Part shown: in pieces, positions 1 through 64,000 of the stretch
How positions within the stretch are numbered: position 1 is the stretch's first letter
Layout of the letters: the number at the start of each line of letters is the position of its first letter
The notes under the pieces: model-generated
The model's database searches: none
What the model saw: only the letters and a program-made list of their open reading frames with translations
What the model was told of the DNA's origin: nothing
NCBI RefSeq assembly: GCF_020379485.1
Contig: NC_063439.1
Span: 13,337,683-13,401,682 of the forward strand
Reading direction: 5' to 3'
Origin: Brassica napus
Taxonomy: Eukaryota > Streptophyta > Magnoliopsida > Brassicales > Brassicaceae
Length of the DNA stretch: 64,000 bases
Position numbers and translations under genes: made by a program

Positions 1-2181
1 CTCGATATTCGCACCGCAGCGAAAATTCAGGAGCAGGAGAATATTTCCTCCCCAACTAGGTTTATAGATACCTATATAAATCGTTTTGCACCTCCGAAAC
101 CACCTACACACATCAGAGCAAACACACAAGCAAAAAAGATGAATACTCTTCCTTCTACATCAACAGAAAAATCCATGAAGAGCAATAATCTCAAGAACAC
201 AAGTTCTACAGAAATTACTCTGCCATCGATCGGTGCAACTGTATCTACATCGATCGATACTACTCTAAACCCTAATCTTTCTATTTCTAAATTGAATGAT
301 TATGCAAACATTGATTACGGTTTTCTAACACCTGATGAATTTGGTATTTTCAGGGACCCAGATGGCAACGCACGTGCAATGGATGGAAGGATTTTACAAG
401 TGTCCAGAGAGGACATAGCAGACATCCTTCAAGTAGCCAATGGACCTGACAACCTATTCTCACAGCAACGTGGCACTCCAGACCTCATTCAAACAGATCC
501 TAACAACCACGCAGGAGTCGCCACAACAGAGATCAACCCAGATCTATCACGCCAACCAAAAGGGCAAGCATCGATCGACGATAAAACGGAGACATCGATC
601 GAGAGGGTAACACCAACGTCGATCGATAGAGATGACCCGACATCGATCGACAGACGGTATGAATGTGAGAACCGCGCTTTTGACATGTACGGAGCCAGAA
701 AGTTCATTTGGGAACAAAGGGACGAGTATGGAGTCTACAGAGATGAGTGTGGACACGCACGAGGCGTAGCTGGTGAGATGATACCTGTCACAAAGGACAA
801 CATCAGGAAAGTACTGGAAAGAGCATCTCTTTTTGAAGAGAGCCACATCTGTCTTCCAGAACATGCCACTTCCTTCACACTCACAAGACTGGCACCAGAA
901 CTCTACACCAAAGATGAAATGGGTGAGATGGTGTTTGGTATTTGTGGAGCTCAGGAGAAACTGGGAGAGGAGCTCAAAACATTGGTAGAAGATCCACATC
1001 AGCCTTTGGATAAAGGCTACAATGAGCTTTTCAGATGTATGGCAGAAATGAGCACAAATATTGAGAGTTTAAGTCAACAACTTGAGAAGGAAGCTACGAC
1101 CTCAGCATCGATCGACGCACCACATGCAACATCGATCGACGTCAGTCTTCCTACAGCTCAGATCCCTGCAGAACCGCAATATTCAACACAACACAGGGAT
1201 GAATGGGAAGTCTCATACATCGACACAAAGATAAACGACGTTTACTGCCCTCTCAACAACAACGTGGACTGGCTAAGCACTAAAATCGAGCTATTACAGC
1301 AAGATCTGGACACCATTCGCAAGAAGGACCAACAACCAGCCACATCGATCGACATGTGTACCTTCACATCGCTCGACGCTAAAGTCTCAGCCATGAATGA
1401 GAGGTTGAGGACCTACGAGGATATGCATGACCGCTTTATATCACCAGTCATGATAGAATTAAACAAATTGTCTAGTCAATTACTTCATGCCCAAAAGGAT
1501 ATTGAGAACATTACTAATCAAAGTTTTTTGCAGGCAAAATCAGCATCGATCGACAGGCTACGAGGGCCTTGGATTGATGGCAAGAAACCTGTGGAGTTAC
1601 TTCCTTACACAGCAGCAGAGGTTGACAAGATCACATCCAAGATCTACACTGCTTTAGACACCATGGAGGAACGACTTGACAAACGCTGCGATGACATCTA
1701 CTTTCCATTCGACAACAAAATCAGTGGACTAGACAGCCACGCAGAATGGCTACAGAAATAAGTCAAAGCCATTCAGAGGCAACTCGCAGCTCAACACCAA
1801 ATATCAGCAATGATCGACAAGACACTAGCAAAATCGATCGATGGCAACTCGCCAAGATCGACCAACGAACACATAATCGCATCGATCGACGCCGAGTCTA
1901 CACCAATCGGCGAGCAGCTGATACACAAGACGGTAGAGTCAATGCAAAAGGAACTGATAGATCTTTCAGCATACGCCTATGACAACTTAGGCTAGCACCA
2001 GGTCAGCATTGACAACGTTCAAGAAAGGCTACAGAACATCTCCAAAGTAATTGAAAAGATGGATGACAAATGGACAAGAAATGATGAGGCCACAAGAAGT
2101 TTCATTGCATCTTGGTCCAGAATGCGCAGAGATGACGTGGATGCTTGCTTTCCAACAAGCAGCTGTTTCTCCACCCAATAG
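1..2181 (+). pseudogene. C-terminal SID-rich part of family-A gag-protease polyprotein, two stops
   Basis: One reading frame is open from base 1 through a Met at 139 to a stop at 1759-1761. The same frame continues through a second stop (1993-1995) to a terminal TAG at 2179-2181. The frame is open upstream of Met139, which suggests this is the tail of a gag-protease-SID polyprotein rather than a separate gene. Numbered from Met139: a module of form DExGxxxDxxGxxR at 66-100 is repeated at 195-230. Helical, coiled-coil-like stretches lie near 260-320 and 410-465. A second repeated module (DVYCPLNNN / DIYFPFDNK) lies at 365-392 and 515-540. Ser-Ile-Asp tripeptides encoded by TCGATCGA/C recur throughout. 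I see no membrane segment, zinc knuckle or enzyme motif, and I do not recognise the protein. The env-like position is superficial only. Confidence 0.75.
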
Positions 2182-2426
2182 CCAATCACTACCACAGTCA
2201 AGCTAAATGACTATAACCAATTGCTGAGTGGGAGGCAACCCACTATTAGGTATTTTACTTTGGTTTTATTACCTAGCATTTAATTCCTTTCATTTTATTT
2301 CTTTCAGATTTAGGAGACCAAGTAGGAGGATCTGAATATCGACCGACGACGAGACGTCGACATCGTTCGACATAGACAACCACACGACGATCGATGTAAC
2401 ACTTTCACATCGATCGATATCTAATC

Positions 2427-2926
2427 CGGTCAGATGTATCTTCCATGCTTGTTACATTTCGTACATCATAAACTATTCATCATAACTCTGGCTGAGTTAC
2501 ACTGGTACAGTGTAATTTAAGTCTCGGGGGAGATTTACTGATATAATTTATTTTATTCTTATGTAAAAAGGAATTTTAAATAAATTATGCTTAGCTATTG
2601 AAAATAGGGACTATAATCTTATATTAATTTAAACATGAATTCCGATCAGATGTATCTTCCTTACTTGTTACATAGGCTACTTGGGTCTCCTAAAGATAAA
2701 GTGAGAACTCCGGTCAGATGTATCTTCCTTACTTGTTACATTTCGTACATCATAAACTATTCATCATAACTCCTGCTACGTTACACTGGGACAGTGTAAT
2801 TTAAGTCTGGGGGGAGATTTACTGATATAATTTATTTTATTCTTATGTAAAAAAGAATTTTGATAAATTATGCTTAGCTATTGAAAATATGGACTATAAT
2901 CTTATATTGATTTAAACATGAATATC
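2427..2926 (+). repeat. Tandem duplication, period about 284 bp, in the A3 3' region
   Basis: A block starting CGGTCAGATGTATCTTCC at 2427 starts again at 2711. Each copy contains the PPT-like AGTCTGGGGG/AGTCTCGGGG stretch followed by GATTTACTGATATAATT. A shorter third start of the block is at about 2642. The A4 element has one copy only (about 57511-57725), so this is specific to A3. Confidence 0.8.
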
Positions 2927-3860
2927 TAACTAATCTTTAGCACCATTTTAGATTTACTGATTGCAGATAGCACTAAAGATGCTAAAGCGGATCAACCTAT
3001 CAAATACACACTTGCCTTGAACCGTATGAAGTAACCAAAGCTGATTTCCAACACTAAACCTGACATAACCGCTTATCTTGAGGCTTGGTATACATGGGAT
3101 CGGATTCTTCAGACAGGTCTGGAAGGTAACGCCTGGTTTAGATTATATATCACATTTTCTCTCTCTAAATTTCGACCCTAGATTAGTTAGTGAGTAAAAA
3201 AAATAAAAAATAAAACAAAATAAATAAATAAATAAATAAGATCTATTGTTTAATTAGGATGAGTCTGAACATGACTTGGTGGCTAAAACCATTAAGGCTT
3301 GATTCATAAAGACTCAAATAAAAGAGTTCGAAACGGGACTTGGAGGCGGCAATCTTCAAGGCTCGCTTTCGCACAGAACTCTTGGATATAGGTCAAAAGA
3401 AGTGAACAGAACTTGGTGGCAACCACCATTAAGTTTTGATTCATGGAAGCCTATCCAATCTTGGTCACTGATCCTGCAATGGAAGCAGACTTTGACTCAA
3501 GAGAGAAATTTAGAGAGAGAGAAACTAGGAACTAACTTTTACCTGCAGCTCCAGATACTTGTATGAAATCCTTGCATCTTGTGATCGATACTCCCAAGGT
3601 AAAGCATTCACTTTATATTTATGCTAAGAAATGAAATCAGTAGAGGGGATGTCAGACGTGAATTTATGAGTTGTGTTATGTTAGAAATGGTTGATAAGCT
3701 AGGATATTGCATAGTGTGCTTTTGTGATTAGGACTTTTTAAATGTGGTTGCAAAATTGTTGAGGAAAGATTTCTATGTTTTAAAATCTTAAGTTCCCAAA
3801 TATTTTCAAACCTCTTTCAGAGAGACTGCCTGTACGTTTTGCTTGAGGACAAGCAAAAGG

Positions 3861-3876
3861 GTAAGTCTGGGGGAGT
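3861..3876 (+). other. Polypurine tract of A3
   Basis: GTAAGTCTGGGGGAGT directly precedes the TGATATACC start of the 3' LTR. This is the expected place for the plus-strand primer in reverse transcription, and the G-run matches Athila-type tracts. Confidence 0.75.
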
Positions 3877-5177
3877 TGATATACCTTGGATTTGACCCAT
3901 TTTTATCCATGGTATATAAGTATTTTACTATATATATATCTATGTTTTCTACTCTTCTAGGTATGTTTTCAGGTTCAGGTGCATTTCGGAGTAAAGCTAT
4001 GACTTTGGAGCATTTTGTAGCTTAAAGGACATTTCACCCGAGCTGACCATGTAGAGGTCGACGAGATGAAGAACAATCGATCGATGCGCATCAGTGCTGA
4101 CGACCGATATCAGGAAATGCCTCGACAGATGAAGATTAATATCGATCGATGTGCGCAAGTACCATCGATCGATGTCGAGACACCAGACGCGACATTTTGG
4201 ATTCAGCAGACTTAAAAACCAAGGCCAAACCAAATTACCAAAATGCCCTGACGAGTTTATAACCTAGTAGAATATATACTGCCTAAGTGTTTTGACGGCA
4301 GAGAGAACAGAGCTTTTTCTAGTTTTGTTACAAGTTTCATTTGGGAGAGAAGATCACTTATGATTGGAACTCCTTGTTTCTATTTCTTTTCATCTATACT
4401 ATGAGTTTCTATTCTTTTATTGTGATGAATTGCTTTGCTATGTCTGAGTAGTTCAACTGTTAGATCCAGGGTTCAGATAGGTTTGTGGGATTAGCCCCAA
4501 ACTATAGATCTGCCTTGTTGTGATATTCATGATAGATTTGTATTCATTGCTTGTTTTAGCCTTGCTAACTAGAACTTGATCATAGGATTGCATACTCAAG
4601 CACCATTGGTATCCCATCCTGACATCTATCTATCATATTAGGATTGCTAGAGAGGTCTAACCGCCAATTTAGCATTTTAGTAGGGCATTTCATACTCGCG
4701 CATAGGCCTGGCTAGAACCCGTCGATCGACGTCCTCAACTGACAATCGATCGACGTTGGCAAAGGTGTATCGGTCGACGTCTTAATAGACCATCGATCGA
4801 CACTCTCTCGTTGTCTGCATACTAACCGTTGAGACACGAGATCTAGTCTGTTAACCAGTGGTACATGCGACAGCTGATCACTGAGTTAAGCGAATGAGCT
4901 CTAATATATCATGCATGCAACAGTTAGGCATCTATAGGTATTATAATCTCCAACACCTGAATAGTGGCCCTGCATCTAATATCATTTCCAAACAAGTTAC
5001 ATTTATTTCTTACTCGCTTGTTACTATTGCTATTTCATTTAAACATTTACAACCTTTAGAATTAATAAACACTAGATTTAATTGTTCCCTAGCTCCTTGT
5101 GGATTCGATCCCTAAGTACTACATCTGAACCTCTTTTGATGAGAGTAACACTCGTTAGGGTAATTTGAGTGGTATCA
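3877..5177 (+). repeat. 3' LTR of A3 (1301 bp)
   Basis: It begins TGATATACC and ends GGTATCA. It matches the LTRs at 11374-12684 and 58672-59961. U3 contains several TCGATCGA octamers (about 4078, 4142, 4165, 4723, 4747, 4793). A TATATA at about 4273-4278 is a promoter candidate. The 3' end carries the ATTTGAGTGGTATCA terminus seen in all family-A LTRs here. Confidence 0.88.
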
Positions 5178-7433
5178 GTAGGTACGTATACTATACACTT
5201 ATACTCCCAAACTTCAAAAAACTTTTGCAAATTGTCAAGAAAACGATTTTGTCAAAGCAAATCGTCCCAAATAGGCAAACGACAATCTAAAATTCGTCTA
5301 AACGCTAGCAACATATCTAGACAATCACAAACATAATCTCAAAGACTATTCATCATTTCTTGTCGCAATCATGTGTACAGAAAACCTATATCAATATCAA
5401 ACTGAAACTCGACGATTAGCCAAAGTATTGAACCCTTTTCCGGCTTTAGAAATCCATTTTCGTTTAAAATTTTCTACGAGAAATCTTCAATCACCAAAGC
5501 ATTTCTTTCAGTTTCCGTTGTACCAAGTGAGTCACGGAAAAGCATCGAAAACATTTGCGACGAAGAAAACTCGAGAATAGATGTAGCATCGTGCACATTA
5601 AAAGGAATACTTTCCTCCCGATGGTTAGCTAGATCCCCCTCTGGTTGACCAATTCGTTCCAGAAACGAAGGTGTCATGAGAATCCTTTCAAAAAACCTAT
5701 GAAAAACGTTATGCGACTAGATCATAATGAAATAAACTTCGGTAACACTCCATGAGTAACTCCAAGCAACTTTCACCTAAGATCGAAATCACAGCAGAAA
5801 CGTTTCTTGTAAAACCCGCAGAAACAACGCTACTTGAGTGAACACATCCTTCTCGCCAAGACAAACTATTTCAGAAACCATCGCTCCATCACTTAACAAC
5901 TAAACGACAATCTACGATTTGTCTAAAAACGTTGTGTGACTATTAAGAGAACAATTAAGTATAGCCCACAGTCGGAAATCATATGATAAATTTTTCGTAA
6001 CGAAACTCAGTCCTAACAACCAAACGGTTAACGGAAAATCTAAACTTTTCGAAAATTGACCAAGTTCAATACACTCCATAATTCACTTTAAGCCCGCAAC
6101 GTTTTACCCATAATACGCGGCGTGTAAGAAAAAAATTGTAACAAAGCTTCTAGAGTTATACGAAACATCTTAAAAAATGCACGAAATAGATCTCGGAAGG
6201 CCAACACTTCACAAAGCATTATGAAGGAAAACGCTTCTTCCCATGGACAAATTTACGCGACACCTCAGTCCTAATTCCTCGATCGCAAATCAAATTATTA
6301 GCATCCAATCATGAACAACAATTTTGGCTGCGAACATCCGTAGTCAAACCAGAATGTTTCTCAAATGCATGGCTAAGACCAAACCCTTGCAACATCGCGA
6401 AACATCTTCAAGCCCGTGGACATTTCAAGAATAACGAATCTTCAGCATCGCGAGACATCGCAGACGCCTGAAGATTCATTCTTCGACGAAATTTTCTTCC
6501 TCGATAAAAACACCTTCTTGGAAGACCAGACAGTCATACGCACTAACATATTCTCAAAACATATCATTCGCGAAGACTCAAAATGGTAATTTTTACCATT
6601 AAGTTTGTTGCTGATCACAACAAACTCTTAACGTCCTAAACAGACTTAGCCATCTCATAGAGATGACTCTCGTACATCCGACACAAGGATAATAGCGCTA
6701 TAAAAGAAACCCAAAATTTTTGGTCAGCACTTCTAGGAGGCTTAAAAATTGTCCTTGGAGAGATGCTCGGTTCCAACCATACAAGTCGTATAAGCCGAGA
6801 ACCTATCACAGACTTTAAATCGGAATGGAATCAGGGTGAAACTAAAAGGGGATACGTAAGTCGAATTAGTCAACACACCCTCTGAAACCAGGAGTAAACC
6901 TAGGTCTTGCCCTAAACCCAGCGCACTGGTCTCTAACATCTCTAGGCATAGTATCAAACACCCTGATACGAGATCCCAAAATTTGTCTCTCTACCAATAT
7001 TCGAGCGTTTTCAGAAATCCCGCAAGTTTACACAGTGCGGAGAACTCTCGAAACAGATCACGGATATAGCAGTTCACACAGAGTTAGATTACGAGATGAC
7101 AACTCGTAGTCTTCCTTCTACACCCATATAAAATGCCATCGGCAGCAACACGCCTGATAACCTCTACACGAAAACTAGACCGTAAAGGTCTCGCTGGAAA
7201 ACTAGTCATAAGAACCTTAACTCCAAGATGAACTACGAAAGGCTTGATCCCTTCAACAAGGGTACGTAGGCAGCCTTCATAAGGCGCAGCCCCAATCTTA
7301 TCGTGTTCTACTTTAAGAAGAGCGAGAAGACCACTTACCATGGACCTTTTCAACCATTAATTCCGCCTAACTCACCTAACTTGCCTAACTTGCCAAGCCA
7401 CTCACTAGAACCTCACGCTAGAAGCTCATGGTT
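5178..7433 (+). other. Non-coding 3' spacer of B', no gene seen
   Basis: I see no supported coding region. The start (5178-5215) resembles the reverse complement of the 'gtatacg' motif beside the C-tracts in the other B copies. 6742-6957 read on the - strand is the diverged counterpart of the conserved ALGLGQDLGL block. A short phrase (AAACGACAATCTA) recurs near 5276 and 5903. Small hairpins (GAATCTTCAG...CTGAAGATTC near 6436-6476, and another near 6605) are present but unremarkable. A block at about 7084-7353 contains the GTACGTAGGCAGCC phrase also found in the B' LTR. Confidence 0.55.
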
Positions 7434-7455
7434 CTAACGAGCTGGGGGGGCTAAC
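7434..7455 (+). other. Polypurine tract of B'
   Basis: The G-rich stretch GAGCTGGGGGGGCTAAC lies immediately before the LTR start TGTTCGGGTC. It matches the tract of the other B copies, seen there as its reverse complement GTTAGCCCCCCAGCCC. Confidence 0.7.
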
Positions 7456-8860
7456 TGTTCGGGTCAAAATCGGTCACGACGGAATCAATGTCTGAAAGTT
7501 CGGAAAAATCGGCATGAACGTTTTTAAGAAAAGTAATCTTCGTAGAAAAATATTTACGAAGAGCCTTGCAGTAAAATCTTGTTCAAATCTCAATCGAACC
7601 ACTAAATACCGATTGTCCGAAGGCAACAGACACGTATCTAAACCAGCCACGGACGAGCTCGAGTATGGCGATCGAACCATGGACAAGCCAAGCACGATCG
7701 CTACGTAGCGACCAAGCATGCACACTGCTCGGTCGCTACGTAGCGACCAAGCACGCGTACTGCTCGGTTGCTACGTAGCGACGGAGCTCGAGCCAAGCTT
7801 GGTCGCTACGTAGTGACAGAGCACGTGCACGTTTTGAACGTTACGAAGCGATCAAGCTTTCCCGAAACGTCGATACGACACGAATCAATGCATTCTTGTC
7901 TACTCTTTAATGCTATCTCCCAAACACCGTAGGAAACCCATTTCATGTTTCTCGTCATTTGAAGTAATCAATCAAACTTTACGATAAAAACCGCGGAAAG
8001 TTCATTTTTATCGAAAAAGCCGTAATAAATGTTTCGATTCAAAAGACAGCCCAAAGAGACCAAAGCCGTGACTCGAAGCCCACTTACTATTTCTTAACCA
8101 AAGCCCATAAACCGTAGGATGGTTTATGCTTGGTTCGCAAGGAAAGATAAATATCAAGTTTCCGCGGATAAATACGAAGTTTTCGAAGATAATTACGAAG
8201 ATCGGGAAAAATGGAATATCTCCATTTTTAAGCTATGAAGGCTTAAGAGCAGAAGGAGAAAAGCGTAAAATGACCTAGGAGCGTGTATATAAGGAATCCT
8301 AGGCGAGAGGCACGGAAGGGAATTTTTTTTAGACTCAGAATTCTCTGCACTTAGAAACTTTAGGCTTTATTCTCGACAAGTTTTGTTTCTATGGCTGGCA
8401 CTCAATTACTAGACGAACTCGCCCAGGCAGTTTGATCTCTTGTCCAGCTCTATCAATTGAACTACGTTCGGCTTGATCCTCAAAAGGGGTACGTAGGCAG
8501 CCTTTAACAAGGTTCAGTCTGAAATCAATCAAGAACCTTTTATGTATCTTTTTCGTCTTTTGTTATCGAGCTGCAACTCAACTTTGTTTGAGCTTTTAGG
8601 CCGCTAGAACAAAATAACTTGCTGATGGCCTTTGCGGCCAAAGCTTTTATGATCTCTTGTAATGATCTCAACGCTCTTACGCGGACTCGAAATAAGATCT
8701 ACTGTTTTCTCTAAACTCGTTTGTTATCTTTTCATGATTTCCGCATATATTTGGTCACTTGTCGTTGGCTCTCGCAGAGATCCGGGACCTCTGGGAAATT
8801 AGGATTTTCCTAGTTTCCTAATTTAAACGGAAATCGACAGTGCGAATTTCGGTTCCCACA
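7456..8860 (+). repeat. 3' LTR of B' (about 1405 bp)
   Basis: It runs from TGTTCGGGTC to GGTTCCCACA. U3 has a short, decayed array of the TCGCTACGTAGCGA palindrome (about 7695-7860). A TATA box (TATATAAG, 8286-8293) follows the array by about 430 bp, which sets the promoter polarity for the whole family. A GTACGTAGGCAGCC phrase is at about 8490. Confidence 0.8.
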
Positions 8861-8939
8861 AAGTCTCTCATGCGTTTATCTATAAAAAATTTCTGACAAT
8901 GATGAGTTTTCTTAGCTAACCCTTAGAGCATTTCATTTT

Positions 8940-9586
8940 GCTCTAACAGCCTTTGAACAATTGTTAGTTATGTATCACAGTGCTCCCCCAGTTTTGTCCA
9001 TCATAGTGTTGTCTGACAAGGCCTACAATAAAGATACTCATATGGTGTCATCTCAATACCCAAAAGATAACTGTTGTTGTAGGCAAACTCTGCTAGAGGT
9101 TGATACTTCCGTCAACTTCCTTCACACTCTAAGACGCAATCCCCAAGCATATCCTCTAAGGTATGAATAATCATCTCTGACTAATCATCTGTCTTCAGGT
9201 GATAAGTTGTACTCATGTGGACTTTTGTCCCAATCGCTTTCTGAAAAGCTCCCAAAATGCAGAAGTGAACTTTGCATCCCGATCTGATACAATGTTGATA
9301 TGAACTCCATGGAACCTCACAATCTCTCTAATGTAAATCTGCACCAACTGATCAATTTCTATGTGTTCTAAATGAGTTGACTTGGTGAATCTATCCACAA
9401 TAACCATATGCCATTCCTTCCACCGAAAGTGGTCGGTAACCCAGCCACAAAATTCATAATCACCATGTCCCTATGGCAGTGGAAGGTTCTGCAATAATCC
9501 GCTAGGCACCTGATGCTCAGCCTTAACCATCTGACATGTCTCATTGCGATACAAATGTAGCCATATCTTTCTTTATACCAGGACAA
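8940..9586 (-). pseudogene. Integrase fragment (Ty3/gypsy)
   Basis: The - strand shows a zinc-binding-domain remnant, then the catalytic core with VDRFTKSTH (first Asp, about 9400) and NIVSDRDAKFTSAFW (second Asp, about 9280). A STTYH...TDD remnant follows near 9190 and leads into the region of the catalytic Glu. Frames change near 9400 and stops interrupt the tail. It is a pseudogene continuous with the RT fragment. Confidence 0.75.
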
Positions 9587-9657
9587 TGATAATAACGCTC
9601 AAATATCAGTACCTCTGAGATTCGGCCACTTTGAAATTGAAGTAGTCTTTTTCCAGA

Positions 9658-10030
9658 TCAACAACACCTCCTAGAAAACAACTGATGCTCTCCAAGCTTA
9701 CCTAGCACAATCCGTAAATGCTCAGCATGCTCCTCTCTGCTTCGAGAATAAATCCGGATGTTGCCGATGAAGATAATCATGCACTTATCCAAGGGTTCAC
9801 GAAAAACATCATTCATAAGTTTTATGAATGCTACCGGTGCATTCAAAAATCCAATTGACATCACCACAAACTCATGATGTCCATAACGTGTACAGAAACC
9901 CGTCCTCCGTACACGCTTCCCTTGGCGTGTATTCGGCCTGATGAAAACCTTATCCGCTTGTTCCCCCAACTGCTTTTCCAACTCAGCCATCTCTGCTGGT
10001 GCTAGACGTTATGGAGCTCGTGAAGCCGAT
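9658..10030 (-). pseudogene. Reverse transcriptase fragment (Ty3/gypsy)
   Basis: The - strand carries an RT fragment reading through FLNAPVAFIKLMNDVF and ending EHLRIVLGKLGEHQLF. The catalytic YIDD/FIDD position is FIGN (about 9761-9772), so both metal-binding aspartates are gone. An in-frame stop lies upstream near 10010. It is cut at about 9658 and jumps to integrase. It is clearly inactive. Confidence 0.8.
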
Positions 10031-10081
10031 ACTGTCATTAGTTCTAACTCAATCGTATGAGCATCTCCTCTGGCTAGTAGT

Positions 10082-11315
10082 TGTGGGAACCGAAATTTGC
10101 ACTGTCAATTTCCGTTTAAATTAGGAAAGTAGGAGAACCCTAGTTTCCCAGAGGTCCCGGATATCTGATAATACCACACGCCAAGCAATCAGAACACAAA
10201 ACGAGAATAGTAATAAAATAAGAAATCGAAAAAGAGAGCAAGATAGTTCTTATTCCGAATCTGTGTTTGAGCGTTTACAATAACGTAAATGCCTGGGCTA
10301 CAAGAGCTGTCAGCGAGATTCCTAGTTCTAAAAACCCTAAGACGGCAAAAACCTAATTGAGTCGCAAAGTTGCCTAACAAAAACCCTAGTTTTGAATAAC
10401 AAAAACGGAAAGTTGCCTAAAATCGCTCTAAGTGCTAAGTTTGCTGTGTAAAAACTTCTCTCCATGCCTCTCGCCTAGGATCCCTTATATACTCGCTCCT
10501 AGGTCGGTTTACGTTTTTCCCCTTATGCCCTTAAGCCGTCATAGCCAAAAATGCAGATATTCCATTTTTTCCAATCTTCGTAATTATCTTTCAAAACTTT
10601 GTATTTATCCGCGGAAACTTGACATTTATCTTTCCTTGCGAACCAAGCGTAAAATGTCCTACTCTTTTGGCTCTAGGCGTTTATTACGGTTTCTTTCGAT
10701 AAAGACGAACTTTCCGTGATTTTTATCGTAAAGTTCGATTGATGACTTCAAATGTCGAGAAACATGAAATGGGTTTGCTACAGTCTTCGGGAGATAGCAT
10801 CAAAGAGTAGACGAGAATGCATGGATTATGTCGTATTCGACGTTTCGGAAAAGCTCAGTCGCTACGTAGTAACCGAACGGCACGCACGCTAGTGACCGAG
10901 CTTGGCTCGAGCCCGGTCGCTACGTAGCGACCAAGCTTGGCTCGAGCTTGGTTGCTACGTAGCAGCCGAGCTTGGCTTGAGCTTGGTCGCTATGTAGCGA
11001 CCGAGCTTGGCTCGAGCTTGGTCACTACATAGCAACCGGGCAGTGTGCATGTTTGATCGTTGCGTAGTGACTGAGCTTGGCTTGTCCGTGTTCCGATCGT
11101 CACACTCGAACCTATCCGTGGCTGGTTTAGATACATTTCTGATACCTTGGGACAGCTTGTGTTTGATCCAACCCAGACTTGAACAAGGTTTTATCTCGAG
11201 ATCATGTGTCGTGACATTCTTTTTACTAAGCATAATTATCGCAAAAAGACACTCACACTTGTTTTTTGCGGAGGTTTGGATATTAACTTCGTCGTAACCG
11301 GTTTCGACCCCAACA
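10082..11315 (-). repeat. 3' LTR of B0 (1234 bp)
   Basis: On the + strand it runs TGTGGGAACC...GACCCCAACA, so the element reads on the - strand. It has a small decayed palindrome array (about 10858-11080) with cores such as CTACGTAG and mutated CTATGTAG/CTACATAG. Many mutated units fit an older insertion than B2 or B3. A TATATAAG-type box lies on the - strand near 10485-10492. Confidence 0.85.
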
Positions 11316-11373
11316 GTTAGTCCCCCATACCGTTAGTATCGTGGATTCCCAATGAGATTCTAGCGTGCGGTAT
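11316..11373 (-). other. B0 interior stub with polypurine tract
   Basis: GTTAGTCCCCCATACC next to the LTR is the complement of the B polypurine tract. The remainder matches the leader that precedes the antisense gene in B1-B3. It stops at GGTAT, the target site duplicated by the A1 insertion. Confidence 0.75.
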
Positions 11374-12684
11374 TGATATACCTTGGATTTGACCCGTTTT
11401 CATCCATGGTATATAGGTGTTTTACTATATATATCTATGTTTTCTACTCTTCTAGATATGTTTTCAGGTTCAGGTGCATTTCGGAGTAAAGCTATGATTT
11501 TGGAGCATTTTGTAGCTTAAAGGACATTTCACCCGAGCTGACCATGTAGAGGTCGACGAGAGGAAGAACAATCGATCGATGCGCACCCAGTGCTGTCGAT
11601 CGACACCGAGAGATGCCTCGACAGATGAAGATTAATATCGATCGATGTACACAAGTATCATCGATCGATGTCGAGACATTGGACACGCGACATTTTGGAT
11701 CCAGCGGACTTAAAACCCAAGGCCAAGCCAAATTACGAAAATGCCCTGACGAGTTTTTAACCTAGTAGATTATATACTGCCTAAGTTTTTTGACGGCAGA
11801 GGAGAGCTTTTTGTTACAGTTTTACTTTGAGAGAGAATAGAGAGTTTTGGAGAGAAGATCACTTGTGATTGGAACTCTTTGTTTTTATTTCTTTCCATCT
11901 ATACTATGAATTTCTATTTCTTCATTGTTATGAATTGCTTTGCTATGTCTGAGTAGTTCACATATTAGATCCAGGGTTCAGATAGGTTTCTGAGATTAGC
12001 CCCAAACTATAGATCTGCCTTGTTGTGATATTCATGATAAATTTGTATTCATTGCTTGTTTTAGCCTTGCTAACTAGAACTTGATAATAGGATTGCATAT
12101 TCAAGCACCCTTGTTATCCCATCCTGACATGTATCTATCATATTAGGAATGCTAGAGAGGGCTAACCGCCAATTTAGTATCTTAATAGGGCATATCATAC
12201 TCGCGCATAGCCCTGGCTAGAACCCGTCGATCGATGTCCTCAACTGACTATCGATCGACGTTGGCAAAGGTGTATCAATCGACGTCCCAATAGGACCATC
12301 GATCGACACTCTTTCGTTGTCGACATACTAACCGTTGAGACACGAGATCTAGCTTGTTAACCAGTGAAACATGCGACAGCTGATCACTGAGTTAAGCGGT
12401 TGAGTTCTAATATATCATGCATGCAACAAATAGGCATCTATAGGTATTATAATCTCCAACACCTGAATAGTGGCCCTGCATCTAATATCATTTCCAACCA
12501 AGTTACATTTACTATTTACTTCGCTTGTTATTATTGCTATTTCATTTAAACAATTACAACTCTTATAATTAATAAACACTAGATTTAATTGTTCTGTAGC
12601 TCCTTGTGGATTCGATCCCTAAGTACTACATCTGAACCTCTTTTGATGAGAGTAACACTCCTTAGAGAAATTTGAGTGGTATCA
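11374..12684 (+). repeat. 5' LTR of A1 (1311 bp)
   Basis: It runs TGATATACC...GGTATCA and matches 3877-5177. TCGATCGA octamers occur in U3 (about 11573, 11638, 11660) and in the centre (about 12229, 12252, 12300). It is followed at once by AAT and the primer site, which fixes it as a 5' LTR. Confidence 0.88.
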
Positions 12685-12688
12685 AATT

Positions 12689-12703
12689 TGGCGCCGTTGC
12701 CGG
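12689..12703 (+). other. Primer binding site of A1, tRNA-Asp type
   Basis: TGGCGCCGTTGCCGG is complementary to the 3' end of plant tRNA-Asp(GUC) (...CCGGCAACGGCGCCA, from memory). It starts four bases after the LTR end and is where minus-strand cDNA synthesis would start. Confidence 0.85.
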
Positions 12704-12797
12704 AGAGCTTTGATCGCCATTAGATTTAGTTTTACTGATTCTTATTCTTTTCTCTACCCCCTTTCTAACATAATCTTTTTCTTGTCTTTTCATGTGC

Positions 12798-15234
12798 ATG
12801 TCCAGCGGTACCAGAAGCAACAAGGAGAAAGACTTGCTGTTCTCAGACGATCCTGCTCATTTGGAACGCACCTTCGTAGAGGTCAACGTTCCACATCGCT
12901 CGACGCAACAACTTCGTCGTCGACCGATACACATAACCAACCGTCGACCGACACCATACCTTCATCGTCGATCGATCCAAATCGTTCGACAACGATCGAT
13001 ACTACACCGCGTACGTCGATCGATACCGTGTCGTTAAAAATGGTAAACATTATTATTCTAACATAGGACGAGAACGGAAACCTGTATGACCAGGACGGTC
13101 ATCTGCACAATGGAACATGTCAAAAAATAGACACTCAGGGGACTGTAATCCCTGATGCTAATGCTACAGGAGCTGCTCAACCTGTATACGAGGACGCTCG
13201 ATCGAAACCACTGGCCGACTACAATCGCCCAGATGAGTACTATTCCAACAGATCAGCTATTCGACTTCCGGAGATCCAGAAGCAGAATTTCGAGCTGAAG
13301 CCTCAATACTACACTCTCGTGTCGCAGATACCCTACTCTGGGTTACCGCACGAGCATCCTATGGACCATCTGGAACGGTTCGAGGATTTAATCGCTGCTA
13401 TTCGGATGGAAGGAGTCCCCGAAGATTACCTGCTGTGCAAGCTCTTCAGATACTCGCTGAATGGAGAAGCGATGCACTGGCTTAGGCAACAACCTGGGCC
13501 GACAACAAGAATGCTTTCTTACGAAACTTCTTTGATGAGGCGCGCGCTGAAGAGCTTCGGAACAAAATTTCCACATTCTCGCAGGAGGCTGGAGAGTCCT
13601 TCAAAGATGCGTGGAATAGAGTTAGGTTCCTCCAGCGAGACTGTCCACACCACGGATTTAACGAAGTGCAGCTGTTAAGCACTTTCTTCCGAGGTTTCTC
13701 CTTACAGTATCAAATGGCTCTTGATACGGCGAGTGAAGGAAACTTCACTACTCGGAATCCATTGGAAGCTGTGAGACTTATCGAAAACCTTGCTAACAGC
13801 AGCAGCACAAAAAACACTGACTCTGAACGGAAGAAGTCTGTAGCCTCTATCGGGAAGGAACATATGGACGAATTAAGAGCTAAGTTAGATGTGGTGCACG
13901 AGCTTCTTAGGAAGCAAGTCTGTTCAGCTGAAGGAGAAGTAGCAGATACGGAAGGAAAAGGAGATGTGAACTACATCGGAGGTACCGGATTCCAGAAATT
14001 TGGAAACCATGACGGAAACAGAAACTTCTTTGGAAATGGTCAAAGAAGTAACCAGAGTTCACAATTTCAAAAACCCTTCAACAACAGCAAAAGCTACTCG
14101 AACTCCTACTACCAGAATCCACCACCCCAGACTCAGGAAAGCAAGATCGAAGAGATGCTTGATCGAGTACTGTTGGGGCAACAACAAATCACCGTGGATT
14201 TCAATGGTAAAATAGACTCCGGCTACAACAATCTGAACACCAAAATCGAGACCTTAGGGACTCAGGTAAGAAAACTTGAAACACAAGTAATTCAGACTGG
14301 CGAGACTATAAAGAAGCAAGAAGCTTTCGCTAGAGAAGCAGGAGCCGATAAAGGAAAACACCACGTAAATGCCATCATAGATGATGATTTCTGGCAAGTG
14401 GTGAGAAATGAAAAGCTTGAGGAAGGAGACTTCGAAATCGAAAGCTCCATGAGTCTCGGCGGATCCCAATGGTGTCGACCGATGTCGATGAACATGCATC
14501 GATCGACAGACCATGACAAAGATCGATGGACGGATTACTCTAGTCATCAATCGACGTCATCCTCTAAATCGACTGAATGCAATGCAGTTCGAATTCTAAC
14601 TCATGAGGAATTCACAGCTAAGCATCCTCACCCACCCTCCCCTTTCTATGATAAAATCGATCGATCGGTTGAGCCAACCATCGATCGACAGGGTGAGTCC
14701 GACGTCGATCGTCACACCCCACCTCCCATCGATCGACGGGCACCTCTGACATACCGAGTGCGGTTACCCTCAATAGATAATGATTATATCAACGCACTCA
14801 GACCACCACCTAAACCATTAGCTAGCCCACCCGAACCAAAACCCAACCCTTTAAATAGTTCACCAGAACCAGTTCATGAAGATCAGGAAACTGAAGGGAG
14901 AAGGTTAAGGAAAAGAAAGGAAAAAATTCCTAAGAACCTTAAGAGGGAAGCTAACGAGAAGGAGATGGATGGTTTCACTAAAAGAGTCCTCAGAATCCCA
15001 ATCGAAAAAACTTTTGATGAAGCTTACTTCACACACCGGTTGTGGATGTTCTTCAGAGAAACAAAGGTAACTGAGGAGGACACTAGGAAAATGTTTCATC
15101 AAGTCAGAGAGAAGATGAAACACATGATCACATTGACGAAGAAGAGTGACCCTGGGAAGTTTGCAATACCATGCGTAGTCAAGGGTGTTAAATTTCCCCA
15201 TTCAATGTGTGACACATGAGCATCAGTTAGTATC
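12798..15234 (+). pseudogene. Family-A gag-protease, broken
   Basis: Capsid precursor plus start of an aspartic protease. The start ATG (12798, MSSGTRSNKEKD) is chosen by comparison with 41086 and 42890. The order is an SID-rich N-terminus, a DExGxxxDxxGxxR module, an Athila-like Retrotrans_gag domain (about 13260-13760), an Asn/Gln-rich stretch and a coiled coil (about 14140-14340), more SID motifs, a Lys/Arg-rich segment, and the protease leader. Lesions are a one-base frameshift near 12873, a stop at 13064-13066, a small deletion with frame change near 13496, and a TGA at 15217-15219. The last replaces the glycine codon of the protease DTG active site. After 15234 the frame runs into the inversion junction. 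Confidence 0.85.
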
Positions 15235-15262
15235 CTTCAACAGAAGTGATTTCAGACAAGTA
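15235..15262. other. Inversion junction between A1 (+) and A2 (-)
   Basis: The + strand protease sequence stops, and the reverse complement of the same protease region starts at about 15263. The phrase CCTTCAACAGAAGTGA occurs on both sides of the junction (about 15234 and 15263), which looks like filler DNA made by templated end joining. It is the centre of a large inverted repeat (about 12.8-15.2 kb against 15.3-17.8 kb). Confidence 0.75.
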
Positions 15263-17830
15263 CCTTCAACAGAAGTGAAGAGTTCCAGTTAAGCTCGATG
15301 TCTAGGACATGAAAATCTACCGGGACAAGGGCATTACCATGGATACCTCCTGATCGTTTTTCCGAAAGATCCACGAAGGCGAAGGATTCTGTTGAAGGTT
15401 CGATGGTCAAACCAAGCTGGTCTGCCATGATCCTAGGGAGGATACTAACTGATGCTCCTGTGTCACACATTGAATGGGGAAATTCAACACCCTTGACTAC
15501 GCATGGTATTGCAAACTTCCCAGGATCACTCTTCTTCGTCAATGTGATCCTATGTTTCATCTTCTCTCTGACTTGATGAAACATTCTCCTAATGTCCTCC
15601 TCAGTTACCCTTGTTTCTCAGAAGAACATCCACAACCGGTGTGTGAAGTAAGCTTCATCAAAAGCTTTTTCGATTGGGATTCTGAGGATTCTTTTAGTGA
15701 AACCATCCATCTCTTTATCGTTAGCTTCCCTCTTAAGGTTCTTAGGCATCTTCTCCTTTCTTTTCCTTAACCTTCTCCCTTCAGTTTCTTGATTTTCTTG
15801 AACTGGTTTTGGTGAACTATTTAAAGGGTTGGGTTTTGGTTCGGGTGGGCTAGCTAATGGTTTAGGTGGTGGTCTGAGTGCGTTGATATAATCATTATCG
15901 ATTGAGGGTAACCGCACTCGGTATGTCAGAGGTGCATGTCGATCGATGGGATGTGTGTTGTGACGACCGACGTTGGACTCACTCTGTCGATCGATGGTTG
16001 ACTCAACCGGTCGACCGATTTTATCATAGAAAAGGGATGGTGGGTGAGTATGCTTAGCTGCGAATTCTTCATGAGTTAGAATTCAAACTGCATTGCAATC
16101 AGTAGATTTAGCGGACGACGTCGATCGATGACTCGAGTAATCTGTCCATCGATCTTCGTCATGGTCTGTCAATCGATGCGAGTTCATCGACATCGGTCGA
16201 CACCATTGGGATCCGTCGAGACTCATGGAGCTTTCGATTTCGAAGTCTCCTTCCTCAAGCTTTTCATTTCTCACCACTTGCCAGAAATCATCGTCTATGA
16301 TGGCATTTACGTGGTGTTTCCCTTTGTCGACGCCTGCCTCTCTAGCGAAAGCTTCTTGCCTTTTTATAGTCTCGCCCGTCTGAATTACTTGCGTTTCAAG
16401 TTTTCTCACTTGAGTCCCTAAGGTCTCGATTTTGGTGTTTAGATTGTTGTAGGCATAGTCTATTTTACCATTAAAATTCACGGTGATTTGTTGTTGTCCC
16501 AAGAGTACTCGATCAAGCATCTCTTCGATCTTGCTTTCCTGAGTCTGGGGTGGTGGATTCTGGTAGTAGGAGTTCGAGTAGCTTTTGCTGTTGTTGAAGG
16601 GTTTTTGAAATTGTGAACTTTGGTTACTTCTTTGACCATTTCCAAAGAAGTTTATGTTTCCGCTCTGGTTTCCAAATTTCTGGAATCCGGTACCTCCGAT
16701 GTAGTTCACATTTTCTTCTCCTTCCGTATCTGCAACTTCTCCTGCAGCTGAACAGACTTGCTTCCTAAGAAGCTCGTGCACCACATCTAACTTAGCTCTT
16801 ACTTCGTCCATCTGTTCCTTCCCGATAGAGGCGACAGACTTCTTCCGTTCAGAGTCAGTTTTTTGGGGCTGCTGTTAGCAAGGTTTTCGGTAAGTCTCAC
16901 AGCTTCCAACGGATTCCGAGTAGTGGAGTTTCCTTCACTCGCCGTATCAAGAGCTATATGATACTGTAAGGCGAGACCTCGAAAGAAAGTGCTTAACAGC
17001 TGCACTTCGTTAAATTCGTGGTGTGGACAGTCTCGCTGGAAGAACCTAAACCTATTCCACGTATCTTTGAAAGAATCTCCAGCCTCCTGCGAGAATGTGG
17101 AAATTTTTTTCCGAAGTTCTTCAGCGCGCGCCTCATCAAAGAAGTTTCATAAGAAAGCATTCTTGATGTCGGCCCATGATGTTAAAGATCCTGTGGGTTG
17201 CTGCCTAAGCCAGTGCATCGTTTCTCCATTCGGTGTGTATCTGAAGAGCTTGCACAGCAGGTAATCTTCGGGGACTCCTTCCATCCGAATAGCAGCAATT
17301 AGATCTTTGAACCGTTCCAGATGGTCCATAGGATGCTCGTGCGGTAACCCAGAGTAGGGTATCTGCGACACGAGAGTGTAGTATTGAGGCTTCATCTCGA
17401 AATTCTGCTTCTGGATCTCCGGAAGTCGAATAGCTCATCTGTTGGAAGTACTCATCTGGACGATTGTAGTCGGCCAGTGGTTTCGATCGAGCGTCCTCAT
17501 CTACAGGTTGAGCAGCTCCTGTAGCATTAGCATCAGGGATTACAGTCCCCTGAGCGTCTATTTTCTGACCTGTTGCATTACGCAGATGACCGTCATGGTC
17601 ATACAGGTTTCCGTTCTCGTCCTGTGTTAGAATAATAATGTTTACCATTTTTGACGACACGGTATCGATCGACGTATGTGGTGTAGTATCGATCGTTGTC
17701 GAACGATTGGGATCGATCGACGATGAAGGTCTGTGTCGGTCGACGGTTGATTGTGCGTATCGATCGACGACGATGTTGTTGCGTCGAGCGATGTTGAACG
17801 TTGACCTCTACGGATGGTGCATTCCAAATG
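15263..17830 (-). pseudogene. Family-A gag-protease, inverted copy next to A1, broken
   Basis: Reading from about 17830 down: gag N-terminus with SID motifs, DExG module (about 17590), gag domain (about 17400-16900), Asn-rich and coiled-coil part, SID linker, then protease with an intact DTGAS (15450-15464). Breaks include frame changes near 17400-17440 and 17150, a stop near 16083, a lesion near 15600, and an in-frame loss of about a dozen codons after the protease RSGGI segment (near 15345). Upstream it is fused to the end of an SID frame rather than to a leader and LTR. Confidence 0.8.
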
Positions 17831-17874
17831 AGCAGGATCGTGTGAGACGCTGCGATGACCTCTACGGATGGTGC
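17802..17874 (-). other. SID-to-gag fusion point with a 19-bp direct repeat
   Basis: TGACCTCTACGGATGGTGC occurs at 17802-17820 and 17856-17874, 54 bp apart. Right of it (- strand upstream) is the SID frame ending near codons for AEWLQKEVKVIQR. Left of it is the gag N-terminus. The intervening bases are a scrambled partial copy of the gag start. No LTR or primer site lies between the two, so two partial family-A interiors were joined head to tail. Confidence 0.75.
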
Positions 17875-19770
17875 CTCTGAATAACTTTGACTTCTTTCTG
17901 TAGCCATTCTGCGTGGCTGTCTAGTCCACTGATTTTGTTGTCGAATGGAAAGTAGATGTCATCGCAGCGTTTGTCAAGTCGTTCCTCCATGGTGTCTATA
18001 GCAGTGTAGATCTTGGATGTGATCTCATCAACCTCTGCTGCTGTGTAGGGAAGTAAATCCTCAGGATTCTTGCCATCGATCCAAGGCCTTCGTAGCCTGT
18101 CCATCGAAGATGATTTTGCGTGCAAAAAATTTTGATTAGTAATGTTATCAATATCCCTTTGGGCATGAAGTATTTGACTAGACAATTTGTTTAAATCTAT
18201 CATGACTGGTGATATAAAGCGGTCATGCATGTCCTCGTAAGTCCTCAGCCTCTCATTCATGGCTGAGATCTTAGCGTCGATTGATTTGATGTTACACACG
18301 TCGATCGATGTGGCTGGTTGTTGGTCCTTCTTGCGAATGGTGTCCAGATCTTGTTGTAGTAGCTCGATTTTAGTGCTCAGCCAGTCCACGTTGTTGTTGA
18401 GAGGGTAGTACACGTCGTTTATCCTCGTGTCGATGTATGAGACTTCCCATTCATCCTTGTGTTTTGCTGAACATTGCGGTTCTGCAGGGATCTGGGCTGT
18501 AGGAAGACTGACGTCGATCGATGGTGCATGTGGTGCGTCGATCGATGCTGAGGTCGTGGCTTCATTCTCAAGTTGCTGACGTAAGCTCTCAATTTCTGTC
18601 CTCATTTCTACCATACTTCTGATAAGCTCATTGTATCCTCTATCCAAAGGTTGATATGTATCTTCTACCAAAGATTTGAGCTCCTCTCCCAGTTTTTCCT
18701 GAGCTCCACAAATACCAAACACCATCTCGTTTATTTCATCTTTGGTGTAGAGTTATGGTTAGTGTGAAGGAAGTGGCATGTTCTGGAAGGCAGATGTAGC
18801 TCTCTTCAAAAAGAGATGCTCTTTCCAATAATTTCATGATGTCGTCCTTTGTGACAGGTATCATCTCACCAGCTACGCCTCGTGCGTGTCCACACTCATC
18901 TCTGTAGACTCCATACTCGTCTCTTCGTTCCCAAGTGAACTTTCTGGCTCCGTACATGTCAAAAGCGCGGTTTCCAAATTCATAAAGTCTGTCGATCGAC
19001 GTCGGGTCATCCTTATCGATTGACGTTGGTGTTACCCTGTCGATCGATGTCTGAGTTGTCCCGTCGATCGATGCTTGATCTTTTGGTTGGCGTGATAGAT
19101 CTGGATTGATTTCTGTTTTGGCGACTCCTACGTGATTGTTTGGATCGGTTTAAATTACTGCGGGAGTGCCACGTTGCTGTGAGAATAGGTTGTCAGGTCC
19201 ATTGGCTACTTGAAGGATATCTGCTATGTCCTCTCTGGACACTTGTAAGATCCTTCCATCTATTGCACGTGTGATTCCATATGGGTCCCTGAAAATACCA
19301 AATTCATCAGGTGTTAGAAAACCGTAATCAATGTTTGCATTATCATTCAATTTAGAAATAGAAAGATTAGGGTTTAGAGTAGTATCGATCGATGTTGATA
19401 CAGATGCATTGATCGATGGCAGATTCATTACTGCAGAACTTGTGTTCTTGAGATGAATGCTCTTCATGGATTTTCCTGTTGATGTAGATGGAAGAGTGTT
19501 CATCTTTTTTGCCTTTGTGTCTGCTATGGTGTGTGGAGGTGGTTTTAGGGGTGCAAAACGTTTTATATAAGTATCTATAAACCTAGTTGGAGAGGGAATA
19601 TTCTCCTGCTCCTATATTTTCGTTGTGGCGCGAATATCGATCGATGTTCATGTACGGGTGTCGATCGATGTGAGCGGTTGTTTTGCTGGACGAGGGTGGG
19701 TATCGACCGATGTGGAGTGCACTTCGTCGATCGATGTTGGAAACGTGTTGGTGAACTTATGGGTTTCAAA
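17875..19770 (-). pseudogene. A2 SID-rich reading frame, broken
   Basis: Counterpart of 1-2181. The N-terminal piece (Met at 19503) carries the first DExG module and stops at about 19150. The middle piece (about 18957-18736) carries the second DExG module. A frame break near 18740 is followed by a 287-codon open stretch (18725-17862) with the coiled-coil segments and both PLNNN/PFDNK modules. It ends at the fusion point rather than at the normal C-terminus, so roughly the last 130 codons are missing. The linker upstream of 19503 is frame-shifted. Confidence 0.75.
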
Positions 19771-21592
19771 TCTTTTATCCTGCAAAGACATTTCTATTGC
19801 ACGTTCTTTCCAATAATCCTCATCGTATTCCTCTGTATGTTTCTCGTTAGGTGAAGTAATTACAGTGTCAACTGCAAAACTTTAATGGAAACCACTGTCT
19901 GCCTAACTGCTTATGGAATAATCATCACGTCCTCTCTTGCTTGGAGGTTGGAAGGCAAAGTGTGGGTAACAATGATTAGGTGGAGCAAAATGGTCAACCG
20001 GCTGCTTTACGTCGAGCGACGTGTTGTTGCGGTCATCGGTCACCGTTGACTCATTGGAATCGATCGATGGAAAAGTAGGTGTGTCGATCGATTCCGAGTA
20101 CTCTGTTTCGTACTCCGATTCGTACTCTGCTCCACAATGGCATGCGCCAATGAAGCCAAGTTCTTCCCCGTAATCCACAGAATTAATGACCTTTTTCTTA
20201 GGTCGGATGGGGTCGTAGTGGATGTTGGGTTCTATCAGCATCAGACCCAATTTGTTTCTTTTCATGTCACATACAGCTCCTACTGTAGCTAGGACAGATC
20301 TTCCAAGCATAAGTGAAGAGTTCAGTTAAGCTCGATGTCTAGGACATGAAAATCTACCGGGACACGGGCATTACCAATCTGTACCTCCAGATCTCTTATG
20401 ATACCTCCTGATCGTTTTTCAGAAAGATCTACGAAGGTGAAGGATTCTGTTGAAGGTTCGATGGCCAAACCAAGCTGGTCTGCCATGATCCTAGGGAGGA
20501 TACTAACTGATGCTCCTGTGTCACACATTGAATGGGGAAATTCAACACCCTTGACTATGTATGGTATTGCAAACTTCCCAGGATCACTCCTCTTCGTCAA
20601 TGTGATCCTGTGTTTCATCTTCTCTCTGACTTGATGAAACATTCTCCTAATCTCCTCCTCGGTTACCTTTGTTTCTCTGAAGAACATCCACAACCGGTGT
20701 GTGAAGTAAGCTTCATCAAAAGCTTTTTCGATTGGGATTCTGAGGACTCTTTTAGTGAAACCATCCATCTCCTTCTCGTTAGCTTCCCTCTTAAGGTTCT
20801 TAGGAATTTTTTCCTTTCTTTTCCTTAACCTTCTCCCTTCAGTTTCCTGATCTTCTTGAACTGGTTCTGGTGAACTATTGAAAGGGTTGGGTTTTTGTTC
20901 GGGTGGGCTAGCTAATAGTTTAGGTGGTGGTCTGAGTGTGTTGATATAGTCATTATCGATTGAGGATAAATGCACTCGGTATGTCAGAGATGCCCGTCGA
21001 TCGATGGGAGGTGTGTTGTGACGATCAACGTCGGACTCACTCTGTCGATCGATGGTTGGCTTAACCGGTCGATCGATTTTATCATAGAAAGGGGAGGGTG
21101 GGTGAGGATGCTTAGCTGCGAATTCTTCATGAGTTAGAATTCGAACTGCATTGCATTCAGTCGATTTAGGGGATGACGTCGATTGATAACTGGAGTAATC
21201 CGTCCATCGATCTTCGTCATGGTCTGTCAATCGATGCGAGTTCATCGACATCGGTCGACACCATTGGGATCCGCCGAGACTCATGGATCTTTCGATTTCG
21301 AAGTCTCCTTCCTCAAGCTTTTCATTTCTCACCACTTGCCAAAAATCATCATCTATGATGGCATTTATGTGGTGTTTTCCTTTATCGGCTCCTGCCTCTC
21401 TTGCAAAAGCTTCTTGCCTCTTTATAGTCTCGCCAGTCTGAATTACTTGCGTTTCAAGTTTTCTCACCTGAGTCCCTAAGGTCTCGATTTTGGTGTTCAG
21501 ATTGTTGTAGGCGGAGTCTATTTTACTGTTGAAATCCACGGTGATTTGTTGTTGTCCCAACAGTACTCGATCAAGCATCTCTTCGATCTTGC
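19771..21592 (-). pseudogene. A2 gag C-terminus and protease, one frameshift
   Basis: A 418-codon open stretch (21578-20322) covers the coiled coil, SID linker, Lys/Arg segment and protease with an intact DTGAS (20508-20522). One missing base near 20315 shifts the frame. The continuation (20310-19903) holds the LGRS...ATVGAV segment and the acidic EYESEYETEYSE stretch. At the protease-SID linker this copy lacks the TAG seen in A4 at 54914-54916, which supports an originally continuous polyprotein. A later stop near 19903 is private to this copy. Confidence 0.8.
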
Positions 21593-21711
21593 CGTATCAA
21601 GAGCCATTTGATACTTTAAGGCGAGACCTCAGAAGAAAGTGCTTAACAGCTGCACTTCGTTAAATCCGTGGTGTGGACAGTCTCGCTGGAAGAACCTAAA
21701 TCTAATCCACG
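21593..21711 (-). pseudogene. A2 gag fragment between a deletion and the B1 insertion
   Basis: This piece covers the gag segment around CPHHGFNEVQLLSTFF. At 21592/21593 it is joined to a point about 370 bp further on in gag (compare 16560-16935), so the NxxGxxF-rich part is deleted. It ends at CCACG (21707-21711), the B1 target site. Gag resumes at 40250. Confidence 0.75.
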
Positions 21712-22918
21712 TGTGGGAACCGAAATTCGCACTGTCGATTTCCGTTTAAATAAGGAAACTAGGAAAACTCTAATTTCCCAGAGGACCCGTATATCTGCTA
21801 ATTACCACACGTCAAGCGATCAGAACACGAGAATAACAACGATAAAGTATAAGAAATCGAAAAAGAGAGCAAAGAAGATCTTATTCCGAATTTGCGTATG
21901 AGCGTTTACAACAAGGTATAAGCCTGGGCTCGAGAGCTGTCGGCGAGATTCCTAGTTCTAGCAACCCTAAGACGGCTAAACCTAATTGAGTCGGAGCTCG
22001 AAATAACAAAAACGGAAAATGCCTAAATTGCTCTAAGTGCTAAGTTTGCTCTGAAAAAAATCCTTTCATGCTCCTCGCCTAGGATTCCTTATATACTAAC
22101 TCCAAGGTCGGTTTACGCTTTTACTCTTCTGCCCTTAAGCCGTCATAGCATAAAAATGGAGATATTCCATTTTTCCTGATCTTCACAATTATCTTCAAAA
22201 CTTCCGTATTTATCCGCGGAAACTTGACATTTATCCTTCCTTGTGGACCAAGCGTAAACCGTGCTGTGGTTTACGGGCTTTTGGTTAAGAAATCGTAGGA
22301 TGGGCCTCGAGTCGTGTTTTAGGTCCCTTTGGGCCGTCTTCCGACTCAACACGTTTACTATGAGTTCTTTCGATAAAGAACAAACTTTCCATTGTTTTTA
22401 ATTCGCAAAGTTTGATCGATGATTTAGAATAGCGGAAACATAGACTGAGCTTACTACGGTCTTCGTGAGATAGGATTTGATGGTTTGACGAGAATGCATG
22501 GACTGGTTTCGTATCGATGTTCGGAAGAGCTCGATCGCTACACAGCGACCGAACTTTGGTTCGAGATCGGTCGCTACGTAGCAACCGAGCTTGGCCGAGA
22601 TTTGGCTTGGCGAGCGGAACGCGCGCTCGGTCGCTACGTAGCGACCGAGCGGGTCGGATGTTCGGTCGCTACGTAGCGACCGACATCGGCTCGGACTTGG
22701 TTGCTACGTAGCGACCGGACAGCGTGTATGTGCGGTAGTTACGCAACGACCGAGCTTGGTCCGTTTGTTTTGAATCTTCAAGGATACTTCTTCGTAAAAA
22801 CTTCGTATCGGTTATTTTTTACGAAAATTATATCTTTCTTTTTACTATCTCTTTTGGAAATGTTATTTCCGAGGGTTTTCGGGTGATAATTCTGTCGTGA
22901 CCGTTTTTGACCCCAACA
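21712..22918 (-). repeat. 3' LTR of B1 (1207 bp)
   Basis: TGTGGGAACC...GACCCCAACA on the + strand. A short palindrome array (about 22530-22745) has about six units, several mutated. The following GTTAGCCCCCCAGCCC (22919-22934) is the complement of the polypurine tract. The promoter TATA on the - strand is at about 22088-22095. Confidence 0.88.
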
Positions 22919-23049
22919 GTTAGCCCCCCAGCCCGTTAGGACCATGCATCGTAGGGTCCTAGCGTGCGGTTAGGCATGTTTGGCAAGTTAGGCGTGTTAG
23001 ATGGAATTAATATCCGAAAGTCCGAGTTTGAACAGTAAATCCTCATGCC

Positions 23050-23055
23050 TATAAG
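23050..23055 (+). promoter_or_regulatory. TATA-like box of the B1 antisense gene
   Basis: TATAAG in a conserved block (TATAAGAAG, then GAGGTAAC), about 120 bp before the antisense ATG. The same block is present in B0, B2 and B3. A CT-rich leader lies between it and the ATG. Inferred from position and conservation only. Confidence 0.5.
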
Positions 23056-23175
23056 AAGGGAGGTAACTTGTTTCTAGATTTTCACTTCATTATCTTCTCA
23101 AAGTTTAAGAGTGAAAAGATCCTTTCAACTTTCTTTCTCTATCATTGAGATTTTTCCCTTTCTTCCTTGTTGAGA

Positions 23176-24246
23176 ATGTCTCAAGGGATTTCGGGAAACG
23201 CTCGGCCTACTATCTTTAATCGCGGAACTGTCCGTGACGGATGCGGTGAGGTTGTCCAAGAGATCGAGTTCGTGGCACACTCCGTTGACCCTGCCGAGGC
23301 CAACGCATATTGGGTGGCTATGTGCAATGTGGAAGAACCGCATCCCGAGCCGTGGGTTCCCATGAGGCCTTTTTCAGAAAGAGTCGTTGGGAGGCCGAGC
23401 AGGTGTACCCTTCCGTTCCTTGGAACCGTACGCAGCTTCTGTCACGTTCCGGAAAACGTGGACTTTCGATTACCCCTCGAGGGGGAGAGGGCTGACGAGC
23501 CTCCCGAAGGCTTTTTTACTTTGTACGAAGAGCATCTGATGCGTGCTCGCCTATGGTTTCCCATTCTGAACCGTTAGGAAGTTTCGATAAGTCAGATTTC
23601 TCCCCGCGGTATAAAGCATCTTGTTGGGTTGCTAGTCTTGGGATATGAGCGAGGCATGGAGCTCACTGCTGATTATCTCGAAGCTTTCCTTACCCTGTCT
23701 CGAGTTGAGACCGATCGTCTGTATGGTTTTAGATCGCGTACTCATATGGAAGTCTTGAAGGGATTCTCTCAGGGCGGTTGTGGATGGAAGAGTTATTTTT
23801 TCTATGTTAGATTGGACCAAGCCTTGGTCGCCGTGGAGTGCCTTCCCTCGTTTAGGCGACTGTGGGGGGGGGGGGGGGTAGGAGGTAACGTGCTGAATGA
23901 TCACTCGTTGTTTTTCTTACTACCCGTTTTTTATTCCATATCTGAACTACGTCCATTTTGCAGTACACAACCACATTCCTCCTTTTCTGGAAGATTTGTG
24001 CATCGTCTGAGACCTTCTCCGTGGTGGTCCGCTGTTTTAGGGTCATTTCTCTCCCGAGAGGGTCCGTGCGGCGGTCGGGGCTCATCGATCTCGTTCCAGC
24101 TCATCAATTGATAATGATATGGGGGCTTCTTTTGAAGATACCTCCTTGCCCGCTGTCTATGCCACTGGGCAGAGTAGTGGTCAAGGGTCGCTTGACGCTG
24201 AGGATGATGGAGAGCCGACCGTAGAGGATCCTGTTTCAGGGAGGTA
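23176..24246 (+). pseudogene. B1 antisense gene, diverged and truncated
   Basis: Same position and strand as the antisense genes of B0, B2 and B3, but a distinct variant starting MSQGISGNARP. It shares the family phrases EFVAHSVDPAEANAYW, PPEGFFT and RLWFPI. A TAG at 23575-23577 follows the RLWFPI segment, and the frame then continues (HLVGLLVLGYERGMEL...). A run of 15 G (23864-23878) coincides with loss of similarity. The acidic linker, intron and coiled-coil exon 2 are absent. It is either a decayed copy or a mosaic from another B subfamily. Confidence 0.65.
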
Positions 24247-25465
24247 GTCATTGGATGGACTGATCCTTTGTGTTGATGGTTGAGTTTGATTATCGTTTAA
24301 TCTACTTTCGGCCGAGTGTGGCCTTTCGAATTTGGATTTTGCTTAGGCCAAGATGGCCGTATTTGTATTTACCGGGACTGGCTGTTGGTGGCTTTGAATC
24401 CCTTACCGCTTTACGCGGTTTTATATATATGATGAATGTTTCATTTCGAGTTTTCCTGAATAGGGTCGAAGTAAATATGAGTTGTCGTCTCATTTTTAAT
24501 TCCGATAAGACGTTCAATCTGTTAGTTCGTTCGTGATTCTCGTAAAAAATTACTTATCTTTACGATTTTCGGGAACATTGAGATGCAAACAGAGAGACAT
24601 AGTTTAGGATCTCGTATCTTTTAGATATCATGTCTTGAGATGTTCGAGACCAGAGCATTGGGTTTAGGGCAAGACCTAGGTTTACTTTCGGTTAAGGTTT
24701 GTGCGGTGACTAGCCGGCTATCGTTTTTCCTGTTGCGATTTCTTCCTGACTCGTACCGATTTAAAGTCCGCGATAGGTTCTCGGCTTATATGACTTGTAT
24801 GATACGAATCGAGCATCTTCTCAGAGTCAACTGGAAGTGCTAAACCAAAATTTTGGATTTTTGTTGTAGCGCGCTTTTGTCCTAGTGTTGGACGTTTTTG
24901 AAGATCAAAAGAGTGATCGAATTGCGTTTGTTTAAGAGGGCTAGCGTGTTCGTCTGGGCCAATCGACGAACGGGGTGTAAGGTTTTTTGGTGGTCGCGTT
25001 TGGACAATTTGTTAGTATTATCCTCGAATTTTAACTTTTGCGACGTCTCGCAGTTGTTTCGGGGATTATACGTGTATCTTTGCGTGTTTGAAAGATGATA
25101 ATTTTACGATTTTTGGGCCGGATGAGGCCGCATACAAGAGTCTTAATGTTTCCAGGCGTGTCCTGAAAGTTTTTTTGTGTTTAACTGAAGCGTAAACGTT
25201 TTTGATAAAAAGGAGCAAACGGATGAGGCCGCATACAATAATGAAGATTTTTCTAAGTGGGAGTATACGAGTATACGCACCCACTACCCCCCCCCCCCCC
25301 TTTTTAGAGAGGAGGATAGCTGAACTCGTCTTTTGACGACCTGCCTACGTACCCCTTTCGAGGATCAAGCCATCTCGTAGTTGTGTTTCATGCCGCGAGT
25401 GTTCTTACTCGGCAGTAGGCGTCGCGATGTCCGCCTTGACCATGTCGATCGTGGCTAGGTCAACG
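24247..25465 (+). other. B1 spacer between antisense gene and gag-protease
   Basis: Conserved non-coding spacer. It contains GGCCGAGTGTGGCC-like repeats (about 24308-24395), a conserved 67-codon block (24640-24843, discussed as a finding), a C14 tract (25287-25300) and the GCCTACGTACCCCTTTCGAGG phrase (about 25347). No RT, RNase H or integrase sequence is present where pol should follow protease. Confidence 0.65.
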
Positions 25466-28017
25466 CTATTTTCCGGATGTTCCTGTCGAGTTGTAGCGTG
25501 GACTTCGGACTCGTGTTGAATTTCGATCCGATGCGTTTGCGTCGGCAGACGATTTTAATTCATCTTTCCTTGGGGCATTTTTGGCCAAAGATCGATCTAT
25601 CTTCGGGTGTTTGCCGTTTGCAGTTGCAGAAGTCGTGATTTGCCTTAACTTGTGCTCTGCGAGGAAGCATATCCGCGACTGTTTTTGGCATCCCCAGATA
25701 GCCGCGACTCCGCTTGGGGTTGGGAATTTGAGACCCAGGTGGTAGGTCGATGGAACTGCCTGCATGGCGTTTAGCCATGGGGTTCCCATGATCACGTTGT
25801 AGATAGCGGGATGATCGACTACCGCGAACTCGACGATTTTCGTGATCTCCTTGGCCATGACCGGCAGCTGGATCGATCCAAGAGTCATCGATACTTCGCC
25901 TGAAAAACCCGTGAGCAGTTTTGGCGTCAGAATTACTTCTCCGAGTTTGATGCTCATCCGCTTGAGAGTGTCGCGGAAGATTACGTTGACCGTGCTTCCC
26001 GTGTCGACGAGTATCCTTCTGACTGCTAAGTCTCGTATGACGAGATCTATGACGAGCGGGTCGCAATGAGGTTGATCGATGCCTCCGGCTTCCTCTTTTG
26101 TGAAGGTGATCGAGCAATTTTGGCCATCTCGGGGAGGAGACCATGTAGGCCAATTTGCACTCGACTCTGCTTTCCGTTGATAAGCCTTGATGGCCGACAC
26201 AGTATCGCCGCAGTATTGTGATCCTCCGATGATCATATTGACTCTGCGACGATTGTTATCGTTCCTCTTGTCGTCCGGCCTCCTACCGCGTTTATCCCCA
26301 GGCTGGTTTCGTTGAGGGGATTTTTCATAGGGCGGATTTCTGTCCGTTTTTGGAGGGCGATCAGAATCGAGGATGAGATCCTTGACGCTACTTACTTCCG
26401 AGAGCTCTCCAGCGAGTAGCTTCGCGGCTAGTCTCGCTTCCAAGACTTTGCAGTTGGTCGTGGAGTGTCCTCGGGACTGGTGGAACTCGCAGAAGGTGTT
26501 TTCGTCATACCCTTGATTGCGAGTCCACGTGTTGCCCGTGGTTCGGCCTTGATCCGAATTGATCGCATAATTATGCGCCCCTTGGAGATCTTCCCCCTCG
26601 TGATGGACGTACTTGTCGTTACGAGAGTTCTTCTTTCTCCCCTTCGGATCCACGTCCTTCGAGGATGGTCTTGCCGCCTTATGTTTTTGCGATAAGACTT
26701 TAGTTTCTTCCTCAACTATGATGTAGTCCGTTGCTTTGTGGAGGGCGTCCTGGATCGTTCGCGGTTTGTCGAGAGTTATCCACTTTCTGAATTTTGACTT
26801 GTACCAGAGCGTCTTTCTCAGCGCGTCGATGGCCACTTTGTCGCTTATCCCGCTGACCCTGGACATTATCAGCTTGAACCGACTGATAAACTCGCGAAGG
26901 GGTTCGTCTTCCCTCTGGTAGAGACTCCAGAGATCAACATCGGAAGTTTCTCTGTCTATGAATACAGAGTATTGTTTGAGAAATTCCGATGCGAGCTGTC
27001 GGAAACTCCCGATGGTGTTACGACGAAGGCGTGCGAACCATTCAAGCGCTGCTCCTTCCAGGTTTTCGACGAACAGGCGGCAGTAGCCGGCATCCTTTTC
27101 GCCGTCCTTCAGTCTAGCTCTTCCCATCGCGATGGGGAAAGCCTGAAGGTGCGCTTTTGGATCGGCCATACCATCGTACTTCGGTACTTTGATTTTTCCC
27201 GGATCGGACACCCTCATGTCCGAAACGCGACTGGTAAAAGGGGTCTTCCGAGCTCCTTCCAGCAGTCGATCGATTTCGGGGGCAGCACTAGTAGCATGAT
27301 GGATTTGAGACTTTACAGCCCTCAATTCCGCCGCAGTCTTGGTGATGTAGTCGCGAAGGTCACGGATATCCGATGTCTCGTCAGTAGATTTCCGTGCCTG
27401 TCGGAGTTTACTGCGAGTGAACTCGGTTTGCCTTTCAGCCAGCTCCTCTTGTTCGTTCCAATAGGCGGTTTCCTCTTCTTCCGTCATTGGTTTTTCGAAC
27501 GGGGAGCCTTCCCGAGCAGATCGGCTCCTGGTCCTTCTCGGATGTCTGTCGACGTCCTCGTCGGTGTCGTTGGAGACATCGCTAGGATCCAGGTCAATGC
27601 GTTCGGCTTCGTTATCCTCCGAGTCCTTTGCAGGGAGCGGAAGACTTTCAGGCTTCCCCTTTTCGATGGGAGATTTCTCGCTAGGGTTTGACCAGAAAGT
27701 CGTTCCCGCGCGACTCCTGATCTGTTGAATGGGGTAGCGAAGTCGAGCCTTTTCCAGCGGATTTTGGTGGTTCCGTGGGGACGGATTGCTTGAGTCCTTG
27801 CCGTTAAGGTTTCAACCTGTTTCGTCAAGGTATTCACGAGCTTATCATGTTCTTTCGATCTTTTCTCATAGGTGGCGAACATATTTTTAAACTCCTCGAG
27901 CGTCGCGGCGTTGGCTTGTGCGTTGGCCGGGGATACGTCCGCTGCTGGAGTGTGGAGATCGGTGCCGCTGCCTCCGTTAAGAGGAGTTTGCACGTTATCC
28001 GCGTCGTTAGTTGACAT
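25466..28017 (-). pseudogene. B1 gag-protease, one frameshift
   Basis: Starts [15 protein letters not shown] (28017). The N-terminal coiled-coil and charged part is frame-shifted near 27690 by one missing T. A 673-codon open stretch (27487-25466) then holds the Retrotrans_gag domain, a CEFHxxxxGHxxxxC knuckle-like motif (near 26490), a basic region and an aspartic protease with VDTGSTVN (near 25995). It ends soon after the IWGCQKQSR segment that normally leads into RT. The Tat-like assignment rests on the gag wording, the knuckle type and the antisense gene. Confidence 0.82.
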
Positions 28018-28090
28018 ATTTGATTGAGAGTGATGTGGCTTTTGCGGGTTAGATTGATTTGTACCCCCTCCCCTCCTTCTAGCGCCAAAC
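28018..28090 (-). other. B1 leader and primer binding site
   Basis: Immediately inside the 5' LTR the - strand reads GTTTGGCGCTAGAAGG followed by a G-run. TGGCGC fits a tRNA ending ...GCGCCA, but the sequence differs from the tRNA-Asp site of family A. I cannot name the tRNA. The same site is at 35573-35594 and 52519-52540. Confidence 0.65.
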
Positions 28091-28675
28091 TGTGGGAACC
28101 GAAATTCGCACTGTCGATTTCCGTTTAAATAAGGAAACTAGGAAAACCCTAATTTCCCAGAGGACCCGGATATCTGCTAATTACCACACGTCAAGCGATT
28201 AGAACACGAGAATAACAACGATAAAGTATAAGAAATCGAAAAAGAGAGCAAAGAAGATCTTATTCCGAATTTGCGTATGAGCGTTTACAACAAGGCATAC
28301 GCCTGGGCTCGAGAGCTGTCGGCGAGATTCCTAGTTCTAGCAACCCTAAGACGGCTAAACCTAATTGAGTCGCAGCTCGAAATAACAAAAACGGAAAAAT
28401 GCCTAAATTGCTCTAAGTGCTAAGTTTGCTCTGAAAAAAATCCTTTCATGCTCCTCGCCTAGGACTCCTTATATACTAACTCCAAGGTCGGTTTACGCTT
28501 TTACTCTTCTGCCCTTAAGCCGTCATAGCATGAAAGTGGAGATATTCCATTTTTCCCGATCTTCACAATTATCTTCAAAACTTCCGTATTTATCCGCGGA
28601 AACTTGAAATTTATCCTTCCTTGTGAACCAAGCGTAAACTGTGCTGTGGTTTACGGGCTTTTGGTTAAGAAATCG
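28091..28675 (-). repeat. 5' LTR of B1, inner piece
   Basis: TGTGGGAACC start of the LTR (R/U5 and TATA region), cut at AATCG (28671-28675) by B2. It continues after B2 with a second AATCG. Comparison with 21712-22918 shows the break falls within 'aagaaatcgtagg'. Confidence 0.85.
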
Positions 28676-29799
28676 TGTGGGAACCGAAATTCGCACCGTC
28701 GATTTCCGTTTAAATAAGGAAACTAAGAAAACCCTAGTTTCCCAGAGGACCCGGATATATGTTAATTACCACACGTCAAGCAATCAGAACACGAGAATAA
28801 CAACGATAAAAATAAGAAATCGAAAAGAGAGCAAAATAGATCTTATTCCGAATCTGCGTATGAGCGTTACAACAAGGTATAAGCCTGGGCTCGAGAGCTG
28901 TCGGCGAGATTCCTAGTTCTAGCAACCCTAAGACGGCTAAACCTAATTGAGTCGCAGCTCGAAATAACAAAAACGGAAAGTTGCCTAAATCGCTCTAAGT
29001 GCTAAGTTTGCTCCGAAGAAAGTTCTTTTTTTTTCTGCTCCTCGCCTAGGACTCCTTATATACTAGCTCCAAGGTCGGTTTACGGTTTTACTCTTCTGCC
29101 CTTAAGCCGTCATAGCAAAAAAACGGAGATATTCCATTTTTCCCGATCTTCACAATTATCTTCAAAACTTCCGTATTTATCCGCGGAAACTTGACATTTA
29201 TCCTTCCTCGCGGGCCAAGCGCGAACCATGCTGTGGTTCACGGGCTTTTGGTTAGGAAAAATCGTAGGATGGGCCTCGAGTCGTGTTTTAGGTCCCTTTG
29301 GGCCGTCTTCCGACTCGACACGTTTACTACGAGTTTTCCGCGGTTTCTAATCCGCGAAGTTTGATCGATGAATTAGAATAGCGGTAAACGTAGCCAAGCT
29401 CGGTCGCTACGTAGCGACCGAGCGGGACGATCGCTCGGTCGCTACGTAGCGACCGAGCTTGGCTGAGCTCGGTCGCTACGTAGCGACCGAGCGGGACGAT
29501 CGCTCGGTCGCTACGTAGCGACCGAGCTTTGGCTCGAGCTCGGTCGCTACGTAGCGACCGAGCGGGACGATCGCTCGGTCGCTACGTAGCGACCGAGCTT
29601 GGCTGAGCTCGGTCGCTACGTAGCGACCGAGCGGGACGATCGTTTGGTTTGAATCCCAAAGAATACTTCTTCGTAGAAATAACCTCGTATAGGTTATTTT
29701 TACGAAAATTATATCCCTTCTTTTACTAACTCTTTCGGAAATACGATCTCTGAGGATTTTCGGGTGGTAATTCCGTCGTAACCGTTTTTGACCCCAACA
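28676..29799 (-). repeat. 3' LTR of B2 (1124 bp, internally deleted)
   Basis: Compared with its partner (35596-37256), it lacks about 537 bp: the U3 segment just outside the array and about 12 palindrome units. Seven palindromes remain (29398-29640). Their spacer order (short, long, short) matches the last seven units of the partner array. Confidence 0.88.
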
Positions 29800-29931
29800 G
29801 TTAGCCCCCCAGCCCGTTAGGATCATGCATGGGGGGATCCTAGCGTGCGGTTAGGCATGTTTGGCAAGTTAGGCGTGATGGATGGAATTAATATGCGAAA
29901 GTCCGAGCTTGAATAGTAAATCCTCATGTCT

Positions 29932-29937
29932 TATAAG
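29932..29937 (+). promoter_or_regulatory. TATA-like box of the B2 antisense gene
   Basis: TATAAG, about 118 bp before the antisense ATG at 30055. It is followed by GAGGTAAC and a CT-rich leader, all conserved among the B copies. It is a candidate core promoter on the strand opposite to the LTR promoter. Confidence 0.5.
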
Positions 29938-30054
29938 AAGAGAGGTAACTTGTTCCATAATTTTTTCACTTTCTTGTTTTTCTCTAAGATCTTTCAAAAA
30001 CTTTCTATCTTTCTCTCCACCCTTTTCCTCTATTCTCTTAAGAGAAGTGTAAAG

Positions 30055-31852
30055 ATGTCGAGCAAGAAAAAGATTGCGAAAAAGGGTCTTCGTCCGCGAG
30101 TCCTTACGAAGAGCTCGTCGTTCCGAAGACGGAGTTCGTGCCTCACTCGGTGCATCCTGCCGAGAACGAGGCATGGTGGGTTGCTCATTACGGCTCGTTG
30201 ATCCCTCCCAAGGAGAAGCCATTCCCGGTCCTGGTCCATCGTGGAGTCGAGGGAAAGGACGCAAGTAGGACCACTGACGAGTTTCTCGCGACGATGCGGT
30301 CGTTCTACCGCATCCCGGATGTTGTGGAGTTCCGGGTTCCCTGCCGCGGGGAATGTGCTAACAACCCCCCGGAGGGTTACTTTACTTGTTATGAGGTGTT
30401 CATAGTGCGTTGTCGCCTCTGGTTCCCCATACCCGAAATTCTCGTCCGAGTGTTGGACCGTTTTGAAGTCGCGATAAGTCAGTTGACACCCCTTGCCATT
30501 CAGCACCTTATTGGGATCTTGATCCTAAGCTATGAGCATGGCCTTTCCCTTTCCGTCGATCATTATGAAGCGCTTTTGAGGCTTCAACTTGTCAAGGATA
30601 CGGATAAGCATAGGTTTGTCCCTCGGAAATTTATGTCGGTGGTTAAGAAGTTCATTTCGAACTTCAACTCGTGGAAGAAGTTCTTTTTCTTTGTTCGTTT
30701 GGACGCTGCGTCCGTCGAAGAGAGTTGCATTCCACTGTTCCGGAGGTTGCCGAACAATCGTCCCTTCATCAATCCTCTTGCTCCGTTCCCTGAGGATATT
30801 ATCGCGGTGAGGGATCTTCTCAGGAATGGTCCCTTCTTCTGGACTTCTTTCACGCCGAGAAGGGTTCGGAAGGCGCTGAAATTTGTGCAACCTGGTCCAG
30901 CTTTGGACGCGGATACGGGAAGCGACTCCGAACCCGACGGCCAGAGTCCCGTTGAAGCTCCGACAGCCGCGCCGGAGTCGAGCTCTTGGAAGGGAAAAGA
31001 CGTCGATCTCGGCGACATAGAGTTTTCGATGGATGACTCTATGCTTCCAGGATGGGATCCGAACCTTGCTTACGGCGACGGAAGCGGTTCGAGCGAAGCC
31101 CCCATTCCGGACTTCGATGATTTCTTTGCTGGGCTGCCATCGGGTTTCGATGCTCCTCCTCCTACGAAAGAATCGGCGAGGCCGAGAGTCGTTGCGGAAG
31201 GATCTCGCATCATCAATGGGGTTAGTTTTTTTTTTGGGAATTTTTTAGTGATTATCCTATGTATGGATTTGTAACACGCCTATTGATTTTGCAGGGCCTG
31301 AGCTTGCTGGGCTCGGCCATCGAGGCGGGTCATAGAGAAGCCATGGTCTACCGTTTCAAGGCGGAGAAAGCGGAGCGGGATCTCGCCCGCGTGCAAGGCG
31401 AGATGCTGGAGCGAGAGGCACAGCTTACTCGTGATCATGCGCGGGCTGTTCGCAGATCGGAGAGGAAAGGCAAAAGAGAGATCGTCGAGGTGATGAAGAC
31501 TCGCGCATCTCAGTTCCAGGTTGAGTACGGGAATCTTAAGAATGCCTTTACCTCGGTGGGCGACTTTCGCGAGTGCCGTGGTTCGGTCGGAAGTCTTTGG
31601 AGGACGCAAGCCGACGACTATGTGTTTGAAGAGGAAATGAGCTTGATGAAGAGTGGGATGAGTGACCGTGCCCACGCTGAGGCGCTTATCCCTCCGATCG
31701 ACGAGAGGATTCAAGGGTTCTGGGATTCCATCCCGGTTTCTCCTGATACCGAGGAGGTCCCGATCGATTTTCACGGCGGTGGCGAGGAAGTGGATCGTCC
31801 TGCGGATGCGTTTGGTGCTTCGTTGTCCGGGGACTTCGACTTTGGATTATGA
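30055..31852 (+). pseudogene. B2 antisense gene, intron-containing, one frameshift
   Basis: Exon 1 starts [11 protein letters not shown] (30055). One base missing from an A-run near 30078 shifts the frame. The rest of exon 1 is open to 31220: [40 protein letters not shown], the SYEHGLSL segment, then the acidic [18 protein letters not shown] linker. The intron is 31221-31294. Exon 2 (31295-31852) is a long charged coiled coil ([20 protein letters not shown]) ending [15 protein letters not shown]. It lies between the PPT and the spacer, opposite to gag. It resembles the 'putative gypsy type transposon' family of extra proteins in Tat-like elements (recalled, not searched). No catalytic motif is visible. 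Confidence 0.78.
31221..31294 (+). other. Predicted intron (74 bp) in the B2 antisense gene
   Basis: AATGGG|GTTAGT at the 5' side and TTTTGCAG|GGC at the 3' side. It is T-rich and phase 0. Removing it joins the two open frames. B3 (48124-48196) and B0 (61623-61697) have the same ends and similar length but diverged interiors. Confidence 0.75.
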
Positions 31853-32929
31853 GGGATGGATCAGTTATCCTTGTTTTCGGCCGAATGTGGCCCTTTGAAT
31901 TTGGATTTCGTTTAGGCCACGATGGCCGTATTTGTATTTCCGGGACTGGCCGTTGGTGGCTTTGAATCCCTTGCCGCTTTACGCGGTTTATTTATATGAT
32001 AAATGTTTCGTTTCGAGTTTTTCCTGAGTAGGGTTGAAGTAAATACGAGTTGTCGTCTCGTATGTAGTTCTAATTAGACGTTCAATCTGTTGGTTCGTTC
32101 GTGATTTTCGTAAAAATTTATCTGTCTTTACGATTTTCGAGAACATTGAGATACGAACGGAGAGGCATGGTTTATGATCTCGTATCTTTTAGATATCATG
32201 CCTTGAGATGTTTGAGACCAGAGCGTTGGGTTTAGGGCAAGACCTAGGTTTACTTTCGGTTAAGGTTTGTGCGGTGACTAGCCGGCTATCGTTTTTCCTG
32301 TTGCGATTTCTTCCTGACTCGCACCGGTTTAAAGTCCGCGATATGTTCTCGGCTTATATGACTTGTATGGTACGAATCGAGCATCTTCTCAGAATCTGGA
32401 AGTGCTAAACCAAAATTTCGGATTTTTGTTGTAGCGCGCTTTTGTCCTTGTGCTGGACGTTTTTAAAGATCAAAAGAGTGATCGGATTGCGTTTGTTTAA
32501 GACGGCTGGCGTGTTCGTCGGGGCCAATCGACGAACGGGGTGTAAGGTTTTTGGTGGTCGCGTTCGGACAATTTGTTTAGCATTGTCCTCGAATTTTAAC
32601 TTTTTGCGACGTCTCGCAGTTATTTTCGAGGATTATGCGTGTTTGAAAGGTGATAATCTTTACGATTTTTGGGCCGGATGAGGCCGCAGACGAGCGTAAA
32701 CTGAAGCGTAAGCGTTTTCGATAAAAAGACAGTGTATATTGTAAAAATTTTTATGTTTCTAAAAACTCGATTACAATAATGGCGATTGTGGGAGTATACG
32801 AGTATACGCACCCACTCCCCCCCCCTTTTTAGAGAGGGGGATAGCTGAACTCGTCTTTTGACAAGCTGCCTACGTACCCCTTTCGAGGATCAAGCCATCT
32901 CGTAGTTCTGTTTCATGCCGCGAGTGTTC
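31853..32929 (+). other. B2 spacer between antisense gene and gag-protease
   Basis: Same layout as in B1: GGCCGAATGTGGCC-type repeats just after the antisense stop (31878-31965), the conserved 66-codon block (32208-32408), a C9 tract (32817-32825) and GCCTACGTACCCCTTTC (about 32868). I see no pol sequence. Confidence 0.65.
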
Positions 32930-35529
32930 TTACTCGGCGGTTGGTGTCGCGATGTCCGCCTTGACCGTGTCGATCGTGGCTGGGTCGACGCTATTTTCCG
33001 GATGTTCCGGTTGAGTTGTCGCGTGGGCTTCGGATTTATGTCGAGCTTCGACGTCCGATGCGTTTGCGTTGACAGACGATTTTACTTCGTCCTTGTGCGG
33101 GGCGCTTTTGGCCGAAGATCGATCTATCTTCGCGCGTTTGCCGTTTGCAGAAGCCGTGATTTGCCTTAACTTATGCTCCGCGAGGAAGCATAGTCGCGAC
33201 TGTTTTTGGCATCCCCAGATGGCCGCGACTCCGCTCGGCGTTGGGAACTTGAGACCCAGGTGGTAAGTTGACGGAACTGCCTGCATGGCGTTGAGCCATG
33301 GGGTTCCCATGATCACGTTGTAGATAGCGGGATGGTCGACTACCGCGAATTCGACGATTTTCGTGATCTCCTTGGCCATGACTGGCAATTGGATTGACCC
33401 GAGAGTCATCGACACTTCGCCTGAAAAACCCGTGAGTGGTTTTGGCGTCGGAATTACCTCTCCGAGTTCGATACTCATCCGATTGAGAGTGTCGCGGAAG
33501 ATTACGTTGACCGTGCTTCCCGTATCGACGAGTACCCTTCCGACTTCTAAATCTCGTATGACGAGATCTATGACGAGCGGGTCGCAGTGAGGTTGGTCGA
33601 TACCGCCGGCTTCTTCCTCCGTGAAGGTGATCGAGCAATTTTGGCCGTCTCGAGGAGGAGACCATGTAGGCCATTTTGCGCTTGATTCTGCCTTCCGTTG
33701 GTAAGCCTTGATGGCTGACACGGTATCGCCGCAGTATTGAGATCCTCCGATGATCATATTGACTCTGCGACGATTGTTATCGTTCCCTTTGTCATCCGGC
33801 CTCCTACCGCGTTTATCCCCAGGTTGGTTTCGTTGAGGAGATTTTTCGGCGGGCGGATTTCTGTCCGTCTTTGGAGGCCGATCAGAATCGAGGATGAGAT
33901 CCTTGACGCTAGTTACTTCCGAAAGCTCTCCAGCGAGCAGCTTCGCGGCCAGTCTTGCTCCCAAGACTTTGCAATTGTCGTGGAGTGTCCTCGGGATTGG
34001 TGGAACTCGCAGAAGGTGTTCTCGTCATACCCTTGATTGCGAGTCCATGTGTTGCCCGTGGTCCGGCCTTGATCCGAACTGATCGCATAGTTATGCGCCC
34101 CTTGGAGATCTTCCCCCTCGTGATGGACGTACTTGTCGTTACGAGAGTTCTTCTTTTTCCCCTTCGGATCTGCGTCTTTCGAGGATGGTCTTGCCGGCTT
34201 ATGTTTTTGCGATAAGACTTTAGTTTCTTCCTCCACTATGATATAGTCCGTTGCTTTGTGGAGGGCGTCCTGGATCGTTCGCGGTTTGTCGAGAGTTATC
34301 CATTTTCTGAATTTCGACTTGTACCAGAGCGTCTTTCTCAGCGCGTCGATGGCCACTTTGTCGCTTATCCCGCTGACCCTGGACATTATCAGTTTGAACC
34401 GACTGATAAACTCGCGGAGGGGTTCGTCTTCCCTCTGGGAGAGACTCCAGAGATCAACATCGGAGGTTTCCCTGTCTATGAATACAGAGTACTGTTTGAG
34501 GAATTCCGATGCGAGCTGTCGAAAACTCCCGATGGTGTTGCGACGAAGGCGTGCGAACCATTCGAGCGCTGCTCCTTCAAGATTTTCGACGAACAGGCGG
34601 CAATAGCCGGCATCCTTTTCGCCGTCCTTCAGTCTTGCTCTTCCCATCGCGATGTGGAAAGCCTGAAGGTGCGCTTTTGGATCGGCCGTACCATCGTACT
34701 TCGGTACTTTGATCTTTCCCGGATCGGACACCCTCATGTCCGAAATGCGACTGGTAAAGGGGGTCTTTCGAGCTCCTTCCAGCAGTCGATCGATCTCGGG
34801 GGCAGCACTAGTAGCATGATGGATTTGAGACTTTACGGCTCTCACTTCTGCCGCAGTCTTGGTGATGTAGTCGCGAAGATCGCGGATATCCGATGTCTCG
34901 TCAGTGGATTTCCGAGCCTGTCGGCGCTTACTGCGAGTGAGCTCGGTTTGCCTTTCGGCCAGCTCCTCTTGTTCGTTCCAATAGGCGACTTCTTCTTCTT
35001 CCGTCATTGGTTTTTCGAACGGGGAGCCTTCCCGAGCGGATCGGCTTCTGGTCCTTCTTGGATGTCTGTCGACATCCTCGTCGGTGTCGTTGGAGACATC
35101 GCTAGGATCCAGGTCAATGTGTTCGGCTTCCGAGTCCTTTGCAGGGAGCGGAAGACTTTCAGAGTTCCCCTTCTCGATGGGAGACTTCTCGCTGGGGTTT
35201 TGACCGGAAGGTCGTTCCCGCGCGACTCCTGCTCTATCGAGTGGGGTGGCGAAATCGAGCCTCTTCCCGCGGATTTTGGTGGTTCCGCGGGGACGGATAG
35301 CTTGGGTCCTTGCCGTTAAGGTTTCAACCTGTTTGGTCAAGGTATTCACGAGCTTATCCTGTTCTTCCGACCTTTTTTCATAGGTGGCGAACATCTTTTT
35401 AAACTCCTCGAGAGTCGCGGCGTTGGCTTGCGCGTTGGCCGCAGATACGTCCGCTACCGGAGTGTGGAGATCGGTGCCGCTGCCTCCGTTAAGGGGAGTT
35501 TGCACGTTATCCGCGTCGTTGGTTGACAT
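32930..35529 (-). pseudogene. B2 gag-protease, one frameshift
   Basis: Capsid precursor and protease. From Met 35529 the first 538-codon frame has an N-terminal coiled coil (about 35-75), an acidic and Arg/Ser-rich linker (about 135-175), the Retrotrans_gag domain (about 268-400) and a basic region. It runs out in the CEFHxxxxGHxxxxC knuckle (about 505-520), where one G is missing (near 33976). The frame resumes at 33964 with a basic stretch, the protease (VDTGSTVN, 33512-33529), [12 protein letters not shown], and a tail rich in Ala/Asp that ends ATPTAE. RT does not follow. It is the least damaged gag-protease of the four. Confidence 0.85.
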
Positions 35530-35595
35530 GTCTGACTGTGTGTGGCTTTTGCGGGTTAGATTGATCCGTAAGTCCCCCTCCTTCTAGCGCCAAAC
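35530..35595 (-). other. B2 leader with primer binding site
   Basis: - strand order: LTR end CCCACA, GTT, then TGGCGCTAGAAGGAGGGGG (35573-35592), then a short leader to the gag ATG. The leader is only about 65 bp, so gag starts almost at the primer site. Confidence 0.7.
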
Positions 35596-37256
35596 TGTGG
35601 GAACCGAAATTCGCACTGTCGATTTCCGTTTAAATAAGGAAACTAAGAAAACCCTAGTTTCCCAGAGGACCCGGATATCTGTTAATTACCACACGTCAAG
35701 CAATCAGAACACGAGAATAACAACGATAAAAATAAGAAATCGAAAAGAGAGCAAAGTAGATCTTATTCCGAATCTGCGTATGAGCGTTACAACAAGGTAT
35801 AAGCCTGGGCTCGAGAGCTGTCGGCGAGATTCCTAGTTCTAGCAACCCTAAGACGGCTAAACCTAATTGAGTCGCAGCTCGAAATAACAAAAACGGAAAG
35901 TTGCCTAAATCGCTCTAAGTGCTAAGTTTGCTCTGAAAAAGTTCTCCCTTCTGCTCCTCGCCTAGGACTCCTTATATACTAGCTCCAAGGTCGGTTTACG
36001 CTTTTACTCTTCTGCCCTTAAGCCGTCATAGCATAAAAATGGAGATATTCCATTTTTCCCGATCTTCACAATTATCTTCAAAACTTCCGTATTTATCCGC
36101 GGAAACTTGACATTTATCCTTCCTCGCGGGCCAAGCGCGAACCATGCTGTGGTTCACGGGCTTTTGGTTAGGAAAAATCGTAGGATGGGCCTCGAGTCGT
36201 GTTTTAGGTCCCTTTGGGCCGTCTTCCGACTCGACACGTTTACTACGAGTTTTCCGCGGTTTCTAATCCGCGAAGTTTGATCGATGAATTAGAATAGCGG
36301 GAAACATAGACTGAGCTTGCTACGGTCTTCGGGAGATAGCATTCGAAGGTTTGACGAGAATGCAAGGACTGGTGTCGTATCGATGTTCGGAAAGGTTCAA
36401 TCGCTACACAGCGACCGAACTTTGGCTCGAGCCCGGTCGCTATGTAGCGACCGAGCGAAACGAGTGCTCGGTCGCTACGTAGCGACCGAGCTTCGGCTTG
36501 AGCTCGGTCGCTACGTAGCGACCGAGCGGGACGATCGCTCGGTCGCTACGTAGCGACCGAGCTTTGGCTCGAGCTCGGTCGCTACGTAGCGACCGAGCGG
36601 GACGATCGCTCGGTCGCTACGTAGCGACCGAGCTTTGGCTCGAGCTCGGTCGCTACGTAGCGACCGAGCGGGACGATCGCTCGGTCGCTACGTAGCGACC
36701 GAGCTTGGCTGAGCTCGGTCGCTACGTAGCGACCGAGCGGGACGATCGCTCGGTCGCTACGTAGCGACCGAGCTTTGGCTCGAGCTCGGTCGCTACGTAG
36801 CGACCGAGCGGGACGATCGCTCGGTCGCTACGTAGCGACCGAGCTTTGGCTCGAGCTCGGTCGCTACGTAGCGACCGAGCGGGACGATCGCTCGGTCGCT
36901 ACGTAGCGACCGAGCTTGGCTGAGCTCGGTCGCTACGTAGCGACCGAGCGGGACGATCGCTCGGTCGCTACGTAGCGACCGAGCTTTGGCTCGAGCTCGG
37001 TCGCTACGTAGCGACCGAGCGGGACGATCGCTCGGTCGCTACGTAGCGACCGAGCTTGGCTGAGCTCGGTCGCTACGTAGCGACCGAGCGGGACGATCGT
37101 TTGGTTTGAATCCCAAAGAATACTTCTTCGTAGAAATAACCTCGTATAGGTTATTTTTACGAAAATTATATCCCTTCTTTTACTAACTCTTTCGGAAATA
37201 CGATTTCTGAGGATTTTCGGGTGGTAATTCCGTCGTAACCGTTTTTGACCCCAACA
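35596..37256 (-). repeat. 5' LTR of B2 (1661 bp)
   Basis: TGTGGGAACC...GACCCCAACA on the + strand. In element sense, the palindrome array (36397-37100) lies in U3 and the TATA box (TATATAA, complement of 35972-35978) about 420 bp downstream of it. U5 runs to the primer site. It differs from the left LTR mainly by array length. Confidence 0.9.
36397..37100. repeat. Array of about 20 perfect or near-perfect 26-bp palindromes
   Basis: Unit: GCTCGGTCGCTAC followed by its exact reverse complement, centred on TACGTA. Spacers alternate between GGGACGATC and either TTTGGCTCGA (long) or TTGGCTGA (short), so the basic repeat is a dimer of about 71 bp. From unit 4 on the long/short order is L L S L L S L S, a higher-order repeat of about three dimers. 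The first unit is decayed (TCGCTACACAGCGA). The array lies in LTR U3. Confidence 0.92.
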
Positions 37257-39468
37257 AATCGTAGGATGGGGCTCGAGTTGTGTTTTAAGTCCCTTTGGGC
37301 CGTCTTCCGACTCGACACGTTTACTATGAGTTCTTTCGATAAAGAACGAACTTTCCGCGGTTTTTAATTCGCAAAGTTTGATCGATGATTTAAAATAGTG
37401 GAAACATAGACTGAGCTTGCTACGGTCTTCGGGAGATATCATTTGATGGTTTGACGAGAATGCATGGACTGGTGTCGTATCGATGTTCGGAAGAGCTCGA
37501 TCGCTACACAGCGACCGAACTTTGGCTCGAGCCCGGTCACTATGTAGCGACCGAGCTTTGGCTCGAGCTCGGTCGCTACGTACCGACCGAGCTTCGGCTC
37601 GAGCAATCAGAACCAAACTGTGGGAACCGAAATTCGTAAGTCCCCCTCCTTCTAGCGCCAAACTGTGGGAACCGAAATTCGCACCGTCGATTTCCGTTTA
37701 AATAAGGAAACTAAGAAACCCCTAGTTTCCCAGAGGACCCAGATATCTGTTAATTACCACACGTCAAGCAATCAGAACACGAGAATAACAACGATAAAAA
37801 TAAGAAATCGAAAAGAGAGCAAAATAGATCTTATTCCGAATCTGCGTATGAGCGTTACAACAAGGTATAAGCCTGGGCTCGAGAGCTGTCGGCGAGATTC
37901 CTAGTTCTAGCAACCCTAAGACGGCTAAACCTAATTGAGTCGCAGCTCGAAATAACAAAAACGGAAAGTTGCCTAAATCGCTCTAAGTGCTAAGTTTGCT
38001 CCGAAGAAAGTTCTTTTTTTTCTGCTCCTCGCCTAGGACTCCTTATATACTAGCTCCAAGGTCGGTTTACGCTTTTACTCTTCTGCCCTTAAGCCGTCAT
38101 AGCATAAAAACGGAGATATTCCATTTTTCCCGATCTTCACAATTATCTTCAAAACTTCCGTATTTATCCGCGGAAACTTGACATTTATCCTTCCTCGCGG
38201 GCCAAGCGCGAACCATGCTGTGGTTCACGGGCTTTTGGTTAGGAAAAATCGTAGGATGGGCCTCGAGTCGTGTTTTAGGTCCCTTTGGGCCGTCTTCCGA
38301 CTCGACACGTTTACTACGAGTTTTCCGCGGTTTCTAATCCGCGAAGTTTGATCGATGAATTAGAATAGCGGGAAACATAGACTGAGCTTGCTACGGTCTT
38401 CGGGAGATAGCATTCGAAGGTTTGACGAGAATGCAAGGACTGGTGTCGTATCGATGTTCGGAAAGGTTCAATCGCTACGCAGCGACCGAACTTTGGCTCG
38501 AGCCCGGTCGCTATGTAGCGACCGAGCGAAATGAGTGCTCGGTCGCTACGTAGCGACCGAGCTTCGGCTTGAGCTCGGTCGCTACGTAGCGACCGAGCGG
38601 GACGATCGCTCGGTCGCTACGTAGCGACCGAGCTTTGGCTCGAGCTCGGTCGCTACGTAGCGACCGAGCGGGACGATCGCTCGGTCGCTACGTAGCGACC
38701 GAGCTTTGGCTCGAGCTCGGTCGCTACGTAGCGACCGAGCGGGACGATCGCTCGGTCGCTACGTAGCGACCGAGCTTTGGCTCGAGCTCGGTCGCTACGT
38801 AGCGACCGAGCGGGACGATCGCTCGGTCGCTACGTAGCGACCGAGCTTGGCTGAGCTCGGTCGCTACGTAGCGACCGAGCGGGACGATCGCTCGGTCGCT
38901 ACGTAGCGACCGAGCGGGGCGATCGCTCGGTCGCTACGTAGCGACCGAGCGGGACGATCGCTCGGTCGCTACGTAGCGACCGAGCTTTGGCTCGAGCTCG
39001 GTCGCTACGTAGCGACCGAGCGGGACGATCGCTCGGTCGCTACGTAGCGACCGAGCTTTGGCTCGAGCTCGGTCACTACGTAGCGACCGAGCGGGACGAT
39101 CGCTCGGTCGCTACGTAGCGACCGAGCTTGGCTGAGCTCGGTCGCTACGAAGCGACCGAGCGGGACGATCGCTCGGTCGCTACGTAGCGACCGAGCTTTG
39201 GCTCGAGCTCGGTCGCTACGTAGCGACCGAGCGGGACGATCGCTCGGTCGCTACGTAGCGACCGAGCTTGGCTGAGCTCGGTCGCTACGTAGCGACCGAG
39301 CGGGACGATCGTTTGGTTTGAATCCCAAAGAATACTTCTTCGTAGAAATAACCTCGTATAGGTTATTTTTACGAAAATTATATCCCTTCTTTTACTAACT
39401 CTTTCGGAAATACGATTTCTGAGGACTTTCGGGTGGTAATTCCGTCGTAACCGTTTTTGACCCCAACA
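37257..39468 (-). repeat. Tandem duplication of B2 5' LTR plus flanking B1 LTR
   Basis: 37257-37604 repeats 39469-39816, and 37664-39468 is a further full LTR (1805 bp) preceded by the primer-site leader (37636-37663). The duplicated unit therefore runs from the B2 leader through its 5' LTR into the B1 LTR. The join (37604-37635) is a scramble: CAATCAGAAC from inside an LTR, then a second copy of an LTR start. The copy's array is longer than the original's. Confidence 0.8.
38471..39312. repeat. Array of about 24 palindromes in the duplicated LTR
   Basis: Same 26-bp palindrome and alternating spacers as 36397-37100, expanded by several units. A variant block near 38880-38945 has three palindromes in a row separated only by the GGGACGATC/GGGGCGATC spacer. 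Point changes such as TCACTACGTAG and CTACGAAG mark single units. Confidence 0.9.
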
Positions 39469-40249
39469 AATCGTAGGATGGGGCTCGAGTTGTGTTTTAA
39501 GTCCCTTTGGGCCGTCTTCCGACTCGACACGTTTACTATGAGTTCTTTCGATAAAGAACGAACTTTCCGCGGTTTTTAATTCGCAAAGTTTGATCGATGA
39601 TTTAAAATAGTGGAAACATAGACTGAGCTTGCTACGGTCTTCGGGAGATATCATTTGATGGTTTGACGAGAATGCATGGACTGGTGTCGTATCGATGTTC
39701 GGAAGAGCTCGATCGCTACACAGCGACCGAACTTTGGCTCGAGCCCGGTCACTATGTAGCGACCGAGCTTTGGCTCGAGCTCGGTCGCTACGTACCGACC
39801 GAGCTTCGGCTCGAGCTCGGTCGCTACGTAGCGACCGAGCGGGACGAGCGCTCGGTCGCTACGTAGCGACCGAGCGGGACAAACGCTCGGTCTCTACGTA
39901 GCGACCAAGCGGGACGATCGCTCGGTCGCTACGTAGCGACCGATCTTTGGCTCGTGCTCGGTCGCTACGTAGCGACCGAGCGGGTCGGATGTTCGGTCGC
40001 TACGTAGCGACCTACATCGGCTCAGACTTGGTTGCTACGTAGCCACCGGACAGCGTGTATGTGCGGTAGTTACGCTACGACCGAGCTTGGTCCGTTTGCT
40101 TCGAATCTTCAAGGATTCTTCTTCGTAAAAACTTTATATCGGTTATTTTTTACGAAAATTATATCTTTCTTTTTACTATCTCTTTTGGAAATGTTATTTC
40201 CGAGGGTTTTCGGTTGATAATTCCGTCGTGACCGTTTTTGACCCCAACA
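39469..40249 (-). repeat. 5' LTR of B1, outer piece
   Basis: Begins with AATCG (second copy of the B2 target) and runs to GACCCCAACA, followed by CCACG. It holds a mixed palindrome array (about 39713-40075) whose spacers differ from B2 and resemble those of the B1 3' LTR. Confidence 0.82.
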
Positions 40250-41086
40250 CCACGCATCTTTGAAGGACTCTCCAGCCTCCTGCGAGAATGTGAAAATTTT
40301 GTTCCGAAGTTCTTCAGCGTGCGCCTCATCAAAGAAGTTTTGTAAGAAAGCATTCTTGATGTCGGCCCAGGATGTTAAAGATCCTGTGGGTTGCTGCCTA
40401 AGCCAGTGCATCGCTTCTTCATTCAGCGTGTATCTGAAGAGCTTGCACAGCAGGTAATCTTCGGGGACTCCTTCCATCCGAATAGCAGCGATTAGATCCT
40501 CGAACCGTTCCAGATGGTCCATAGGATGCTCGTGCGGTAACCCAGAGTAGGGTATCTGCGACACGAGAGTGTAGTATTGAGGCTTCAGCTCGAAATTCTG
40601 CTTCTGGATCTCCGGAAGTCGAATAGCTGATCTGTTGGAATAGTACTCATCTGGGCGATTGTAGTCAGCCAGTGGTTTCGATCGAGCGTCCTCATCTACA
40701 GGTTGAGCAGCTCCTGTAGCATTAGCATCAGGGATTACAGTCCCCTGAGCGTCTATTTTCTGACCTGTTGCATTACGCAGATGACCGTCCTGGTCATACA
40801 GGTTTCCGTTCTCGTCATGTGTTAGAATAATAATGTTTACCATTTTTGATGATACGGCATCGATCGACGTACACGGTGTAGTATCGATCGTTGTCGAACG
40901 ATTGGGATCGATCGACGATGAAGGTCTGGTGTTGGTCGATGGTTGGTTGTGCGTATCGATCGACGACGATGTTGTTGCATCGAGCGAAGTGGAACGTTGA
41001 CCTCTACGGATGGTGCGTTCTAAATGAGCAGGATCGTCTGAGAAGAGCAAGTCTTTCTCCTTGTTGCTTCTAGTACCGCTGGGCAT
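40250..41086 (-). pseudogene. A2 gag N-terminal part, cut by B1
   Basis: Starts MPSGTRSNKEKDLLFSDDP at 41086 and is open without a lesion to the B1 insertion. SID motifs lie at about residues 42-76, the DExGxxxDxxGxxR module at 91-113, and then the first two thirds of the Athila-like gag domain (HPMDHLERFEDLI, FRYTLNEEAMHWL, TSWADIKNAFL). It breaks off at FKDAW, where CCACG was duplicated. The continuation is at 21711. This is the best-preserved family-A gag start. Confidence 0.85.
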
Positions 41087-41180
41087 GCACCTGAAAAGAC
41101 AAGAAAAAGATTATGTTAGAAAGGGGGTAGAGAAAAGAATAAAAATCAATAAAACTAAATCTAATGGCGATCAAAGCTCC

Positions 41181-41195
41181 CCGGCAACGGCGCCA
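41181..41195 (-). other. Primer binding site of A2, tRNA-Asp type
   Basis: CCGGCAACGGCGCCA on the + strand, i.e. TGGCGCCGTTGCCGG in element sense. It is identical to the A1 site and four bases inside the LTR end. Confidence 0.85.
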
Positions 41196-41199
41196 AATT

Positions 41200-42411
41200 T
41201 GATACCACTCAAATTACCCTAAGGAGTGTTACTCTCATCAAAAGAGGTTCAGATGTAGTACTTAGGGATCGAATCCACAAGGAGCTAGGGAACAATTAAA
41301 TCTAGTGTTTATTAATTCTAGGAGTTGTAAATGTTTAAATGAAATAGCAATAGTAACAAGCGAAATAAATAGTAAATGTAGTGTTTATTACCCTAACGAG
41401 TGTTACTCTCATCAAAAGAGGTTCAGATGTAGTACTTAGGGATCGAATCCACAAGGAGCTAGGGAACAATTAAATCTAGTGTTTATTAATTCTAAAGGTT
41501 GTAAATGTTTAAATGAAATAGCAATAGTAACAAGCGAGTAAGAAATAAATGTAACTTGTTGGGAAATGATATTAGATGCAGGGCCACTATTCAGATGTTG
41601 GAGATTATAATACCTATAGATGCCTATTTGTTGCATGCATGATATATTAGAGCTCAACCGCTTAACTCAGTTATCAGCTGTCGCATGTTTCACTGGTTAA
41701 CAAGCTAGATCTCTTGTCTCAACGGTTAGTATGTCGACAACGAAAGAGTGTCGATCGATGGTCCTATTGGGACGTCGACCGATACACCTTTGCCAACGTC
41801 GATCGATAGTCAGTTGAGGACATCTATCGACGGGTTCTAGCCAGGCCTATGCGCGAGTATGATTTGCCCTATTAAGATACTAAATTGGCGGTTAGCCCTC
41901 TCTAGCAGTCCTAATATGATAGATAGATGTCAGGATGGGATAACAAGGGTGCTTGAATATGCAATCCTATGATCAAGTTCTAGTTAGCAAGGCTAAAACA
42001 CGCAATGAATACAAATCTATCATTAATATCACAACAAGGCAGATCTATAGTTTGGGGCTGATCCCACAAACCTATCTGAACCTTGGATCTAATAAGTGAA
42101 CTACTCAGACATAGCAAAGCAATTCATAACAATGAAGAAATATAAATTCATAGTATAGATGGAAAGAAATGAAAACAAGGAGTTCCAATCACAAGTGATC
42201 TTCTCTCCAAAACTCTCTCTTCTCTCTCAAAGTAAAACTGTAACAAAAAGCTCTTTCTGCCGTCAAAACACTTACGCAGTATATAATCTATTAGGTTAAA
42301 AACTCGTCAGGGCATTTTCGTAATTTGGCTTGGCCTTGGGTTTTAAGTCCGCTGGATCCAAAATGTCGCGTGTCTAATGTCTCGACATCGATCAATGGTA
42401 CTTGTGTACAT
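41200..42411 (-). repeat. 5' LTR of A2, inner piece, with 174-bp tandem duplication
   Basis: TGATACCACTCAAATTACCC is the complement of the LTR 3' end. A block beginning TTACCCTAA at 41214 begins again at 41388, a 174-bp duplication of the terminal U5 part that the other family-A LTRs lack. The LTR is cut at TACAT (42407-42411) by A4 and resumes at 59962. Confidence 0.85.
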
Positions 42412-42809
42412 TGATATACCTTGGATTTGATCCATTTTTATCCATGGTATATTAGTATTTTACTATATATATATATCTCTGTTTTCTACTCTTCTAGGTA
42501 TGTTTTCAGGTTCAGGTGCATTTTGGAGCATAAAGGACATTTCACCCGAGCTGACCACTTAGAGGTCGATGAGAGGAAGAATAATCGATCGATGCGCATC
42601 AGTGCTGACGATCGATATCAGGAAATGCCTCGACAGTTGAAGATTAATATCGATCGATGTACACAAGTACCATCGATCGATGTCGAGACACCATACGCGA
42701 CATTTTGGATTCAGCAGACTTAAAAACCAAGGCCAAGCCAAATTACCAAGATGCCCTGACGAGTTTTTAACCTAGTAGAATATATACTGCAAGTGTTTTG
42801 ACGGCAAAG
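42412..42809 (+). repeat. 5' LTR of A4, truncated
   Basis: The first 398 bp of the LTR (U3, with three TCGATCGA octamers) end at TTTTGACGGCAAAG. U5, the primer site and part of the leader are missing. 42810-42860 is about 50 bp of filler of unknown origin, after which the gag leader resumes (CTCTTTCTAATAATC...). Confidence 0.8.
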
Positions 42810-42889
42810 TCATAGCTTCCAATATCATCCTTCTTGATATAATGTTGCTGACCTCTTTCTAATAATCTTTTTCTTGTCTTTTCAGGTGC

Positions 42890-45165
42890 ATGCCCAGCGG
42901 TACCAGAAGCAACAAGGAGAAAGATTTGCAGTTCTCAGATGATCCTGCTCATTTGGAACGCACCATCCGTAGAGGTCAACATTCCACATCGCTCGACGCA
43001 ACAACTTCGTCGTCGATCGATACGCACAATCAACCGTCGACCGACACCAGACCGTCATCGTCGATCGATCCCAATCGTTCGACAACGATCGATACTACAC
43101 CGCGTACGTCGATCGATACCGTGTCGTCAAAAATGGTAAACATTATTATTCTTACTCAGGATGAGAACGGAAACCTGTATGACCAGGCCGGTCATCTGTG
43201 TAATGCAATAGGTCAGAAAATAGATGCTCAGGGAATTGTAATCCCTGATGCTGATGCTACAGGAGCTGCTCAACCTGTAGATGAGGACGCTCGATCGAAA
43301 CCACTGGCCGACTACAATCGCCCAGATGAGTACTATTCCAACAGATCAGCTATTCGACTTCTGGATATCCAGAAGCAGAATTTCGAGCTGAACCCTCAAT
43401 ACTACACTCTCGTGTCGCAGATACCCTACTCTGGGTTACCGCACGAGCATCCTATAGACCATTTGGAACGGTTCGAGGATCTAATCGCTGCTATTCGGAT
43501 AGAAGAAGTCCCCGAAGATTACCTGCTGTGCAAGCTCTTCAGATACACGCTAACTGGAGAAGCGATGCACTGGCTTAGGCAGCAACCCACATGATCTTTA
43601 ACATCCTGGAGCGACATAAAGAATGCTTTCTTACGAAACTTCTTCGCTGAGGCGCGCGCTGAAGAACTTCGGAACAAAATTTCCACATTCTCGCAGAAGG
43701 CTGGAGAGTCCTTCAAAGATGCGTGGATTAGATTTAGGTTCTTCCAGCGATACTGTCCACACCACGGATTTAACGAAGTGCAGCTGCTAAGCACTTTCTT
43801 CCGAGGTCTCGCCTTACAGTATCAAATGGCCCTTGATACGGCGAGTGAAGGAAACTTCACTACTCGGAATCCGTTGGAAGCTGTGAGACTTATCGAAAAC
43901 CTTGCTAACAGCAGCAGCACCAAAAACACTGACTCTAAACGGAAGAAGTCTGTAGCCTATATCGGGAAGAAACAGATGGACGAAGTAAGAACTAAGTTAG
44001 ATGTGGTGCACGAGCTTCTTAGGAAGCAAGTCTGTTCAGCTGAAGGAGAAGTAACAGATACGGAAGGAGAAGAAAACGTGAATTACATCGGAGGTACCGG
44101 ATTCCAGAAAGTTGGAAACCAGGGCAGAAACAGAAACTTCTTTGGAAATGGCCAAAGAAGTAACCAAAATTCACAATTTCAAAAACCCTTCAACAACAGC
44201 AAGAGCTATTCAAACTCTTACTACCAAAATCCACCACCCCAGACTCAGGAAAGCAAGATCGAAGAGATGCTTGATCGAGTACTGTTGGGACAACAACAAA
44301 TCACCGTAGATTTCAACGGTAAGATAGACTCTGCCTACAACAATCTGAACACCAAAATCGAGACCTTAGGGACTCAGGTGAGAAAACTTGAAACCCAAGT
44401 AATTCAGACGGACGAGACTATAAAGAGGCAAGAAGCTTTCGCTAGAGAGGCAAGAGCCGACAAAGGAAAATACCACGTAAATGCCATCATAGATGATGAT
44501 TTCTGGCAAGTGGTGAGAAATGAAAAGCTTGAGGAAGGAGATTTCGAAATCGAAAGCTCCATGAGTCTCGGTGGATCCCAATGGTGTCGACCGATGTCGA
44601 TGAACTCGCATCGATCGACAGACCATGATGAAGATCGATGGATGGATTACTCTAGTCATCGATCGACGTCGTCTGCCAAATCGACTGAATGCAATGCGGT
44701 TTAAATTCTAACTCATGAAGAATTCGCAGCTAAGCATCCTCACCCACCCTCCCCTTTCTATGAAAAAATCGATCGATCGGTTGAGCCAACCATCGATCGA
44801 CAGAGTGAGTCCGACGTTGATCGTCAAAACACACCACCCATCGATCGACAGGCACCTCTGACATACCGAGTGCGGTTACCCTCAATCGATAATGATTACA
44901 TCAATGCAATCAGACCACCACCTAAACCATTAGCAAACCCACCCGAACCAACACCCAACCCTTTAAATAGTTCACCAGAATCAGTTCTAGAAGAACAAGA
45001 ATCTGAAGGGAGAGGGTTAAGGAAAAGAAAGGAGAAGATTCCTAAAAACCTTAAGAGGGAAGCTAACGATAAGGAGATGGATGGTTTCACTAAACGAGTC
45101 CTCAGGATCCCAATCGAAAAACCTTTTGATGAAGCTTACTTCACACACCGGTTGTGGATGTTCTT
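42890..45165 (+). pseudogene. A4 gag, two stops, cut by B3
   Basis: One reading frame from MPSGTRSNKEKDLQFSDDP through SID motifs, DExG module, gag domain, Asn/Gln-rich part and coiled coil, SID linker and Lys/Arg segment. Stops at 43592-43594 (TGA where others have GGA) and 44702-44704 (TAA where others have CGA). B3 interrupts it after the RLWMFF segment, with duplication TTCTT (45161-45165). It continues at 54047. Confidence 0.85.
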
Positions 45166-46698
45166 TGTGGGAACCGAAATTCACACTGTCGATTTCCGTT
45201 TAAATAAGGAAACTAAGAAAACCCTAGTTTCCCAGAGGACCCGGATATCTGTTAATTACCACACGTCAAGCAATCAGAACACGAGAATAACAACGATAAA
45301 AATAAGAAATCGAAAAGAGAGCAAAGTAGATCTTATCCGAATCTGCGTATGAGCGTTACAACAAGGTATAAGCCTGGGCTCGAGAGCTGTCGGCGAGATT
45401 CCTAGTTCTAGCAACCCTAAGACGGCTAAACCTAATTGAGTCGCAGCTCGAAATAACAAAAACGGAAAATTGCCTAAATTGCTCTAAGTGCTAAGTTTGC
45501 TCTGAAAAGTTCTCCTCTCTGCTCCTCGCCTAAGACTCCTTATATACTAGCTCCAAGGTCGGTTTACGCTTTTACTCTTCTGCCCTTAAGCCGTCATAGC
45601 AAAAAATGGAGATTTTCCATTTTTCCCGATCTTCATAATTATCTTCAAAACTTCCGTATTTATCCGCGGAAACTTGACATTTATCCTTCCTCGTGGGCCA
45701 AGCGTAAACCATGATGTGGTTTACGGGCTTTTGGTTAGAAAAATCGTAGGATGGGCTTCGAATCGTGTTTTAGGTCCCTTTGGGCCGTCTTCCGACTCGA
45801 CACGTTTACTACGAGTTTTCCGCGGTTTCTAATCCGCGAAGTTTGATCGATGAATTAGAATAGCGGGAAACATGGACTGAGCTTGCTACGGTCTTCGGGA
45901 GATAGCATTCGAAGGTTTGACGAGAATGCATGGACTGGTGTCGTATCGATGTTCGGAAAGGTTCAATCGCTACACAGCGACCGAACTTTGGCTCGAGCCC
46001 GGTCGCTACGTAGCGACCGAGTGAGACGAGTGCTCGGTCGCTACGTAGCGACCGAGCTTTGGCTTGAGCTCGGTCGCTACGTAGCGACCGAGCGGGACGA
46101 TCGCTCGGTCGCTACGTAGCGACCGAGCTTTGCTGAGCTCGGTCGCTACGTAGCGACCGAGCGGGACGAGCGCTCGGTCGCTACGTAGCGACCGAGCTTG
46201 GCTGAGCTCGGTCGCTACGTAGCGACCGAGCGGGACGATCGCTCGGTCGCTACGTAGCGACCGAGCTTTGGCTCGAGCTCGGTCGCTACGTAGCGACCGA
46301 GCGGGACGATCGCTCGGTCGCTACGTAGCGACCGAGCTTGGCTGAGCTCGGTCGCTACGTAGCGACCGAGCGGGACGATCGCTCGGTCGCTACGTAGCGA
46401 CCGAGCTTTGGCTCGAGCTCGGTCGCTACGTAGCGACCGAGCGGGACGATCGCTCGGTCGCTACGTAGCGACCGAGCTTGGCTCGGGTTTGGTTGCTACG
46501 TAGCGACCGGACGGCGTGTATACGTAGCGACCGAGCTTGGTTTGTTCGGTTTGAATCCCAAAGGATACTTCTTCGTAAAAACCTCGTATAGGTTATTTTT
46601 ACGAAAATTACATCTCTTCTTTTACTAACTCTTTCGGAAATACGATCTCCGAGGATTTTCGGGTGGTAATTCCGTCGTAACCGTTTTTGACCCCAACA
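45166..46698 (-). repeat. 3' LTR of B3 (1533 bp)
   Basis: TGTGGGAACC...GACCCCAACA on the + strand. The palindrome array (about 45966-46530) has about 16 units. Private changes against the partner LTR include GATCTTATCC for GATCTTATTCC, TAAGACTCC for TAGGACTCC and GAGATTTTCC for GAGATATTCC. Confidence 0.92.
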
Positions 46699-46830
46699 GT
46701 TAGCCCCCCAGCCCGTTAGGATCATGCATCGTAGGATCCTAGCGTGCGGTTAGGCATGTTTGGCAAGTTAGGCGTGATGGATGGAATTAATATCCGAAAG
46801 TCCGAGCTTGAATAGTAAATCCTCATGTCT

Positions 46831-46836
46831 TATAAG
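46831..46836 (+). promoter_or_regulatory. TATA-like box of the B3 antisense gene
   Basis: TATAAG in the conserved TATAAGAAG...GAGGTAAC block, 122 bp before the ATG at 46958. Confidence 0.5.
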
Positions 46837-46957
46837 AAGAGAGGTAACTTGTTCCATAATTTTTTCACTTTCTTGTTTTTCTCTAAGATCTTTCAAAAAA
46901 AAACTTTCTATCTTTCTCTCCACCCTTTTCCTCTATTCTCTCAAGAGAAGTGTAAAG

Positions 46958-48754
46958 ATGTCGAGCAAGAAAAAGATTGCGAAAAAAGGGTCTTCGTCCG
47001 CGAGTCCTTATGAAGAGCTCGTCGTTCCGAAGATGGAGTTCGTGCCTCACTCGGTGCATCCTGCCGAGAACGAGGCATGGTGGGTTGCTCATTATGGCTC
47101 GTTGACCCCTCCCAAGGAGAAGCCGTTCCCGGTCCTGGTCCATCGTGGAGTCGAGGAAGAGGATGCAAGCAGGACTACTGACGAGTTTCTCGCGACGATG
47201 CGATCGTTCTACCACATCCCGGATGCTGTGGAGTTCCGGGTTCCCTGCCGCGGGGAATGTGCTAACAACCCCCCGGAGGGTTACTTTACTTGTTATGAGG
47301 CGTTCGTAGTGCGTTGTCGCCTCTGGTTCCCCATACCCGAAATTCTCGTCCGAGTGTTGGACCGTTTCGAAGTTGCGATAAGTCAGTTGACACCCCTTGC
47401 CATTCAGCACCTTATTGGGATCCTGATCCTAAGCTACGAGCATGGCCTTTCCCTTTCCGTCGATCATTATGAAGCGCTTTTGAGGCTTCAACTTGTCAGG
47501 GGTACGGATAAGCATAGGTTGGTCCCTCGGAAATTTATGTCAGTGGTTAAGAAGTTTATTTCGAACTTCAACTCGTGGAAGAAGTTCTTTTTCTTTGTCC
47601 GTATAGACGCTGCATCCGTCGAAGAGAGTTGCATTCCATTGTTCCGGAGGTTGCCGAATGATCGTCCCTTCATCAACCCTTTTGCTCCGTTCCCCGAGGA
47701 CATCATTTCGGTGAGGGATCTTCTCAGGAATGGTCCCTTCTTCTGGACTTCTTTTACGCCGAAGAGGGTTCGGAAGGCACTGAGATTCGTGCAACCCGGT
47801 CCTGCTTTGGATGCGGACACGGGAAGCGACTCCGAACCCGACGACCAGAATCCCGTCGAAGCTCCACAGCTGCGCCGGAGTCGAGCTCTTGGAAGGGAAA
47901 AGATGTCGATCTTGGCGACATAGAGTTTTCGATGGATGACTCTATGCTTCCAGGATGGGATCCGAACCTTGCTTACGGCGACGGGAGCGGTTCGAGCGAG
48001 GCCCCTATTCCGGATTTCGATGATTTCTTTGCTGGGCTGCCATCGGGTTTCGATGCTCCTCCTCCTACGAAAGAATCGGCGAGGCCGAGAGTCGTTGCGG
48101 AAGGATCTCGCATCATCAATGGGGTTAGTTTTTTTTTTAGAATTTTTTGGTGATTGTCCTATGTATATATTTGTAACATGCCAATCGATTTTGCAGGGCC
48201 TGAGCTTGCTGGGCTCGGCCATTGAGGCGGGCCATAGAGAAGCCATGGTCTACCGCTTCAAGGCGGAGAAAGCGGAGCGGGATCTCGCTCGCGTGCAAGG
48301 CGAGATGCTGGAGCGAGAGGCGCAGCTTACTCGTGATCATGCGCGGGCTGTTCGTAAAGCGGAGAGGAAAGGCAAAAGAGAAATCGTCGAGGTGATGAAG
48401 ACTCGTGCATCTCAGTTCCAGGTTGAGTATGGGAACCTCAAGAATGCCTTTACCTCGGTGGGTGACTTTCGCGAGTGCCGCGGTTCGGTCGGAAGTCTTT
48501 GGAGGACGCGAGCCGATGACTATGTGTTTGAAGAGGAAATGAGCTTGATGAAGAGTGGGATGAGTGACCGTGCCCATGCTGAGGCGCTTATCCCTCCGAT
48601 TGACGAGAGGATTCAAGGGTTCTGGGATTCCATCCCGGTTTCCCCTGATACCGAGGAGGTTCCGACCGGTTTTCCCGATGGTGGCGAGGAAGTGGATCGT
48701 CCTGCGGATGCGTTCGGTGCTTCGTTGTCCGGGGACTTTGACTTTGGATTATGA
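46958..48754 (+). pseudogene. B3 antisense gene, intron-containing, one frameshift
   Basis: Exon 1 starts [20 protein letters not shown] and is open past the [26 protein letters not shown] and SYEHGLSL segments to about 47861. There one missing base (in the CTCCACAGC stretch) shifts the frame, which then continues through the acidic [11 protein letters not shown] linker to 48123. The predicted intron is 48124-48196 (GTTAGT...TTTGCAG, 73 bp). Exon 2 (48197-48754) is the charged coiled coil ending [15 protein letters not shown]. The basic N-terminus could be nuclear-targeting (inference). No enzyme motif is seen. Confidence 0.8.
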
Positions 48755-49898
48755 GGGATGGATCAGTTATCCTTTTATCTGTTTTCGGCCGAGTGTGGCC
48801 CTTTGAATTTGGATTTCGTTTAGGCCTAGATGGCCGTATTTGTATTTACCGGGACTGGCCGTTGGTGGCTTTGAATCCCTTGCCGCTTTACGCGGTTTAT
48901 TTATATGATAAATGTTTTGTTTCGAGTTTTCCTGAGTAGGGTTGAAGTAAATACGAGTTGTCGTCTCGTATTTAGTTCTGATTAGACGTTCAATCTGTTG
49001 GTTCGTTCGTGATTTTCGTAAAAATTTACTTATCTTTACGATTTTCGAGAACATTGAGATACGAACGGAGAGACATGGTTTAGGATCTCGTATCTTTTAG
49101 ATATCATGCCTTGAGATGTTTGAGACCAGAGCGTTGGGTTTAGGGCAAGACCTAGGTTTACTTTCGGTTAAGGTTTGTGCGGTGACTAGCCGGCTATCGT
49201 TTTTCCTGTTGCGATTTCTTCCTGACTCGCACCGATTTAAAGTCCGCGATATGTTCTCGGCTTATATGACTTGTATGGTACGAATCGAGCATCTTCTCAG
49301 AATCAACTGGAAGTGCTAAACCAAAATTTCGGATTTTTGTTGTAGCGCGCTTTTGTCCTTGTGCTGGACGTTTTTAAAGATCAAAAGAGTGATCGGATTG
49401 CGTTTGTTTAAGACGGCTGGCGTGTTCGTCGGGGCCAATCGACGAACGGGGTGTAAGGTTTTTGGTGGTCGCGTTCGGACAATTTGTTAGTATTGTCCTC
49501 GAATTTTAACTTTTGCGACGTCTCGCAGTTATTTCGAGGCTTATACGTGTATTTTTGCGTGTTTGAAAGATGATAATCTTTACGATTTTTGGGCCGGAAG
49601 GGGCCGTAGACAAGAGTCTTAACGTTTTCAGGCGTGTCCTGAAAGTTTCTTTTGTGTTTTACTGAAGCGTAAACGTTTTCGATAAAAAAGGACAACGTAT
49701 ATTGTAGTAACCGTTTTTGAAGTTTCTAAAAACTCGATTACAATAATGAAGATGTTTCTAAGTGGGAGTATACGCACCCACTCCCCCCCCCCCCTTTTTA
49801 GAGAGGGGTATAGCTGAACTCGTCTTTTGACGGGCTGCCTACGTACCCCTTTCGAGGATCAAGCCATCTCGTAGTTCTGTTTCATGCCGCGAGTGTTC
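48755..49898 (+). other. B3 spacer between antisense gene and gag-protease
   Basis: GGCCGAGTGTGGCC-type repeats (48786-48865), the conserved 67-codon block (49116-49319), a C12 tract (49783-49794) and GCCTACGTACCCCTTTC (about 49846). No pol sequence is present. Confidence 0.65.
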
Positions 49899-52475
49899 TT
49901 ACTCGGCGGTAGATGTCGCGATGTCCGCCTTGACCGTGTCGATCGTGGCTGGGTCGACGCTATTTTCCGGATGTTCCGGTTGAGTTGTTGCGAGGGCTTC
50001 GGATTTATGTCGAGCTTCGACGTCCGATGCGTTTGCGTTGATAGACGATTTTACTTCGTCTTCTCCCGGGGCGCTTTTGGCTGAAGATCGATCTATCTTT
50101 GCGCGTTTGCCGTTTGCGGAAGCCGTGATTTGCCTTAACTTATGCTCCACGAGGAAGCATAGTCGCGATTGTTTTTGGCATCAACTTGAGACCCAGGTGG
50201 TAGGTTGACGGAACTGCCTGCATGGCGTTGAGCCATGGGGTTCCCATGATCACGTTGTAGATAGCGGGATGATCGACTACCGCGAATTCGACGATTTTCG
50301 TGATTTCCTTGGCCATGACTGGCAATTGGATTGATCCGAGAGTCATCGACACTTCGCCTGAAAAACCCGTGAGCGGTTTTTGCGTCGGGATTACTTCTCC
50401 GAGTTCGATACTCATCCGCTTGAGAGTGTCGCGGAAGATTACGTTGACCGTGCTTCCCGTGTCGACGAGTACCCTTCCGACTTCTAAATCTCGTATGACG
50501 AGATCTATGACGAGCGGGTCGCAGTGAGGTTGGTCGATACCGCCGGCTTCTTCCTCCGTGAAGGTGATCGAGCAACTTTGGCCGTCTCGAGGAGGAGACC
50601 ATGTAGGCCAATTTGCACTTGACTCTGCCTTCCGTTGGTAAGCCTTGATGGCCGACACGGTATCGCCGCAGTATTGTGATCCTCCGATGATCATATTGAC
50701 TCTGCGACGATTGTTATCGTTCCCTTTGTCATCCGGCCTCCTACCGCGTTTATCCCCAGGATGGTTTCGTTGAGGGGATTTTTCAGCGGGCGGATTTCTA
50801 TCCGTCTTTGGAGGCCGATCAGAATCGAGGATGAGATCCTTGACGCTAGTTACTTCCGAAAGCTCTCCAGCGAGTAGCTTCGCGGCCAGTCTTGCTCCCA
50901 AGACTTTGCAATTGGTCGTGGAGTGTCCTCGGGATTGGTGGAACTCGCAGAAGGTGTTTTCGTCATACCCTTGATTGCGAGTCCATGTGTTGCCCGTGGT
51001 CCGGCCTTGATCCGAACTGATCGCATAGTTATGCGCCCCTTGGAGATCTTCCCCCTCGTGATGGACGTACTTGTCGTTACGAGAGTTCTTCTTTTTCCCC
51101 TTCGGATCTGCGTCTTTCGAGGATGGTCTTGCCGGCTTATGTTTTTGCGATAAGACTTTAGTTTCTTCCTCGACTATGATGTAGTCCGTTGCTTTGTGGA
51201 GGGCGTCCTGGATCGTTCGCGGTTTGTCGAGAGTTATCCATTTTCTGAATTTCGACTTGTACCAGAGCGTCTTTCTCAGCGCGTCGATGGCCACTTTGTC
51301 GCTTATCCCGCTGACCCTGGACATTATCAGCTTGAACCGACTGATAAACTCGCGGAGGGGTTCGTCTTCCCTCTGGGAGAGACTCCAGAGGTCAACATCG
51401 GAGGTTTCCCTGTCTATGAATACAGAGTACTGTTTGAGGAATTCCGATGCGAGCTGTCGAAAACTCCCGATGGTGTTGCGACGAAGGCGTGCGAACCATT
51501 CGAGCGCTGCTCCTTCGAGATTTTCGACGAACAGGCGGCAATAGCCGGCATCTTTTTCGCCGTCCTTCAGTCTTGCTCTTCCCATCGCGATGTGGAAAGC
51601 CTGAAGGTGCGCTTTTGGATCGGCCGTACCATCGTACTTCGGTACTTTGATCTTTCCCGGATCGGACACCCTCATGTCCGAAATGCGACTGGTAAAGGGG
51701 TCTTTCGAGCTCCTTCCAGCAGTCGATCGATCTCGGGGGCAGCACTAGTAGCATGATGGATTTGAGACTTTACGGCTCTCACTTCTGCCGCAGTCTTAGT
51801 GATGTAGTCGCGAAGATCGCGGATATCCGATGTCTCGTCAGTGGATTTCCGAGCCTGTCGGCGTTTACTGCGAGTGAGCTCGGTTTGCCTTTCGGCCAGC
51901 TCCTCTTGTTCGTTCCAATAGGCGACTTCTTCTTCTTCCGTCATTGGTTTTTCGAACGGGGAGCCTTCCCGAGCGGATCGGCTTCTGGTCCTTCTTGGAT
52001 GTCTGTCGACATCCTCGTCGGTGTCGTTGGAGACATCGCTAGGATCCAGGTCAATGTGTTCGGCTTCGTTATCCTCCGAGTCCTTTGCAGGGGGCGGAAG
52101 ATTTTCAGGGTTCCCCTTTTCGACGGGAGATTTCTCGCTAGGGTTTTGACCGGAAGGTCGTTCCCGCGCGAGTCCTGCTCTATCGAGTGGGGTGGCGAAG
52201 TCGAGCCTCTTCCCGCGGATTTTGGTGGTTCCGCGGGGACGGATAGCTTGGGTCCTTGCCGTTAAGGTTTCAACCTGTTTGGTCAAGGTATTCACGAGCT
52301 TATCCTGTTCTTCCGACCTTTTCTCATAGGTGGCGAACATCTTTTTGAACTCCTCGAGCGTCGCGGCGTTGGCTTGCGCGTTGGCCGCGGATACGTCCGC
52401 TACTGGAGTGTGGAGATCGGTGCCGCTGCCTCCATTAAGAGGAGTTTGCACGTTATCCGCGTCGTTGGTTGACAT
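49899..52475 (-). pseudogene. B3 gag-protease, frameshift and small deletion
   Basis: From [15 protein letters not shown] (52475) the frame is open to about 51705. There one G is missing from a G-run, and the 511-codon continuation (51675-50140) holds the gag domain, the complete [14 protein letters not shown] knuckle, a basic region and the protease with VDTGSTVN (near 50455). About 30 bp are deleted near 50182 after STYHLGLK, removing the [10 protein letters not shown] segment and shifting the tail (50150-49899). Confidence 0.85.
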
Positions 52476-52541
52476 GTCAGATTGTGTGTGGCTTTTGCGG
52501 GTTAGATTGATCCGTAAGTCCCCCTCCTTCTAGCGCCAAAC
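52476..52541 (-). other. B3 leader with primer binding site
   Basis: Same as B2: TGGCGCTAGAAGGAGGGGG in element sense, three bases inside the LTR, then a short leader to gag. Confidence 0.7.
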
Positions 52542-54041
52542 TGTGGGAACCGAAATTCACACTGTCGATTTCCGTTTAAATAAGGAAACTAAGAAAACCC
52601 TAGTTTCCCAGAGGACCCGGATATCTGTTAATTACCACACGTCAAGCAATCAGAACACGAGAATAACAACGATAAAAATAAGAAATCGAAAAGAGAGCAA
52701 AGTAGATCTTATTCCGAATCTGCGTATGAGCGTTACAACAAGGTATAAGCCTGGGCTCGAGAGCTGTCGGCGAGATTCCTAGTTCTAGCAACCCTAAGAC
52801 GGCTAAACCTAATTGAGTCGCAGCTCGAAATAACAAAAACGGAAAATTGCCTAAATTGCTCTAAGTGCTAAGTTTGCTCTGAAAAAGTTCTCCTCTCTGC
52901 TCCTCGCCTAGGACTCCTTATATACTAGCTCCAAGGTCGGTTTACGCTTTTACTCTTCTGCCCTTAAGCCGTCATAGCAAAAAATGGAGATATTCCATTT
53001 TTCCCGATCTTCACAATTATCTTCAAAACTTCCGTATTTATCCGCGGAAACTTGACATTTATCCTTCCTCGTGGGCCAAGCGTAAACCATGCTGTGGTTT
53101 ACGGGCTTTTGGTTAGAAAAATCGTAGGATGGGCTTCGAGTCGTGTTTTAGGTCCCTTTGGGCCGTCTTCCGACTCGACACGTTTACTACGAGTTTTCCG
53201 CGGTTTCTAATCCGCGAAGTTTGATCGATGAATTAGAATAGCGGGAAACATGGACTGAGCTTGCTACGGTCTTCGGGAGATAGCATTCGAAGGTTTGACG
53301 AGAATGCATGGACTGGTGTCGTATCGATGTTCGGAAAGGTTCAATCGCTACACAGCGACCGAACTTTGGCTCGAGCCCGGTCGCTACGTAGCGACCGAGT
53401 GAGACGAGTGCTCGGTCGCTACGTAGCGACCGAGCTTTGGCTTGAGCTCGGTCGCTACGTAGCGACCGAGCGGGACGATCGCTCGGTCGCTACGTAGCGA
53501 CCGAGCTTTGCTGAGCTCGGTCGCTACGTAGCGACCGAGCGGGACGAGCGCTCGGTCGCTACGTAGCGACCGAGCTTGGCTGAGCTCGGTCGCTACGTAG
53601 CGACCGAGTGGGACGAGCGCTCGGTCGCTACGTAGCGACCGAGCTTGGCTGAGCTCGGTCGCTACGTAGCGACCGAGCTTTGGCTCGAGCTCGGTCGCTA
53701 CGTAGCGACCGAGCGGGACGATCGCTCGGTCGCTACGTAGCGACCAAGCTTTGGGTCGAGCTCGGTCACTACGTAGCGACCGAGCGGGACGATCGCTCGG
53801 TCGCTACGTAGCGACCGAGCTTGGCTCGGGTTTGGTTGCTACGTAGCGACCGTACGGCGTGTATACGTAGCGACCGAGCTTGGTTTGTTTGGTTTGAATC
53901 CCAAAGGATACTTCTTTGTAAAAACCTCGTATAGGTTATTTTTACGAAAATTACATCTCTTCTTTTACTAACTCTTTCGGAAATACGATCTCCGAGGATT
54001 TTCGGGTGGTAATTCCGTCGTAACCGTTTTTGACCCCAACA
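52542..54041 (-). repeat. 5' LTR of B3 (1500 bp)
   Basis: TGTGGGAACC...GACCCCAACA. About 16 palindromes (about 53346-53880). The TATA box in element sense is the complement of 52918-52924. The array differs from the 3' LTR array by a spacer change and about one palindrome near 53640-53700. Confidence 0.92.
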
Positions 54042-54046
54042 TTCTT

Positions 54047-57000
54047 CAGAGAAACAAAGGTAACCGAGGAGGACATTAGGAGAATGTTTCATCAAGTCAG
54101 AGAGAAGATGAAACACAGGATCACATTGACGAAGAAGAGTGATCCTGGGAAGTTTGCAATACCATGCGTAGTCATGGGTGTTGAATTTCCCCATTCAATG
54201 TGTGACACAGGAGCATCAGTTAGTATCCTCCCTAGGATCATGGCAGACCAGCTTGGTTTGACCATCGAACCCTCAACGGAATCCTTCATCTTCGTGGATC
54301 TTTCAGAGAACGATCAAGAGGTATCATAAGAGATCTGGAGGTACATATTGGTAATGCCCTTGTCCCTGTAGACTTTCATATCTTAGACATCGAGCTTAAC
54401 TGGAACTCTTCACTTCTGCTTGGAAGATCTTTCCTAGCTACTGTAGGAGCTGTATGTGACATGAACAAAAACAAATTGTGTCTAACGCTCATAAACCCAA
54501 ACATCCACTACGACCCCATCCGACCTAAGAGAAAGGTCATTAATTCTGTGGATTATGGGAAAGAATTTGGCTTCATTGGCGCATGCCATTGTGGAGCAGA
54601 GTATGAATCGGAGTACGAAACAGAGTACTCAGAATCAATCGACACCCCAACCTTTCCATCGATCGATTCCAATGTGTCAACGGTGACCGATGACCGCAAC
54701 AACACGTCATTCGACGTAATGCACCCAGTTGACCATTTCGCTTCACCCAATCATTGTTACCAACATTTTGCCTTCCAACCTCCAAGCAAGAGACGACATG
54801 ATGATTATTCCATAGGCAGTTGGGCAGACAGTGGTTTCCATGAAAGTTTTGCAGTTGACACTGTAATTACTTCACCTAATGAGGAACATACGGAGGAATA
54901 CGATGAGGATTACTAGAAAGAACGTGCAATAGAAATGTCTTTGCAGGATGAAAGACTTGAAACACATAAGTTCACCAACACGTTTCCAGCATCGTTCGAC
55001 GCTATGCACTCCACATCGGTCGATACCCACCCTCGTCTAGCAAAACAACCGCTAACATCGATCGACACCCGTAAAGGAACATCGATCGATATTCGCGCCG
55101 CAGCGAAAATTCTGGAGCAGGAGAATATTCCCTCCCAAACTAGGTTTATAGATACCTATATAAATCGTTTTGCACCTCCGAAACCACCTACACACATCAG
55201 AGCAAACACACAATAAAAAAAGATGAATACTCTTCCTTCTACATCAACAGAAAAATCCATGAAGAGCAATCATCTCAAGAACACAAGTTATGCAGAAATT
55301 ACTCTGCCATCGATCGATGTAACTGTATCTAGATCGATCGATACTACTCTAAACCCTAATTTCTCTATTTCTAAAATGAATGATTATACAAAAGTGATTA
55401 CGGTTTTCTAACACCTGATTAATTTGGTATTTTCAAAGACCCACATGGCAACGCACGTGCAATGGATGGAAGGATTTTACAAGTGTCTAGAGAGGACATA
55501 GCAGACATCCTTCAAGTAGCCAATGGACCTGACAACCTGTTCTCACAGCAACGTGGCACTCCAGACGTGATTCAAACAGATCCTAACAACCACGCAGGAG
55601 TCGCCACAACAGAGACCAACCCAGATCTATCACGCCAACCAAAAGGGCAAGCATCGATCGACGGTATAACGGAGACATCGATCGATAGGGTAACACCAAC
55701 GTCGATCGATATGGATGAACCGACGTCGATCGACAGACAGTATGAATGTGGGAACCGCGCTTTCGACATGTATGGAGCCAGAAAGTTCACTTGGGAACAA
55801 AGGGGCGAGTATGGAGTCTACAGAGATGAGCGTGGACACGCACGAGGCGCAGCTGGTGAGATGATACCTGTCGCAAAGTACAACATCAGGAAAATACTTA
55901 AAAGAGCATCTCTTTTTGAAGAGAGCCACATCTGTCTTCCAGAACATGCCACTTCCTTCACACTCACAAGACTGGCACCAGAACTCTACACCAATAAAGA
56001 AATCGATGAGATGGTGTTTGGTATTTGTGGAGCTCTGGAGAAACTGGGAGAGAAGCTCAAAACATTGGTAGAAGACACACATCAACCTTTGGATAGAGGC
56101 TACAATGAGCTTTTCAGATGTATAGCAGAAATGAGGACATAAATTGAGAGTTTACATCAGCAACTTGAGAAGGAAGCTACGACCTCAGCATCGATCGACG
56201 CACCACATGCAACATCGATCAACGTCAGTCTTCCTACAGCTCAGATCCCTGCAGAACCGTAATGTTCAACACAACAGAGGGATGAATGGGAAGTCTCATA
56301 CATCGACACGAGGATAAACGACGTTTACTGCCCTCTCAACAACAACGTGGACTGGCTAAGCACCAAAATCGAGCTACTACAGCAAGATCTGGACACCATT
56401 CGCAAGAAGGCCCAACAACCAGCCACATCGATAGACATCTGTACGTTCACATCGCTCGACGCCAAAGTCTCAGCAATGAATGAGAGGCTGAGGACTTACG
56501 AGGATATGCATGACCGCTTTATATCACCAGTCATGATAGATTTAAACAAATTTTCTAGTCAATTACTTCATGCCCAAAAGGATATTGAGAACATTACTAA
56601 TCAAAGTTTTTTGCAGGCAAAATCAGCATCGATCGACAGGCTAAGAGGACCCTGGATCGATGGCAAGAAACCTGTGGAGTTACTTCCTTACACAGCAGCA
56701 GAGGTTGACAAGATCACATCCAAGATCTACACTGCTCTAGACACCATGGAAGAACGACTTGACAAACGCTGCGATGACATCTACTTTCCATTCGACAACA
56801 AAATCAGTGGACTAGACAACCACGCAGAATGGCTATAGAAAGAAGTCAAAGCCATTCAGAGGCAACTCACAGCTCAACACCAGATATCAGCATCGATCGA
56901 CATGACAATAGCAAAATCGATCGACGGCAACTCGCCGAGATCGACCAACGAACACATAATCGCATCGATCGACGCCGAGTCTGTACCAATCGGCGAGCAG

Positions 57001-57264
57001 CTGATACACAAGACGGTAGAGTCAATGCAAAAGGAACTGACAGATCTTTCAGCATATTCCTATGACAACATAGGCTGGCACCAGGTCAGCATTGACAACG
57101 TTCAAGAAAGGCTACAGAACATCTCCAACGTACTTGAGAAGATGGATGACAAATGGACAAGAAATGATGAGGGCACAAGAATTTTCATTGCATCTTGGTC
57201 CAGAATGCGCAGAGATGACGTGGATGCTTGCTTTCCAACAAGCAGCTGTTTCTCCACCCAATAG
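54047..57264 (+). pseudogene. A4 protease and SID part of polyprotein, several lesions
   Basis: The protease leader resumes directly after B3. DTGAS is intact (54204-54218). A frameshift near 54310 breaks the segment after it. A frame with ATVGAV and EYESEYETEYSE (54461-54916) ends in TAG. A linker with SID motifs (54935-55216) ends in TAA. The SID part begins MNTLPSTSTEKS (55223) and has a frameshift near 55390, then the DExG modules (about 55800 for the second), stops at 56140-56142, about 56260 and 56836-56838, and the true C-terminus at 57262-57264. A2 and A3 are open at the two linker stops, so these are private mutations in a once continuous polyprotein. Confidence 0.8.
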
Positions 57265-58671
57265 CCAATCACTACCACAATCAAGTTAAATGACTATAAC
57301 CAAGCGCTGAGTGGGAGGCAACCCACTATTAGGTATTTTACTTTGGTTTTATTAGCTAGCATTTAATTTCTTTCGTTTTATTTCTTTCAGATTTAGGAGA
57401 CCCAAGTAGGAGGACTTGAATATCGACCGACGACGAGACGTCGACATCGTTCGACATAGGCAACCAAACGACGATCGATGTAACACTTACCCATCGATCG
57501 ATATCTAATCCGGTTAGATGTATCTTCCCTACTTGTTACATTTCGTACATCATGAAATATTCATCATAACTCCGGCTGAGTTACACTGGGACAGTGTAAT
57601 TTAAGTCTGGGGGGAGATTTACTGATATAATTTATTTTATTCTTATGTAAAAAGGAATTTCAAATAAATTATGCTTAGCTATTAAAAATAGGGACTATTA
57701 TCTTATATTGATTTAAACATGAATATCTAACCAATCTTTAGCATCATTTTAGATTTATTGATTGCTGATATCACTAAAGATGCTAAAGCGGATCAACCTA
57801 TCAACTACACACTTGCCTTGAACCGTATGAAGTAACCAAAGCTGATTTCCAACACTAAACCTGACATAACCGCTTGTCTTGGGGCTTGGTATACATGGGA
57901 TCGGATTCTTCAGACAGTTCTGGAAGGTAACGCCTGGTTTAGATTATATATCACATTTTCTCTCTCTAGATTTCGACCCTAGATTAGTTAGTGAGTGTAA
58001 AAAAAAAAAATAATAATAATAATAAAAAAATAAGATCTATTGTTTAAATAGGATGAGTCTGAACAGGACTTGGTGGCTAAAACCATTAAGGCTTGATTCA
58101 TAAGGACTCAAATAAAAGAGTTCGAAACGGGACTTGGAGGCGCCAATCTTCAAGGCTTGCTTTCGCAAAGAACTCTTGGATATAGGTCAAAAAGAAGTGA
58201 ACAGAACTTGGTGGCAACCACCATTAAGTTTTGATTCATGGAAGCCTGTCCAATCTTGGTCACTGATCCTGCAATGGAAGCAGACTTTGACTCAAGAGAA
58301 AAATTTAGAGAGAGAGAAACTAGGAACTAACTTTTACCTGCAGCTCCAGATACCTGTCTGAAATCCTTGCATCCTGTGATCGATACTCCCAAGGTAAAGC
58401 ATTCACTTTATATTTATGCTAAGAAATGAAATCAGTAGAGGGGATGTCAGACGTGAATTGATGAGTTGTGTTATGTTAGAAATGGTTGCTAAGCTAGGAT
58501 ATTGCATAGTGTGCTTTTGTGGTTAGGACTTTTTAAATGTGGTTGCAAAATTGTTGAGGAAAGATTTCTATGTTTTAAAATCTTAAGTTCCCAAATATTT
58601 TCAAACCTCTTTCAGAGAGACTGCCTGTATGTTTTGCTTGAGGACAAGCAAAAGGGTAAGTCTGGGAGAGT
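57265..58671 (+). other. A4 3' non-coding region and polypurine tract
   Basis: Collinear with 2182-3876 but without the 284-bp duplication. It holds one internal PPT-like stretch (AAGTCTGGGGGGAGATTTAC, about 57602), an A/TAA-rich tract (57997-58032), and the terminal tract GTAAGTCTGGGAGAGT (58656-58671). No supported gene. Confidence 0.7.
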
Positions 58672-59961
58672 TGATATACCTTGGATTTGACCCATTTTTA
58701 TCCATGGTATATTAGTATTTTACTATATATATATATCTATGTTTTCTACTCTTCTAGGTATGTTTTCAGGTTCAGGTGCATTTCGGAGTAAAGCTATGAC
58801 TTTGGAGCATAAAGGACATTTCACCCGAGCTGACCACGTACAGGTCGATGAGAGGAATAATAATCGATCGATGCGCATCAGTGCTGACGATCGATATCAG
58901 GAAATGCCTCGACAGTTGAAGATTAATATCGATCGATGTACACAAGTACCATCGATCGATGTCGAGACACCAGACGCGACATTTTGGATTCAGCAGACTT
59001 AAAAACCAAGGCCAAGCAAAATGACCAAAATGCCCTGACGAGTTTTTAACCTAGTAGAATATATACTGCAAGTGTTTTGACGGCAAAGAGAGTTTTTTCT
59101 AGACCTAGTTTTGTTACAAGTTTCATTTGGGAGAGAAGATCACTTGTGATTGGAACTCCTTGTTTCTATTTCTTTTCATCTATTCTATGAGTTTCTATTT
59201 ATCTATTGATATGAATTGCTTTGCTATGTCTGAGTAGTTCAACTGTTAGATCCAGGGTTCAGATAGGTTTGTGGGATTAGCCCCAAACTATAGATCTGCC
59301 TTGTTGTGATATTCATGATAGATTTGTATTCATTGCTTGTTTTAGCCTTGCTAACTAGAACTTGATCATAGGATTGCATATTCAAGCACCATTGTTATCC
59401 CATCCTGACATCTATCTATCATATTAGGATTGCTAGAGAGGGCTAACCGCCAATTTAGGATCTTAGTAGGGCATTTCATACTCGCGCATAGGCCTGGCTA
59501 GAACCCGTCGATCGATGTCCTCAACTGACAATCGGTCGATGTTGGCAAAGGTGTATCGGTCGACGTCTTAATAGACTATCGATCGACACTCTCTTGTGTC
59601 TGCATCTAACCGGTGAGACACAAGATCTAGTCTGTTAACCAGTGGTACATACGACAGCTGATCACTGAGTTAAGCGAATGAGCTCTAATGTATCATGCAT
59701 GCAACAGTTAGGTATCTATAGGTATTATAATCTCCAACACCTGAATAGTGGCCCTGCATCTAATATCATTTCCAACCAAGTTACATTTATTATTTACTCG
59801 CTTGTTACTATTGCTATTTCATTAAAACATGTACAACCTTTAGAATTAATAAACACTAGATTTAATTGTTCCCTAGCTTCTTGTGGATTCGATCCCTAAG
59901 TACTACATCTGAACCTCTTTTGATTAGAGTAACACTCCTTAGGGTAATTTGAGTGGTATCA
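58672..59961 (+). repeat. 3' LTR of A4 (1290 bp)
   Basis: TGATATACC...GGTATCA, followed by TACAT. Close match to 3877-5177. Octamer sites are at about 58863, 58929, 58953, 59508 and 59579. Confidence 0.9.
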
Positions 59962-60236
59962 TACATCGATCGATATTAATCTTCATTTGTCGAGGCATCC
60001 CTTGGTGTCAATCGACAGCACAGATGCGCATCGATTGATTGTTCTTCCTCTCGTCGATCTCTACATGGTCAGCTCGGGTGAAATGTCCTTTAAGCTCCAA
60101 AATGCTCCAAAGTCATAGCTTTACTCCGAAATGCACCTGAACCTTAAAACATACCTAGAAGAGTAGAAAAAATATATATATATAGTAAAACACCTATATA
60201 CCATGGATGAAAATGAGTCAAATCCAAGGTATATCA
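59962..60236 (-). repeat. 5' LTR of A2, outer piece
   Basis: After the TACAT duplication, the complement of the LTR 5' end continues (ATCGATCGATATTAATC...) to CCAAGGTATATCA. Together with 41200-42411 it completes one - oriented family-A LTR. Confidence 0.85.
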
Positions 60237-60252
60237 GAGTAGTATCAGGTAT
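60237..60252 (+). other. Last 11 bp of A1 3' LTR plus GGTAT target duplication
   Basis: GAGTAGTATCA matches the family-A LTR terminus GAGTGGTATCA with one change. The next five bases, GGTAT, equal 11369-11373 in front of the A1 5' LTR. This marks the right boundary of the whole 49-kb nest inside B0. Confidence 0.7.
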
Positions 60253-60331
60253 GATGAGTTTGAACGAGATTGGCGTATTTAGGCGAAGTTCATATCCAAA
60301 AGTCCGCAAGTAAATAGTAATTTCTCATGCC

Positions 60332-60337
60332 TATAAG
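60332..60337 (+). promoter_or_regulatory. TATA-like box of the B0 antisense gene
   Basis: TATAAG followed by AAGGGAGGTAAC, 124 bp before the ATG at 60456. The block is conserved in all four B copies although the surrounding leader is diverged. Confidence 0.5.
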
Positions 60338-60455
60338 AAGGGAGGTAACTTCTTCATAATTTTTTTCACTTGCTTGTTTACATAAGGAGCTTTCTTGAAA
60401 GAATTTCTCTCTTCTCTCCATCTTTTTCTTCTTGTTTTCACTTGAAAATTACAAA

Positions 60456-62249
60456 ATGTCGAGTAGGAAAAAGACTTCGAAGAAAGGCACCTCGTCCGCA
60501 AATCTCCATGAAGAGTTCCTTGTGCCGAAGATCGAGTTCGTGCCTCATTCGGTAGATCCAGCTGAGAACGAGGCGTGGTGGGTTGCGAGATATGGTTCAA
60601 TCACACCTCCCAATGAGAAATCGTTCCCAGTCTTGAACCATCGTTTGGTCGAAGAAGGTGCACCGAGTAGGAGCACTAGCGACTTTCTTCGGACAGTGTG
60701 GTCGTTGTACCAAATTCCGGACACGGTGGAATTCCGGGTTCCTTGTCAAGGAGAGCGTGCTAGTAGTCCCCCGGAGGGTTACTTTACTTGTTACGAAGCG
60801 TTCATAGTGCGCTGCCGCTTGTGGTTCCTGATTCCCAAAATCATCGTCCGTTTGCTGGATCGTTTTGAGGTGTCGATAAGTCAACTAATCCCCCTCAGTA
60901 TCCAGCACCTTGTTGGCGTTTTGATCTTGAGTTACGAGCACGGTCTCTCCCTTTCCGTCGACCACTTCGAAGCGCTTTTCAGGTTGCAGATTGTTAGGAA
61001 TACAGACAAGTACCGACTCGTCCCTCGGAACTTCATGTCGGTGGTCAAGGGGTTTCCTTCCAACTTCAACTCGTGGAAGAAATTTTTCTTCTTCGTTCAT
61101 ATAAACGCTGCATCTGTCGAAGAGAGTTGCATCCCATTGTTCCGAAGCCTACCGAACGATCGTCCCTTCATCAATCCGATTGCTCCGTTTCCTGAAGATA
61201 CGATCGCAGTGAGGGATCTTTTCAGGAACGGTCCGTTTTTCTGGACCTCCTTCACACCGAAGAGAGTTCGAAAGGCGTTGAGGCTCGCGCATCCCGGTCC
61301 TGCTTTGGGCGTGGAAACAGACAGCCACTCCGAGCCTGATGCTCCGGGTTTCAATGTTGCTCCCGTGGGCACGACGGGGTTAAGGTCCTCGAAGGGGAAG
61401 GATATCGACCTCGGTGACATAGAGTTTTCAGTGGATGATTCAATGCTCCCAGGATGGGACCCGGACATTGCTTACGGCGATGGAAGTGGTACGAGTGAGA
61501 TCCCTATCCCAGATTTTGATGATTTCTTTGCCGATCTACCCTTGAGTTTTGATCCTCCCCCGCCTGTGGACGAATCGGGAAGGTCGAGAGTCGTTGCGGA
61601 AGGATCTCGTATCATCAATGGGGTTAGTTTTCAAGAATTTCGCCGATAATTCTATATATTCCTTTTCCCGCCTAAAACATGTTAATTGGTTTTGCAGGGT
61701 GTGAACTTGCTTGGCTCGGCCCTTGAGGCGAGCCATAGAGAGGCCATGGTCTATTGCCTTAAAACGGAGAAAGCGGAGAGGGATCTTGCTCGTATGCAAG
61801 GCGAGATGTTGGAGCGAGACTTGAAACTTGCTCGTGATCACACGAGGGCCGTTCATAAGGCGGAACGGAAGGGTAAGAGGGAGACCGTCGAGGTGATGAA
61901 GAGTCGTGCCTCTCAGTTCCAGATTGAGTACGGGAACCTCAAGTATGCTTACACTTTGGTGGGTGATTACCGTGGGTGCCGCGGTTCAGTCAGGAGTCTT
62001 TGGAAGACGCAGGCGGAAGATTACGTTTTCGAGAAGGAGATGAGGTTCATGAAAGATGGCATGAACAACCATGCCCATGCTGAGATGCTCATTCCCCCGA
62101 TCGACGGGAGGATCCCGGGATTCTGGGATCCTGTCCTGGTTTCTCCCGATACTGTAGAGGCCACGACCGAGTTCGCTGGTGATGACGAGGAAGTGAACTA
62201 TCCCGCTGATGCATTTGGAGCTTCCTTGTCCGGGAACTTTGATCTGTGA
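60456..62249 (+). CDS. B0 antisense gene, intact, two exons (572 codons)
   Basis: Exon 1 is 60456-61622, the predicted intron 61623-61697, exon 2 61698-62249, with no stop or frameshift. Residues 1-15 are basic ([15 protein letters not shown]). About 30-270 is the conserved globular part ([61 protein letters not shown]). About 310-389 is an acidic, Pro-rich linker ([19 protein letters not shown]). Exon 2 is a charged coiled coil ([20 protein letters not shown]). The ATG is chosen by agreement with B2 and B3. It lies between the element's PPT and spacer, opposite to gag. It resembles extra proteins of Tat-like gypsy elements. Function is unknown: it could act in DNA or RNA binding or regulation, but no catalytic motif is seen. 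It is intact in the oldest B copy with a complete antisense gene. Confidence 0.8.
61623..61697 (+). other. Predicted intron (75 bp) in the B0 antisense gene
   Basis: AATGGG|GTTAGT...TTTTGCAG|GGT, phase 0, T-rich with a possible branch-like TTAAT stretch before the acceptor. Without removal, the frame stops within the intron. Same site as in B2 and B3. Confidence 0.78.
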
Positions 62250-63455
62250 GAGGTGAGCGTTTAATGGGAAGAAGTTTTTTCCCTTATCTAGTATTTTGCG
62301 GCCGAGTGTGGCTTTCGTTCGCCTATGTCCGGCCGAATGTGGCCTTTGAACTTTGTATTGGTCTGTTTTGGCCGTTTTTATCTTTTTCGGGACTGGCCGT
62401 TGGTGGATTTGAATCCCTACCGCTATGCGGTTTATATATATAACAGATGTTTGTTTGAGTTACTTTGTTTCGAATGGGTTTGAAGTAAATATGAGTTGTC
62501 GTCTCATATTTAATTCCGTTGAGACGTTCAATCTGTTGGTTTGTCTAAGACGTGATTTTTCGTAAAAATTATTTATTCTTACGAACTTTCCGGAACGTTG
62601 AGACATGAACGGAGAGACATGGTTTAGGATCTCGTATCATTTTTTAGATATCATGTCTTGAGATGTTAGAGACCAATGCTATGGGTTTAGGGCAAGACCT
62701 AGGTTTACTCTCACTTTTAAGGTTTGTGCGGTGACTAGCCGGCTATCGATTTTCCTGTTGCGATTTTTACCTGATTCGTACCGATTTAAAGTCCACGATA
62801 GGTTCTCGGCTTATATGACTTGTGTGGCACGAATCGAGTATCTTTCCAGAGATAATTTTTAAGCCAACTGGAAGTGCTAGACCAAAATTTTGGATTTTTT
62901 TAGCGTGCTTTCATCCTTGTGTTGGATGTTCGAGGATCAAAAGAGTGATCGAGTTGCGTTTGTTTAAGACGGCTGGCGTGCTTGTCGAGGCCTATCGACA
63001 AACGGGGTGTAAACATTTGTCGAGTTTTTGTGGTCGAGTTCAGACAATTGTCTGCAGAGTTTTCGATTTTCAACTTGGCGACGTCTTGCAGTTGTTTCGA
63101 AGACTGTATGTATATTTTAGGTGCTAAAGAATGACTGCTCTGTGATTTGGACCGGATAAGGCCGTTGACCAGAGTCTAATGTTCGTAGATTTTCTAAGTG
63201 TGTCCTGAGACTTTTTCCGTTAATTGGAGCGTAAGTCTTTAATAAAAGAGAAAAATGCGTATTGTAGTAAAGTTTTAAAAAACTTGATTACAATGATGCA
63301 TCCTTTAAAACGTGGGAGTATACGAGAATATGTACCCACTCCCCCCCCCCCTTTTTAGAGAGGGGGATAGCTGAAATCGTTCTTTGACAAGCTGCCTACG
63401 TACCTCTTTCGAGGATCAAGCCATCTCGTAGTTCTGTTTTATGCCACGAGTATTC
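62250..63455 (+). other. B0 spacer between antisense gene and gag-protease
   Basis: Several GGCCGAGTGTGGC / GGCCGAATGTGGCC / GGCCGTTGGTGG phrases (62300-62406). The ALGLGQDLGL block is present but frame-broken (about 62665-62870). A C11 tract is at 63343-63353, and GCCTACGTACCTCTTTCGAGG at about 63393. No pol. Confidence 0.65.
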
Positions 63456-64000
63456 TTACTCGGCGGTTGTCGCCATGCTGACCACCTTGATCGTGGTGAC
63501 TGTGGCAGGTTCAATGTTTTTATCCGGGTGTTCCGGTTGAGTCGTAGTGTCAGCTTCGGAATCGTGTTGAGTTTCGGTGTCCGAAGCGTTTGCGTCAGCA
63601 GACAATATCGAATCGTCTTTCGTTGAAGTGTTTTCGGCCAAAGGTTAAGCTAACTTCGTGCGCTTGCGAGTTGCCATCGCGGGAGTCGCGATTTGTCTTA
63701 ACTTATGGTCCGCGAGCAAGCATAGCCGCGACTATTTCTGACAACCCCAGATGGCTGCTACTCCGTTCTGGGTTGGGAATTCGACGCCGAGGTGGTATGT
63801 AGATGGAATGGCTTTCATGGCGTTGAGCCACGGGGTTCCCATGATCACATTGTAGATGGCAGGATGATCGACCACCGCGAAATCGACGATTTTTGTGATT
63901 TCCTTGGCCATGACTTGCAGCTGGATCGATCCGAGAGTCATTGACACATCGCTCGAAAAACCCGTAAAGGGTTTTGGCGTTGGAGTTACTTCTCCGAGTT
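63456..64000 (-). pseudogene. B0 protease C-terminus and tail, partial
   Basis: The - strand frame enters from the right edge just after the protease active site ([10 protein letters not shown]...), so the DTGS motif is outside the window. It reads [35 protein letters not shown] and stops within IWGCQK* (about 63740). A second stop lies near 63645, and the tail ends at 63456. The order is the same as in B1-B3, and RT is again absent. Confidence 0.8.

Follow-up and report, generated by a model that had tools for sequence, protein, structure and literature searches.

An antisense gene with a putative intron is under purifying selection in a pol-less Tat/Retand-like LTR retrotransposon family of Brassica napus

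Introduction

According to published work, extra antisense frames are general among Retand elements. In the available part of the survey by Vicient (2025; PMC11963269), antisense frames occur in all recently active Retand clusters and TRP28 in 97% of them, with DNA binding proposed or predicted for the products; the word "intron" is absent from that text. The accessible text of PMC6317226 gives a frequency of 23% for Transposase_28 among Retand elements and also describes the intron of Ogre. For maize Grande, the portion of Vicient and Casacuberta (2020; PMC7264820) at hand describes gene23 as having its own promoter and a nuclear product, and calls for a search for antisense and spliced transcripts. 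A further precedent, seen in excerpt, is provided by the pol-less Athila families of Arabidopsis, which have selected genes and show recombination between lineages (PMC2410132).

Here, we analyzed a 64,000-nucleotide stretch of Brassica napus DNA (the window; contig NC_063439.1, positions 13,337,683 to 13,401,682), which contains four copies of an antisense gene in LTR elements labeled B0 to B3. Like the Retand TRP28 genes (PF04195), the gene lies antisense in the interval that separates the gag-pol side from the 3' LTR, and homologs place it in the same family; two of the published clusters likewise lack RH and INT. However, according to the available text, the published elements were mined through their RT domain and have internal regions of 7.4–12.9 kb (PMC11963269), whereas B3 has 5.8 kb and no detected pol domain. 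Grande gene23 is similarly an antisense accessory gene adjoining the 3' LTR, with its own promoter and a nuclear protein; the likeness is one of description rather than sequence, and the part of PMC7264820 at hand does not mention an intron. The pol-less Athila families resemble the B family in being non-autonomous, in keeping gag and an accessory gene constrained by purifying selection, and in recombining (compare B1 below), but they carry an env gene, and the excerpt of PMC2410132 mentions no antisense gene with an intron. The Ogre intron is also spliced within a Tat-clade element, but it lies in the gag-pol region between gag-protease and pol and, in the text available, is removed from part of the transcripts only (PMC6317226). 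In the literature examined, which leaves Gomez-Orte 2013, Steinbauerova 2011, Kejnovsky 2006, and Ohtsubo 1999 outside its scope, no mention of an intron in the antisense gene was found. Thus, the gene family and its life-style are already known; what is new, as far as these texts go, is an intron-bearing antisense gene in a gag-protease family without a pol domain.

Results

Gene model and intron

The B0 gene runs on the plus strand from an ATG at 60456 to a TGA stop at 62247–62249 and comprises 572 codons when spliced. Exon 1 (60456–61622; 1,167 nt, 389 codons) ends in phase 0 and is followed by a putative 75-nt phase 0 GT-AG intron (61623–61697; 67% A+T), whose two in-frame stops interrupt the unspliced frame, and by exon 2 (61698–62249, stop included; 183 codons). 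Of the GT/AG pairs tried near the stop of the frame, four leave one open frame to 62249, and among these only the pair at 61623–61697 yields 572 amino acids; the other three use other AGs and yield 557–562. The initial annotation had proposed an uninterrupted 572-codon gene opposite to the gag strand, with an intron of 73–75 bp common to B0, B2, and B3, and each of these points was borne out, its coordinates being exact. The gag-protease frames of B1–B3 lie on the minus strand; since the B0 minus-strand frame at 63732–63998 aligns with the B1–B3 protease, the B0 gene is antisense to gag-protease. A TATA-box-like site, identified by motif match only, lies at 60332–60337 on the plus strand, 124 nt 5' of the B0 ATG and within a 50-nt block that is 80% identical to B3. 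TATAA is found 122–127 nt before the ATG in B0, B2, and B3.

The intron occupies the same site in the three copies, with common ends (GTTAGT...TTTTGCAG) and lengths of 75 nt in B0, 74 in B2, and 73 in B3. Without splicing, the frame offset from exon 1 to exon 2 differs from copy to copy. Length differences that are not multiples of three, together with the same ends and constraint on both flanking exons (below), form the comparative signature that a real intron would be predicted to leave in genomic DNA.

B0 is the only open copy among the four in the window. The B2 copy (30055–31852, plus strand; intron 31221–31294, 74 nt) carries a 1-nt frameshift near codon 9, and the B3 copy (46958–48754, plus strand; intron 48124–48196, 73 nt) carries one near codon 303. 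In a tblastn search of the window with the B0 product, B2 was 72% identical at the amino acid level and B3 61%, the latter in one piece spanning its frameshift and intron. The B1 copy (23167–24111, plus strand; tblastn match 23197–24076) belongs to another lineage, with 44% amino acid identity to B0, stops, and no match to exon 2. B1 as a whole (22900–28700) is a mosaic of a gag-protease part with ~91% DNA identity to B2/B3 and an antisense gene from the other lineage. Between B2 and B3, dS is 0.166 in the antisense gene versus 0.057 in gag, and this inequality also suggests recombination between subfamilies.

Selection on the antisense gene

Estimates of dN/dS (Nei–Gojobori, 569 codons) were obtained from three DNA copies (B0, B2, and B3) and the saturated part of B1 (dS 2.9). 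The ratio was 0.146 for B0–B2 (bootstrap 0.10–0.19), 0.144 for B0–B3 (0.11–0.19), and 0.124 for B2–B3 (0.07–0.20). Taken separately, exon 1 gave 0.14–0.16 and exon 2 gave 0.09–0.15, so that the exon-wise comparison proposed with the initial annotation falls, for these pairs, at 0.09–0.16, well under the value near 1 that would have spoken against a selected protein. The linker end of exon 1 (codons 285–389) is looser, with 0.23–0.24 for B0 versus B2/B3 and an upper bound of 0.41–0.44. Among five control readings of exon 1, four gave ratios above 1. Offset 2 of the minus strand gave ~0.2, but this reading contains 14–16 stops, and its low ratio is probably due to coinciding third positions. As yardsticks, gag (0.07–0.16) and protease (0.15–0.21) in B1–B3 gave values similar to those of the antisense gene.

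Two further patterns concern the same copies. The differences between B0 and B2 fall at the three codon positions as 97/76/236 (binomial p ~7e-24). Between B0 and B3 there is one indel in 1,719 nt of exon (the frameshift of B3), two in the 75-nt intron, and 27 in 1,959 nt elsewhere, a count that leaves out one further indel at the stop codon; the contrast is significant for exon versus outside (p ~8e-7) and for intron versus exon (p 0.005). We conclude that purifying selection has acted on the antisense gene along the lineages leading to B0, B2, and B3. The dS of B0 versus B2/B3 is ~1.0, a rough figure that lies near saturation, and by this measure the pol-less lineage appears to have kept the gene to a dS of ~1. 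Given that selection acted on element lineages, the intact B0 frame is no proof of selection on B0 itself. Of the earlier proposal of a selected trans-acting factor, the selected protein stands (dN/dS 0.12–0.15), whereas trans action and selection on B0 itself were too strongly worded, and nothing here separates trans action, help to pol-less copies, and modulation of silencing.

A gag-protease family without pol

B3 is the complete element of the family (45166–54041, minus strand), with a 3' LTR at 45166–46698, an internal region of 5.8 kb at 46699–52541, a 5' LTR at 52542–54041, and a TTCTT duplication. Its antisense gene (46958–48754) lies between the gag-protease frame (50140–51675, minus strand) and the 3' LTR, which is the Retand-type position. 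Frames of B1–B3 exceeded the Pfam cut-off for Retrotrans_gag (PF03732), whereas their matches to aspartic protease families fell short of it. Between protease and antisense gene, the ten longest pieces bounded by stops were scanned in B3 and likewise in B0; none matched a pol domain at E≤1, the outcome being either no match or unrelated matches below the cut-off, in agreement with the pol-less character first proposed. The evidence on pol comprises these pieces of B3 and B0 and nine further ones. In B0, ~1.5 kb separates protease and antisense gene and aligns with B3 throughout, from which we infer that pol was probably already missing before the two split. Comparison of the two B3 LTRs ahead of their repeat arrays showed 5 differences in 801 sites, indicating that a pol-less copy moved recently. 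Constraint on gag and an accessory gene, no pol, and recent mobility are the characteristics of non-autonomous pol-less LTR elements with selected genes, and this family displays them.

A separate observation concerns a conserved stretch between the antisense gene and protease, at 62600–62900 in B0 and at 24575–24870, 32145–32440, 49055–49350, and, on the opposite strand, 6668–6985. Identity between B0 and B3 is 0.88–0.96 per 50 nt, above that of the antisense gene, and the stretch is common to a divergent B-like remnant; 28 consecutive bases within it are invariant in five elements. Overlapping frames reach 102 codons, and the differences between B0 and the remnant (28/24/26 by position) follow no codon pattern. 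The stretch could be a cis-acting signal or could reflect recombination. RNA structure in 62600–62900 received no support from covariation terms (+0.3 and +3.8), Rfam gave no match in 60000–64000, and no tRNAs were found in the window.

Nesting and age of B0

B0 is split by a nested Athila-type insertion. Its right part (60248–64000; sense strand minus) ends at the edge of the window, and its left part (10082–11373, minus strand) holds the 3' LTR and the first internal bases, with 69% identity to the B3 LTR over 1,254 columns. The inserted LTR starts at 11374, and GGTAT is present at both flanks (11369–11373 and 60248–60252); the 11 bases at 60237–60247 agree, apart from a single mismatch, with the terminus of such an LTR. 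Within 11374–60247, A2 is inserted in B0 (GGTAT), and the 3' LTR of A2 in turn holds a minus-strand Athila LTR (labeled A3, ending at 60236), in which lie A4 (42412–59961, duplication TACAT) and, inside A4, B3. The "Athila" label is our presumption, drawn from features of the frame at 56902–57264 and of the LTR; Pfam returned no Athila match for this frame. Athila-type internal sequence also forms a large inverted repeat, with arms at 13811–15236 and 15439–16864 that are 94% identical over 1,426 nt and separated by 202 nt.

The nested insertions with their flanking duplications establish that B0 predates A2, A4, and B3. The initial annotation had placed B0 before A1, A2, A4, and B1–B3, which holds for these three by nesting and for B1 and B2 by position; A1 (1–5177) is situated outside B0 and is left unordered by this evidence. 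It had also described the B0 gag-protease as broken. The B0 protease frame (63732–63998, minus strand; 76-codon alignment with the B1–B3 protease) does end early, at 63732, a point past which the frames of B1 and B2 continue, and has no Pfam match of its own; the B0 gag lies beyond the window. None of B1–B3 has one uninterrupted gag-protease frame either. Across 400 sites of its LTR stretches, A4 shows 11 differences and one gap, which sets a minimum age for B0 of ~1.4% per lineage.

Homologs and protein architecture

Among 7,993 candidate proteins scored, 762 matched at E≤1e-3, and the best 120 of these 762 are all named Brassica. Among them are P0015 and P0019 from B. cretica (81% and 80% identity to B0), P0019 having the same length of 572 amino acids. 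Of the best 120, 116 align across the splice junction in one piece, 96 of them gap-free within 12 residues; P0048, a B. napus protein model, retains the intron as 26 residues. Two wider searches reached other lineages, including Sinapis alba (P0161 and P0166). In total, 158 of 237 fetched proteins span the junction, 118 without a gap and 40 not; three of the gap-free proteins, P0162, P0163, and P0166, share only 36–40% identity with B0 and retain NG|G there. Because protein sequences cannot show an intron in DNA, gap-free junctions in divergent homologs are weak evidence.

B0 exon 1 matched no Pfam family at E≤1. The family assignment comes through homologs: P0019 scores 14.6 bits against Transposase_28 (PF04195) at residues 120–177, below the cut-off of 26.2 bits, and of 58 homologs that were aligned, 30 reach E≤0.1 for this family, the lowest value being 5.8e-6. 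Precomputed PF04195 annotations are carried by 4 of the best 120 of 762, and two of ten further chosen, mostly divergent proteins match below the cut-off. Hence the Pfam "putative gypsy type transposon" family, anticipated for B0, was reached via its relatives and not from B0 itself, in which the Transposase_28-like core lies at residues ~120–177 of exon 1. Judged by homology, the B0 gene is a member of the antisense Transposase_28 group described in Retand elements.

AlphaFold modeling of P0019 with 58 close sequences gave a mean pLDDT of 37 and predicted a long helix in the region of exon 2 (383–476; pLDDT ~55–78 over 391–470). B0 exon 1, modeled with 109 sequences, reached a mean pLDDT of 59 and a pTM of 0.47. 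Both models are of poor quality, and Foldseek and VIA-align found no match in the PDB. Four PDB sequence profile matches at E 0.18–0.95 were taken as chance. An acidic-aromatic segment (windows at residues 316 to 366), considered as an activation domain, occurred in 184 of 237 homologs versus 117.5 in shuffles; it is not distinctive and was left out of the evidence. A scan of viral contigs for relatives gave 41 pattern matches, none confirmed.

Palindrome arrays in the LTRs

The B-family LTRs contain arrays of the palindrome GCTCGGTCGCTACGTAGCGACCGAGC. Counted by its 14-bp core, three B2/B3 LTRs hold 12–18 perfect copies of TCGCTACGTAGCGA each, in 35/71-bp repeats, and the B0 LTR holds one. 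Such arrays would suit a dimeric protein, and exon 2 may supply a dimerizing helix. Arrays of the 26-bp perfect palindrome lie at 45967–46509, 53345–53852, 36401–37099, 38472–39311, and 29397–29642, with copy number varying by LTR, and the B3 3' LTR has 17 ten-base palindromes versus 1.5 on average in shuffles. Minus-strand translations of the arrays give long frames with RSLRSDRA-like repeats that are probably spurious. TRF arrays lie inside LTRs, with none at 46699–50139 (B3) or 60248–64000 (B0), and are not a required feature.

Discussion

With moderate confidence, we regard B0 as one copy, old and since split, of a pol-less Tat/Retand-like LTR element, the antisense gene of which would encode an element-level, spliced, nuclear DNA-binding regulator. 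The gene would be transcribed from its own promoter and its transcript spliced once; the predicted product, with a basic N terminus, a Transposase_28 core, an acidic linker, and a long helix, would regulate the element from within the nucleus by binding DNA. Its most likely role would be to keep the LTRs transcribed, with pol borrowed from other elements and the regulator kept by its own. From orientation, the antisense intron would persist because the RNA that is reverse-transcribed carries its reverse complement. A more specific version, which we consider unlikely, would make the B family a self-contained regulatory parasite: gag-protease particles plus a spliced, antisense-encoded, dimeric nuclear factor that binds the GCTCGGTCGCTACGTAGCGACCGAGC arrays and keeps the LTRs expressed or unsilenced as VANC does, with pol taken from others. 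If so, the intron, which could not be lost through reverse transcription of sense RNA, would mark the antisense mRNA as nuclear-processed. VANC belongs to the VANDAL DNA transposons. The resemblance to these anti-silencing proteins of Arabidopsis, as described in the available part of PMC5735166, is one of working only, i.e., a transposon-encoded factor with targets that are often tandem repeats.

The strongest competitor, though in our estimation an unlikely one, is an accessory protein that serves the particle or integration rather than transcription, either by nuclear import of the pre-integration complex, a role discussed in the accessible part of PMC7264820, or by recruiting pol from autonomous relatives. 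That the family kept the gene as well as gag and protease, yet has no pol domain, would fit such a role, but a promoter of its own would uncouple the gene from gag expression, and the published nuclear localization is compatible with both this role and a regulator.

Antisense frames have also been proposed, in the same partly available text (PMC7264820), to act through RNA. A functional antisense RNA exerting dsRNA control of the sense transcript is nevertheless very unlikely here, as codon-level selection in both exons and a frame restored across introns of 75/74/73 nt point to a translated protein.

Co-option of the B0 copy by the host, with selection in place, would account for an open frame in an element older than those nested in it and in the sole open copy of four, but chance may suffice. 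In simulated neutral decay at the minimum age, the 572-codon frame stays open with a probability of 0.06 (indel/substitution ratio 0.13) to 0.21 (ratio 0.05); the higher ratio derives from three LTR pairs with 4 gaps to 31 substitutions, the B2 pairing being assumed. The corresponding probabilities are 0.08–0.27 at 1.15% and 0.0003–0.012 at 4% per lineage, and in a much older B0 a frame left open by chance would thus be less likely. With 0.06–0.21 and four copies to choose from, an open B0 frame can be luck. In addition, the upstream LTR of B0 is now ~49 kb away and B0 sits among nested elements. Selection in place is therefore highly improbable, and B0 is probably a relic whose frame is open by chance. 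Least credible is the reading in which the 73–75-nt segment is an indel-prone linker and exon 2 a separate frame, for although the P0048 model reads through the segment, B0 has two stops there, B2 and B3 lose the frame, the splice-site ends are kept, and the junction is gap-free in 96 of 116 homolog models (best 120 of 762).

The preferred reading, an element-level nuclear regulator, bears on a wider issue, as the available parts of PMC11963269 and PMC7264820 treat the function of Tat/Retand antisense genes as an open question. A pol-less family that keeps the gene at about gag-level constraint makes it hardly likely that the product is needed only by an element's own polymerase. A gag-protease element with palindromic LTR arrays offers a small set of candidate target sites, and, given that only antisense transcripts can be spliced at the intron, the intron provides a clean assay. 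The most useful new points for this family are the putative frame-restoring intron, the selective constraint on a gene of a pol-less lineage, and a specific candidate target.
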